Shown here: piece by piece, positions 1 to 46,263 of the stretch
How positions within the stretch are numbered: the stretch's first letter is position 1
Layout: the number at the start of each line of letters is the position of its first letter
Source of the DNA: Lacrimispora amygdalina
Lineage (GTDB): Bacteria > Bacillota > Clostridia > Lachnospirales > Lachnospiraceae
Reading direction: 5' to 3'
Assembly: GCF_003432035.1 (NCBI RefSeq)
Contig: NZ_QOHO01000006.1
Coordinates: forward strand, 1-46,263
DNA: 46,263 bases
Made by a program: the position numbers and the translations under genes
Notes under the pieces: model-generated
What the model was told of the DNA's origin: nothing
What the model saw: only the letters and a program-made list of their open reading frames with translations
The model's database searches: none

Positions 1-59
1 TAACTTATGGGGGTCAGTTCACTTAGCATCTGTTTTTAAATTTATCCCTGTATTATTTA

Positions 60-1106
60 CTACAACAATTTCTTTACTGATTTTCTGATAATAACGGAAC
101 ATGGCAGTGCAACTTCACCAGACTGGTTTTCTGTCTGTTCTTCGTCCCCGTCTAATGACCGGATCAGTAACTCTGCCGCCTTTTTTCCAATCTCTTTTAA
201 AGGGAGTGCTGCAGTGGTCAGCGAAGGACGGAAATACTGTGCAATCACCTGATCGTCAAATCCCACCACGGAGATATCCTCCGGGGCTTCCAGTTCATTC
301 TCTTCCAGATAATCATAAACTCCCCCTGCAATCACATCTGATAAGCAGAAAATCGCCGTAACGTTCTTTTTTATCAGTATTTTTGCACCCTCATAACCGC
401 ATTCCCGGTCCCAGTTTCCATAGCATACCAGGTCCGGATTGTAAAAGATCTGCCTGTCAAACAAAGCTCTCTGATAACCGAGAAGCCGCTTATCCATATG
501 GATGTTGTCTTTCCTGCCTCCGATAATACCAATCCGCCTGTGTCCCATTTTCAGAAGATATTCCGTCATATCATATCCCCCCTTCTCATCATCGATGACA
601 ACGGAAGGGAACTCAGGCGTATGGGTATAGCCGTATGTCATGACTGCAGGGATTTTAAAATCCCGGGCAAAACAGCGCATATTTCTGGCATGGCCGGGTA
701 CATAGATGATCCCGTCTACTTTAATTGACAGGAGTTCCTGAATCGCCGGATTTAAAACAGAATTATATTCCTCTTCATCATGATACCATTGTTCATTCCA
801 TCTGGCATACAACCGGAGATTCACCATAATTGTTCTGTAGTTTTTGGCTTCGCAATAAGACATAATGCTTTCAATAATTATGGGCGTGGAAAAAAGTGAA
901 ATGTCCTCGGCTATAATTCCGATTAATTTAGTCTTCTTTTTACGCAGTCCCTGGGCTATATAGTTGGGCTGATAACCGGTTTCCCTTATTACCTGTAATA
1001 CCTTCTGCCTGGTCTCCTCGCTCACTTTTGGTATCCCGTTTAAAATATTGGATACCGTCGATACGGATACGTCACATCTTTTTGCAATTTCCTTTAATGT
1101 CACCAT
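60..1106 (-). CDS. LacI-family transcriptional regulator
   Basis: A 348-residue LacI/GalR-type repressor. Residues 3-23 form the N-terminal helix-turn-helix (LKEIAKRCDVSVSTVSNILNG) with the hinge helix following, and the rest is a periplasmic-binding-protein-like ligand domain starting near KLIGIIAEDIS. Such proteins bind palindromic operators and release on binding a sugar or sugar phosphate. The start is the ATG preceded by AAAAGGGG about 10 bases upstream. It is the last minus-strand gene before the window edge, so any targets may lie outside. The nearest glycosidase (4374-6110) is separated by unrelated genes, and nothing shows that it is the target. Family assignment is certain; the ligand is unknown. 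Confidence 0.95.
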   Translation of the reverse strand: MVTLKEIAKRCDVSVSTVSNILNGIPKVSEETRQKVLQVIRETGYQPNYIAQGLRKKKTKLIGIIAEDISLFSTPIIIESIMSYCEAKNYRTIMVNLRLYARWNEQWYHDEEEYNSVLNPAIQELLSIKVDGIIYVPGHARNMRCFARDFKIPAVMTYGYTHTPEFPSVVIDDEKGGYDMTEYLLKMGHRRIGIIGGRKDNIHMDKRLLGYQRALFDRQIFYNPDLVCYGNWDRECGYEGAKILIKKNVTAIFCLSDVIAGGVYDYLEENELEAPEDISVVGFDDQVIAQYFRPSLTTAALPLKEIGKKAAELLIRSLDGDEEQTENQSGEVALPCSVIIRKSVKKLL

Positions 1107-1151
1107 GGCTCGTTACCCCTTTTAACAAAAGCTGGCACTTAAATTATCCTG

Positions 1152-1673
1152 TTATTTTTTCCTGCATCGCTCTGCAAGCCCCTTTAAGAAAACTCTGACA
1201 TAACGATCCCCGCAGACCTTGTAATTGCGCTGGCCTTCTCTTCTTAACAGGGCACTTAATTCCCCGTTTGACAGTTCCGCTCCTCCGGCTTTAAAAACTG
1301 CAAGCATATCATCTCCGGTAAAGGCCAGTGCTATTTTAACCTTTTTAAGAAAAACGTTGTTCACATTCCGGTCGTCTTTTATCATAAAATTTGAGTCCTC
1401 GGATTCCCCTGGTTTTGGTTCCTTTTTTCCTCTTTTAAAGATGATAAAACCATTTAAAAATGATTCCAGCATATGATTATTACATATATGATTCACCGGG
1501 GATTGGCTTTCTTTTTTTAACGCAGCGGCATCACTGCTGTCACTGGACTTTAACAGTTCCTGCACATCCGCTTTTGTAAGCGTAACTCCTCCCATTTTAA
1601 AAATCTCCGCCATATCACTGTCTTTGATATCCAGTGCATATCTTAATCTCTTCAATATATCGATATTTTCCAT
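1152..1673 (-). CDS. yehS: DUF1456 family protein (YehS-like)
   Basis: A 173-residue protein made of two copies of the DUF1456 module, at about residues 1-68 and 95-165. Each begins with a pattern like L(K/R)xxRxALDIKDxDMxEIFKxGG or VKIALAFTGDDMLAVFKAGG and ends in a short LL(K/R) helix. The linker is Lys/Glu/Ser-rich. The family is widespread in bacteria (E. coli YehS) but has no established biochemical role. The gene starts 46 bases from the end of LacI and ends a helicase-proximal cluster on the same strand. The internal duplication is the family's normal architecture. Confidence 0.9.
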   Translation of the reverse strand: MENIDILKRLRYALDIKDSDMAEIFKMGGVTLTKADVQELLKSSDSSDAAALKKESQSPVNHICNNHMLESFLNGFIIFKRGKKEPKPGESEDSNFMIKDDRNVNNVFLKKVKIALAFTGDDMLAVFKAGGAELSNGELSALLRREGQRNYKVCGDRYVRVFLKGLAERCRKK

Positions 1674-1723
1674 AAAAACCCCTTTGTATTTAATTTATAT
1701 TCATGCTTTACTATAACACGCCA

Positions 1724-3175
1724 TTAATATTTATCCAATGCTTTTGTTACCTTTAATTGTTTTCCATTTACCGTGGTATGGCTCATGGCTTCCAGCACCA
1801 TTGGTCCTTTACCGTTTAATATTTCCACATAGGTAAGTGTATCCTGAATAGTTATGATTCCGATATCTTCCGCTGACATGCCTTCTAAATTGGACAGGAC
1901 CCCCACAAAGTTCGTTGCTCTGAGTTTCTTTTTCTTACCGCCGTTAAACCGCAGTTTCATAATCCCTTTGTTTAACTGATCGCTTTTCAACTGTCTGATC
2001 TCAGGCGCTGTTTTAATTTTTTTATCAAAAATGAGCCTGGCCTTTGATACCTCGGCTTTCTCATAGACTGCCCGTTTGGTAATCTCAAATCCAATGAATG
2101 CTTCAATCTGCCTGACGAACCGGTCCTGGGATGGAGTCGCCAGCAGAAACGCCTTCCCTTTGTGCCCTGCCCGCCCGGTTCTTCCTGTCCGGTGCACATA
2201 AGTTTCCGCCTCCAGAGGAATATCATAGTTAATAACAAGGGATATCTGATCCACATCAATGCCCCTTGCCGCCACATCCGTAGCAACCAGATACCGGTAC
2301 TGCCCTCTTTTAAACCGGCGTATGGCTAAGTTCCGGTCTGCCTGTTCCATGCCGCCGTGCAGCTTTTGCGGGTGGTAATTCATCTGTTTTAACCGCTCCC
2401 ATACCAGATCCACCCGGTCCTTTGTGCTGCAGAAGATGATACAGCTGTCCGGATTTTCCATAATCGTAATATCAGTAAGCAGTTCAAATTTATCTTCCTC
2501 TGACGTAATAAAAAGGGAGTGATCGATATCCGCTGTCATATTCTTTTCCTCATGAATATCGATCTGGACTGGCGTCCTGCTCTCATTCAATGACAGATCT
2601 TTTATTTTATGAGGCATCGTGGCAGAAAACAGTATGGTAACCCTGTGCTTAGGAAGCTCTTTTATAATTTCCTCTACCTGGTCAATAAATCCCATATCCA
2701 GCATCCGGTCCGCCTCATCTATGACCAGGCAGCTGATCATACTTAAAGGCAGAGTCCCTTTTCTTATATGATCCATCACACGCCCGGGAGTGCCCACTGC
2801 TACATGCGTTTTTTGCTTTAACTCTGTCTTCTCAACAGCAAACGGATGGCCGCCATAGATTGCTGCTGCTTTTATCCGTTTGAACCGTCCGATGTTGGTA
2901 AAGTCCTCTTTCACCTGAACCGCCAGTTCTCTTGTGGGAGTAAGAACCAGTGCCTGGGGTTTGTTTTCCAGCCAGTCAATCATCTCACAGATGGGAATTG
3001 CATAGGCAGCGGTTTTCCCGCTGCCTGTCTTTGCTTTCACAATAAGGTCTTTTTTTTCTAATGCCAGTGGAATGACACGTTCCTGAACTTCCGTGGGTAT
3101 TTCATAATCCAAAACACGAAGTGCCTTTTGGATTTCGTTGCTCAAAGAAAAACTGCCGAATTTATTCTGAATCAT
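1724..3175 (-). CDS. dbpA: DEAD-box RNA helicase, DbpA/YxiN type
   Basis: A 483-residue ATP-dependent RNA helicase. All core motifs are visible: KTGSGKT (Walker A), [24 protein letters not shown] (the DEAD motif), SAT, then the second RecA domain with [10 protein letters not shown] and [10 protein letters not shown]. The last ~75 residues, from [20 protein letters not shown], are the DbpA RNA-binding domain, which in B. subtilis YxiN and E. coli DbpA recognises hairpin 92 of 23S rRNA. A role in 50S subunit assembly is therefore likely. The sequence resembles YxiN closely throughout. The start overlaps no neighbour; a short dyad (3204-3210 with 3223-3229) lies in its leader. Confidence 0.95.
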
Positions 3176-3304
3176 TTTTGTTCCTCTCGTTCCGTTAATA
3201 CGGTGCAGTCATATAATTTCAGGACTGCATGTGAACATTCTATCATCTCATTGGGCAACTAACAACCGTAACTTGATTTTACTGCCATTTTTCGTACTTT
3301 ATGA

Positions 3305-3781
3305 TTATAAATTCGGTCTTTCCTTCAGTTTCCTTAGGGCTTCTTCCATATTTCTGTTATCTGTTTTCTCTTTCAGATACGTTATTGCTGTTCCTGATAA
3401 AAATAAAATTCCAAATCCAGCTAAAAACAGCGCCCAGGGCTGCCACATATTCACCGGAAACCACCCAAAGCTATAAATAAATACAGCAATTACTGCAATA
3501 ACCGTGATCAGCAGCATAGCCGTGCGGACCGCAATGGAAGCCCTTTTTACAATCACATCATTAAAATAGAGAAATCTCGCTCCTGTTATCAGCAATGATA
3601 CAATAAGAAACTGTAACATGGTATCTGCTGAAAGCCCTTTGCCCCCCAGGGAAAACATACTGGAAATTTCTTTCGCACTATCCCCAATCATAACACATAT
3701 CAGATTTAAAATAACCACTGTAACTCCGAACAGGCAGAACCCCTGCGCCAAAAAATCAAAAATAGTTTTCTTATTCTGCAT
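3305..3781 (-). CDS. DUF3021 membrane protein
   Basis: A 158-residue integral membrane protein with four predicted hydrophobic segments (around residues 12-30, 50-68, 83-105 and 115-133) and a charged C-terminal tail. DUF3021 proteins typically occur immediately downstream of a LytTR DNA-binding gene, exactly as here: the upstream stop codon TAA is directly followed by this ATG. They are thought to act as membrane partners that sense or modulate the LytTR regulator; no enzymatic activity is known. The recurring pairing supports the family call more than any catalytic motif does. Confidence 0.85.
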   Translation of the reverse strand: MQNKKTIFDFLAQGFCLFGVTVVILNLICVMIGDSAKEISSMFSLGGKGLSADTMLQFLIVSLLITGARFLYFNDVIVKRASIAVRTAMLLITVIAVIAVFIYSFGWFPVNMWQPWALFLAGFGILFLSGTAITYLKEKTDNRNMEEALRKLKERPNL

Positions 3782-4222
3782 TTATTTAACCCCCAGTCTC
3801 TTCTTAAATTCATCCGCATACTGTCTGGATACAATTAACTGTTCTCCATTCTCCATCGTCACTTTTATTCTTCTGTCAAATTCTGCTTTCAGCGACTTAA
3901 TGTGTTTTAGATTCACGATACATGACTTTCCTGCCCTGAAAAATCCAAATTGTTCAAATTGTTCTTCCAACTCGTAAAGTTTCATCTCCGTTTCATATAC
4001 ATTATCTGCCGTGTATACAAACGTTTTTTTATCAACCGTTTCAATATAAAGCAGCTCTAAAATATCAAGAAAAAATGTTTCATTTCCATTTACCGCTGCC
4101 AGCTGGTTCTCTAATACCTTTAATCTTGAAATAATTTTTTCGACCTCAGGTGTTATTGCACTGCACACAATCGTAATTTCCGTATCCTTTACCGTTTCAT
4201 TTGTCTGGATTGTAATTTTCAA
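3782..4222 (-). CDS. LytTR-family DNA-binding regulator
   Basis: A 146-residue stand-alone LytTR regulator. The C-terminal ~100 residues carry the LytTR fold signature (YIETVDKKTFVYT, then FFRAGKSCIVNLKHI and VSRQYADEFKKRLG). The N-terminal ~45 residues are short and are not a receiver domain, so it is not a classical two-component response regulator. LytTR proteins bind paired imperfect direct repeats through beta strands. It is immediately followed by a DUF3021 membrane protein and the pair is very probably co-transcribed, giving a membrane-linked regulatory unit. The ATG is preceded by a GGGGGGAG-type ribosome site. Targets are not identifiable here. Confidence 0.9.
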   Translation of the reverse strand: MKITIQTNETVKDTEITIVCSAITPEVEKIISRLKVLENQLAAVNGNETFFLDILELLYIETVDKKTFVYTADNVYETEMKLYELEEQFEQFGFFRAGKSCIVNLKHIKSLKAEFDRRIKVTMENGEQLIVSRQYADEFKKRLGVK

Positions 4223-4320
4223 GGCTGCTCCCCCCTTTCAAATTCAATATATCAAATTTAAATGAGAGGTACAATATGGCAGGAAGCAAGTTGCCGGTTT
4301 TTAAAACCATCATGCCAGAC

Positions 4321-4354
4321 AGGGCACCCTGTCCAATATCTGACAGGGTGCCCT
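4321..4354. terminator. 13-bp perfect hairpin after the lectin-glycosidase gene
   Basis: AGGGCACCCTGTC and its exact complement GACAGGGTGCCCT flank an 8-base loop. It sits 20 bases beyond the glycosidase stop codon, between that gene and the LytTR gene. There is no immediate T-tract on either strand; on the minus strand TTTTAAAAA follows only about 14 bases later. It is a candidate terminator or mRNA 3' stabiliser. Confidence 0.55.
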
Positions 4355-4373
4355 ATTCATGCTGCTGCTCCTA

Positions 4374-6110
4374 TTATGGCGCAGTAATCTGCCACTGCTG
4401 GTTATACCCGTTGTTGCTGCTCCACTGGATTACATTTCCGCCATCAGCCCCGGAGCCCTTTTCTACATCCAGAAGCTTGCCGCTGTTTACATTTACAAGA
4501 TTGTAATAGCCATTTCCCAGATCAATTAAGTTCCATCTCTGATTATTCTGTCCGTTGTCCATCCACTGGATTACGTCGGCTCCGTCCTCTTTTGAATTCT
4601 TATAAACATCCAGAACCTTACCGCTCTTTGTATTGCTCAGTTTATACCCATTCCCTGTATCTGTCAGGATCCATTTCTGATTATTCTGACCGCTATAACC
4701 CCACTGAATCACGTCAGCTCCGTCTGCGGTGGATCCGTTGGCAACATCCAGCGCTTTTCCGCTGCCCCTGTTAATCAGTTTATAAGTCTCTCCGGAAACA
4801 ATCCCCGTATCTGTTCCAGTTCCGGGAGTAATATAGATCCGGTAACCGGAACTATTGTTGCAGCCGGATAAATTTACGGAAATCTGCCCGTTTACAACAG
4901 GATAATTGGAAGAAGACAGTACAACCGGCCCTCTGGATACGGTATCTTTGCTCACCCAGTCTATCTTTTCCACTTTAACAGATGCAGTGGAACCGATAAA
5001 GGAAGGCAGGTTTTTGAAGGTTGTATTCACAGTCCCGTCATTGGGACCTCCAAAAATAAAGCTTACGTATCTCGCACTGGAATCAACGCATGCTGCACCA
5101 TCTACAAGATCGCTGTCATCGCCTGGCGGAGTAACGAAAACCATGTTTCCCGTCATATCTCCATACCATTTATAAAAATACCATCCTGCACCTTTTTCCG
5201 TATTGGTTGCAAGAAGACTGCCAAGCCTTCCGGGAGTGGGTACAAACCACCAGGTGATACAGGCGCTTTCCACCTTATGGCGTTCAAACTTTGCAATAAA
5301 GCGGGCGGATGATCCCGGCTGGCCTTCCAGATCGTGATTTGGATCGCAGTATTCATTGATACTGATTGGCAGCGGGTTAATTCCCAGTGAAACCTCCAGA
5401 GCCCGGTAAGTTCTAAGGTTGGGGGCAATTGTCTTCGGTCCGCCTGACAACTCATGCCAGCTCATAATATCCGGAAGACAGTGATTGGCTTTGCAAAAAG
5501 TCAGGAAATCTTTCATGCGGGAATTGTTGTAATAGCTCTCACAGGGTCCTATAATTTTGGCGCCTGGGTCATTGGCACGGATCACATCATAGGTCTGTTT
5601 CCACATGTCATTAAAACTTCCGTTGGACGAATTCCAGGTTCCCCCTGGCTCGTTCCAGATTTCATAACCATAATAATTATTACGGCCCGATGCTTTCTTA
5701 TCGTTAATAAAAGATTTCACCTGATTCAGCCAGCTGGTCATTCCCGGCCAGCGGTACGGCCAGCCAGGCAGCATATCAGCTAAATCAATGGATACTCTTG
5801 CACTGGGAACAGACGCAAGCTTCTGTGATACCAGAATCGCATCTCCAAACGGATGCTGATTTCCTCCGCCGCCCCTGGCAGGATTTCTCATAACATAGGG
5901 CTTTAAGGGTGCTACAAGGCCGTTTATATCAGCCGGAATACTTTCTGTCATTCCGTACAGAGAGCCATTGGCACAATGTGTCACTTCTCTGAGTACATTG
6001 GCACAATCTACTGTCATTACATTTGCCGCCAGTGCCGGAATCTCAGGCACCATGGAAAACCCCAACATAAAGCTGAGTACAAAGGCCAGCACTCTTTTAA
6101 TTTTTAGCAT
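4374..6110 (-). CDS. Secreted clan GH-A (GH39-like) glycosidase with ricin-type lectin domain
   Basis: A 578-residue secreted enzyme. The ATG chosen has GAGGAGGA just upstream; a longer TTG start lacks one. Residues 1-29 are a Sec signal peptide ending ALAA. The catalytic half is clan GH-A: the acid/base candidate is E154 in YEIWNEPGG, and the nucleophile candidate is E253 in ISINEYC. It most resembles GH39-type beta-xylosidases and relatives. A Gly/Ser/Thr linker leads to a C-terminal beta-trefoil (CBM13/ricin B) from about residue 440, with three repeats each ending in a Q-x-W or NQQW motif and each containing DGADVIQW or a close variant. Likely role: cleavage of plant cell-wall or host glycans outside the cell. 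The exact GH family is uncertain. Confidence 0.82.
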   Translation of the reverse strand: MLKIKRVLAFVLSFMLGFSMVPEIPALAANVMTVDCANVLREVTHCANGSLYGMTESIPADINGLVAPLKPYVMRNPARGGGGNQHPFGDAILVSQKLASVPSARVSIDLADMLPGWPYRWPGMTSWLNQVKSFINDKKASGRNNYYGYEIWNEPGGTWNSSNGSFNDMWKQTYDVIRANDPGAKIIGPCESYYNNSRMKDFLTFCKANHCLPDIMSWHELSGGPKTIAPNLRTYRALEVSLGINPLPISINEYCDPNHDLEGQPGSSARFIAKFERHKVESACITWWFVPTPGRLGSLLATNTEKGAGWYFYKWYGDMTGNMVFVTPPGDDSDLVDGAACVDSSARYVSFIFGGPNDGTVNTTFKNLPSFIGSTASVKVEKIDWVSKDTVSRGPVVLSSSNYPVVNGQISVNLSGCNNSSGYRIYITPGTGTDTGIVSGETYKLINRGSGKALDVANGSTADGADVIQWGYSGQNNQKWILTDTGNGYKLSNTKSGKVLDVYKNSKEDGADVIQWMDNGQNNQRWNLIDLGNGYYNLVNVNSGKLLDVEKGSGADGGNVIQWSSNNGYNQQWQITAP

Positions 6111-6134
6111 ACATATCCTCCTCAATAATTTTGT

Positions 6135-6148
6135 TTGAATGCATTCAA
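6135..6148. promoter_or_regulatory. Perfect 14-bp palindrome upstream of the glycosidase
   Basis: TTGAATGCATTCAA lies 24 bases upstream of the glycosidase ATG, in its presumed leader or promoter. It is a perfect dyad and a plausible repressor operator. The cognate regulator is not evident: it does not match the MarR-type operator found a few hundred bases away. Confidence 0.45.
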
Positions 6149-6196
6149 TTAATAAAAAGTAATATGGCCTGAATATGTAAACAGATACCGGATATT

Positions 6197-6601
6197 TTAT
6201 TTAATCTCACTACAATATTTTTCTAAGGCCAAAACAGCCTCGTCACTGATAAAATGCTCTATTTTACAGGCATCTTTACTGGCTGTCTCCTCATTAACCT
6301 TACAGCATGCAACCAAAAATTGTTTCAGCAGCTGATATTTGGCTGTAATCCTTTTACCCTGTGTACGCCCTTCATCAGTGAGACAGATTTCACCGCCTAA
6401 CGGTTTCACTACCAGTCCTTTCTCCTGCAATATTGTTATGGCATTATTTACACTTGGCTTGGAAACTCCTAAATAAACAGCAAGATCAATGGAACGTACT
6501 GCCTCCTCCTTCTCTGATAACAGGAATATGGCCTTTAAATATTCCTCCTTTGATGGGCTGAGTTTTTTCTCTGAACTATAATGCATATTTTGATACATCA
6601 C
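6197..6601 (-). CDS. DtxR/MntR-family metal-responsive regulator
   Basis: A 134-residue winged-helix regulator: the N-terminal HTH spans residues ~17-75 (LSPSKEEYLKAIF, then LGVSKPSVNNAITILQEKGLV) and the dimerisation helices follow. The metal-site segment reads C112-K-I-E115-H116, the Cys-x-x-Glu-His arrangement of iron-type DtxR. The His that follows Tyr-Arg in MntR (H77) is replaced by Tyr here, and the MntR E11 position is Lys. A classical manganese MntR site is therefore not intact. There is no SH3-like third domain, as in short clostridial members. It is preceded by AAGGAGG and a promoter whose spacer and -10 are covered by the MarR-type operator, so a MarR protein probably controls it. 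Confidence 0.88.
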   Translation of the reverse strand: MMYQNMHYSSEKKLSPSKEEYLKAIFLLSEKEEAVRSIDLAVYLGVSKPSVNNAITILQEKGLVVKPLGGEICLTDEGRTQGKRITAKYQLLKQFLVACCKVNEETASKDACKIEHFISDEAVLALEKYCSEIK

Positions 6602-6620
6602 AAATCCTCCTTAGTGCAAA

Positions 6621-6650
6621 AATGAGTATAGTTGCCATACACTTTCATAC
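6621..6650 (-). promoter_or_regulatory. Promoter of the DtxR-type gene with MarR-type operator (copy 1)
   Basis: On the minus strand, TTGTAT and TATACT are separated by 16 bases. An imperfect dyad with arms AAAGTGTATGG and CTATACTCATT (3-base centre) covers the spacer and the -10. It matches the perfect operator upstream of the small unknown gene at most arm positions. Confidence 0.7.
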
Positions 6651-6654
6651 AAAT

Positions 6655-6903
6655 TTATTTATCACGTTTTTTTGGTTCCCATTCAATATCAAATAAATTC
6701 ATCGGGGGAAAAAGGGGGAATTCATATGGATTAAAGCAAAAAGTTCCATATGAAGTAAATGCCTGATAAATAGTTCGTAAAGCTCTTTCGTCTGCTGCTA
6801 ATTTTTGTTTATACCCCCGCTCATCAACTTCACTGGCTCCAGGTATGCTATATGGTTTTGATATTTTTTTCCTTTTAATGTTAGTACCTCCTAACTCAAT
6901 CAC
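6655..6903 (-). CDS. Small protein of unknown function under a MarR-type operator
   Basis: An 82-residue open frame starting at GTG. I do not recognise the family. The N-terminus is basic (IKRKKISKPY), the middle is charged and helical (KLAADERALRTIYQAF), and the C-terminus is rich in aromatic residues and proline (FNPYEFPLFPP), ending WEPKKRDK. There is no signal peptide or transmembrane segment. It lies alone between the MarR and DtxR-type genes, with its own promoter and a perfect 25-bp operator. The GTG is 6 bases after the predicted -10, which would make the mRNA leaderless. An internal GGAGG precedes codon 9 (ATT), so a 74-residue ATT-initiated form is also possible. The dedicated operator is the best evidence that it is a real gene. 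Confidence 0.6.
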   Translation of the reverse strand: MIELGGTNIKRKKISKPYSIPGASEVDERGYKQKLAADERALRTIYQAFTSYGTFCFNPYEFPLFPPMNLFDIEWEPKKRDK

Positions 6904-6907
6904 GCAA

Positions 6908-6937
6908 AATGTGTATGGGTACCATACACATTGTCAA
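6908..6937 (-). promoter_or_regulatory. Promoter with perfect MarR-type operator (copy 2)
   Basis: A consensus TTGACA -35 (minus strand, complement at 6932-6937) is followed by a perfect dyad whose arms AATGTGTATGG and CCATACACATT are separated by GTA. The dyad fills the spacer and -10 area (best -10 TACACA, a weak match). Binding here would block RNA polymerase. Confidence 0.75.
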
Positions 6938-6941
6938 AATT

Positions 6942-7415
6942 TTATTCCCCAAAATTATCATTAAAACGTTTTACTTTACTGATCATAGATGAAAAAAAGT
7001 CTGATAAAAATTTTAAATCGTGCTCTGAAGCATCTTCCAGCTGTTCTTCAACCATACTGTTTAAGATCGTATGGTAATGCATATGATTGCCATGAGCCTT
7101 TTTGCCCTTTTCAGTCAGATACAACGAATACCTGGACAAGTTAAGATCATCGACTTCCTTTATAACCAGAGCCTTTCTCTCCAGCTTTTTGAGAATTTCA
7201 GAAACAGCTCCTTTCGTCACTCCCAGGATATCGGCTAATCCACCTACATGGACACCCGGATGCTCCGCAATAGCCATTATTACATGTATCTCAGAATGAA
7301 AAATCGGCACATCTGTTCCGTAGTAACGGGTCTTCTTATCCAGTTCAATCAAAGCAGAAGCAAAATGAAGCGAATCGTATGCAATTTGATGTTTATTTGT
7401 TGTGATTTTATCCAT
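6942..7415 (-). CDS. MarR-family transcriptional regulator
   Basis: A 157-residue winged-helix repressor. The recognition region reads HVGGLADILGVTKGAVSEILKKLERKALV, followed by the wing (DLNLSRYSLYLTEKG). MarR proteins bind 16-25 bp palindromes as dimers and release on binding small phenolics or metals, or on oxidation. Its own promoter (TTGACA, 17 bases, TATACT) is overlapped by the same operator found upstream of the next two genes, which implies autorepression and control of a three-gene regulon. No Shine-Dalgarno precedes the ATG, and the -10 ends only six bases upstream, so the transcript is probably leaderless. The next in-frame ATG falls inside the conserved domain, so a later start is unlikely. 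Confidence 0.92.
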   Translation of the reverse strand: MDKITTNKHQIAYDSLHFASALIELDKKTRYYGTDVPIFHSEIHVIMAIAEHPGVHVGGLADILGVTKGAVSEILKKLERKALVIKEVDDLNLSRYSLYLTEKGKKAHGNHMHYHTILNSMVEEQLEDASEHDLKFLSDFFSSMISKVKRFNDNFGE

Positions 7416-7420
7416 ACCAC

Positions 7421-7450
7421 AAGTATATGGTTACTATACGCTTTTGTCAA
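7421..7450 (-). promoter_or_regulatory. MarR autoregulatory promoter/operator (copy 3)
   Basis: TTGACA and TATACT on the minus strand are spaced exactly 17 bases. The dyad with arms AAGCGTATAG and CCATATACTT (centre TAA) lies across the spacer and -10. It shares the GTATRG...CCATA(C/T)AC core with the two sites upstream of the neighbouring genes. Confidence 0.75.
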
Positions 7451-7466
7451 GTCATAATCTATGCCT

Positions 7467-8729
7467 TCATACTCCATACAATTCCAAAACAACCTGATCC
7501 AGAAAAGCAGAAATATTATTCCGATCAGTCTCTGACCCAAAAAGATTAACACTCAGTACAGGTTTATTATCAAAGGTAGAAACCGCCAGTTGAAAATAAG
7601 GGCTGTATTTCACGGAACCGGTCATGTATGCATTTTTAATTTTCAGCTTATCAAAATAAAAACGGTTTTTTTCAATTATTCCAATATTGGTAAAAGCAAT
7701 TGGTGCATTCTTAAAACTTTTTTTCACAATACTTTCTGCCAGTTTATAAGGCAATACATCAAATACTTTTTCAAGCATAGATATACTTTTCAAACAGGAT
7801 ATACTGGATTTTTCTTTATTCATGCTATCCCTGACCTTCAGAAGGGTTTCTTCAAAGGTTATTCCGATGTCTGATCCGATGCCGCAGGTAAGATTGGTGC
7901 ATAAATTACAAATACCCTCTGCTTTATGACCGGGTAAATACTTTCTTAAATCAACCGTGCTGGGAATTGCAAAAACATAACCAAAAGTTTTATAAAGAGT
8001 ACGGATATATGCGGTAAGTATCATATCGTTTATCGTAGCATTATGACGCTTTGCATATTCTTTCAGTCCCAGGAAAACATCTTCCGGGATGCTTCTGATC
8101 TCTATCAATGGATTGTTTAAATCTCCTTCCAGCTGAAACCTGGCCGGATCATGGGCAGACATGTCATTCTTACTAAACAGAATTTTCATTCTGTCTTTTA
8201 AGGAAAACATCTGATTGATCTGAGATAATCTCCGGCTTCCTGAGACCGGAGGATGGAAATTGGCATTTTTCCCGATATTGTTGTAGATGCTGCTAAGCAG
8301 ATACAGATAATCTTTATACCCGGCAGCATCACACAGCATGTGATTCATTAATATTACAAGAGTATCTGCCTTTGTATTACGAATCACACCCAGTTTTATC
8401 TGAGGTCCTGTAAATGCATCTACCTCTGAAACAAGGAACCGTTTCACAGCATTATCAACATCTTCCGTCTCAATCAAAGTCAGTATTTCATCTGCCGTAA
8501 AGCTGCAGTTCTCCCAGTATGGCCGTCTTCCGTTTTCATTAAAGCGGCATTTGAGTAAAGGAAAAGCCTCAGCTGACACGGCAATAGATTTCTTCAAACG
8601 GCTATAATCCAACTTACTTTCAAATGCTGCAAGAAAATGTAATGTATGATCATTGATCTTTTTCACTTTAAATAAATGCTGTAAGCTGTCCCATGCTTCA
8701 ACTTTATACCGGATATATGAATTCCTCAT
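7467..8729 (-). CDS. Condensation-domain acyltransferase-like protein
   Basis: A 420-residue member of the condensation/WS-DGAT/PapA superfamily. The ATG used has GAGG eight bases upstream; a GTG three codons earlier lacks one. The catalytic HHxxxDG motif appears as NHMLCDAAG near residue 150: the second His and the Asp are kept, and the first His is Asn. A second conserved region is PSTVDLRKYLP. Family members transfer an acyl group from a thioester to an alcohol or amine. As a stand-alone domain without an NRPS module it resembles PapA5-like or alcohol-acetyltransferase-like proteins. It follows the LuxR-type gene by about 38 bases and ends the exporter/regulator operon, suggesting a product that is acylated and exported. 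Confidence 0.8.
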   Translation of the reverse strand: MRNSYIRYKVEAWDSLQHLFKVKKINDHTLHFLAAFESKLDYSRLKKSIAVSAEAFPLLKCRFNENGRRPYWENCSFTADEILTLIETEDVDNAVKRFLVSEVDAFTGPQIKLGVIRNTKADTLVILMNHMLCDAAGYKDYLYLLSSIYNNIGKNANFHPPVSGSRRLSQINQMFSLKDRMKILFSKNDMSAHDPARFQLEGDLNNPLIEIRSIPEDVFLGLKEYAKRHNATINDMILTAYIRTLYKTFGYVFAIPSTVDLRKYLPGHKAEGICNLCTNLTCGIGSDIGITFEETLLKVRDSMNKEKSSISCLKSISMLEKVFDVLPYKLAESIVKKSFKNAPIAFTNIGIIEKNRFYFDKLKIKNAYMTGSVKYSPYFQLAVSTFDNKPVLSVNLFGSETDRNNISAFLDQVVLELYGV

Positions 8730-8767
8730 TGATGTCACCTCATAATTTATGCTTCCAGAATCCGGAC

Positions 8768-11389
8768 TTATATAAGTCCTTCTTTCCTCGCCTTTTCCAC
8801 AGCAAGCATCCTGGATGATACTCCAAGTTTACCAAAAATACTGAGTACATGGGTTTTCACCGTAGCCTGGGATATGCAAAGCTTTTTAGCAATCTCCCGA
8901 TTGGTAATGCCCAGAGACAACTGGCTTAATACCTCATATTCACGGGCTGACAGCATCTCGGTCTTACTCTCCTTAACAGTCTGGCCTCCGCAAATCACAA
9001 TGGTTTCACCTAAAAATGCTGTTTCCGCGGCGCTCATTAACTGACTGCCAGATAATTTTTGATGCAATTCCTTCAGTATAGGCAGCAGTGTATTCCGATC
9101 AAGATAAAACGGCATAAGAATGCGGTCTTCCTGCGCATAATGAATCGCTTCAACCAGCAAATTGTTGATTTCCCGCTGGCCGGCTGCCTTCACCTGCACA
9201 TGCGAAAGCATATATATTTTCAAAATACCGGCTTCTACAAGACGAAGCTTATTATGTTTAAGACGGGATGAAATCAGTATGTCTTCGGTTTCTTTCAATG
9301 CCTCAGCCGTACTGCCAAGCTTAAACAGAATCCGTGCACGCAGCATTTTCATAAGGGGCTGCTGGTTATATTTCTTCGCATCTTCCAGTTCTTTTAAAAA
9401 CTTATCAGAAAGATTTTCTGAGAGTCTGTCAATACAGGCAAGTTCATAGAGCAGACGTCCCAGAGTGAGCACGCTGTAATTCGGATACTCAGACAAAATC
9501 CCTTCAACATAAGAGACCGCTGTATCGTTATCTCCCCGGAGGAACTTCATCTCAGCCAGATGGTAAGCCAGCGTCATGTCAGTAATATCCACATGAATAT
9601 GACGTTCCTCCAACAGCTTCCTTGATTGCTCCAGCACATCTTCCGCCTGCTCCAGTTCCATTCTGCGCATATAAACTCCAGCCAGACCGAAATAATAATT
9701 GGTTTCTATTCCCATTAATCCATTAATCGGTTTCAGTACTTCTTTTGATTTGTCATAACAGGAAAAGCTGTCATTAAACCGTCCCATTTCTTCATAAACC
9801 TGCCCCAACTGATTATAAGCAAAAAAGTCGATAAAAGGATTTAAACCGGAAGCTATCTTAATCCCTTTTATAATGCAGTTTTCCGCTTCCTCATACTGCA
9901 TCTTTTCCAATAATGCGCCGGCATTTTCAATCAGCAGCACAGCTTTTACCACTGGTCCATAAGGAATCTGATCAATCTGTTTATCTGTCAACGCAGGATA
10001 TTGAGGCAAAATCCCATTCTCATTGGTAAAATAGATCTGAGCAAAGTCAACAATACTAAGCAAATCTGAATCTTCATACAATTCCTTAAACTTTTCATAA
10101 ATAACGCGGCAGCGTTCCATATTTAGATTTCCCAGATTATATATAAAGCATTGGGCGGCCAGATCCGTATCCTGAAATAAAAACTCAATCGGAACCTTAT
10201 CAAGATAATTCCACGCCTCTATCCTGCCTTCCATTGCTTTTGCCACACGCAGAACCTCTTTATAATTGCCTGCCTCACAATACTCCTGTAGGGCTTCCTC
10301 AAAATCCCCTTTTTCTTCAAATGCTCCTGCTGTTATTTTGCAGTATTCTGCTTTTTGCTCCTCAGGGAGACAGCTAAACTGCTGCTTTAAATATTCCGAC
10401 AAAATATTGTGATAGCGGTATATTCCGTTTTGTTCGTCCAGGCAGATCAGAAACAGATTTTTTTCCATGAACCGTTCCATCATCTGATCGAATTCCTGTT
10501 TTGTAAAGCCCTGGAATAACTTATTGCAGATGTCCGCATCGAAATATGAAAGATATCCTGTTTTTATCAGAAAATCCTGTTCTTTTTCTGTGAGAGCATC
10601 AATAATTTCACGGGTCAGGTATTGGGAAGCAATTCCGCCCCCGGCACGCAGAAGCTGGCCTGAATACTTTCCCGCCGCTTTGGCTGCCGCCGCAAGCTGC
10701 AGGCCTCCAATCCATCCTTCCGCAAAGTGGTTTAATTGATTCAGTTCTTCATCGCTGCCCCCCAGCTTCATCGTTTCTTTAAGAAAGGCAATCCCCTCTT
10801 CTTCAGTCAGCTGCATTTGTTTTCCATCAATAAACAGCAAACGGCCGGATACTGCCATCGGGCCTAAATATACAGGCGGGTCTTCCCGTGAAAGCATAAA
10901 AAAATGGAAGTTGGATGGCATTGATTCAATAAAAAATTCAAAGGTTCGTATGAGAGCTTCATCACGGATGCAATGGACATCATCTAACACCATGTAATAT
11001 TCTTCGTCTCCCCATAACCGGTTAATCAGCGTAATCAGCAGATTCTCCAGATATTTGGTGTCCGGATTGGTTCTCATCAGATTTAGAAGACTTCCTTCAT
11101 CCTGTAAGAGAGCGCTGACTGACGCAGTGAAATAAAGCCAGAAGGAATACACATTGGTATTTGAATAATCCAGCGACAGCCAGCATACATTTTTAAGTTC
11201 CTTTTCATGAATAAATGATGAAAGTAGCGTTGTTTTGCCAGTACCGGCACCGCCGCTTAGAAAGATAATACTCATATCCCTGCATTGGGACAGCTGTTCA
11301 AACAATCCATGGCGTACAATATAATTTTTACGGGGTGCCGGTATTTTTAATTTTGTAGTAAGAAGTAATATATCTGAGGAATGCTCCAT
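8768..11389 (-). CDS. MalT-like LuxR-family ATP-dependent regulator
   Basis: An 873-residue LAL/MalT-type STAND regulator. N-terminal NTPase: Walker A GGAGTGKT (residues 46-53) and a Walker B-like YYMVLDDVH. The long middle region has helical TPR-like repeats (for example FAYNQLGQVYEEMGRFNDSFSCYDKSKEV). The C-terminal ~60 residues are a LuxR HTH (LSAREYEVLSQLSLGITNREIAKKL...QATVKTHV). In MalT, an inducer and ATP drive oligomerisation and transcription activation. It sits between the ABC exporter genes and the acyltransferase, on the same strand and with small gaps, so it most likely activates this operon. The inducer is unknown. Length is normal for the family. Confidence 0.93.
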   Translation of the reverse strand: MEHSSDILLLTTKLKIPAPRKNYIVRHGLFEQLSQCRDMSIIFLSGGAGTGKTTLLSSFIHEKELKNVCWLSLDYSNTNVYSFWLYFTASVSALLQDEGSLLNLMRTNPDTKYLENLLITLINRLWGDEEYYMVLDDVHCIRDEALIRTFEFFIESMPSNFHFFMLSREDPPVYLGPMAVSGRLLFIDGKQMQLTEEEGIAFLKETMKLGGSDEELNQLNHFAEGWIGGLQLAAAAKAAGKYSGQLLRAGGGIASQYLTREIIDALTEKEQDFLIKTGYLSYFDADICNKLFQGFTKQEFDQMMERFMEKNLFLICLDEQNGIYRYHNILSEYLKQQFSCLPEEQKAEYCKITAGAFEEKGDFEEALQEYCEAGNYKEVLRVAKAMEGRIEAWNYLDKVPIEFLFQDTDLAAQCFIYNLGNLNMERCRVIYEKFKELYEDSDLLSIVDFAQIYFTNENGILPQYPALTDKQIDQIPYGPVVKAVLLIENAGALLEKMQYEEAENCIIKGIKIASGLNPFIDFFAYNQLGQVYEEMGRFNDSFSCYDKSKEVLKPINGLMGIETNYYFGLAGVYMRRMELEQAEDVLEQSRKLLEERHIHVDITDMTLAYHLAEMKFLRGDNDTAVSYVEGILSEYPNYSVLTLGRLLYELACIDRLSENLSDKFLKELEDAKKYNQQPLMKMLRARILFKLGSTAEALKETEDILISSRLKHNKLRLVEAGILKIYMLSHVQVKAAGQREINNLLVEAIHYAQEDRILMPFYLDRNTLLPILKELHQKLSGSQLMSAAETAFLGETIVICGGQTVKESKTEMLSAREYEVLSQLSLGITNREIAKKLCISQATVKTHVLSIFGKLGVSSRMLAVEKARKEGLI

Positions 11390-11465
11390 CGTTTATTCAC
11401 CTGTCGTTTATTTATTACTTTCATTGTAATGCAGGCAGCCGGCTTTTACAAGAAGTGTATCGCTT

Positions 11466-12446
11466 TTATACCCTTTTAATATATTTCATTTGTAATACGC
11501 AGCAGGAAACTGCAAACATAACAATGGAAAGCGCAATTACATAAATAATGCTGAGGCTGTGCTGCCACGCCTCTCCCCGTTCCATATACTCAACAAAATT
11601 CATGAGCTGTTTTTGCGGCAGCACCTTAATAATCAGATCCAGCAGAATATTTTTTTTGGTGAATAAGTAAAAGCTGCCTGCAAGCATTGATGTTAAAACG
11701 ATGATGGATCTGCCAAGCATGGAAGCATTATCCGGTTTATTAATCAGTGTATTTAACAGCAGTGCAAATGAAATACCGAATAATCCCATGACTGCAAGTA
11801 AACCGGCATACTGCAAAAGTGTGAAGCCAATATCAAATCCACAGTATTTTAAAATAATAAGCAGAATATATTCCGGCAGAAACATGGACAGGCAGTAGAC
11901 GCAATGCGCCGCAAGATAACCCAAAAAAGAAACCGGTGCTGCCGTAATCCGCCGCAATTGTCCCTGCTCCTTGTCATCTGCAAAGGCGAACAAATTGGCG
12001 AAAACCTCCATGAGAAGAAACATCATCATGAAACCTATAATATTTGCGCCAACGCCCCGGGCTGTTTTACTATCTTTAAGAATGGCATCCGGGTTTTTAA
12101 GAAGTGCCAGCACCATGTTTTTATAACTGTCACTGCGAAGGGTCTCAATCTGATATTCACCGTTTTCGCCGATTGTCGCATAAGCATCATATTTTTGTTC
12201 CACAAGTGCAGAATGAGGCGGTTTTTCCGGGGATACCGTGATATTAAGTCTTGCTGAGCTTTGAGGTAAAGTCTCAGCAGATTTGTCCGTTACCAGAACA
12301 ATCCGGCCTTTTACCTGCTGTACCTCCGTCAAATGAACTGCCAGTACCATAGAGGCAAGGGTAAATGCTGTTAACAAAATCAGCGTAATAATGCGGGGAA
12401 TGGTCCGCTCATATATGTTAGTAATAGTGGTTGTAAAGGTCCTCAT
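11466..12446 (-). CDS. ABC-2 type transporter permease
   Basis: A 326-residue permease: one N-terminal transmembrane segment (residues ~17-37), then an extracytoplasmic loop of ~100 residues, then five hydrophobic segments from about residue 135. This topology is typical of ABC-2/YhaP- and DrrB-like exporter subunits. Its ATG overlaps the TGA of the preceding permease (ATGA), indicating translational coupling. With the companion permease and the DrrA-like ATPase it should form a heterodimeric exporter. A 76-base gap separates it from the LuxR-type gene. Confidence 0.88.
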   Translation of the reverse strand: MRTFTTTITNIYERTIPRIITLILLTAFTLASMVLAVHLTEVQQVKGRIVLVTDKSAETLPQSSARLNITVSPEKPPHSALVEQKYDAYATIGENGEYQIETLRSDSYKNMVLALLKNPDAILKDSKTARGVGANIIGFMMMFLLMEVFANLFAFADDKEQGQLRRITAAPVSFLGYLAAHCVYCLSMFLPEYILLIILKYCGFDIGFTLLQYAGLLAVMGLFGISFALLLNTLINKPDNASMLGRSIIVLTSMLAGSFYLFTKKNILLDLIIKVLPQKQLMNFVEYMERGEAWQHSLSIIYVIALSIVMFAVSCCVLQMKYIKRV

Positions 12447-13183
12447 ATATAATCCTCCGTTCTGAAAAATAATCCACAGCCCAATGTCAGCAGCACAGAA
12501 AGAACCGCCGCAGTGATAAATACCGGCCAGAAATACTGGTAACTGTTGTCACAGGACAGAGTAAAGAAAGCTTCATTCAGCCATTTTACAGGTGATATCT
12601 TCGTGGCATAGGCCATCACACTGCCCATTCCATCAAGAGAAAAGAAGGTCCCCCCCAGAACACAAAGCAGACTGATTACCGTACTAAGCAATGTACTGGT
12701 GGTTTCTTCACAGTGGAACACACAGCAGAAGAATATTCCAAGAGCTGCTGACGCAAATTCTACCGGTGCCATCAAAAGAAGAAAGAAGACCGGACTGCTC
12801 CCAAGACTGACATGGAGCAGCGGGCACAAAATTACAAGCAGTAGTGAATGCAGGATATAATTAAAAAGAAACGACGCGGTCATTTTGGAAAAATAAACTG
12901 AAAAACCTCCCGCCGGGGAATAAATAATCCGAAGATTTGCCCGTTTGATATCCCGTTCCATAAAACAGTTGGAGGCAGTCATGGCTCCATTTAACATCCC
13001 ATAAATGATAAGAGATACTGTATAATACTGATATGCAGTGTTACTGTCAGCATAATCCCCTCCGCATAAATAACCCAGAATCAATATTAATAAACCTGCA
13101 AATGCTGAATTGTATCCTACAAGAACCGGATTTTTAAACAAATTGCTGAAATCCATTTTAAAAATTGTTATAAAACGACGCAT
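12443..13183 (-). CDS. ABC-2 type transporter permease
   Basis: A 246-residue permease with six hydrophobic segments (for example NSAFAGLLILILGYLCGG near the start, and VFITAAVLSVLLTLGCGLFF near the end). The ATG has GGAGAG six bases upstream; a GTG eight codons earlier overlaps the ATPase stop and is less convincing. It lies between the ATPase and the larger permease with overlapping or near-overlapping ends, so the three form one export system. The substrate is not predictable; the co-encoded acyltransferase hints at a small modified metabolite or lipid. Confidence 0.88.
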   Translation of the reverse strand: MRRFITIFKMDFSNLFKNPVLVGYNSAFAGLLILILGYLCGGDYADSNTAYQYYTVSLIIYGMLNGAMTASNCFMERDIKRANLRIIYSPAGGFSVYFSKMTASFLFNYILHSLLLVILCPLLHVSLGSSPVFFLLLMAPVEFASAALGIFFCCVFHCEETTSTLLSTVISLLCVLGGTFFSLDGMGSVMAYATKISPVKWLNEAFFTLSCDNSYQYFWPVFITAAVLSVLLTLGCGLFFRTEDYI

Positions 13184-13199
13184 ATCCAACTCTCCTTTC

Positions 13200-14138
13200 T
13201 CAGTCACGCAGCTTGCGTCCTGTCAGCTTTAAGAAAACCATCTCAAGACTTGCAGCCTCGCTTGTAATATTCCGTATTTTTTCACCATGATCGCTTAACA
13301 GGGAGATGATCCGGTCAAGATTTTCTATCCCTTTCAGCGACGTGATCTCAAAGGTATTACCATCTATTTTTACTGACTTAACACCTTCCACCGCAAAAAA
13401 GTCATCGTGCCCGATGGTGCCATTTTCCTCTACCTCTATGATATACCTCTTTTCATTCTGAATATCTTCTTTTAAACTTTCCTTAGTTCCTTCTGCGAGA
13501 ACAGCGCCGTGGTCCATTATAATAATACGGGATGAGATCACTTCCACCTCTTCCATGTAATGAGTCGTATAAATAACTGTCATGCCCTGATTCTGCAGCT
13601 TTTTAATGGAAGAAAGAATATGATTACGGCTCTGGGGATCAATTCCCACCGTGGGCTCATCCATGATGACCAGTTCCGGATGGTGGGCAATGGCACATGC
13701 AATATTAAGACGCCTCTTCATCCCGCCTGAAAAAGTTTTCACCTTATCTTTTCTGCGGTCTTTTAAGCCTGCAAATGCAAGTGCCTCCTCTACCGCTTCA
13801 TTAAGTCTGCTGCCGTAAAGTCCGTACAGAGAAGCGAAAAATCTCAGATTGCATTCTGCGCTTAACTCTTCATATAGAGCTATATCCTGGGGAACAATGC
13901 CGATGGACTGTTTATAGGTACGAAGTATCTTACTGATTTTTGTGCCTTTAAAACGGATATCCCCCTCATCACTCCCCAGTACAGCGGTGAGAATATGAAT
14001 GGTGGTACTCTTTCCTGCACCATTAGGGCCCAGAATGCATAACACTTCTCCCCGGCGTATCTCAAAGCTGATTCCTTTCAGGACAATATTTTCTTTAAAA
14101 CTCTTTTTTAAATTGCTGACTGTCATTAGATTATCCAT
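13200..14138 (-). CDS. ABC transporter ATP-binding protein (DrrA-like)
   Basis: A 312-residue ATPase of an ABC-2 exporter. Motifs: Walker A GPNGAGKST, signature FSGGMKRRLNIA, Walker B LVIMDEPTVGID, and the switch His in YTTHYMEEVE. The C-terminal ~80 residues after the nucleotide-binding domain are the extension common in DrrA/CcmA-like antibiotic and lipid exporters. First gene of a five-gene unit (ATPase, permease, permease, LuxR-type, acyltransferase). RBS AGGAGAG is upstream of the ATG. Confidence 0.93.
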   Translation of the reverse strand: MDNLMTVSNLKKSFKENIVLKGISFEIRRGEVLCILGPNGAGKSTTIHILTAVLGSDEGDIRFKGTKISKILRTYKQSIGIVPQDIALYEELSAECNLRFFASLYGLYGSRLNEAVEEALAFAGLKDRRKDKVKTFSGGMKRRLNIACAIAHHPELVIMDEPTVGIDPQSRNHILSSIKKLQNQGMTVIYTTHYMEEVEVISSRIIIMDHGAVLAEGTKESLKEDIQNEKRYIIEVEENGTIGHDDFFAVEGVKSVKIDGNTFEITSLKGIENLDRIISLLSDHGEKIRNITSEAASLEMVFLKLTGRKLRD

Positions 14139-14172
14139 CGATTTTATCTCTCCTTATTTGTTTGCTATGGAT

Positions 14173-14230
14173 ATCATACTGGATTTTATAAATAAAAAAA
14201 TCAACCGTTTGGCTGATTGTAATGGTTGAT
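14173..14230 (-). promoter_or_regulatory. Candidate promoter and dyad for the exporter operon
   Basis: Minus-strand TTGATT and TATGAT are separated by 20 bases, a long spacer that would suit activator dependence. The -35 is overlapped by a dyad, ATCAACC (14200-14206) and GGTTGAT (14224-14230), 17 bases apart. It may be an operator for the MalT-like regulator or for the vanished HxlR regulator next door. The 312-base gap between the ATPase and ABC-F genes holds only this and the HxlR remnant. Confidence 0.4.
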
Positions 14231-14278
14231 CTTTTATTGTCGTATAAGTCTTAGTTTCCTGCAAGTCTAAGCCAATGG

Positions 14279-14398
14279 GTTCCACCCAAGGTTGAATATT
14301 ATCTGACGCAGAAAGGCGAAAGCCTTATTCCCATTGTCCTCGCTATGTGCGAATGGGGAAAAGAAAATATAACCAAACAAATGAATGAATTGAAATAA
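14279..14398 (+). pseudogene. C-terminal remnant of an HxlR-family regulator
   Basis: The plus-strand frame ending in TAA encodes 39 residues, [20 protein letters not shown] then [19 protein letters not shown]. This is the C-terminal wing and last helix of HxlR-type regulators (typical pattern PPKVEYxLTxKGxSLxPxxxxxCEWG). In frame, a TAG occurs only nine codons upstream, and no start or HTH precedes it. The N-terminal two thirds of the gene are gone. It lies 52 bases ahead of the ABC-F gene. HxlR genes often neighbour flavodoxin-type reductases, and a fragment of one lies just after the ABC-F gene. Confidence 0.8.
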
Positions 14399-14450
14399 TG
14401 TATGAAAGATGGTATGCTACCAATGGCAAATTAATATACGGAGGAATTGC

Positions 14451-16190
14451 ATGATAAAAATAGAAAATCTATCCTTCTCATTTCCACAGAAGGATTTGTA
14501 TCATAACATTTCGTTCACTTTAGAAGAAGGTCAGCATTGTGCGTTTATCGGCACAAGCGGCAGCGGGAAAAGTACGCTGGCCGATATCCTTATGGATCCT
14601 GAAAAATACATGTTTGAGGGAAAACTGGAGATATATCCCAATTGCAGAATTGGATATGTCAGCCAGTTCTCTCAAGTGGATGATGCAAAGGAAATAACCG
14701 TATCCGAATATATCGGTAAGGAATTTATGAAACTGCAGAATGAAATCACATCGATCTGCACTGAAATGGAAACTTCATCGGACATCGATACTCTTCTGGA
14801 AAAATATCAGCAGGCCCTGGATGCCTTTCAGGCGATTGACGGAGACAATTTCGAAAGCAACATGAATAAGCAGTTAAGCATGGCAGACTTAGGCAAACAG
14901 GAAAATCTGCCTGTCTCCCAGCTCAGCGGCGGAGAATTCAAGCTGGTTCAGGTAATAAAGGAAATGCTGACCCAGCCTGACTTAATTATAATGGACGAAC
15001 CCGATGTGTTCCTGGATTTTGAGAATCTGAATTCTCTTAAGAATCTGATTAATTCACACAAAGGAACCATGCTGGTTATCACACACAACCGGTATTTATT
15101 AAACCACTGTTTTAACAAAATCATCCACCTGGAAAACAAACTTCTCCAGGAATTTGAAGGCCGGTATATTGATTATAACTTTTCCTTACTTCAAAATAAA
15201 ATTGAATTACAGGAACTGGCTGCCGCTGATACAGAAGAGATCCAGAGAAATGAGATTATAATCAATAATTTAAGATCACTGGCAACCACACATACGGAAG
15301 CAGCCAGAGGAAAATCCTTAAAAGCAAGAAAGAAAATCCAGGAACGGTTAATAGCCCGAAGAATCCAGGCTCCATTTGTGGATATCAAACAGCCGGAAAT
15401 CCACTTCACAACTGCCAGTGAACGGAATGATGAAACCGTGTTAAAAGTCAGCGACTACAGTGTTGCATTTGATGAAATGCTTTTAGAAAACGTTAATTTT
15501 GAGATCAAATCCCAAGAAAAAGTTGCCCTGATCGGTCCAAACGGAACGGGAAAAACCACACTACTCCGGGATATTTTTAAAAATAACCAGGACTCCATAG
15601 AGATAGCGAAAAACGTTAAGACAGCCTTTTTGTCCCAGCTTCAGGGTGAAATGTTAAACGAGTCTGAAACAGTATTGGATGAATTTTTTGGTCTGGGCTT
15701 CAAAACGTGCGATGAAATCAGCTCCTATCTCTCAAATTTTGCATTTGATGAATCAGTCCTTCATCAGAAAATAGGTGCTCTGTCCGGCGGCGAAAAAAAT
15801 ATTCTTCAATTAGCCAAAATTTCTGCAGGCAAAGCAGATTTACTGCTCCTTGATGAACCGACCAGCCATTTAGATACTTATTCTCAAATAGCATTGGAAA
15901 AAGCGATTGGAGATTACAAAGGAGCAGTTCTGATGATATCTCATGATTTTTATTCTATCGTAAACTGTGCAGATCATGTCTTAATCATTGATGATAAGAC
16001 AATCCGGAAAATGAGCATGCGCAAATTCAGACAAATGACCTACGCCAGACATTTCGATAAAGATTATTTAGAATTAGAACAAAAGAAAAAGGCAGTCGAA
16101 ACCAAAATAGAACTGGCTTTAAAAAATACCGATTTTGAGCTGGCAAAAGTTTTATCCGAAGAATTGGAAACTATTATTCAGCGGCTCTGA
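14451..16190 (+). CDS. ABC-F family ATPase (ribosome-acting type)
   Basis: A 579-residue soluble protein with two ATP-binding domains and no membrane domain. NBD1: GTSGSGKST, signature LSGGEFKLVQ, Walker B LIIMDEPDVFLD. NBD2: GPNGTGKTT, LSGGEKNILQLAK, LLLLDEPTSHLD. Between them lies the long basic linker (around ARGKSLKARKKIQERLIARRIQ) that enters the ribosomal E site in ABC-F proteins, and the C-terminus is a Lys/Glu-rich coiled coil. The ATG has GGAGG six bases upstream; an ATG 14 codons earlier has none. ABC-F proteins either assist translation or protect ribosomes from antibiotics, and sequence alone does not decide which. It is flanked by gene remnants, suggesting acquisition by replacement. 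Confidence 0.92.
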   Translation: MIKIENLSFSFPQKDLYHNISFTLEEGQHCAFIGTSGSGKSTLADILMDPEKYMFEGKLEIYPNCRIGYVSQFSQVDDAKEITVSEYIGKEFMKLQNEITSICTEMETSSDIDTLLEKYQQALDAFQAIDGDNFESNMNKQLSMADLGKQENLPVSQLSGGEFKLVQVIKEMLTQPDLIIMDEPDVFLDFENLNSLKNLINSHKGTMLVITHNRYLLNHCFNKIIHLENKLLQEFEGRYIDYNFSLLQNKIELQELAAADTEEIQRNEIIINNLRSLATTHTEAARGKSLKARKKIQERLIARRIQAPFVDIKQPEIHFTTASERNDETVLKVSDYSVAFDEMLLENVNFEIKSQEKVALIGPNGTGKTTLLRDIFKNNQDSIEIAKNVKTAFLSQLQGEMLNESETVLDEFFGLGFKTCDEISSYLSNFAFDESVLHQKIGALSGGEKNILQLAKISAGKADLLLLDEPTSHLDTYSQIALEKAIGDYKGAVLMISHDFYSIVNCADHVLIIDDKTIRKMSMRKFRQMTYARHFDKDYLELEQKKKAVETKIELALKNTDFELAKVLSEELETIIQRL

Positions 16191-16238
16191 ATTTCTGTAA
16201 TACCACACGGGGCGGTACTTCATTGTATTGCTCCCTGT

Positions 16239-16322
16239 GGTGCGGAAACAGAGCTTATCCATTTGTATGATATAAACTACAAAGGCTGTACCAGCTGTTT
16301 TGTCTGTAAGAGAAAGGATGGT
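16239..16322 (+). pseudogene. Fragment of a flavodoxin/NADPH-dependent FMN reductase
   Basis: Plus-strand frame reading GAETELIHLYDINYKGC then TSCFVCKRKDG. This is the segment around the C-x-x-C-x-x-C motif that follows the first beta-alpha unit in iron-sulfur-type flavodoxin reductases (compare the intact motif KPCRGCWACHKNDQGC in the gene at 37384-37968). Neither the nucleotide-binding N-terminus nor the C-terminal half is present; the sequence stops matching on both sides. It sits 48 bases beyond the ABC-F gene and converges with the GH3 gene. The rest of the 186-base gap holds nothing else recognisable. Confidence 0.75.
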
Positions 16323-16376
16323 CCCATCCAGAGGACTGTCTCAAGGCATATGATATGGGGCAGCGTTTTTCCGCAT

Positions 16377-18230
16377 CTAATATTTTAACCCATATCCCAC
16401 TGGAAACAGGACTTGATCTGTTCTGATATCCTCAACTCTTGAGTAATATGGCATAGGCAGGGTTCCTTTAAAAATTTTCTTTCCAGTAAGCACATTAGCT
16501 ATCCCATCCCCTTCACTTCCTGGCAGATAGCACATTACTATACCGTCCCATTGCTTCATGTAATCGCTGATAATAACATTTCTTCCAGCTACAATTAGTG
16601 CAACGGTAGGGTGACCTATACTTTTGGCAAGATCGATGGCTTTGGTATTGCCAGCAAGGCCGAGACTGCCGGTTATACTGATGTCCGCACTGTCACCCTT
16701 CCATTCCGTGTAAGTCTTTTCTCCCAGACACAATAAGGTCATATCGGCATCAGCGGCTTTTTCCTGGTCAGTGATAATCGTCAGATCATATTCATTGGCA
16801 AGTTCATTCAGACCATCCAATATGGTCTTTCCTTCCGGTATCCATTTGTGACCGTGATTTTCTGCATCCAAACTGCCAAGCCAGGTAACGGTCCAGCCCC
16901 CGCACTGTACTCCCACGTCATTTGCGGCAGGTCCTGTAACAAATAGTTTAGTTCCTTTTTTAATTGGCAGTATGGCGTTGTCATTCTTTAATAATACAAG
17001 GCTCTCTTCTACCAACGATCTGGCTAAATCCCTGTATTGCTGCGAACCGGCACTCTTCTCCTTAGACGTCACCTTCTCCATCATCGGATCATCTAAAATT
17101 CCCATTTCCTTTTTCACCGTTAGTATCCGGCTGACAGCATCATTCACACGGTCCATTGGAATTTTGCCTTCATTTACCGCTTCAACGATATATTTGCGGC
17201 ACTCCTCGAATTTGCAATCTTCCATCAGCATATCAATACCTGCATTGATTGCAGTTATTGTCTGATCTTTTAAATTGTCACCTGGTATATTATGTATGGA
17301 ATCCCAGTCGCTAACGATAAAACCTTTAAAGCCCATATCATTTTTTAACATTGATATATATTTTTCATTGGCATGCATCTTTGTACCGTTTACACTGCTG
17401 TGACTGATCATGATCGTCTTAACACCAGCATCGATTTGTGCCTGATAAACCTTTAATAAATCCTGAATTTCTCCATCTGAGAGTTTCGCATCACCACGAT
17501 CAATCAATCGCTTTTCTCCATCTGATGTTTCACCTGTTCCATACAAAACATTACCGTCTGCAAAAAAATGCTTTGCACAGGGGAGAATCCCCCCATCAAT
17601 TAACCCCTTGGTAAAGGATGTTCCTAGTTCTGTAACCATGCTGGTTTCAGAGGAATAACTTTCATAGGTGCGCCCCCATCTGGGGTCCTGTGCCGCAGAC
17701 AAGCATGGAGAAAAGCTCCAGAGCATACCCGTCAGTTTTGCTTCATCTGCTACTGCTAATCCCATCTGATAGGTTAATTCTTTATCATTGGCAGCACCGA
17801 TTCCTATGTTATGGGGATATATAACAGTTCCTTCACAGGTGGCCACGCCATGAACCGCATCATTCCCGTATATATAAGGAACACCTGCCTCTGAACTCAT
17901 GGCTTCTTTTTGATATTTCAAGATCATTTCCTTCCATTCTGATGCGTTTAAGGAATTTTCACCAAATGTGGACAGAATACTTCCATAGCAGTTCTCCTTC
18001 ATCATATTATCCGGTATATTGTATACTGCTCCCTGTACCATCTGAGCTGCCTTTTGATCAAGAGTCAGTCTCCCAAGAATATCCTCCACCGATGTACTGC
18101 TAATCTTACTGTCGGATTCAGCAGACGTACTTACCTCCGTCTGACCAACATTATTCGTCTGTACTCCCATACATCCCGTTAATGCCAGCATGAAAGTCAG
18201 ACATACCCCTGTCACGCCACCTCTCATCAC
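16377..18230 (-). CDS. GH3 family beta-glycosidase, lipoprotein
   Basis: A 617-residue glycoside hydrolase family 3 enzyme anchored as a lipoprotein: the signal peptide ends in the lipobox LTGC (Cys20). The catalytic (alpha/beta)8 domain contains GNDAVHG (122-128), the KH pair (220-221) and the nucleophile D308 in GFIVSDWDS. The second alpha/beta sandwich domain follows (NDNAILPIKKGTKLFVTGPAAN to the C-terminus). Substrates are usually beta-glucosides or xylo-oligosaccharides outside the cytoplasm, which fits the secreted GH-A enzyme elsewhere in the window. It has no obvious operon partners. The C-terminus ends soon after the second domain, without a fibronectin-like third domain. Confidence 0.93.
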   Translation of the reverse strand: MMRGGVTGVCLTFMLALTGCMGVQTNNVGQTEVSTSAESDSKISSTSVEDILGRLTLDQKAAQMVQGAVYNIPDNMMKENCYGSILSTFGENSLNASEWKEMILKYQKEAMSSEAGVPYIYGNDAVHGVATCEGTVIYPHNIGIGAANDKELTYQMGLAVADEAKLTGMLWSFSPCLSAAQDPRWGRTYESYSSETSMVTELGTSFTKGLIDGGILPCAKHFFADGNVLYGTGETSDGEKRLIDRGDAKLSDGEIQDLLKVYQAQIDAGVKTIMISHSSVNGTKMHANEKYISMLKNDMGFKGFIVSDWDSIHNIPGDNLKDQTITAINAGIDMLMEDCKFEECRKYIVEAVNEGKIPMDRVNDAVSRILTVKKEMGILDDPMMEKVTSKEKSAGSQQYRDLARSLVEESLVLLKNDNAILPIKKGTKLFVTGPAANDVGVQCGGWTVTWLGSLDAENHGHKWIPEGKTILDGLNELANEYDLTIITDQEKAADADMTLLCLGEKTYTEWKGDSADISITGSLGLAGNTKAIDLAKSIGHPTVALIVAGRNVIISDYMKQWDGIVMCYLPGSEGDGIANVLTGKKIFKGTLPMPYYSRVEDIRTDQVLFPVGYGLKY

Positions 18231-18302
18231 TAAATTCCCCCTTATAATGATATAATCTTTCCAATTAGTTTACTCCCGTTAACAGTGATATGCAAGAACC
18301 AG

Positions 18303-18755
18303 TCACTCTTTTCCGGCCGCATAAATAATTAACTTTCGAAACGATTCTTCAAAACGTTCATCATCTTCTTTTGTTCTTTTTCCAGGCCCCTTCAGATGAT
18401 TTTTAGATTTCGCTCTTCTTGCCGCTTTTGCGATGTGCCGTTCCATAAGGAGCTGATTGATATTATCGTTGGTATACCACTTTCCTGACTGATGAATTCC
18501 ATACGCGCCTTTTCCCAGCGCCATCGCCGCTACTCCATAATCCTGTGTTACCACAATATCGCCGGATTTGCATAAGTTTATCAATGCAAAGTCCACAGCA
18601 TCAGCTCCTGCGCCTATAATTCTGATCTCACTGTAATCAGACTGCAGCACATGATTGGTATCACATAGGAGGCAAACATTTATTTTATGTTCCTTTGCTG
18701 TTTTTTCTACAATACGAACTACCGGGCAGGCATCTGCATCTACGTAAATCGTCAT
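18303..18755 (-). CDS. yaiI: YaiI/YqxD family protein (DUF188)
   Basis: A 150-residue DUF188 protein with the conserved opening IYVDADACPVV and the internal DYGVAAMALGKGA and LMERHIAKAARRAK segments. The fold is PIN-like, with acidic residues (D6, D8) positioned as in nucleases, but a function has not been established for the family. It stands alone between the GH3 gene and the acetate transporter, followed upstream by a terminator-like hairpin that isolates it transcriptionally. Length is typical. Confidence 0.92.
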   Translation of the reverse strand: MTIYVDADACPVVRIVEKTAKEHKINVCLLCDTNHVLQSDYSEIRIIGAGADAVDFALINLCKSGDIVVTQDYGVAAMALGKGAYGIHQSGKWYTNDNINQLLMERHIAKAARRAKSKNHLKGPGKRTKEDDERFEESFRKLIIYAAGKE

Positions 18756-18794
18756 TTATTTCCACCTCTTTCTTAATGATAAGTATTTATACTG

Positions 18795-18827
18795 AAAAAG
18801 GATTTGAAACATTGCGCTTCAAATCCT
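18795..18827 (-). terminator. Rho-independent terminator of the acetate transporter gene
   Basis: On the minus strand, AGGATTTGAA and TTCAAATCCT form a perfect 10-bp stem around a 9-base loop, followed at once by a run of five T. It starts 14 bases after the transporter stop codon. Confidence 0.88.
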
Positions 18828-18841
18828 CTTTTGTTCCTCAT

Positions 18842-19441
18842 TTATAAAGGAAAAACAGTCTTTTTAAATTCCTGGTTCAGAACCTGTCCCATAGAATTAT
18901 AGATAGCGGACGCTCCGCAGAACATTCCCACATATCCGGCAATTGTATGTATGGATTCTTTTCCGGTAAAGTCAGCCAGTGACAACAGGAAGAATAAAAC
19001 GGTAAGAGAGCCAAAAACCACCTGGCTGGCGCGGTTATGTTTTAAAGTTCCGATAAACATGAACAGGGTGAACACACACCATAGACCCAGGTAATATCCC
19101 ATGCTAATTGGGTCAGCAGCTTCGATTCCTTTAAACGGGTTGATCCAGATTAAAATCAAAGACCACCAGAAAAAACCATAGGCTGTAAATGCTGTTGCTC
19201 CAAATGTGTTGTTTTTCCTGAATTCCATAATACCAGCTATGATCTGAGCGGCACCACCTAATCCAAATCCCATTGCAACGATTACAATGGATAAAGGAAT
19301 AAATCCTGCATTGTGGATATTCAGCAGGCAGGTAGTCATTCCGAATCCTAAAAGTCCAAGAGGAGCCGGATTGGCAATGGCAGAAGGGGTTGATGGAGCT
19401 GTTGGTGTTGACTGAATTGATGAAGCTGTTTTGGTTGACAT
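18842..19441 (-). CDS. satP: Acetate/succinate transporter, GPR1/FUN34/YaaH family
   Basis: A 199-residue membrane protein with six hydrophobic segments and the family signature NPAPLGLLGFGMTTCLLN. YaaH (SatP) of E. coli moves acetate and succinate with protons. The ATG used begins MSTKTASS; the frame extends 16 codons further without a better ribosome site (AAGGA lies about 11 bases before the chosen ATG). The N-terminal Ser/Thr/Pro-rich tail is cytoplasmic. In a fermenter it could export or re-import acetate. Single-gene unit with its own terminator. Confidence 0.9.
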   Translation of the reverse strand: MSTKTASSIQSTPTAPSTPSAIANPAPLGLLGFGMTTCLLNIHNAGFIPLSIVIVAMGFGLGGAAQIIAGIMEFRKNNTFGATAFTAYGFFWWSLILIWINPFKGIEAADPISMGYYLGLWCVFTLFMFIGTLKHNRASQVVFGSLTVLFFLLSLADFTGKESIHTIAGYVGMFCGASAIYNSMGQVLNQEFKKTVFPL

Positions 19442-19569
19442 TGTTAAAAAAATCCTTTCGAGTGTTATATGCGAAAACGCACCTGGCATATAATATCATC
19501 TATTTTAACAAAATTCAACAGAAATCTGTTTTGTCTTCCTCTAGTCATACCCATTCATTTTTCCAGCAA

Positions 19570-20442
19570 TTAAACTGACACCTGACACATACTGATAAAT
19601 TTATATATTTCCACTGTCTCTTTAGCTGCTTCCTGATTCTCCTGCTGCTGCCAAAAGACTATAAATAAAAGTTCAATGCACTGCATCATAAGCGGAAGTG
19701 CATTTTTTTCCTCTTTTTCTAAAACAATAATAGTTTCATAACCACTGAGAAACTGGCTGATAAATATAAGCCAGTTATCCTTTATTGCCAAAAAATCCTT
19801 CTGACCTAATAATTGTCCCAACAGGAAATAAGCTATGTCAAATAGTCGGGCATCCTGTTTACCTAAGTCAAAATCCAGAACACCGGTTAATGTTGTTCCT
19901 TCAAACAGCAAATTACCATAATGCAGATCCCGGTGAATCTGCTGCTTCGGTAAATTGGGATAAATACAGCATAATGCTTCCATTGGCCCGGACCATTCTT
20001 CTTTTGTCAACAAACTGCTGGCGGAAAGCCCACTGCTAATCCAGCCCTGCAGTTCCTCATAAAATAACGGGAAATCTGTCCGGTTATCAGTAACTGTCAT
20101 AAGTGCACTGTGGATTTTCGCAGCAATGATGCCAGTCTCATAAGCAATGGCCTCATAATCCTGTTTAAACACATCTTTAATATGGCTGCCAGCCAGCTTC
20201 TCCATTAACAGATAGCACCCCTCTTCTTCCACTATAAAATCTGTACCATCTTTTGTTTTCAGGATATGCGGCACAGGAACTCCATGAGCACGAAGTACTG
20301 CAGTAAGCTTTATATTACTTATTGCAGATTTCTGCGTGTTCACCAATTTTAGTATATATTTTCCTGCCAATTCCCAGGTTGTTGGCGTAGTGGCAACCGG
20401 ATCTCCATTAATTCCCCAATTTACATTTATATCCACTGTCAT
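19570..20442 (-). CDS. Aminoglycoside phosphotransferase-like kinase (APH family)
   Basis: About 290 residues of a protein-kinase-like phosphotransferase. The catalytic loop reads HRDLHYGNLLF (Asp as catalytic base, Asn binding metal), followed by the DFG-equivalent LDFDLGKQDARLFDIAY. The N-lobe has KYILKLV with the ATP-binding Lys. The family includes aminoglycoside and macrolide kinases, but also choline, homoserine and fructosamine kinases; no feature here points to antibiotic resistance. The ATG at MTVDINV is preferred; a TTG three codons earlier overlaps the upstream stop codon. Translationally coupled to the unknown gene before it. Confidence 0.8.
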   Translation of the reverse strand: MTVDINVNWGINGDPVATTPTTWELAGKYILKLVNTQKSAISNIKLTAVLRAHGVPVPHILKTKDGTDFIVEEEGCYLLMEKLAGSHIKDVFKQDYEAIAYETGIIAAKIHSALMTVTDNRTDFPLFYEELQGWISSGLSASSLLTKEEWSGPMEALCCIYPNLPKQQIHRDLHYGNLLFEGTTLTGVLDFDLGKQDARLFDIAYFLLGQLLGQKDFLAIKDNWLIFISQFLSGYETIIVLEKEEKNALPLMMQCIELLFIVFWQQQENQEAAKETVEIYKFISMCQVSV

Positions 20443-20447
20443 ACATA

Positions 20448-21044
20448 TCAACCTGTAACATCAATGGAAGCCGCTGCGCTTCCATTCGCTGCCCCCTGAT
20501 TTTCCCGGCTTGCTTTCGCCGCACTATTCCATGCATGATTATATATCCCCCAAAGCTCAGTTTCACGGGCATTTTCCGCTTTTGTTCCATAGGAAATCCA
20601 TCTGCCATTGGAGTAAGAAGCTACCATTTCTCCGTTGCTGTCATAAAATTCGGCATAAGACACATCATCGTTTGCTTCCTTGCTGTATTTTACAGAACCA
20701 AACATATAATCCAGCAAATTAAAGGTTTTAGGCTCCTTTCTGATATTTTTATATACCGCCCTTAAACCCTCTGAAATAATACTTTTCCGATCAGGTGAAA
20801 CAGCGGAAACATAGCTTTTTACCAGGTTTCGGAACCCGGCGGACTCTGACTGGAATTTCCCGGCTGCCTGATCCTTTTTGGCCTGTTCTATTATAGCTGT
20901 ATGATATTTATCATCACTCATTGCCGGTGCTGTTTTTGTGTTAAAATGAAAATCGTTATAATCTGGTGACGGCACATTCCCCCGCTTCCCTGTTCCGCTA
21001 AGCGGACGGCTCTGTGCTATGGATTGGTCATTTCCAATTCGCAT
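20448..21044 (-). CDS. Conserved-looking protein of unknown function
   Basis: A 198-residue protein I do not recognise. The N-terminal ~40 residues are polar and low in complexity. The middle is helical and charged (KKDQAAGKFQSESAGFRNLV). The C-terminal half has a motif-like stretch YAEFYDSNGEMVASYSNGRW, resembling a two-strand beta hairpin, then ends in an Ala/Asn/Gly-rich tail. There are no signal peptide, membrane segments or metal motifs. Its stop codon lies within six bases of the next gene's ATG, so the two are probably co-translated. Codon use matches its neighbours. Confidence 0.65.
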   Translation of the reverse strand: MRIGNDQSIAQSRPLSGTGKRGNVPSPDYNDFHFNTKTAPAMSDDKYHTAIIEQAKKDQAAGKFQSESAGFRNLVKSYVSAVSPDRKSIISEGLRAVYKNIRKEPKTFNLLDYMFGSVKYSKEANDDVSYAEFYDSNGEMVASYSNGRWISYGTKAENARETELWGIYNHAWNSAAKASRENQGAANGSAAASIDVTG

Positions 21045-21145
21045 CTTATGTACTCCTTATCTTTTTTATCTGACGAAAGACTTCCATATGGGCTGGTCAT
21101 ATGAAAATCTTCCATGTAATGTCTTTTTATTTCGATAACAGAAAA

Positions 21146-21652
21146 TTAAAAAGAGTCGTCCCAATAAATTGTAATGTATGGATTGGAGTAAGTCTTAGAA
21201 CCAATATCCAGTATCATTCCGTGAGAGATTGCACCGCTTAAGCAAGTGCAGTTAAATGAAATTGTATACGTTCCATTAGCTCTTGAAGCTAAAAACCCGC
21301 TAGTTGTCAATGTTGTATTTTCCTTACCGTTCCAGCTCACCTTCTCTGCTGAGCTCCTGTTGCTGCTCGCTATGGTAAGGTAATTGGTCAGCATGGCTCC
21401 TGAATAGCTTTTCAGCGAACCCGGATTTACCTCAAGCTTTGTAATTACAGCATTTGCAGGCAGACCGGAAACCCGGAATGTAACTTCACTGGAATTGCCG
21501 GTCTGTCCCTTATTTAACACGATGCTCATTTTACCGGAAGAAGTTACCTTCTTAGTTCCTGTTGCAGCATATGCAGAAGTTGTTGTTGTAAATGCCATTG
21601 TCATAATTAATAAAGCGCTGAAAAGAATTTTTAAAAATTTGTTTTTACTCAT
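21146..21652 (-). CDS. Secreted small protein of unknown function
   Basis: A 168-residue exported protein. The ATG at MSKNKFLKILF has a strong AGGGGG ribosome site; a frame extension of 14 codons upstream lacks one. The signal peptide ends at TSAYAA. The mature part is Ser/Thr/Gly-rich with alternating polar and hydrophobic residues (VTFRVSGLPANAVITKLEV; ANGTYTISFNC), typical of an Ig-like or jelly-roll beta-sandwich. There are two Cys (CTC), no catalytic motif and no cell-wall anchor. It stands alone between unrelated genes. I do not recognise a family. Confidence 0.65.
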   Translation of the reverse strand: MSKNKFLKILFSALLIMTMAFTTTTSAYAATGTKKVTSSGKMSIVLNKGQTGNSSEVTFRVSGLPANAVITKLEVNPGSLKSYSGAMLTNYLTIASSNRSSAEKVSWNGKENTTLTTSGFLASRANGTYTISFNCTCLSGAISHGMILDIGSKTYSNPYITIYWDDSF

Positions 21653-21804
21653 AGAAATACCCCCTGTTCTGAATTTTTCAGAGACTGTCAGCAACCAGCC
21701 TGCTGCATCTCTTAGTATGTTTATCGGATTCTTTGGGGTATTTCTAAGATTATTTGAAATTTTTAATATTCCATTTCGGCATAACTGTCAATAAAGCCCA
21801 GAGG

Positions 21805-23094
21805 TTAGCCTATGAACATCTCTTCCCGAACTCTTCCGTCACAAGGTCCAATCTCAACGCCAAGGATGGCGGCCATTGTTGGAGCAATATCTACCATATG
21901 GATTTCACCCAGCTGGTATCCTTTCTTAATCCCTTTTCCTGACACGACAAAGCAGCAGCCATATTCTGGTTTCTCCGGAGAATATCCATGAGTCGCATAT
22001 GTTTTATTCTCTTTTTTTAAATCCGTCACAAGGGGTCCCGTAATTCTGTCATCAAAACTATAACCTGATTTTGCTTCCAGCATACAGCCGGAAACCGGGA
22101 AGGCATGGAACCGTTTCAGTTCTTCTCCGGTATAGATTTTTTCAATACCTAAGGTTTCCTCTCCTGCCGCTTTTTGAAGAATCCGCAGCGCACGCTGCTT
22201 CGCCTCCTCATCATTATCCTTTACATGCAAATAGGCTGACCCGCCTGTGGACTGCAGATACGCCCTCCAATGCATGCTCCCATTACCTTCATAAATAAGA
22301 CCGTCTTCTTTGAGTAATTGATTCAGCCTCACTTTATACCTGACATTTTTCTGACCATGGTCACCCAGCACCATGAAAACCGTTTCCTCTGAAATACCTG
22401 CCTCAGCAACTGCTTCCATCAGCTTGCCGATCCTTTCATCCATGCGGATTAAAACCTTGTCAATCTCCGGGCTGTCTGTCCCATGGTGATGTTTTGCATC
22501 ATCCAGATCAATAAAATGAATCATCAATAGCTCCGGTTTTTTTCTTAATATGGTATCTCTTCCACACATGACTGTAAAATCATCCAGATAAGGCTGTTCA
22601 ATCCCTTTTCTTATTTTTCCGTATTTAAGCTCAAGCCCCATACAAAAAAACGGATTTCCGTTTTTCAATATCTTCAAAGCCTGGTTCTCCTGTCCAATCG
22701 CCTTAATCTCCGGCATATTATAACGAATCGCTGCTTTACCGGTAACAGGCCACAGAATCCCAGCTGATTTCATCTTCTGCTTCTTTAATGCGTCATACAC
22801 AGCAGGCACCCTGATATCTTTTCTAAACCAGAACCACGCCTGATCTTCTTCGTCAACAAATGGCTGAAACGGGTTATTATGATAGATTCCGTGCTTATCC
22901 GGATATACTCCGGTGACCATGGTTGTATGTACGACATAGGTAAGCGTTGGATACACGCTTTTTAATTTTGTGCTGGAAGCTCCGTTTTTTATTAATCGGG
23001 AAAGATTGGGAAGGCGGCTTGCTTTTTCCCAGTTATCTTCAGAAAATGCATCATAAGAGACCACGATTAAATGCTTTGCTTTTCCCTTGTTCAT
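21805..23094 (-). CDS. Alkaline-phosphatase-superfamily phosphodiesterase (NPP-like)
   Basis: A 429-residue enzyme of the nucleotide pyrophosphatase/phosphodiesterase branch. Visible metal-site elements: D15 in VVSYDAF; the nucleophile segment YPTLTYVVHTTMVTG (T52 most likely attacks phosphorus); the D and H residues in HFIDLDDAKHHHG; GDHGQKNV; and a C-terminal ATHGYSP His. No signal peptide, so it is cytoplasmic, unlike many homologues. It hydrolyses phosphodiesters or phosphomonoesters of unknown identity. It is the last gene of a YwbE-UMF1-phosphodiesterase cluster with a 23-base gap to the transporter. Confidence 0.88.
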   Translation of the reverse strand: MNKGKAKHLIVVSYDAFSEDNWEKASRLPNLSRLIKNGASSTKLKSVYPTLTYVVHTTMVTGVYPDKHGIYHNNPFQPFVDEEDQAWFWFRKDIRVPAVYDALKKQKMKSAGILWPVTGKAAIRYNMPEIKAIGQENQALKILKNGNPFFCMGLELKYGKIRKGIEQPYLDDFTVMCGRDTILRKKPELLMIHFIDLDDAKHHHGTDSPEIDKVLIRMDERIGKLMEAVAEAGISEETVFMVLGDHGQKNVRYKVRLNQLLKEDGLIYEGNGSMHWRAYLQSTGGSAYLHVKDNDEEAKQRALRILQKAAGEETLGIEKIYTGEELKRFHAFPVSGCMLEAKSGYSFDDRITGPLVTDLKKENKTYATHGYSPEKPEYGCCFVVSGKGIKKGYQLGEIHMVDIAPTMAAILGVEIGPCDGRVREEMFIG

Positions 23095-23117
23095 TTTCTA
23101 TTTCACCATCCTTTACC

Positions 23118-24350
23118 TTAATTTTGTTCCTTCGGAAGTCTTATAAAAATCAGGAATCCCACCAGAAAGAGAGGAATAATCCCCAGAATACTCCACCTCG
23201 CATTGCCGGTAACTACTGTTGTAAGGGACATCAGCGTTGGTCCCATAATCGCTGAGAATTTACCAAATATATTGTAAAACCCAAAGAATTCATTGGATTT
23301 ATCCTTTGGAATAATCTTCGCAAAATAAGACCGGCTCAGCGCCTGAATCCCGCCCTGTGCAGAACCGATCATGGCACCAAGAATAAAAATATGCCATACA
23401 GAGGTTACAAAAAATGCAGCAACACAGGAAATAATATAAGTAAATATCCCTGCAATAATCATGGTTCTTGCTGAATAACGTTTCGCCATAGTTCCATAAA
23501 AAATAGCACAGGGAAAGGCGATTATCTGTATAATCAGTAAAATTGCCAGCAGTGAAAAGGTATCCAGCGCATTATTTCCCATAACAGCGGTGGCATAGGG
23601 AATTACCATCTTAATTATGGTATCCACACCATCAATGTAAAAAAAATATGCACCCAGAAAGCAGAAAACTGTTTTATACTGTTTCATCTGTTTAAATGTT
23701 TCCGCCAGTCTTTTAAAACTATTCTTTACCATATCCTGCGGGGGTTCTACATAATGTACCTGTTTTACATCTCTGATCATGGGTATGGTAAAGAGTCCCC
23801 ACCATAAAGCAGTAATGATAAATCCAATCTGATATCCGATTGATTTTTCCATTCCAAGAAGAAATATAAGCACAAGACTGATGCCAAAGGGTATCACACT
23901 GGATATATATCCAAATGCAAAGCCAAGGGAGGATATCTTATCCATTCTTTCATCACTTGCAACATCCACAATAAATGCATCGTAAAAAATATTGGATCCT
24001 GCAAATCCAATTGCTGATAAGATAAAAAACAAAATTAAAAGCTGCCATTGCCCGCTGGACGGAGGTATCAACGCCAGCGACGCTGTGGAAAGAACACCCA
24101 GACAGGTAAAGAATACAAAAAAGCGCTTCTTTTTGTCTTTATAATCAGCAGCAGCACCTAAAACGGGACTTAAGGCAGCAACCAGTATACTGGCAATAGA
24201 ATTGAAGTATCCCAGGTCCATGCTGCGTTTCACATTGTCAAACATTCCAAACATAATTGGCAGTAATGCGGTGGTGACAGCCATGGAATAAGCTGAATTA
24301 CCGCAGTCAACCAGTATCCATGACTTCTCTTCCCTGCTTAATTTTATCAT
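23118..24350 (-). CDS. MFS transporter, UMF1/Atg22-like
   Basis: A 410-residue major-facilitator protein with about 12 hydrophobic segments. The N-terminus EKSWILVDCGNSAYSMAVTTALLPIMF is the UMF1 family hallmark (usually WxxYDxANSAFxT), and loop 2-3 contains DYKDKKKR. UMF1 homologues include yeast vacuolar amino-acid exporter Atg22; bacterial substrates are mostly unknown. Located nine bases after ywbE and 23 bases before the phosphodiesterase gene, so transport and phosphoester hydrolysis may be linked, for example export or uptake of the hydrolysed product. Confidence 0.9.
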   Translation of the reverse strand: MIKLSREEKSWILVDCGNSAYSMAVTTALLPIMFGMFDNVKRSMDLGYFNSIASILVAALSPVLGAAADYKDKKKRFFVFFTCLGVLSTASLALIPPSSGQWQLLILFFILSAIGFAGSNIFYDAFIVDVASDERMDKISSLGFAFGYISSVIPFGISLVLIFLLGMEKSIGYQIGFIITALWWGLFTIPMIRDVKQVHYVEPPQDMVKNSFKRLAETFKQMKQYKTVFCFLGAYFFYIDGVDTIIKMVIPYATAVMGNNALDTFSLLAILLIIQIIAFPCAIFYGTMAKRYSARTMIIAGIFTYIISCVAAFFVTSVWHIFILGAMIGSAQGGIQALSRSYFAKIIPKDKSNEFFGFYNIFGKFSAIMGPTLMSLTTVVTGNARWSILGIIPLFLVGFLIFIRLPKEQN

Positions 24351-24359
24351 TGAACCCTC

Positions 24360-24560
24360 CTATTTCCGGTCCATTCCTCCCTGTACTCTCCCTACTATTC
24401 CTCCTTCCAGCATTACTTTAATGCCTCTTGGATGATTGGGAGAATTAGTCAGTATTCTCTGGACCACACCTTCTGTCAGCTTGCCTGTTCTCTGATCCTG
24501 TTTTTGCACCACCATAACGCGGTCACCGATTTTAATATCTTTTCTTACTGTTCCGTCCAT
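24360..24560 (-). CDS. ywbE: YwbE family protein
   Basis: A 66-residue protein matching the YwbE/DUF2196 family: GDRVMVVQKQDQRTGKLTEG followed by VQRILTNSPNHPRGIKVML and a C-terminal GRVQ. The pattern suggests a small SH3-like beta barrel with no known biochemical role. RBS AAAGGAAC precedes the ATG. It heads a three-gene minus-strand cluster with the UMF1 transporter and the phosphodiesterase. Confidence 0.92.
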   Translation of the reverse strand: MDGTVRKDIKIGDRVMVVQKQDQRTGKLTEGVVQRILTNSPNHPRGIKVMLEGGIVGRVQGGMDRK

Positions 24561-24686
24561 TTATGTTCCTTTCATTGCTGAAATTTGCCGGGGCTCCTCA
24601 TACCCCCTAATTTAATAGCTGTTACATAATAATGTCTAAATGAATTAATAATAAGCAATAACTTAAAAATTCGTAGAGGAGATTTT

Positions 24687-25289
24687 GTGATGGATTATAG
24701 TTTAATATGGAAAACAATTGTTATTTTTCTCGCAGGTAAATTTATACTGCGGTTGGGAGGGCGTAAATCAATCTCACAGATGACAATCACTCAGACCATT
24801 GTTATGGTTGGCATCGGTTCTCTTTTAATACAGCCGATTGCTGAAGAAGAAATCTGGGGCACATTGCTGATTGCATTTATATTCACTATGCTCATGGTTA
24901 TTTCGGAATATCTGGAAATAAAATTTGACATCTTCGAATCTCTTTTTTCAGGCAAAGCTGTCATTGTTATTGATAATGGTGAGATCATTCTGAAAAACCT
25001 GAAAAAATTACGGCTTACTGTCGACAGACTTGAAACACGCCTGCGCCAAAACGGTGTAAACTCCATAAAAGATGTAAAAACAGCTACCATTGAGGTAAGC
25101 GGTCAAATAGGCTACGAACTAAAGGATGATAAAAAGCCTCTGACAAAGGAAGATTTTATTACTATAATGGCGGAGATATCACAGAAAAATCAATTAATGG
25201 CAGGCTCCCAGAAAACACAAAAAAGCGATTCAGACAATATATTCCGGGAGGTTACCGCTAAAAACAAAGAGGGTAAAAATGAACCTTAA
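24687..25289 (+). CDS. DUF421 membrane protein (YetF/YrbG-like)
   Basis: A 200-residue protein: three transmembrane segments in the first ~85 residues (WKTIVIFLAGKFILRLGG; TQTIVMVGIGSLLIQPI; LLIAFIFTMLMVISEYL), then the cytoplasmic DUF421 domain with VIVIDNGEI and LETRLRQNGVNSIKDVKTATIEVSG. The Lys/Glu-rich C-terminal tail is disordered. In spore-formers such proteins (YetF, SpoVA-associated YhcN partners) are linked to spore membranes, but no role is proven. Plus strand, RBS GAGGAG; its stop overlaps the end of the convergent serine hydrolase by four bases. Confidence 0.88.
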   Translation: MMDYSLIWKTIVIFLAGKFILRLGGRKSISQMTITQTIVMVGIGSLLIQPIAEEEIWGTLLIAFIFTMLMVISEYLEIKFDIFESLFSGKAVIVIDNGEIILKNLKKLRLTVDRLETRLRQNGVNSIKDVKTATIEVSGQIGYELKDDKKPLTKEDFITIMAEISQKNQLMAGSQKTQKSDSDNIFREVTAKNKEGKNEP

Positions 25290-26722
25290 CTTACTTTTAT
25301 TTTAACATAGTTAAGTGTCATTTCCTGCTGCGCAGTCAATTGCAAAACCACCCTGTTCCTTTCCTCACCGAACGTAAACTTAAGTTTTGTATTCAGTGGT
25401 GTCTCATAATGCCAGATGCAGGCGGAAAACTCCTCATGACTCCACTCCCCATAGCAGACCGCTCTGTAAAAGGATTCTTCTTCCCAGAATGCCTTCGTGT
25501 TCTCCACCCATTTTTTCTCTTTAAAACGGACCACATATAAGGGCTGAGAGTTTTCCCCGTTATACAGAGCAAGCAGACATTCGCCATTTTCAAAATCAAA
25601 TCTGATCTTTTTTATTTTGAAATCTTTCTCCGCTGCAGTATCCGAAGATAGCAGGTAGGTTGCTCGAAATACGGGATAGGATTGTGCATTTTCGTTCACC
25701 TTCAGATGTGTCTGGCCTGCCCCAAACTCAACCAATTTGCTGTAATCATCACTTTGAGGCAGAGCCGCTTCCCCTCCAAGTGCCGGAAGAAGGTCACTCC
25801 AGATCAGTTTCATAAATTTACCCATGTCCGCATTGCTTGTTACAGCAAGTACACAGTTATATTCAGGCATAACGATACAGTATTGTCCATACATGCCGTC
25901 TCCGCGGTATACTCCTTTGGGTACGCATCTCCAGAACTGATATCCATAGCCCTGGCACCAATCGTTATCCGCTTCATCTCCGTTATTAATCTGTTTGGAG
26001 GTTGCTTCCTCTATCCATGCTGCAGGTACGAGCTGCCGTCCATTGTATTCTCCTTTTTGCAGAAGCATCTGCCCAAAAACGGCGATATCCTCTGTTTTGA
26101 TGTTCAGTCCAAAGCCTCCAAAGCTGATACCCAGATTATCTTCCTCCCAGACGGGGTCAATTCCCAGCGGCTCAAACAGCCTGGGCATAAGATAGTCTGC
26201 AAGCTTCTGTCCGGTTAATCTTGTAATAATTGCAGAACACATATAGGTAGCCATGGTATTGTAAAAAAACGCGCTTCCAGGCTCATTCTTTACATGGGAG
26301 CTTAAGAATCCCAGAATGTTATTAAAATTCTCATCATCCCAGTTCCAGTTTTCATATGTCATACCGGTTCCCATTGTCAGGAGGTTTTTCACGGTCATTT
26401 TCTTAATTTTCTCATCAACCTTTTCCCCCAGTTCGTTCATTTCAGCTGCAAAAATATCAGCAATCGGGGTATCTGTTGTCAGAAGGCCTTCCTCAACTGC
26501 CAGGCCAATTGCCATGGATGTAAAGCTTTTACTTAAGGAAAACAGCTGATGTCTGTACTGGGGCTCATAGGGCTTCCACCAGCAGTCAGCAATATTTTTG
26601 CCATTCTTAAGAAGCATAAATGAATGAAGTTCTAATCCCTGTTCATTTACCTTGTTTAAAAATTCCAGAATCGCCTGGGAATGGATTCCCTGTGATTCTG
26701 GTGTTGCTTTTTCAAGTCTCAT
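25286..26722 (-). CDS. Serine hydrolase, beta-lactamase class C/esterase family
   Basis: A 478-residue member of the penicillin-binding-protein-like serine hydrolases. The catalytic SxxK tetrad is S62-L-S-K65 in HQLFSLSKSFTSMAIG, followed by the second-motif Tyr region (FFYNTMATYMCSAI) and a GYGYQFW segment at the usual third-motif area. There is no signal peptide, so it is likely a cytoplasmic esterase or peptidase, not a beta-lactamase. The C-terminal ~130 residues form an extra beta-rich domain. RBS GGGAGG precedes the ATG. A bidirectional hairpin isolates it from the sugar operon. Confidence 0.88.
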   Translation of the reverse strand: MRLEKATPESQGIHSQAILEFLNKVNEQGLELHSFMLLKNGKNIADCWWKPYEPQYRHQLFSLSKSFTSMAIGLAVEEGLLTTDTPIADIFAAEMNELGEKVDEKIKKMTVKNLLTMGTGMTYENWNWDDENFNNILGFLSSHVKNEPGSAFFYNTMATYMCSAIITRLTGQKLADYLMPRLFEPLGIDPVWEEDNLGISFGGFGLNIKTEDIAVFGQMLLQKGEYNGRQLVPAAWIEEATSKQINNGDEADNDWCQGYGYQFWRCVPKGVYRGDGMYGQYCIVMPEYNCVLAVTSNADMGKFMKLIWSDLLPALGGEAALPQSDDYSKLVEFGAGQTHLKVNENAQSYPVFRATYLLSSDTAAEKDFKIKKIRFDFENGECLLALYNGENSQPLYVVRFKEKKWVENTKAFWEEESFYRAVCYGEWSHEEFSACIWHYETPLNTKLKFTFGEERNRVVLQLTAQQEMTLNYVKIKVS

Positions 26723-26796
26723 ACGCTACCTCCCAAATTTTAATCAGATCCTTTTGCATTTAACATCATTGTATGACAAATTATCAAATAATACAA

Positions 26797-26838
26797 TGAA
26801 AGAATACCTCCAAAAATTTATCTGGAGGTATTCTTTCA
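26797..26838. terminator. Terminator of the glycyl-radical sugar operon
   Basis: A 15-bp perfect stem (TGAAAGAATACCTCC and its complement) surrounds a 12-base loop, followed on the minus strand by a T-rich run (TGTATTATTTG). It begins 23 bases after the aldolase stop codon and lies before the serine hydrolase gene, so it ends the seven-gene operon. Confidence 0.85.
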
Positions 26839-26861
26839 TCAAGTTATCGTTTCGTATAAAT

Positions 26862-27509
26862 TTATTTCCCCTGCCCGTAGTGATTCTTAACAAAATTCTT
26901 CATGGCTGCAATATTCTCATCGGATATCATCATCGGTCTCCCGCCGGTTGCCTCTACCATATAATAAATCTGTGCAGTTACCTCCAATACAGTGGCAACC
27001 TTAAATGCAGCATCCATATCAGCACCAATGCATACAGCCCCATGGGAATTAAGAAGACAGGAATTCGCTTCTGTTCCCAGCGCTTTTGCACATTCCTCAG
27101 CCAGCTGCATGGAACCTGGCAGCGCGTACTTCGTGCATCTGCACACATCGCCAAGAGCCTGCGCAGCCTCATCAATAATCAACGGAATCATCTTTCCCTG
27201 GCATGAATAGATCATGGAATAGATGGGATGGGTATGTACAACGGCATTTACCTCATTCCTCGCCCTGTAAATTGATAAATGCAGATCCTTTTCTATCGTA
27301 GGCTTTCTGCTGCCCTGCACAACCGTGCCATCCAAAGCGGAGACTACCACGTCTTCTTCTGTAATTGTGTTATAACTCATTGCACTTGGCGTCATATAAA
27401 CCAGGCCTGTTTCAGGATCACGGCAGCTTATGTTTCCCCAGGTTTCCACCGTTAATCCGGAACCCAGTAATTTAATTCCGCTGTCAACAATCAGCTTACG
27501 GTAATTCAT
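26862..27509 (-). CDS. Class II aldolase/adducin family, FucA-like
   Basis: A 215-residue zinc aldolase. The zinc ligands H92 and H94 (VVHTHPIYS) and H156 (NSHGAVCIG), and the catalytic acid E73 (PTIEKDLHL), fall at nearly the same positions as in E. coli L-fuculose-1-phosphate aldolase. The phosphate-binding TWGNIS and TPSAMSY motifs are also present. The family cleaves a ketose 1-phosphate to DHAP and an aldehyde (lactaldehyde for a 6-deoxyhexulose, glycolaldehyde for a pentulose); some members are epimerases. It is the last gene of the operon, after the importer lipoprotein. Together with the kinase it supports a phosphorylate-then-cleave pathway, but the sugar is not identified. Confidence 0.88.
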   Translation of the reverse strand: MNYRKLIVDSGIKLLGSGLTVETWGNISCRDPETGLVYMTPSAMSYNTITEEDVVVSALDGTVVQGSRKPTIEKDLHLSIYRARNEVNAVVHTHPIYSMIYSCQGKMIPLIIDEAAQALGDVCRCTKYALPGSMQLAEECAKALGTEANSCLLNSHGAVCIGADMDAAFKVATVLEVTAQIYYMVEATGGRPMMISDENIAAMKNFVKNHYGQGK

Positions 27510-27534
27510 ATTTTTTCTCTCCTTTTTGTATGCA

Positions 27535-28587
27535 CTATTTTCCTATGTATGGTGTAATATACTTTAACTGTGCATCAACATTGTCTGTAAAAATAAGCTT
27601 GGAACCGGTATCGATATTCTGCTCTACCGTTTCTCCATTCAATGCTTTCACTGCATTTTCAACACCAAGTTTCCCCATCTGAACCGGATCCTGGGCTACC
27701 GTTCCGAAAAACTTACCGGATTTTACCATATTTAATGCTTCAGAAGCGCCATCAAATCCAATAATCTTAATCTGATCCTGTAATCCTGCTTCTTCCACCG
27801 CTCTTCTTGCGCCAATTGCCATACTGTCATTGCAGCAATAGAACAGTTGTAAGTCCGGATTTGCCGTAATGATATTCTGAGCTGCATTATAGCCCTGGTC
27901 AACCTCCCAGTTTGCTGACTGCTCTGCAACTATCTTAATTGTGTCTCCAGCTCCTTCAACAAAGCCATCATGCCTGTCCCATGAATTTTGCTGGGTTTCA
28001 ATGCCAGTAAGAATCGCTGTTTTAATTCCTTTGTCAAAATTTTGTTTTACGTATTCTCCTGCTTTGATACCGCCGGTTTTATTATCCGTTCCGTAAAATG
28101 GAATCTTCATCGATACTTTACTTGTCACAGAATCATCCAGCTTTGTATCAATGTTAAATACCAATATTCCCGCACTCTCACATTTTTTAAGCGCAGTCTC
28201 CAGCCCTTCCGAAGATGAAGGAACAATACAAATGGCATTTACTCCGGATGTGATCATATTTTCCACAATTGCCAGCTGATCCGCTGCACTGGCATGAGAA
28301 TCTGCCGCCTGAACCTCCAGTTTAACCCCCAGTTCCTTTGCCTTTTCCTTCGCACCATTACACATTGCGATAAAATATTCATTGTTCAGCGTCATAGGAA
28401 CAAAACCAATGGTATAGTTATTGGCTTTTGCCTCCGCCTTTGATTCTGCTTTTGTTTCTGTCTCTGTTTTTGTTTCCGCTTTTGTCTCAGTTTTTACATC
28501 ATTTGCTTCTCCCTTCTTAGCACAACCCGTTAACACAGTCATTGCCATAACAATACCTAATACCACAGTCAGCGCTCTTTTTTTCAT
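27535..28587 (-). CDS. Sugar ABC transporter substrate-binding lipoprotein (RbsB-like)
   Basis: A 350-residue type I periplasmic-binding protein with lipobox LTGC (Cys21). A tether of about 30 residues follows, built from Lys/Thr/Glu/Ala repeats (KTETKAETKTETETK then AESKAEAKA) that places the binding domain away from the membrane. The binding domain starts at YTIGFVPMTLNNEYF and has the ribose/galactose family pattern, including CNDSMAIGARRAVEEAG and IIGFDGASEAL. This group binds free monosaccharides such as ribose, xylose, rhamnose, autoinducer-2 or polyols. It is downstream of the permease, typical of rbs-type operons except that lipoprotein order varies. Confidence 0.92.
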   Translation of the reverse strand: MKKRALTVVLGIVMAMTVLTGCAKKGEANDVKTETKAETKTETETKAESKAEAKANNYTIGFVPMTLNNEYFIAMCNGAKEKAKELGVKLEVQAADSHASAADQLAIVENMITSGVNAICIVPSSSEGLETALKKCESAGILVFNIDTKLDDSVTSKVSMKIPFYGTDNKTGGIKAGEYVKQNFDKGIKTAILTGIETQQNSWDRHDGFVEGAGDTIKIVAEQSANWEVDQGYNAAQNIITANPDLQLFYCCNDSMAIGARRAVEEAGLQDQIKIIGFDGASEALNMVKSGKFFGTVAQDPVQMGKLGVENAVKALNGETVEQNIDTGSKLIFTDNVDAQLKYITPYIGK

Positions 28588-28618
28588 TTCTTATCCTCCT
28601 TGGTTTTTTTATTTTTAT

Positions 28619-28632
28619 GCGTTTAAAAACGC
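28619..28632. repeat. Short dyad in the permease-lipoprotein gap
   Basis: GCGTTT-AA-AAACGC lies in the 69-base gap between permease and binding-protein genes. It could be a small RNA stem that adjusts the higher expression usual for binding proteins, but the 2-base centre makes a stable hairpin doubtful. Confidence 0.3.
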
Positions 28633-28656
28633 TTGTACCCAATGCCTATACTCTTA

Positions 28657-29619
28657 TTACTCCGCCTTTCTTTCATTAGCCTTATCAACATAAACAGCGA
28701 GAATAATCACAACGCCGATTATGACTGTCTGCCAGTAGGTAGCTACATTTAATATCTGCAGACCGCATTTTAGAATTCCTAATACCAAAGCCCCGATCAG
28801 TGTATTTCCAACATTGCCTTTTCCTCCTGATAACGCAATGCCGCCCAATACGGTTGCTGCTATGGCATCCATTTCATATCCTGCACCTGCATTGGGATCT
28901 GCATATGCAAGTCTGGATAGCAGGCAGACTCCTCCGATAGCTGAAAACATGCCTGCAATGGCATACGTTAAAATTTCAATCTTACGAATCTTCACACCGG
29001 AAAGCTTTGCCGCATTGGGGTTGCCGCCAAACGCATAGACTCTCCTTCCGAATTTCGTTTTAGTCGTTACAAATACCATAATGACATAAAGAATAAAAAC
29101 GTAGTAAACCAGTGCCGTTATTCCAAACAGCTTGCTGCCGGTAAAAGCTGCCAGACTATCATCAAAACCGGAAATGGGCTTTCCATCTGTTAAAACCTTT
29201 GTAAATCCACGGAATATCTGCATGGATCCCAATGTCACGATAAACGCCGGAACCTTACCAAAACTGATAAAATACCCATTAAATATCCCGATCAGAAAAC
29301 CGATTACGATACATAAAATAATAGTGACTGCCAAAGGTACCCCGCCCTTTAACATCATGCCTCCGGCAATTCCGACAAATGCGATTATGGATCCAACCGA
29401 TAAATCAATTCCTCCCGTTAATATAACAAAGGACGCTCCTATTCCTGTGATTCCAATAATGGCCGACTGCTGGATAATGTTCATGATATTCTGCATGGAA
29501 AAGAAGTTTTTTCCGTTCAGCCGGCACAGGATTGAAAATGCCAGTAATATGACAAACCCTCCCAGATAAAGAGAACATGCATGTACATCTATCTTTTTGC
29601 TTTTACATAACTTCCACAT
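28657..29619 (-). CDS. Sugar ABC transporter permease (RbsC-like)
   Basis: A 320-residue permease with 8-10 hydrophobic segments and the family landmarks LTGGIDLSVGSI and ATVLGGIALSGGKGNVGNT (the EAA-like coupling loop). It forms the homodimeric channel of a carbohydrate-uptake-2 (CUT2) importer, energised by the preceding ATPase; its ATG comes one base after the ATPase stop. CUT2 importers take up unmodified pentoses, deoxyhexoses or similar, which agrees with an intracellular kinase in the same operon. Confidence 0.93.
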   Translation of the reverse strand: MWKLCKSKKIDVHACSLYLGGFVILLAFSILCRLNGKNFFSMQNIMNIIQQSAIIGITGIGASFVILTGGIDLSVGSIIAFVGIAGGMMLKGGVPLAVTIILCIVIGFLIGIFNGYFISFGKVPAFIVTLGSMQIFRGFTKVLTDGKPISGFDDSLAAFTGSKLFGITALVYYVFILYVIMVFVTTKTKFGRRVYAFGGNPNAAKLSGVKIRKIEILTYAIAGMFSAIGGVCLLSRLAYADPNAGAGYEMDAIAATVLGGIALSGGKGNVGNTLIGALVLGILKCGLQILNVATYWQTVIIGVVIILAVYVDKANERKAE

Positions 29620-29620
29620 T

Positions 29621-31114
29621 TTATTTTCCTCCCATTAGTGCATAGGATAATATCTTCTCCTGTGTTAAATCCGTGGTGTTTTTTACATCTGCTGTTATTT
29701 CTCCATTATTCAGAACCAAAACCCTATCGCACATTTTTTGTATTTCCGGAATATCTGATGAAATCATAATAATTGATTTGCCTTCCCCAACCAGCTTCCC
29801 CATGATCTGATAGATCTCGTCTCTGGCACCTACATCAATTCCCCTGGTTGGCTCATCAAATATAAATATCTGGGCATTTGTTAAAAGCCATTTTGCAATC
29901 ACGACCTTTTGCTGATTACCGCCGGATAAATTTTTTACTGCTGTGTTGATCGAATGTGTTTTTATCAGCAATTTTTCAACCGATTGATTCGCCGTATCAT
30001 CTATTTTTGTTTTGCTGAGAGCGAATTTTCCAAAAAGCTTCAGATTGGGAAGTGATATGTTATCTTTGAGTGAGTGCATCAGCACAAGACCCTCATCTTT
30101 TCTGTCTTCGCTTAAATAAACAATCCCTTCCTCAATTGATCTGCAGATATCTGTTCTGGAAATGTCTTTCTCATTTAAAAAAACTCTGCCGGAACTCTTC
30201 GTATATGCACCAATAATACATTTTGCCAGTTCTGTCCTTCCGGAACCCACCAGACCGGACATTCCCAGTATTTCTCCTTTATTCAAGCTGAAACTGATGT
30301 TTTTCAGCAGATTTTTGTAACATAAATCTTCCACCTTCAATACCTGCTTATGAACATCTAGAAAGGTGTTTTCAAATCTGTTGAAATTTACACTCCGGCC
30401 GACCATCATTCTGGTCAGTTCTTCCACAGAGGTTTCCTTAAGTTCCACCGTATCCACATACTCCCCGTCTCTCATGACGGTGCATCTGTCACCGATTTCA
30501 AACAGTTCACCCATACGGTGTGATATATAAATGATTCCAATGCCCTTTGCTTTCAGTTCTCTTATGATCTTAAATAACCGTTCCGTTTCCTTATCTGTAA
30601 TCGACGCCGTAGGTTCATCCAAAACAAGTATTTTTACATCCATGGAGATTGCTTTTGATATTTCCACCATCTGCTTCTGGGCAACGCTTAAGTTCCCCAC
30701 AAGTGTATCCGGATCACAGCCAAGACCAATCAGATCCATATATTTTTGGGCTTCCGCTCTGCTTTTTCGCTGATCTATGATTCCTCTGCTTGTATATTCT
30801 TTGCCCATAAATATATTTTCCCAGATTGATACATGAGGATTTAAATTGAATTCCTGGTAAATCACACTGATTCCTTTATCAATCACCTCTTTGGGAGACA
30901 TGGCAGGAAGCTCTTCGCCATTTAAAACAACGCTCCCGGTCTCGCGCCGGTATGCACCCGAAAGTATTTTTATCAGTGTTGATTTTCCTGCGCCATTTTC
31001 ACCCAGCAGAACATGCACTTCTCCCTTTCTGACCTCAAGCATGGTATCTTTTAAAACCGGAACTCCAAAAAATTTCTTTGATATCCCTGTCATTTTCAGG
31101 ATAATATCGTTCAT
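29621..31114 (-). CDS. Sugar ABC transporter ATP-binding protein (RbsA-like)
   Basis: A 497-residue tandem ATPase of the CUT2 class. NBD1: Walker A GENGAGKST, signature LSVAQKQMVEISKA, Walker B ILVLDEPTAS. NBD2: degenerate Walker A GLVGSGRTEL, signature LSGGNQQKVVIAKWL, FIFDEPTRGIDVGA. The second site's Walker A lacks the Lys, as is normal for RbsA/XylG/MglA. Six bases separate it from the kinase. It powers the RbsC-like permease and RbsB-like lipoprotein encoded next. Confidence 0.94.
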   Translation of the reverse strand: MNDIILKMTGISKKFFGVPVLKDTMLEVRKGEVHVLLGENGAGKSTLIKILSGAYRRETGSVVLNGEELPAMSPKEVIDKGISVIYQEFNLNPHVSIWENIFMGKEYTSRGIIDQRKSRAEAQKYMDLIGLGCDPDTLVGNLSVAQKQMVEISKAISMDVKILVLDEPTASITDKETERLFKIIRELKAKGIGIIYISHRMGELFEIGDRCTVMRDGEYVDTVELKETSVEELTRMMVGRSVNFNRFENTFLDVHKQVLKVEDLCYKNLLKNISFSLNKGEILGMSGLVGSGRTELAKCIIGAYTKSSGRVFLNEKDISRTDICRSIEEGIVYLSEDRKDEGLVLMHSLKDNISLPNLKLFGKFALSKTKIDDTANQSVEKLLIKTHSINTAVKNLSGGNQQKVVIAKWLLTNAQIFIFDEPTRGIDVGARDEIYQIMGKLVGEGKSIIMISSDIPEIQKMCDRVLVLNNGEITADVKNTTDLTQEKILSYALMGGK

Positions 31115-31120
31115 AATTTC

Positions 31121-32602
31121 TCAGCTCCTTTTCTGTAATTTTTTATAACTGTCAATCAGATACGAAGTGTCAGTGTCCGGCATATAGCTCTTGGTTTCTA
31201 CGGAATTGCAGACAATTTCACGTATGGTTTTAAGCTCCAGATATGGTTCGAAATAGTTCAGCTGTGCGGCTATATTCCCCATGGCTGTGCTTTCTCCAAA
31301 ACATGCAATTACGTTCTTTCCTGTACAATTGGCTGTCATCTGATTTACAAGTTCATTTTTTGCGCCGCCTCCGACAATATAGATACAGTCAAAATATTCC
31401 TTTGTAACTCTCTGTAAATGCTCAATGGTAACCGCATAACTGCATGCCATGGATTCATATACTGATTTAACAATCGTATTCCAGGAAAAGCCGCCCTCAG
31501 CCTGTTTGGTTTCTTTCAGATAGTTCCAGATTTCTTTTCCCATATGCACCGGATTAAAAAATCTTATATCGTTCATATCAATAAGCGGAATTTTTTTCCC
31601 CCTTTCTTCATCAGAAAGTTTAACAATTTCCTCCCAGGTGACTTCTCTCTTTGCATCTGTTTCATACTCTTTCTTAATTCTCTGTATCAGGAACATTCCT
31701 GCTCCGTTTTTAAGAAGTGTAATTGTACCAAATGCTCCCAGCTCATTTGTAAGCCCGGCTTCATATACTTCCTTTGACAGCAGCGGCTTTAAAAGCTCAG
31801 TTCCTACTAAAGCCCATGTCCCGGAACTGATAAATGCGAAATGCGTCTGCCGTGCAGGCACCGCAAGGACTGCCGCCGCCGTATCATGGGAAGGAACGCA
31901 TACAACCGGAATATCATAACCGGCTCCTATTTCTGCCTTTATATCATCTGACAAATATCCGATTGCTTCACCGTGTTTTCCAAAATCATGAAACAAATTT
32001 CTGCTGATCTCCATTTTCCTGCACACAAAATCACTGATTGATTTTGTATTCACATCCATAAGCTGGGTCGTACTGAATTCACTTGGTTCATTCAGCATTT
32101 TTCCAGTCAGCAGATAATTTAAAATATCAGGAATCATTAAAAGCCTGTCAGCCGCCTGATACACATCCGGCATCTCCTCTTTCATACCTTTCAATAAGTA
32201 CACGGAATTAATTTTATCGCAAAGAATCCCTGTATTCAGAAACATCTGTTTTCGTTCTGAATCAGTCATCTCTGACAATTGCTGTTCACCCAGTGCATTT
32301 CTGTACGCCAGCGGATTATTCAGCATATTCCCCTTCCGGTCAAACAACGAAAAATCCACTCCCCATGTGCAGATTCCAATGGAATCAATTGTTTCTCCCC
32401 GGCTGACCAGCCGCTTCAGGATGTTTTTAAAATCGGAAAACATCCGAAGAATATCCCAATAATAATAGTTTCCCGCTTTCACCATGCTATTTGGTATCTG
32501 ATCAATGACCTCAGTCAGAATCCGCACTCCATCATATGTCCCCAATACAACCCGATAAGAGGAGTTCCCGCAGTCAAAACCCACGATTGTTTTTTTTGCC
32601 AT
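31121..32602 (-). CDS. FGGY-family sugar kinase, rhamnulokinase-like
   Basis: A 493-residue carbohydrate kinase of the FGGY/actin-like fold. The N-terminal phosphate-1 loop is GFDCGNSSYRVVLG, followed by ICTWGVDFSLFDRKGNMLNNPLAYRN, the pattern of rhamnulokinases. The second domain holds PSHDTAAAVLAVP, ISSGTWALVG and YIVGGGAKNELVNQMTANC (adenine binding). RhaB, FucK and relatives phosphorylate a ketose at C1. The N-terminal loop (DCGNSS) departs from the usual RhaB DLGASSGR, so substrate may differ. No rhamnose isomerase or mutarotase is encoded nearby. It lies between the radical activase and the importer ATPase. Confidence 0.87.
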   Translation of the reverse strand: MAKKTIVGFDCGNSSYRVVLGTYDGVRILTEVIDQIPNSMVKAGNYYYWDILRMFSDFKNILKRLVSRGETIDSIGICTWGVDFSLFDRKGNMLNNPLAYRNALGEQQLSEMTDSERKQMFLNTGILCDKINSVYLLKGMKEEMPDVYQAADRLLMIPDILNYLLTGKMLNEPSEFSTTQLMDVNTKSISDFVCRKMEISRNLFHDFGKHGEAIGYLSDDIKAEIGAGYDIPVVCVPSHDTAAAVLAVPARQTHFAFISSGTWALVGTELLKPLLSKEVYEAGLTNELGAFGTITLLKNGAGMFLIQRIKKEYETDAKREVTWEEIVKLSDEERGKKIPLIDMNDIRFFNPVHMGKEIWNYLKETKQAEGGFSWNTIVKSVYESMACSYAVTIEHLQRVTKEYFDCIYIVGGGAKNELVNQMTANCTGKNVIACFGESTAMGNIAAQLNYFEPYLELKTIREIVCNSVETKSYMPDTDTSYLIDSYKKLQKRS

Positions 32603-32615
32603 ACCAACACCCCAA

Positions 32616-33533
32616 TTACTGTATTTTTATATCCAGTCCGTATTCCTTTGCAGTATCATACAAATGCACCATCTCCACCTTTTTTAAGGATCTTAATTCT
32701 CCCATTTCATAGGTTCTTCCCAGCCCCTGATACTTGGGAAGACCAAGTCTGTGATAAGGCAGAAATACGATTTCTTTGATATTTGTCAATTGTTTTATGT
32801 ATTGAAAGAATCCTCTTATGGCATCGTCATCACTGTTACAGCCGGGGATATACGGATATCTCACTGCCAGATGTCCGGTGTATTCTTTGTCCAGCCATTC
32901 TAAATTACTTAAAATAAGAGAATTATCAAAACCTGTCAATTCCTTATGCTTTACAGGATTGTAGTGTTTAAAATCAAAATAGATATAATCCACCTCCTGT
33001 GATGCCTGTTTAATCCGCTCAAGGGGAACCTGTCCGCAGGTTTCAACCAGTGAATTATATCCCCTTTGTTTCATCTCCTTTCCAATCTCACGGATCATTT
33101 CTGCATAAAAGAATGGTTCTCCTCCGCTGAACGTTACTCCGCCTCCTGATTTTGCATAATATTTTTCATCCCTTAATATGATATCCAGCAGTTCTTCCCG
33201 GTTCATAACAGTTCCCATAAGCTTCCTGGCATCCACATAGCATTGTGTGATACAGTCCCCGCATGCTGTACACAAAAGCCTGTCTGATAAATATCCAAAG
33301 CCTTTCTTATAGAAAACAGCCTTATTAGGACATACGTTCATGCATTTACCACAGGAAATACAGGAATTCACATTGACAAGTACCTGAGGCTTAAATTCCT
33401 GGGATTCCGGATTTGCACACCATCTGCACCTTAACTGGCATCCTTTCAGAAAAATAACGGTACGGATGCCATACCCATCTTCTGTAGCATACCGTTCAAT
33501 ATTAAATACATTTGCCTCAAGCATCTTACCCAT
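32616..33533 (-). CDS. Glycyl-radical enzyme activase (radical SAM)
   Basis: A 305-residue activating enzyme. The radical-SAM cluster motif CxxxCxxC is C32-C36-C39 (GCQLRCRWC). A ferredoxin-like insert follows with two more 4Fe-4S sets, C58/C61/C64/C68 and C88/C91/C94/C98. This insert is characteristic of activases for dehydratase-type glycyl-radical enzymes and is absent from short PFL activases. GGGVTFSGGEP is the SAM-binding GGE-type motif. It installs the glycyl radical on the enzyme encoded 17 bases upstream (G779). Two possible starts (MGK and MLEA, three codons apart) cannot be separated by ribosome site. Confidence 0.95.
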   Translation of the reverse strand: MGKMLEANVFNIERYATEDGYGIRTVIFLKGCQLRCRWCANPESQEFKPQVLVNVNSCISCGKCMNVCPNKAVFYKKGFGYLSDRLLCTACGDCITQCYVDARKLMGTVMNREELLDIILRDEKYYAKSGGGVTFSGGEPFFYAEMIREIGKEMKQRGYNSLVETCGQVPLERIKQASQEVDYIYFDFKHYNPVKHKELTGFDNSLILSNLEWLDKEYTGHLAVRYPYIPGCNSDDDAIRGFFQYIKQLTNIKEIVFLPYHRLGLPKYQGLGRTYEMGELRSLKKVEMVHLYDTAKEYGLDIKIQ

Positions 33534-33550
33534 CCGCTTTCTTAACCCGT

Positions 33551-35956
33551 TTAAAATTCTGTCCTGCTGATTACATCAGCCTGACATGCCGGAGATAATG
33601 ATGTAAACAATGCGCTGTAGCCGGATACCCGAACCATTAAATCTTTATAATTTTCCGGATGTATCATAGCGTCTTTATAAACCTCCGTATCAACTACATT
33701 AAACTGGATCTGCTCGCCGTAATTGTCAAAGAAAACACGTATCATATCAATAATTTTCTTCTTGTTTTCCTCTGTCTCCAGCGCAGCTTTACTCAGTCTC
33801 ATGTTAAAAATACCGCCTTTTTGGATGTAAATTGTGGGAAGCTTCATAACGGAATTGCAGGCTGCTGTTGCCCCGTTTTTTTCTGATCCGTTAGCAGGAG
33901 AGACGCCGTTATTTACAGGTGCCCCGTTCTTCCGGCCATCGGGGGTTGCACCAATGCTTGAACCGAATGCAATATTTCCAGTAACCGGACTCTGGCTGTA
34001 AGAATAGCAGCAGGGTACCGGTCCCTTGCCATATTTTGAACTTTTGCATTCATACCTGTAGGTATGTCCGATGAACTCCTCCACCGCTACCACCCACCGG
34101 TCTGCTTCATCATCATCATTGCCGAACTTAGGCGCTTTGTTAAGTAATATTGCTCTGATCTCCGATCCGGCTGGCACTGTTGTTTCATCCTCAAAATTTG
34201 TTTTTAATGCATGCAGCAGCTGATTCATTGTAATAATCTTCTGATCAAAGACAATATAATTAATTGCTGCCAGAGCATCACCTGCACTGATGCTTCCTGC
34301 TGTGGGACCTCCGTCAGCGGAATAGACCGAGCCGCCTTCCACCAGATCTAACCCCCGTCCAATACAGTCCTCCACCAGTGATGCCCGAAATGCATTGATA
34401 TCCATCTCCACATGCAGTTCATCGTTGATATGCTCTGTTTCAACCTGTAAATCGATAAAATACTTCAGTGCCTTCTTATATTCTTCATAAATTTCCTGTG
34501 TACTGGTACATGCTTCTATTTTTTTATCAACGTCAAAGAAATGAACCTTTGTCCGGGGATCGGTGCCATTATTCAGTGTAATCTCCAACACCTTTTCCAC
34601 GTTCAGCCATGGTCCCTTTGCTGCAAAATCCCATTTACCCGGAATCGATGCCTCAATGCAGCCATCGGGCACCCAGTTATATCTGTCTTCTTTTGCAATT
34701 CCCATATTCTCCAGTGTTCTGATAAATGCCTTGTCGTTATAAAATGCAGGCTGCCCTCCTTTATGGTTTTCCATGGCATTAAGGGCTTTCATAAGGAATT
34801 CATCGGGAGTATCATCACAGCATTTAACTGAGATAGATGGAGTAAATAATTTCAGATCCTCACATGCCTCAATGCAAAGTTCCGATACGGTATTGACCGC
34901 ATTACTGCCATCTGCCCGCTGACCGGCAACAGCCAGATTAATAAACATCTGGTAACCAAGGAAAAATTCTGTGTCAGGCCAGCTTCGAAGCTTATTCAGC
35001 TCATTGCATTTGATAAAAAACGCTTCAATAATCTCAAGAGCTTCCTGTCTTGTTATCCTTCCTTTAAAAAGATCTTTCTGATAAAATGGATATACATACT
35101 GATCGAATCTTCCCAGTGAAATTGCATGACCATTGGATTCCAGGTGCACTGCCAGTAAAATTAAATAAACAGACTGAACCGCTTCATGAAAGTTTCTCGC
35201 AGGATGGTAGGGTACATGTCTGCAGACTTCCGTTAAATCAGTCAGTTCCTTCCTGCGTTTTTCATCCGTTGCCGCCTGTGCCTGTTTTTCGCACTCATCA
35301 GCAATCCGGTAAGCGAAATTAACAACCGCCTGGTTTCCCTTTAGTGCCGCTTCTAAAAACCAGCGTTTTCTTACATTACCAGGTTCCTTCGGATCCAGAG
35401 AGTTTCTCTTATCCACGATCCGCCTCATAACATCCTCAAGACCTTTATTAATTACCAGCTCATAATCTACCACCTCATTGCCCAGACCAGCCGCAGATAC
35501 CCAGGTATCATCAATTACATTGGCATCCCATGCTGCATTGATATAATCGGGCAGAGTCTTGCGCAGGCTTTCATAAAGTGATTTCCCCTTCCAGTAACAT
35601 ACACAATCCATTATTTTATTTTTATCTTCTTCATCATAATAGAACTTATCACCGGGCCTGTCGTATGGATAATACGGTTTGCCGTTTAATTCTGCTTCAA
35701 GCCATTCTGTAGAATATTCCGGATAAACAGGAGATGCTTTCGGCCACTTTGCCTGATTCCCTACAATCAGCTCATCTTCATTTACGCAAACTGTCATTTT
35801 ATCCAGAACATCATAAAACGCCTGCGCTCTTCTTAACGCAATTGGCCTGCCTTCTGATTTTTTCATGGATTGTGTGAAGATAACACAACGTTCCGAACAG
35901 ATTCTTGGTTTCTGGTCAAATAACCTGTTTCTCAACCTTAGAATTCTTGTATTCAT
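33551..35956 (-). CDS. Glycyl-radical enzyme, dehydratase-type, substrate unknown
   Basis: An 801-residue glycyl-radical enzyme. The catalytic thiyl Cys433 and base Glu435 sit in PDGCIEASIPG; the glycyl radical is G779 in VRVSGYSALF; the preceding ATPDGR (670-675) is also intact. The single Cys with Glu two positions on excludes pyruvate formate-lyase (Cys-Cys) and fits diol dehydratases, choline lyase-like enzymes and E. coli PflD/YbiW-like enzymes. The stretch after the active site (GKWDFAAKGPW) lacks the W-H-D pattern I recall from glycerol dehydratase/CutC, suggesting another substrate. First gene of the operon, RBS AGGAGGGG. No N-terminal compartment-targeting helix and no shell genes nearby, so it is probably cytosolic. 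Confidence 0.93.
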   Translation of the reverse strand: MNTRILRLRNRLFDQKPRICSERCVIFTQSMKKSEGRPIALRRAQAFYDVLDKMTVCVNEDELIVGNQAKWPKASPVYPEYSTEWLEAELNGKPYYPYDRPGDKFYYDEEDKNKIMDCVCYWKGKSLYESLRKTLPDYINAAWDANVIDDTWVSAAGLGNEVVDYELVINKGLEDVMRRIVDKRNSLDPKEPGNVRKRWFLEAALKGNQAVVNFAYRIADECEKQAQAATDEKRRKELTDLTEVCRHVPYHPARNFHEAVQSVYLILLAVHLESNGHAISLGRFDQYVYPFYQKDLFKGRITRQEALEIIEAFFIKCNELNKLRSWPDTEFFLGYQMFINLAVAGQRADGSNAVNTVSELCIEACEDLKLFTPSISVKCCDDTPDEFLMKALNAMENHKGGQPAFYNDKAFIRTLENMGIAKEDRYNWVPDGCIEASIPGKWDFAAKGPWLNVEKVLEITLNNGTDPRTKVHFFDVDKKIEACTSTQEIYEEYKKALKYFIDLQVETEHINDELHVEMDINAFRASLVEDCIGRGLDLVEGGSVYSADGGPTAGSISAGDALAAINYIVFDQKIITMNQLLHALKTNFEDETTVPAGSEIRAILLNKAPKFGNDDDEADRWVVAVEEFIGHTYRYECKSSKYGKGPVPCCYSYSQSPVTGNIAFGSSIGATPDGRKNGAPVNNGVSPANGSEKNGATAACNSVMKLPTIYIQKGGIFNMRLSKAALETEENKKKIIDMIRVFFDNYGEQIQFNVVDTEVYKDAMIHPENYKDLMVRVSGYSALFTSLSPACQADVISRTEF

Positions 35957-35975
35957 ATATTCCCCTCCTTTTCTG

Positions 35976-35991
35976 ATGTAACTTGTTACAT
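35976..35991. promoter_or_regulatory. LacI-type operator at the operon start
   Basis: A perfect dyad, ATGTAAC-TT-GTTACAT, lies 20 bases upstream of the radical-enzyme ATG and over the predicted transcription start. The TGTAA...TTACA half-sites resemble GalR/LacI-family operators, so the divergent LacI protein is the likely ligand. Confidence 0.7.
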
Positions 35992-35995
35992 TTAC

Positions 35996-36024
35996 ATTTT
36001 ATACATATATTTTTTATTTGTCAA
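35996..36024 (-). promoter_or_regulatory. Promoter of the glycyl-radical sugar operon
   Basis: Minus-strand TTGACA and TAAAAT are spaced exactly 17 bases. Transcription would start near 35989, inside the operator dyad, giving a leader of about 33 bases before the radical-enzyme ATG. Confidence 0.75.
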
Positions 36025-36153
36025 TATACATTTTATGGTTTATGTATATTTTAATATTATTTTTTTAAATATTTATGTGTCATTTTACTGTTTTATTGTG
36101 TAATTCATACTATTCCCATGTATATAGTCACTTTTTTTAATTAATAGCTTTAC

Positions 36154-36165
36154 ACTTGTTACATT
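36154..36165. promoter_or_regulatory. Second copy of the 12-mer of the LacI-type operator
   Basis: ACTTGTTACATT recurs here exactly as at 35981-35992, 173 bases away. Only the right half-site matches; the left reads TTACA instead of TGTAA. It is a candidate auxiliary site for repression by looping. The 375-base divergent gap also has a very AT-rich stretch (36025-36150) with no other visible structure. Confidence 0.45.
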
Positions 36166-36229
36166 AAAGATTATAATTGACTCAGTAACAGCTGATCACA
36201 CTTTTGAACCATTCATTTTACTGACTTTC

Positions 36230-36312
36230 AAAACGTTTTATGGTAATATAAATTCCAGAAATTGTCAGTCAGATAAAAGTTCAGTGGAATTTTAAAATAT
36301 TCAGGATATAAT
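36230..36312 (+). promoter_or_regulatory. LacI gene promoter region with AAAACGTTTT palindrome
   Basis: A perfect palindrome AAAACGTTTT with a central CG (36230-36239) lies about 100 bases upstream of the regulator gene, and a consensus TATAAT (36307-36312) about 20 bases upstream. No good -35 pairs with that -10. The palindrome differs from catabolite-control (cre) consensus at two or more key positions. It may be an autoregulatory or CcpA-like site. Confidence 0.4.
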
Positions 36313-36331
36313 CATGCGAGGAGAGTAAGAA

Positions 36332-37351
36332 ATGCAGAACCCGGAAAATCATAATGGCTTCATTGGCATAAGAGAAATCGCCAGGCTTGCTGGTGTATCT
36401 ACAGCAACCGTATCCAGAGTCATTAATACGCCAGATAAAACCTCACCAAAAGTGAGGGAACGAGTTGAGGAGCTTATAAAGGAGTATAATTATATTCCTA
36501 ATCAGACAATTAAAAATGTTTTTTCAAAAACTTCAAATTCCATAGCAATTTTTATATACGATATGGATAATCCATTTTTCATTACTTTAATAAAGGAATT
36601 AAATCAGATATGTCTTGACAATAAATATACTTTATTAATCATGGATACAGAAAACCAGCCTGAACGCGAGAAAGACTACCTGGAATATTGTATATCAAAC
36701 AGATGTGCCGGCATTATACTGACAGAAGGCCTTAATTACAACATATTTGAACCGTACAAAAATCAGATACCGATTGTATCAATGGACAGACGAACCAAGG
36801 GGTTATACTCTACGGTACGGTCTAATAACAGAGAAATGATTCATAAAATTATCGACTACTTATATAATCTCAATCATAGAAAAATAGGGTTTATAGGCAG
36901 CGGGAAGAAGTTCGATTCTATTGAATCCCGGTTCCGGGGGTATAAAGAAGCACTGGGAAACAAGAACCTGCAGATCAGGAATGAATACATTTATCTTCCG
37001 GATAAAAACGGACTGGACTTTGAAACAGGCCAGACCGCTCTCGGTTATTTTATGTCTCTTTCAGAGCCGCCTACTGCAATTGTCTGCAGCTGTGATTTAG
37101 TTGCCTTAGGTGTGATCAACGAGGCAGCCATCAAAAATATACGTATTCCCGATACCTTCTCGCTGGTGGGTTTTGACGGCGTGCTGAATAAAATCCACTA
37201 TCCTCAGATTACTACAGTAAAGCAGAATATTCCGGTTCTGGCAAAAGAACTCTTTGAGCTGGCTGTAAACCCGCCGGAAGTGCCCGTTGTAAGAACGATT
37301 GAAGCCACTTTTATACATGGCTATACATGTATGCAGATCGATGCAACATAA
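36332..37351 (+). CDS. LacI-family regulator of the glycyl-radical sugar operon
   Basis: A 339-residue LacI/GalR protein. Helix-turn-helix at residues 12-32 (IREIARLAGVSTATVSRVINT), then the ligand-binding core with FIYDMDNPFFITLIKEL, the central YNLNHRKIGFIGSGK and PTAIVCSCDLVALGVI. Divergently transcribed from the radical-enzyme operon across 375 bases that carry a perfect operator, so it is most likely that operon's repressor. Inducer unknown; it should be the substrate or an early intermediate. RBS GAGGAG eight bases before the ATG. Terminated by a strong hairpin directly downstream. Confidence 0.94.
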   Translation: MQNPENHNGFIGIREIARLAGVSTATVSRVINTPDKTSPKVRERVEELIKEYNYIPNQTIKNVFSKTSNSIAIFIYDMDNPFFITLIKELNQICLDNKYTLLIMDTENQPEREKDYLEYCISNRCAGIILTEGLNYNIFEPYKNQIPIVSMDRRTKGLYSTVRSNNREMIHKIIDYLYNLNHRKIGFIGSGKKFDSIESRFRGYKEALGNKNLQIRNEYIYLPDKNGLDFETGQTALGYFMSLSEPPTAIVCSCDLVALGVINEAAIKNIRIPDTFSLVGFDGVLNKIHYPQITTVKQNIPVLAKELFELAVNPPEVPVVRTIEATFIHGYTCMQIDAT

Positions 37352-37369
37352 GCATCATTTAAGAATCCG

Positions 37370-37403
37370 CCCGGCAGCATTCATTATGCTGCCGGGTTTT
37401 TAT
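37370..37403 (+). terminator. Rho-independent terminator of the LacI gene, overlapping the flavodoxin gene end
   Basis: CCCGGCAGCAT and ATGCTGCCGGG form an 11-bp perfect stem with a 5-base loop, then TTTTTAT. The right arm encodes the last codons and stop of the convergent flavodoxin gene. Confidence 0.92.
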
Positions 37404-37968
37404 CGGGAACAACTAAACCGGAACCTATTTTTTTTAAGTCCCTGCACAAGTCTTTTCTGTCGTATATGGAACCGCTGCGAAGACCCGTGACAACGGGAAT
37501 CTCTTTCACTTCAAATTCGAGAGTTTTAAACATTTGACTGGTATAATCAATATACGGCTTAAACAGATCTGCATTGGGATTGCCCTGGTTAAAAGAAAGA
37601 ACTATTTGTCTTTTAACAGCATTGTCTTTAAAAAAGGGAGAGAACCGAGGTGAACGCTGTGCGAACAGCCTGTCGGTAAATATCTTTCCCTGAGCGCTCA
37701 TCTGGCCCATGTAGATCGGCAAGCCTAAAATGATAATATCTGTGTACTCCATTGCATTATAAATTTTCTGCATGTCATCCTTGATAACGCAACCCTGATC
37801 ATTCTTATGGCAGGCCCAACAGCCTCTGCATGGTTTTATATCAAGGTCGCTGAAACGAAACGACTGGGTCTGGGCGCCATTTTCTCTTGCGCCCTCCAGC
37901 AATTTATTTACTATAAAGGCAGTATTGCCCTCTCTTTGCTGACTTGCAATGATTCCCATAATATTCAT
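37384..37968 (-). CDS. Flavodoxin-fold NAD(P)H-dependent oxidoreductase
   Basis: A 194-residue FMN-binding reductase. FMN phosphate loop: GIIASQQREGNTAFIV. Cys cluster: C47-x2-C50-x2-C53...C60 in KPCRGCWACHKNDQGC, as in iron-sulfur flavoproteins of anaerobes, where it can bind 4Fe-4S or act as redox thiols. The ribityl-binding loop is LGLPIYMGQMSAQGK. Role: two-electron reduction of quinones, nitro compounds or disulfides. The promoter is near perfect and overlapped by repeats likely bound by the MarR protein encoded immediately upstream. Its final codons form part of a terminator for the convergent LacI gene. Confidence 0.9.
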   Translation of the reverse strand: MNIMGIIASQQREGNTAFIVNKLLEGARENGAQTQSFRFSDLDIKPCRGCWACHKNDQGCVIKDDMQKIYNAMEYTDIIILGLPIYMGQMSAQGKIFTDRLFAQRSPRFSPFFKDNAVKRQIVLSFNQGNPNADLFKPYIDYTSQMFKTLEFEVKEIPVVTGLRSGSIYDRKDLCRDLKKIGSGLVVPDKNPAA

Positions 37969-37994
37969 ATAGTTTTCTCCTTTTTATCGGGTCA

Positions 37995-38049
37995 TTTTGT
38001 GTCCTAGGACCCATATTGTTATCATAGTATCTTTTTGTGTCCTTGTCAA
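37995..38049 (-). promoter_or_regulatory. Flavodoxin gene promoter with repeated MarR-type sites
   Basis: Minus-strand TTGACA and TATGAT are spaced 17 bases. The 11-mer TTTTGTGTCCT (plus strand) occurs at 37995-38005 and 38033-38043, 38 bases apart. One copy abuts the -35; the other runs into the palindrome GTCCTAGGAC (38001-38010) just after the -10. Confidence 0.72.
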
Positions 38050-38060
38050 CAATAATTTAC

Positions 38061-38100
38061 AAAATAAAAAGCAGCCTCTTATTTTTAATTGGGGCTGCCT
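38061..38100 (-). terminator. Rho-independent terminator of the MarR gene
   Basis: Minus strand GCAGCC and GGCTGC (6 bp, extendable by a wobble and an A-T pair) flank a 16-base loop and are followed by TTTTTATTTT. It separates the MarR transcript from the strong flavodoxin promoter just downstream. Confidence 0.82.
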
Positions 38101-38108
38101 CTCATCCA

Positions 38109-38597
38109 TTATAATTTATCACACCAGCCAGACGTAATATCTACCCCCAGCTTTTTTATCTCTGCATCTAAATGTTGGTTAAACTTTTCCGCAAAACCAA
38201 GCATATTGTCATACTGTTCCTCTGTTATTTCATCAAATACCGCTTTATCCCGCTCTTTATATTCTCTATGCAATTCCTCATGCACTCGGTATATCTTATC
38301 TCCCTGTTTTGTAAGCCTGAAATAAACTTCTTTCCTGTTGTCTGGTTTCTGATAACTTTCAATAAGTTCTTTCTCAATGAGCTTCTTTGTCAGCTTACTG
38401 ATTGCGCTTCTTGTCATATAAAATGCCTCAGCAAGTTTTGTCACATTAGAATCTTCATTCCCGCCAATGTATTCGATACAATGCACTTCTGAAGGATTAT
38501 ACCCTTTTAGTCTGGTTTTCATTTTGAAGCTGTCAAGCCACATCTTCTTATTAAACAGATCCCAAAGTTCTGACATAACCTGTTCTTCTTTGTTCAC
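38109..38597 (-). CDS. MarR-family transcriptional regulator
   Basis: About 162 residues from a GTG start that has GGAGG eight bases upstream (an in-frame TTG 11 codons earlier lacks one). The recognition helix region is NVTKLAEAFYMTRSAISKLTKKLIEKEL and the wing is QKPDNRKEVYFRLTKQG. It sits directly upstream of a flavodoxin gene whose promoter carries repeated sequence blocks, so repression of that reductase is the likely job, with small electrophiles or redox signals as inducers. No conserved sensing Cys is obvious; the single Cys is near the middle (EVHCIEYIGG) and another lies near the C-terminus (SGWCDKL). Confidence 0.9.
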   Translation of the reverse strand: MNKEEQVMSELWDLFNKKMWLDSFKMKTRLKGYNPSEVHCIEYIGGNEDSNVTKLAEAFYMTRSAISKLTKKLIEKELIESYQKPDNRKEVYFRLTKQGDKIYRVHEELHREYKERDKAVFDEITEEQYDNMLGFAEKFNQHLDAEIKKLGVDITSGWCDKL

Positions 38598-38677
38598 AGC
38601 CTGTTCCTCCGATTTCCCTAAATTTCCCAATTTCCGGAAGCATACTCATTCATACATATGTCAAGCACCTATATCAT

Positions 38678-39145
38678 CTATTCTAATGGACTGTTATGGG
38701 GGATTATCACCTTTTCATATTGAAAATGCCCCGCATCCACCGTCATTCGGCACATCGAGATCTCCAAATTAAAGCGCCTTTTACCACAGCTGCCAGGATT
38801 AAGATACAAAACACCATCTATAACTTCAGAGAAGTATTTATGGGAATGCCCATAGATCACTACGTCCACTTGCGGCAAACGTTTTGGGACATCTGTCCTG
38901 TTATGAACGATAAAGAATCTAACACCTTCAATGGTTGTAGAAATACTGGCCGGCAGATCTTTTGCCCAATCCATATCGTTATTACCGCGAACCATATAGG
39001 TCTCTCCCAACATTTGGACAGTATCAGCGACGGAAGGGGTATTGATATCACCGGCGTGGAAGATGCAATCAGCTGCATCCAGTTCAGCTATAACCTGTTC
39101 TCTCAGGATGCCATGAGTATCCGATATGATTGCAATGCGTTTCAT
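38678..39145 (-). CDS. YfcE/MJ0936-type metallophosphoesterase
   Basis: A 155-residue phosphodiesterase with the five metallophosphoesterase blocks: SDTHG, HAGD, RGNND, IVHN (in place of the usual THGH-type Gly-His) and YGHSH. The family uses two Mn/Ni/Fe ions to cleave phosphodiesters, with 2'-nucleotidase or bis-pNPP activity known for relatives. It ends a run of four minus-strand genes (reductase, TetR, flavodoxin, phosphoesterase) and begins 10 bases after the flavodoxin gene, which suggests co-transcription. Confidence 0.92.
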   Translation of the reverse strand: MKRIAIISDTHGILREQVIAELDAADCIFHAGDINTPSVADTVQMLGETYMVRGNNDMDWAKDLPASISTTIEGVRFFIVHNRTDVPKRLPQVDVVIYGHSHKYFSEVIDGVLYLNPGSCGKRRFNLEISMCRMTVDAGHFQYEKVIIPHNSPLE

Positions 39146-39155
39146 AAGCTTAATC

Positions 39156-39626
39156 TCACCTCATCAGATCAGCAAAGCGTGTTATATTATTCTCATCGAT
39201 TCTCGACTGACTCTGCTTGCAGCCAGTTATCTTTTTCATAATAAATTTCTCCATAAAATTCATTTTGTCATAATTGCATTCTCCACCGAAAAATCCCTTG
39301 GCTGCAGCCGCCGCCAAAAGTTCCTTAGGAAAAGAGGAGTCAAGTTGCTTTTGTGCATCATCTTCCTTTGCCATTCCACAGATAAAAAGCCCCAGTTTTT
39401 TCCCTTTAAGGATATTAATATTGTCTGAGCAAAAATGCATTACCGGCTTTCTTATCTTCCCTGCATAGACCGATCCGCCTATGATGACTTTATCATATTT
39501 CATCAGATCAGGAAGATTCCTGTTTAAATCACAGATATCCACCTTTTCACCCAGCTTTTTTGCGAGAATCTCAGCGCACGTTTTAGTAAATCCGTATTTG
39601 GTTGCATATGCTATTAATGTACTCAT
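39156..39626 (-). CDS. Flavodoxin-domain protein (HemG/protoporphyrinogen-oxidase-like)
   Basis: A 156-residue protein with a flavodoxin fold: FMN loop IAYATKYGFTKTCAEIL, then DKVIIGGSVYAGKIRKPV and LGLFICGMAKEDD. This is the pattern of the Flavodoxin_5 group, which includes HemG and menaquinone-dependent oxidases. The ATG at MSTLIAYATKYG has GGGAGG eight bases upstream; a longer frame lacks one. It follows the TetR gene in the same unit, so it is probably induced together with the FMN reductase. Substrate unknown. Confidence 0.88.
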   Translation of the reverse strand: MSTLIAYATKYGFTKTCAEILAKKLGEKVDICDLNRNLPDLMKYDKVIIGGSVYAGKIRKPVMHFCSDNINILKGKKLGLFICGMAKEDDAQKQLDSSFPKELLAAAAAKGFFGGECNYDKMNFMEKFIMKKITGCKQSQSRIDENNITRFADLMR

Positions 39627-39684
39627 TTTTAATACCTCCCATATAATTAAATCGTCATCGGTTTCCATTTCATAAACTGCATTT

Positions 39685-40263
39685 TTACACGCCAGCCGCT
39701 AAACCTTTCATCGTAAAATCCGTGAGATAATCCAAAATCTCCGGAAAATACTGAAGTCCAATTTCCTCCTTATGGATCTCAATCGTAATGATTGATGTAA
39801 AAATGGCCATAATCATTGCGCTGTCAATATCGTTCCTTATTTTCCCGTCTTCCTGCCATTTTTTTATGATCTCAAAAAAATCCCGATACATGAAGTCAAG
39901 CCGGTCCAGCCCCTTCTGTTCACGAAAATACTTCTCTATTTTAATGGATACCTCCTTGTTATACCATTCTTTCAGAATCGGATTTGATTTCATACCTTTT
40001 AAATTTAACAGCATCAATTCCTTAACCACACTCTCGGGATCCTGTTCCATATTAACTGATCTCAGTATTTTTTTCTTAAGCTTTTCATTCTCTTCCAGAT
40101 ATATTTCCATGAAAAGTTCTTCTTTTGAGGAATAATAATTATAGAATGTACCTGTTCCTATTTCCGCAGTTTTCGTAATATCGGAAATATTGGTATCCTT
40201 AAACCCTTTCCGGCTGAACAGTTCCTTTCCGCAATTAAATAAAATTGTTTTTGTATCTTTCAA
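39685..40263 (-). CDS. TetR-family transcriptional regulator
   Basis: About 192 residues from a TTG start with GGAGG six bases upstream (a TTG ten codons earlier is less well placed). HTH: NISDITKTAEIGTGTFYNYYSSKEELFME, classic TetR/AcrR. The C-terminal ligand domain is alpha-helical. It lies between an FMN reductase and a flavodoxin gene, all apparently in one transcript. The palindrome with TGAATGA/TCATTCA-type half-sites at the unit's promoter matches the style of TetR operators, so autoregulation is likely. Confidence 0.92.
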   Translation of the reverse strand: MKDTKTILFNCGKELFSRKGFKDTNISDITKTAEIGTGTFYNYYSSKEELFMEIYLEENEKLKKKILRSVNMEQDPESVVKELMLLNLKGMKSNPILKEWYNKEVSIKIEKYFREQKGLDRLDFMYRDFFEIIKKWQEDGKIRNDIDSAMIMAIFTSIITIEIHKEEIGLQYFPEILDYLTDFTMKGLAAGV

Positions 40264-40307
40264 TATACTGACCTCCAGAATATCCTTTCTCAAATAACGA
40301 CTAATTT

Positions 40308-41078
40308 CTAATCCACCCCAGCCATTCGATGCCCTATGTAATCAAAAATCCGACCCATCAGCTTTTTAATTGGATTTAAGGATACATCGTAATAATAATC
40401 CGATTCAAACCAGCCATTTGTGCTATAGTACCGATAGTCATAATACTCATCGTTCAGCATTTCTTTCATGCTTGTTCTTGACATTCTAAACATCATCAGC
40501 CTGAATAAAGATGGGGCTGGAGCAGTTTGACGCATCAGCACCCGGTTAAACCTTACAGCGGCCTTTTTTATTTCGAGTGAGTTCTTTTTCTGTACATCTT
40601 TTGTGACCGGCTCCAGAGTCTTTAATACACAGCCTTTTGCAGTACTATATCCCAAATTCTCTCCCATATTTCCGAGGTACTTTATAATAGAGTTTCCCCC
40701 GTAAATTCCCTGAGTAACAATCGACGTAAATGCTTTCCCAAAAAAACAAGGCCGATGCAGGAAGAAAGCTGTCCGGTCCAATAGATTCTTCATGGATGCC
40801 GAAACATGAAAGGCATAATTGGGGGAAGCAAATATTACCCCGTCAGAATGGATCATCTTATCAATCAGCAGATCCCGGTCGTCGTGTATGGGGCAGAATT
40901 TTTTCCCTTTATTGAAACACAGCTTGCAGCCCCTGCAAAACTCAATTCGATAATCCTTTAAAAAAACATATTCAAATTCAATCTCCGTATGCGATTTCAA
41001 ATTTCTCTCAAATTCACGGACTGCTTCGTAAGTAGCCTTTTTCTGGGCACTTCCTATAAATGCGGTAACCTTTTTCAT
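40308..41078 (-). CDS. Flavodoxin-fold NADPH-dependent FMN reductase
   Basis: A 256-residue reductase with the N-terminal flavodoxin fold (KVTAFIGSAQKKATYEAV), a Cys motif FCRGCKLCFNKGKKFC at residues ~48-63, and the FMN loop SPNYAFHVSASMKNLLDR. The C-terminal ~90 residues extend beyond usual length with a Tyr-rich helical segment (DEYYDYRYYSTNGWFE), probably a dimerisation or substrate lid. It leads a TetR-controlled unit with a near-consensus promoter. A role in reducing xenobiotics or quinones is typical but unproven. Confidence 0.9.
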   Translation of the reverse strand: MKKVTAFIGSAQKKATYEAVREFERNLKSHTEIEFEYVFLKDYRIEFCRGCKLCFNKGKKFCPIHDDRDLLIDKMIHSDGVIFASPNYAFHVSASMKNLLDRTAFFLHRPCFFGKAFTSIVTQGIYGGNSIIKYLGNMGENLGYSTAKGCVLKTLEPVTKDVQKKNSLEIKKAAVRFNRVLMRQTAPAPSLFRLMMFRMSRTSMKEMLNDEYYDYRYYSTNGWFESDYYYDVSLNPIKKLMGRIFDYIGHRMAGVD

Positions 41079-41102
41079 ATGGGGCCTTTCCGAAATTTAC
41101 AA

Positions 41103-41162
41103 AATGTGAATGAAATTTTTATTATTCATTCACATTCTAGCATTTTCACTCCCGTTCGTCAA
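41103..41162 (-). promoter_or_regulatory. Promoter and TetR operator of the FMN reductase unit
   Basis: Minus-strand TTGACG and TAGAAT are spaced 17 bases. A perfect dyad, AATGTGAATGAA and TTCATTCACATT, separated by 10 bases, overlaps the -10 and start site. It contains TGAATGA/TCATTCA-like half-sites common among TetR/AcrR operators. Confidence 0.8.
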
Positions 41163-41210
41163 GTTTGATTTCTCGCATTTCAGTGCGTAACTCTGACTGT
41201 TATGGTTATT

Positions 41211-41474
41211 TCAGCACAATGATTCATAACACCATTTCGCAATTTCCGCGATCAAATCCAGCGGAAGCTGCCTGTCATAAGGCATCCTCCATGAAATACG
41301 CTCCTCGGCATCCGGCAATGCAGTTCGGAGCGTATCCCGAACCTGATGCAAAAGCGGCTGAACCTCCTTCGCCTGAGCTTCAATATAGGCGCCAATTGTA
41401 TCTGGCGTCTCAATGCAAAAATGATTTTGATCCTGATTTTTAAATTCCCGTCCACATTTTGGGCATTGCCACAT
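41211..41474 (-). CDS. Zinc-ribbon DUF1801 protein with apparent internal deletion
   Basis: An 87-residue frame. It opens with a zinc-ribbon tag (C4-x2-C7, H18/C20 area: CPKCGREFKNQDQNHFC), then the DUF1801 start (IGAYIEAQAKEVQPLLHQVRDTLRTALPDAEERISWRMP). It jumps at about residue 65 to what looks like the family's C-terminus (YDRQLPLDLIAEIAKWC). Full-length relatives as I remember them are about 130-140 residues, with the core beta strands between these two blocks. About 50 residues appear to be missing in frame. It may be an expressed but non-functional allele. The family's function is not known with certainty. Confidence 0.72.
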   Translation of the reverse strand: MWQCPKCGREFKNQDQNHFCIETPDTIGAYIEAQAKEVQPLLHQVRDTLRTALPDAEERISWRMPYDRQLPLDLIAEIAKWCYESLC

Positions 41475-41512
41475 ATTCCATTCACCTTGTCCTTTCCCGG
41501 ATTACCTGACTC

Positions 41513-42406
41513 TTATCCTTCCATACCAAGAATTACTATACCAATAGCTGCTATGGCAATGACAAGATACTGTTTCCATGACAGCTTTTCCTTCAATATA
41601 ATTCTTGCCCAGACAAGGGAAAAAATGCAGTAAGACGAAATTAATGGAGCAGCAACAATAGCATTATCCCCTAATGCGTAAATATAAGCGAATTGTCCTG
41701 CAGTTTCAAACACACCTGCCAGTACCTTTGGTTTTTCTGCGGACAGTCTGATTTTCTGTTTTTTTACAATTACAACATAGATAAAAGCAAAAACCGCCAT
41801 CAGCAAAAATGTAAATTCGTATGCAATGTTGGCTGATTCCTCTCCAATATACCGGTCAAGAACCAATGCATCTGCAAAAGTACCAAGTCCGTCAATGATA
41901 CAATAAAAAATCGGAAAGAAAATCGCGATAAAGCTGTGGGTATATTTCCTGTCCGGAACTATGCCGGACTGTATACGTTCTGCATCCTCCTGTCTCTTTT
42001 CGAAAACAGAAAGAAGGAAAATACCGATACATACCAGTCCCACTGCAAAAAACTGTAACCCGCTCATTGTCTCCTTCAGAATAAAGAAACACAAAAGCGC
42101 GGCAACTGCACCTGATGAATTACAGATGGGGGTGGAAATGGAAAGAACCACATACCGCAGACCGGCATAACCAAGTATCATTGCTAAAATATATAGAAAT
42201 GATACCGGCAGATATGTAAGGATGTCCGAAAGCTGAAACTCAGCTCCACTGCAAAGTTCAATCACTGCGTGAATTCCCATGACAGTACCTACTGCCATGA
42301 CCATTTTCCAATGGCTGTATTTATCATCTGGCTTTGAACCTATCTTGGAAAAAAGGTCAGAACCACTCCAAAATAAGATTGCTGTCAGCGAAAGTATAAA
42401 CCACAT
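41513..42406 (-). CDS. EamA/DMT-family transporter
   Basis: A 297-residue drug/metabolite transporter with ten predicted hydrophobic helices in two EamA repeats (for example SFLYILAMILGYAGLRYVVLSISTPICNSSGA in the first and PLISSYCIFSLVWARIILKEKLSWKQYLVIAIAAIGIVIL in the second). These proteins export amino acids, nucleobases or other small metabolites; substrate cannot be inferred. The start at MWFILSLTAILF lies inside helix 1, as is usual. There are no operon partners within 60 bases on the same strand except the DODA gene upstream. Confidence 0.88.
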   Translation of the reverse strand: MWFILSLTAILFWSGSDLFSKIGSKPDDKYSHWKMVMAVGTVMGIHAVIELCSGAEFQLSDILTYLPVSFLYILAMILGYAGLRYVVLSISTPICNSSGAVAALLCFFILKETMSGLQFFAVGLVCIGIFLLSVFEKRQEDAERIQSGIVPDRKYTHSFIAIFFPIFYCIIDGLGTFADALVLDRYIGEESANIAYEFTFLLMAVFAFIYVVIVKKQKIRLSAEKPKVLAGVFETAGQFAYIYALGDNAIVAAPLISSYCIFSLVWARIILKEKLSWKQYLVIAIAAIGIVILGMEG

Positions 42407-42473
42407 CGTATTTCTCCTGTCTTTAGCATTACTAATTTCCGCCTGACTATTGTATAAATTTTATGCATTTCAA

Positions 42474-43244
42474 TTATACAAATAAATAGCTTGTCATGGA
42501 TAAGGAACCCAGCATGCAGCTATTGTTATATACCGTTATTTTATCCTCTTCATCGGCTGCTCCAAGTATATATAAGATGGGGTTAAAATGGTCGGGCGCA
42601 GGAACTGCTGATTTTGCTGCTTCTCCCTGACTCATATAGTGAATAACATTCTCATAATTTCTATTTTCAATATTCTCTTTTATAAAATCATCAAACTGAT
42701 ATGCCCAGTCAAACCCCTCGTCTTCCATCCCCCAGTCAACCATTCTTAAGTTGTGGACAATATTTCCGGTACCAAATAAAAGAACGCCTTGATTCCTTAA
42801 AGATTTCAACTCCCTGCCTATCTGATAATGAACCTGCGGCGGCGCAAAAGCATCGATACTGATCTGAAAAACAGGGATATTCCGTTCCGGATACATATGA
42901 GTCAGAACAGACCATGTGCCGTGGTCAATCCCCCAGGTATTATCATATACACCCGGTCTGCTGATTAAATCTTTCACATTGCCTGCAAGTCTGGGATTGC
43001 CAGGGACATTATATGAAATCTTATATAATTCTTCGGGAAAACCGTACATATCATAAACTGTATTTGGATTTTCCTCATTCATGATCCTTGTGCCTTCCGT
43101 ATACCAATGAGCCGAGATTGAAACGATTGATTCAGGTCTGGGGATTTCCTTCGCCATTTCCCTCCAGCCCCTGGTATAGCGGTTGTCTTCTATTGCGTTC
43201 ATTGGTGAACCATGACCTGCAAATATCATGGGCATTTTAGACAT
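42474..43244 (-). CDS. ygiD: DODA-type extradiol dioxygenase family (YgiD-like)
   Basis: A 256-residue member of the LigB/DODA superfamily. The metal-binding pattern is visible: HGSPMNAIEDN near the start, VSISAHWYTEG, GIDHGTWSVLTHMYPE, and GTGNIVHNLR. Iron or zinc is held by His residues in this fold; E. coli YgiD cleaves DOPA with molecular oxygen. An O2-using dioxygenase is unexpected in an anaerobe, so the homologue may have another role, such as oxygen-independent chemistry or oxygen scavenging. The ATG is preceded by AAAGGAG. It stands between the DMT transporter and the flavoprotein oxidoreductase. Confidence 0.88.
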   Translation of the reverse strand: MSKMPMIFAGHGSPMNAIEDNRYTRGWREMAKEIPRPESIVSISAHWYTEGTRIMNEENPNTVYDMYGFPEELYKISYNVPGNPRLAGNVKDLISRPGVYDNTWGIDHGTWSVLTHMYPERNIPVFQISIDAFAPPQVHYQIGRELKSLRNQGVLLFGTGNIVHNLRMVDWGMEDEGFDWAYQFDDFIKENIENRNYENVIHYMSQGEAAKSAVPAPDHFNPILYILGAADEEDKITVYNNSCMLGSLSMTSYLFV

Positions 43245-43382
43245 ATCGTTAACTCCTTTCTAATATATTAGAATTTTCCATATTCTGCTTTTTGTTTAAA
43301 TATATCCACTCCTTTTCAGATAGTCAAGCGATTTTTCCTTCGTTCCTTTCAATCCCTGCTGCACCGGCGGGCTTTAGCAATT

Positions 43383-43431
43383 ATCAAAAATCACCCTATG
43401 CTTTGTCTTTCTTCAAAAACACAGGGTGATT
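43383..43431 (-). terminator. Terminator of the flavoprotein oxidoreductase gene
   Basis: Minus strand AATCACCCT and AGGGTGATT flank a 25-base loop and are followed by TTTGATAA. It starts 23 bases after the oxidoreductase stop codon. The loop is long, so strength is uncertain. Confidence 0.65.
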
Positions 43432-43453
43432 ATTTCAACTTATATTTTTTATT

Positions 43454-45451
43454 TTAGATTGACTGTGCAATTTCATATGCATCCCAAATTGCTCCCATCA
43501 GATTAGATACCTTTGAGGCATCACCAATTAAATGTACATCTGCACCACAATCTTTTATTGCCTGATATAAAGATTTATCACTGACGTATCCAATACTTGT
43601 GATAATTGTGTCGGCTTCCAGTTCGACAATGCAGCCGTTTTCCTCAAACTGAACACCTTTCGATGTGATTGCGGTAACTTTTGCATTGGTATGAATACCT
43701 ATGTTATGAGCTGATACAAGATTTTGAAGCATCGTTTTATTAGCAGCATTTAAGCCCTGTACAGTTAAAATTTCAGGTAGCATCTCCAGTATTTCAACCT
43801 GTTTTCCTTTATCTTTTGTCAGACTATAGCCAATTTCAACGCCAGTAAGTCCTCCACCTATAACCACCACTTTATCACCAATGGGTTTTGTCTCCAATAA
43901 AGCTTCCACTGCGGTGATAACTTTTTCTGAATTTGCTCCTTCTACATTAAGATTTCTTGCAGCAGAACCGGTTGCTGCAAAAATGAAATCCGGTTTAGAA
44001 GCTTGAATCGTGTTTTCATCCACTTCTGTGTTCATATGAACAGTTACACCAGTATCTTTCAGCTGTTTCACATACCATTGTATTAACTTTTTATCCTCTT
44101 CTTTAAAACTCATAGAAGAAGCAGGAATGAAAACACCGCCAAGACTATTTGTGCGTTCATATAAATCCACGTTATGCCCTCTCAGTGCGCTGATTCTCGC
44201 AGCTTCCATACCGCTGATACCGCCGCCAATGACCATGATATTCTTTTTCACATCAGCAGGTTTTATTTCACATTTTCTTTCCTGCCCAACCTGGGGATTA
44301 ATTGCACATGACGTATTTTTACCAGAGAAAAATCTCTCCAGACAGCCCGCATGACATCCTATACAGGGTCTTATATCATCATAATGCCGGGTTTTTACTT
44401 TATTTGCCCATTCCGGGTCAGCAAGAAGTGCCCGCCCAACTGAAATAGCATCAATACTTCCACTGGCAACCGCTTCCGCTGATATTTCAGGATCATCCAT
44501 TTTACCTGCACATATTACAGGAATATTAACAAATTTCTTTATATACTGAGCATCTGCCAGGTTACAGGCTTTTGGCATATATACCGGAGGATGTGCAAAA
44601 TACCAGGATTCATATGTTCCATTGTCTGAATCTAAAGCATCATAGCCAGCATCCTGAAGAATTTTCGCTATTTTAGCACTCTCTTCCAAATCACGGCCAA
44701 ATTCCTCAAAGTCCTCCCCGGGAAGGGCACCTTTATCAAGGCCAAATCCTTTCATATAGCTTTTAACACTGTATCTTATTAAAACCGGGAAATCTTTTCC
44801 GCATTTATCCTTTATAGCCTGTACTGTTTCTGTAGCATATCGAAGCCTGTTCTCTAAGCTTCCGCCATATTGGTCTGTACGACGATTGGTACATTCCATA
44901 GAAAACTGATCCATTAAGTACCCTTCATGAAGCGCATGAACTTCCACACCGTCAAAGCCTGCCTGTTTTGCAACATAAGCACCATCGGCATAAGATTGTA
45001 TAAGAAATTGAACTTCCTCTGTTGTTAACGCACGATGCATAACTTCCGGATGCCAAACATTGGGATTTTCTGAGGAGGAAATAGGATCATTATCCATAAA
45101 AAAACCATCTTTACGATTTCTGCCGGCACCGTTTGCTATTTGAAGTACAATTTTAGCACCATACTTATGTACTTCATCGGTAAGCTTTTTGTTGGATTCT
45201 ATATAAGAATCACCAGCTGTTGCTAATGTAGCACGCATTGCATCCAGCTTGTTCTGGCATGCGATACCCGTTGTTACAATCAGCCCGACTCCCCCTTTTG
45301 CTCGTGCAACGTATAAATCAATGGCATCCTGATTAAAACTTCCGTCCGGATTTTTTGAATGTAACCCCATGGGAGCCATTGCTATTCTGTTTTTCACTTC
45401 CATAGTGCCTATTTTCATAGGCTGGAATAATGCATTAATGTCACCTTTCAT
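43454..45451 (-). CDS. Old-Yellow-Enzyme-type NADH:flavin oxidoreductase with 4Fe-4S cluster
   Basis: A 665-residue three-domain flavoenzyme. Domain 1 (about 1-370) is an FMN-binding TIM barrel, with MKVKNRIAMAPM-like start and HALHEGYLMDQF. A 4Fe-4S motif follows: C-x2-C-x3-C-x11-C in CIGCHAGC...TSC. Domain 2 binds FAD (VIGGGISGMEAARISA) and domain 3 NAD(P)H (VVIGGGLTGVEIGYSL). The family includes 2,4-dienoyl-CoA reductase, 2-enoate reductase and bile-acid Bai enzymes: reduction of activated C=C bonds. The ATG at MKGDINALFQP has GAGAGGTG upstream; an extension of 69 codons runs through the promoter and is not coding. Divergent from a TetR gene. Confidence 0.92.
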   Translation of the reverse strand: MKGDINALFQPMKIGTMEVKNRIAMAPMGLHSKNPDGSFNQDAIDLYVARAKGGVGLIVTTGIACQNKLDAMRATLATAGDSYIESNKKLTDEVHKYGAKIVLQIANGAGRNRKDGFFMDNDPISSSENPNVWHPEVMHRALTTEEVQFLIQSYADGAYVAKQAGFDGVEVHALHEGYLMDQFSMECTNRRTDQYGGSLENRLRYATETVQAIKDKCGKDFPVLIRYSVKSYMKGFGLDKGALPGEDFEEFGRDLEESAKIAKILQDAGYDALDSDNGTYESWYFAHPPVYMPKACNLADAQYIKKFVNIPVICAGKMDDPEISAEAVASGSIDAISVGRALLADPEWANKVKTRHYDDIRPCIGCHAGCLERFFSGKNTSCAINPQVGQERKCEIKPADVKKNIMVIGGGISGMEAARISALRGHNVDLYERTNSLGGVFIPASSMSFKEEDKKLIQWYVKQLKDTGVTVHMNTEVDENTIQASKPDFIFAATGSAARNLNVEGANSEKVITAVEALLETKPIGDKVVVIGGGLTGVEIGYSLTKDKGKQVEILEMLPEILTVQGLNAANKTMLQNLVSAHNIGIHTNAKVTAITSKGVQFEENGCIVELEADTIITSIGYVSDKSLYQAIKDCGADVHLIGDASKVSNLMGAIWDAYEIAQSI

Positions 45452-45487
45452 AAAAAACACCTCTCTCTTATAAGTAATAATTGTTTT

Positions 45488-45545
45488 GTTACCGTGGTAT
45501 ACCTCCATTGTATACCGCAGTATACTTTGTGTCAATATTTTGACA
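45488..45545. promoter_or_regulatory. Divergent promoter region with tandem TetR-type operators
   Basis: For the oxidoreductase (minus strand) TTGACA and TACAAT are spaced 17 bases. GTATAC-CGCA-GTATAC (45510-45525) fills that spacer. A related copy, GTTACC-GTG-GTATAC (45488-45502), lies about two helical turns away. TGTCAA-TATT-TTGACA (45530-45545) forms a further dyad over the -35. Confidence 0.75.
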
Positions 45546-45637
45546 AAGATAATTTTATTTATTTTTAAAAGTATGATATAATGCTTTGCGTAAGGAATAG
45601 ATTGCTGCAATGGCTTATATATACCGGAGGGATAAAT

Positions 45638-46213
45638 TTGATAGAAAATATAAAACATACAATTTTAGTTAATGCTATTAATCTTTTCATGAATAATGGA
45701 TTTGATAACGTGACTATCAATGAAATTTGTGAAGCCTGCAATATTACGAAGAGAACATTTTATTATCATTATCATTCAAAGAATACTCTGCTTTTAGATT
45801 ACTTCTCTTTAGTCGATGAGAATATAGAAACTTCACTAAAGGATATGGATCAAGAAACAACATGGCTTGAAAAATGTTGGAAAGTCAAAGAAATTTTTGT
45901 AAAAGGTATTGCAAATTTGAATACCGATATACTAAAAAATTTGATTAAAATTGATATGGAACAGCAAAATGAAATGTTCAGCTTTCAGTTAAATAATTTT
46001 GATCCTAATTTGACCAGATTGCGCCAGATGGTTATCGAATATACACATAAGGCACAGGAAGCAGGGGAGATTGACACCAATGCTTCAGCTGAAGAATTAT
46101 CTTATTGTTTTGCTTCTGCATTCTTAGGTCTTGCTGTAAACTGGAGTTCAACAGGAGGACAATATGACCTGGTAGAAGCGGCAAAAAAATACTTTTATCA
46201 AATATATAAATAA
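45638..46213 (+). CDS. TetR-family regulator divergent from the flavoenzyme
   Basis: About 191 residues from a TTG start with GGAGGG six bases upstream; the frame continues 19 codons further without a ribosome site. HTH: VTINEICEACNITKRTFYYHYHSKNTLLLD. The C-terminal domain resembles the TetR_C group found in Firmicutes regulators. It is transcribed away from the OYE-type flavoenzyme over a 186-base gap with tandem GTATAC operators and most likely represses that enzyme until its substrate, perhaps an enone or other electrophile, is present. The last 50 bases of the window after it hold no recognisable gene. Confidence 0.92.
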   Translation: MIENIKHTILVNAINLFMNNGFDNVTINEICEACNITKRTFYYHYHSKNTLLLDYFSLVDENIETSLKDMDQETTWLEKCWKVKEIFVKGIANLNTDILKNLIKIDMEQQNEMFSFQLNNFDPNLTRLRQMVIEYTHKAQEAGEIDTNASAEELSYCFASAFLGLAVNWSSTGGQYDLVEAAKKYFYQIYK

Positions 46214-46263
46214 TTTACAAATCTTAAATCAGGGTACGGATAATGGTAGAAAAAAACAGTAAT

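Follow-up and report, generated by a model that had tools for sequence, protein, structure and literature searches.

A glycyl-radical enzyme operon without isomerase or shell genes in Lacrimispora amygdalina and other anaerobes: a possible undescribed route of sugar breakdown

The window, a stretch of 46,263 nucleotides of Lacrimispora amygdalina (contig NZ_QOHO01000006.1), carries eight uninterrupted open reading frames between positions 26862 and 37351, and their positions and domains confirmed the first-pass annotation of a LacI regulator divergent from a seven-gene operon. Next to the regulator gene (36332..37351, plus strand; PF00356 and PF13377), seven co-directional genes on the minus strand, separated by gaps of 1-69 bp, encode a glycyl-radical enzyme of 801 aa (33551..35956; PF02901 and PF01228, PFL-like and Gly_radical), a radical-SAM activase with two ferredoxin-type Cys sets (32616..33533; TIGR02494, with Radical_SAM and Fer4 stretches), an FGGY kinase related to rhamnulokinase and fuculokinase (31121..32602; FGGY_N/C), the ATPase (29621..31114; RbsA/XylG/AraG-like, under the family cut-offs), permease (28657..29619; PF02653) and ribose/allose-type lipoprotein binding protein (27535..28587; PF13407) of a CUT2 sugar importer, and a class II aldolase of the FucA/AraD family (26862..27509; PF00596, 163 bits).

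All 12 loci compared (the window plus 11 related ones) have the genes for the radical enzyme, the activase, the kinase and a class II aldolase side by side. Nine of them have a complete importer, L075 has a fragmented one, and the stretches retrieved for L071 and L074 show none. A related LacI gene lies in or adjoining the operon in 11 and is absent from the stretch retrieved for L073; we therefore regard the four enzymes as the operon core. The 12 operon genomes comprise that of L. amygdalina itself, seven of its order, three of its class and Lachnotalea, the module being conserved in Lachnotalea, Vallitalea and other anaerobes, with operon proteins 72-85% identical in the type strain of Lachnotalea glycerini. 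At E<=1e-180, matches were obtained in 8/392 order, 6/391 class and 5/398 phylum genomes, these sets being samples from larger groups with the own genome counted each time. The matches in the four other phylum genomes and in two class genomes are just 38-41% identical; these genomes are outgroups and not operon members. A further 42 loci are 24-36% identical, and some of them were taken as tree outgroups. No description of the operon was recognised among the matches listed from the open-access literature, subscription papers being mostly outside the scope of that search.

In the profile search, the radical enzyme matched 12 NCBIfam families without passing the cut-off of any, scoring 640.7 bits against 678.2 for TIGR01774, and it missed the equivalog cut-offs for CutC (464 vs 1050), HypD (483 vs 1100) and sulfopropanediol dehydratase (454 and 450 vs 1000). 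It carries the hallmarks of the glycyl-radical eliminases, that is, a Gly-loop glycine, a Cys loop with the CXE motif and a cognate activase, the last matching TIGR02494 with 310 bits, above the cut-off of 174. The catalytic residues picked out in the first-pass annotation, Cys433 and Glu435 of the CXE motif and Gly779, were correctly placed and are invariant in 28/28 aligned relatives. Judged by its sequence, the protein is a divergent member of the glycyl-radical eliminases.

Trees were built from a pool of 80 rows (76 collected and 4 HypD), of which 29 were dropped as partial, very divergent or redundant; the first tree contained the 51 rows kept and the second 28 of those. In the 28-row tree, the operon radical enzymes form their own clade (support 100/100), which falls with YbiW in a group of 18 rows (99/99), and propanediol dehydratase, glycerol dehydratase, PflD, HypD and CutC lie outside this group. 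A G[KR]GP insertion is present in 18/18 rows of the YbiW-containing group and in 0/10 other rows. YbiW is the sole characterised member of the group among the tree rows, and the operon enzyme is a separate lineage within it, not adjoining YbiW. Since the enzyme falls in no characterised clade, the outcome initially named as speaking against a novel route, namely firm placement in such a clade together with isomerase and shell genes under the same operator, did not occur. Several other loci of the YbiW group also have a sugar context: CUT2 genes were seen at locus L019, CUT2-like genes and an FGGY kinase at L103 and L104, a xylulokinase at L099, a ribulokinase at L100 and a PTS at L105.

YbiW, a 1,5-anhydroglucitol-6-phosphate lyase, and PflD, both known from E. 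coli and relatives, open 1,5-anhydrohexitol 6-phosphates to 1-deoxyfructose 6-phosphate, according to the passages of PMC12441222 consulted and the titles of PDB entries 8id7 and 8id0. As in the operon, a glycyl-radical eliminase there works with its activase on sugar compounds and no isomerase is involved, and YbiW shares with the operon enzyme both the insertion and the group from which PflD is excluded. However, the operon enzyme is 33% identical to YbiW and 32% to PflD, and its Lys447, Asn160 and Lys378 are found in neither. Moreover, YbiW and PflD go with PTS uptake (same passages of PMC12441222) and with adjoining fsaA or PTS genes, whereas the operon has a CUT2 importer, an FGGY kinase and a class II aldolase instead of the YbiW-type pairing of PTS and fructose-6-phosphate aldolase. 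We rejected filing the enzyme as YbiW because of its separate lineage and different partner genes.

Lys447 and Lys378 are present in 28/28 aligned relatives of the radical enzyme, Asn160 in 27/28 and Ala278 in 26/28. These positions correspond to Asp447, Arg379, His164 and Ser282 of glycerol dehydratase, respectively, and we take His164, Ser282 and Asp447 (glycerol dehydratase numbering) to be active-site residues of the propanediol and glycerol dehydratases. The active site of the operon enzyme is thus remodelled and departs from that of the diol dehydratases. An AlphaFold model of the enzyme reached a pTM of 0.84 and a mean pLDDT of 76.6, with several active-site loops poorly modelled. By identity and fold score its nearest solved relative is propanediol dehydratase, although the fold ranking was not decisive, as many glycyl-radical enzymes matched at high Z and two entries for one enzyme differed by 10. 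Despite this relative, we rejected a propanediol dehydratase on the residues and the tree; in both the 51-row and the 28-row tree, the B12-independent propanediol and glycerol dehydratases (5i2a, 1r8w) form a clade apart.

Searches by tblastn of the window and the 11 related loci (261,875 bases, E<=1e-3, with positive controls giving matches) found no relatives of RhaA, FucI or AraA (queries including E. coli FucI and AraA), of BMC shell proteins or BMC aldehyde dehydrogenases, or of FucO, AdhP and an iron-type alcohol dehydrogenase. The operon thereby differs from propanediol and glycerol dehydratase systems in having no shell or shell aldehyde-dehydrogenase genes, and from the L-rhamnose and L-fucose operons rhaBAD and fucIKA, with which it shares kinase and aldolase families, in having a radical enzyme and activase but no isomerase. 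The initial statement that isomerase, shell and aldehyde dehydrogenase genes are missing held for the loci; the genome as a whole, however, encodes a rhaB-rhaA-rhaD cluster at C157 with RhaB above its cut-off, a FucI-domain protein above its cut-off (FucI-domain proteins being found on C103 and C148), shell genes at C112 and C131, and at C125 a FucO-like protein that shares 63% identity with the E. coli enzyme. Of the shell loci, the C112 operon includes a CutC gene (1677 bits vs a cut-off of 1050). Whole-genome searches covered the FucI domain in the 12 operon genomes and RhaA in the own genome, AraA being covered at locus level; a FucI-domain match above the cut-off was found in 7/12 operon genomes, and none at E<=1e-3 in three (G036, G837 and G886).

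A putative operator with palindromic arms, TGTAACTTGTTACA, is situated upstream of the radical-enzyme gene (35977..35990), and a putative second operator, TGTAACAAGTGTAAA, at 36149..36163 on the minus strand. The exact sequence TGTAACAAGTTACA was found 5' of the radical-enzyme gene in 5/11 loci, namely the window and L069, L070, L071 and L074, the last four belonging to a single genus; L073 carries it with one mismatch, and L018, L072, L096, L097 and L098 have variants only, or none. A site similar to the second operator lies ~190-200 bp from the first in L069, L070, L071, L073 and L074, and this second operator alone is not above chance (2 window matches vs a shuffle mean of 4.7). Within the own genome, the exact sequence TGTAACNNGTTACA occurs at three places, one in this operon and two at C145, where the pair flanks a LacI gene that adjoins deoC, ribokinase and CUT2 genes and whose product is 30% identical to the window LacI. 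With up to one mismatch, 12 genome places were found vs 7 for a reversed control pattern, and therefore many one-mismatch sites must be chance. At this threshold no operator was found on the RhaA contig C157, the FucI-domain contigs C103 and C148 or the shell-gene contigs C112 and C131, so that isomerase and shell genes are present in the genome but none was found under the operator of this operon, its other exact sites belonging to the separate deoC/ribokinase/CUT2 operon.

The initial suggestion that missing steps are encoded elsewhere is disfavoured by these results, as the genome has its own rhaBAD, the shell operon comes with CutC, no isomerase or shell contig carries the operator with up to one mismatch and three operon genomes yielded no FucI-domain match at E<=1e-3. 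We likewise consider it highly improbable that the locus is an ordinary fucose or rhamnose operon with its isomerase gene at another locus and a divergent propanediol dehydratase. RhaA and FucI-domain genes do exist in the genome, and most operon genomes have an above-cut-off FucI-domain match, but this reading has the same separate rhaBAD cluster, three genomes and isomerase contigs against it, as well as the missing diol-dehydratase residues.

The kinase matched TIGR02627 with 344 bits, under the cut-off of 528; its nearest solved structures are FucK (4c23) and RhaB (2cgj), and it is 34% identical to the RhaB of the own genome. The window aldolase retains the Glu, the HxH and the later His of FucA and matched PRK06833 with 158 bits, under the cut-off of 264. 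Compared to rhaBAD and fucIKA, both window enzymes are thus below family cut-offs, whereas the aldolase slots of L072 and L073 hold PRK06833 members above it (374 and 350 bits, respectively); that of L075 holds a 128-residue PRK06833-type fragment (170 bits). The binding protein retains several polar contact positions of ribose-binding protein (Asn13, Asp89, Asn190, Asp215 and Gln235 in the numbering of the latter), though not Arg90, and has Trp in place of Phe164.

These partners could also be read as serving a pathway in which the radical enzyme acts last, with a ketose imported or formed by a housekeeping isomerase and then processed by kinase and aldolase, so that the radical enzyme would receive the resulting C2-C3 aldehyde, or else a diol derived from it. 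Such an order is fairly unlikely in our view. The kinase and aldolase belong to rhamnulose/fuculose families, FucA proteins or a FucA fragment fill the aldolase slot of L072, L073 and L075, the closest solved enzyme is propanediol dehydratase and a FucO-like protein is encoded at C125. Microcompartment loci with this logic exist, since in the consulted passages of PMC6325248 the GRM5 loci combine fuculose-phosphate aldolase, lactaldehyde reductase and propanediol dehydratase, and thus resemble the operon in pairing a radical enzyme with a PF00596 aldolase. However, the 12 loci gave no relatives of the shell proteins or of the alcohol and aldehyde dehydrogenases searched for, and the operon enzyme lacks His164, Ser282 and Asp447 and belongs to another clade, outside the propanediol and glycerol dehydratases. 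A polyol dehydratase, by which an imported open-chain alditol would become a deoxyketose before phosphorylation and splitting, agrees with the CXE eliminase motif, the downstream kinase and aldolase and the lack of dehydrogenase matches in the loci. We hold it to be distinctly unlikely, as the binding protein is of a ring-sugar type and, by chemical reasoning, vicinal dehydration of an alditol would give a 1-deoxy- or 3-deoxyketose, neither of which is a usual FucA substrate.

The reading that we favour, tentatively and with slightly less than even confidence, is that the operon encodes an anaerobic catabolic module, complete in itself and needing no isomerase, in which radical opening or dehydration precedes the kinase and the aldolase. 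We infer its substrate class, step order, products and regulation as follows. The importer would take up a cyclic sugar derivative that most likely lacks a free reducing end and is hence unusable for an ordinary isomerase, an anhydro-alditol type being favoured. The radical enzyme would abstract a hydrogen via Cys433 and cleave a neighbouring C-O bond, so that ring opening or dehydration yields a ketose or deoxyketose. Phosphorylation of its terminal CH2OH by the FGGY kinase would follow, after which the class II aldolase would split the middle C-C bond to give a triose phosphate and a small carbonyl compound, lactaldehyde or hydroxyacetone. LacI would keep the operon repressed as long as no substrate is available.

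It is possible, though on balance doubtful, that the clade performs an undescribed glycyl-radical reaction turning the imported ring sugar derivative directly into the ketose needed by the kinase and the fuculose-type aldolase. In one route that fits, the enzyme would abstract the C5 hydrogen of a 1,5-anhydrohexitol and break the O5-C1 bond, leaving a C5 ketone and a C1 methyl group, i.e., a 6-deoxy-2-ketose. By this route, 1,5-anhydrogalactitol would yield L-fuculose, from which kinase and aldolase would produce dihydroxyacetone phosphate and lactaldehyde, and the chemistry is compatible with all three protein families. A radical aldose-ketose isomerase, abstracting hydrogen from C2 of an aldopyranose, expelling the ring oxygen from C1 and returning hydrogen to C1, would apply the inferred ring-opening step of YbiW to a substrate bearing a C1 OH, and its ketose would presumably suit the kinase and FucA families. 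We nevertheless judge it very unlikely, given that ordinary isomerases manage without an oxygen-sensitive radical, that the literature passages considered mention no reaction of this kind and that no sequence feature singles it out.

Overall, the first-pass interpretation is partly supported. Direct formation of a ketose or deoxyketose by the radical enzyme, as it hypothesised, agrees with the conserved gene set and with the placement on the YbiW side. If the favoured module is real, a new radical entry to sugar breakdown would extend the chemistry of glycyl-radical enzymes and would explain the use of compounds beyond the reach of isomerases; as the genes for importer, kinase, aldolase and regulator identify the partners of this uncharacterised radical-enzyme clade, a short list of assays can find its substrate.

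The eight ORFs of the operon at 26862..37351 were confirmed where the first-pass annotation had placed them, with unbroken and tightly packed frames, and profile scans returned the same family names for the genes, the activase scoring 310 bits against TIGR02494 (cut-off 174). Cys433, Glu435 and Gly779 of the glycyl-radical enzyme are present as proposed, each being invariant in 28/28 aligned relatives. The locus had also been described as free of isomerase and shell genes, and this held in tblastn searches (E<=1e-3, with working positive controls) covering 261,875 bases from the window plus 11 related loci. These searches found no relatives of RhaA or RhaD, of the two FucI/AraA-like proteins or two alcohol dehydrogenases of the same genome, of three FucI proteins from operon-bearing genomes, of E. 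coli FucI, AraA, FucO and AdhP, of five shell proteins or of two shell-operon aldehyde dehydrogenases. A microcompartment locus was rejected, as shell genes and shell aldehyde dehydrogenases were not found at the 12 loci, and a fucose or rhamnose operon was likewise rejected as the identity of the operon.

At least 120 close relatives of the radical enzyme occur in the protein collection; the matches listed are 65-98% identical and include proteins of Lachnotalea, Vallitalea, a Spartobacteria bacterium and a Spirochaetia bacterium. The 12 loci compared were the window, L018 from Lachnotalea glycerini, seven from the same order and three from the same class. Since the activase, FGGY kinase and class II aldolase adjoin the radical enzyme in all 12, these four genes form the core. 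The LacI gene was present in 11 loci (missing from the retrieved part of L073), and the CUT2 importer was complete in nine, fragmented in L075 and absent from the retrieved parts of L071 and L074. By eye, no additional genes recur across genera in the 12 loci; some Vallitalea loci have further neighbours in common. In the copy at L075:9671-16882 the radical-enzyme frame is short, the importer frames are split or fused and only a fragment of the aldolase is present, which may reflect decay or an assembly error. Elsewhere, the window encodes a 583-residue protein with ricin-type beta-trefoil lectin domains near its C-terminal end (4374-6125), an 873-residue LuxR-family regulator with TPR repeats adjoining an ABC-2 type exporter of two permeases and an ATPase (8768-14138), and a 4,5-DOPA-extradiol-dioxygenase-like protein (above cut-off) adjoining a BaiCD/bilirubin-reductase-like flavoenzyme (below cut-off; 42474-45658).

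The first-pass annotation had suggested that the missing steps are encoded elsewhere, or that the radical enzyme makes the ketose or a deoxyketose directly. The 5.94 Mb genome comprises 174 contigs, the window being the entire contig C132. RhaA lies on contig C157, adjoining RhaB (539.5 bits, cut-off 528) and a RhaD above the PRK03634 but below the TIGR02624 cut-off, and a rhamnose pathway thus sits elsewhere in the genome. One FucI-domain protein scored above cut-off, with fructose-6-phosphate aldolase and xylulokinase as neighbours, and one below. Among the 12 operon genomes, FucI-domain matches were above cut-off in seven, below cut-off only in G058 and G139, and not detected at E<=1e-3 in G036, G837 and G886; because of this variation, L-fucose isomerase is not a constant partner. 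Shell genes were found on C112, in an operon including CutC (1677 bits, cut-off 1050), and on C131, where they are EutS-like. The latter contig, separate from that of the C112 operon, carries two EutS-like BMC proteins (L082:8872-10177), and the genome search for glycyl-radical proteins found none there. Further such proteins were PFL on C89 and anaerobic ribonucleotide reductases on C125 and C161; another search matched a C125 protein to E. coli FucO (63% identity across 306 residues).

Of 11 loci, 5 have the palindrome TGTAACAAGTTACA upstream of the radical-enzyme gene, namely the window and L069, L070, L071 and L074, the latter four from a single genus. L073 has it with one mismatch, and the exact form is missing in L018, L072, L096, L097 and L098, some of which carry variants. 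The genome has exact TGTAACNNGTTACA at three places, one at the operon and two around a single LacI gene whose neighbours are deoC, ribokinase and a CUT2 importer. Allowing at most one mismatch gives 12 places, all of them on contigs other than those on which isomerase or shell genes were found; the reversed pattern, used as a control, matches 7 places.

Relative to glycerol dehydratase (GD), His164 is replaced by Asn160 in 27/28 aligned relatives (Gln in one), Ser282 by Ala278 in 26/28 (Ser in two), and both Arg379 and Asp447 by lysine (Lys378 and Lys447) in 28/28, while Asp431, two residues ahead of Cys433, is retained in 23/28. In GD, His164, Ser282 and Asp447 are active-site residues. The predicted structure model is unreliable in the loops holding Asn160, Ala278, Lys378 and Lys447. 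Propanediol dehydratase, GD, YbiW, PflD and HypD all have His at the His164 position, whereas the window enzyme has Asn160; in HypD, both this residue (His160) and Glu436 are reported to be essential, with a tuning effect of His160 on Glu436 being proposed (PMC7077986). Propanediol dehydratase was rejected on active-site residues and the tree, CutC and HypD on cut-offs and the tree, and membership of the YbiW or PflD family was also rejected. The YbiW and PflD pathways are the most similar in working, but in the operon every partner is replaced.

L100:2481-13529, placed with weak support as sister to the window clade, has a ribulokinase, an L-ribulose-5-phosphate 3-epimerase and an alpha-galactosidase-family (PRK15076) gene. 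The sugar loci L103:293-12322 and L104:1813-14146 carry two unlike glycyl-radical enzymes in tandem, one PflD-side and one in the YbiW-side group, with CUT2-like genes and an FGGY kinase; in L103, profile searches also identify a ROK kinase and a ribulose-phosphate-3-epimerase-like gene. At L105:4575-12089, a YbiW-side enzyme and its activase are flanked by a lactose/cellobiose-family PTS IIC with a GH4-like gene and by NagB, and its substrate is possibly a phosphate derived from an amino sugar or a disaccharide.

Allose- and ribose-type proteins are the closest matches to the binding protein, which retains several polar ligand-contact positions of ribose-binding protein. The kinase has FucK and RhaB as nearest solved structures and is only 34% identical to RhaB of the same genome. 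The window-type aldolase, found in nine loci, retains the family Glu and His residues and has Asp in eight loci, and Glu in L098, at the position of Tyr113 in E. coli FucA. L072 and L073 have a different aldolase, well above the PRK06833 cut-off (374 and 350 bits, cut-off 264), and L075 has a 128-residue fragment best matching PRK06833. As a FucA-family member fills the aldolase slot, a ketose-phosphate aldolase step is argued for.

CXE eliminases usually leave a carbonyl at the carbon of H-abstraction and lose the leaving group from the adjacent carbon. On chemical grounds, an open-chain alditol would thus yield 1-deoxy- or 3-deoxyketoses or 2-deoxyaldoses, and radical formation at C2 of a 1,5-anhydrohexitol would yield a 1-deoxyketose. 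YbiW and PflD are reported to form such a 1-deoxyketose (PMC12441222). Their radical would be located at C2. A C5 radical with O5-C1 scission in a 1,5-anhydrohexitol would instead give a 6-deoxy-2-ketose. Such a ketose is the normal substrate for fuculokinase- and fuculose-aldolase-like partners. We favour a ring-type, non-reducing compound as the substrate of the operon, because the binding protein is of a ring-sugar type, the radical enzyme falls on the YbiW side of the tree and an isomerase is consistently lacking at the locus.
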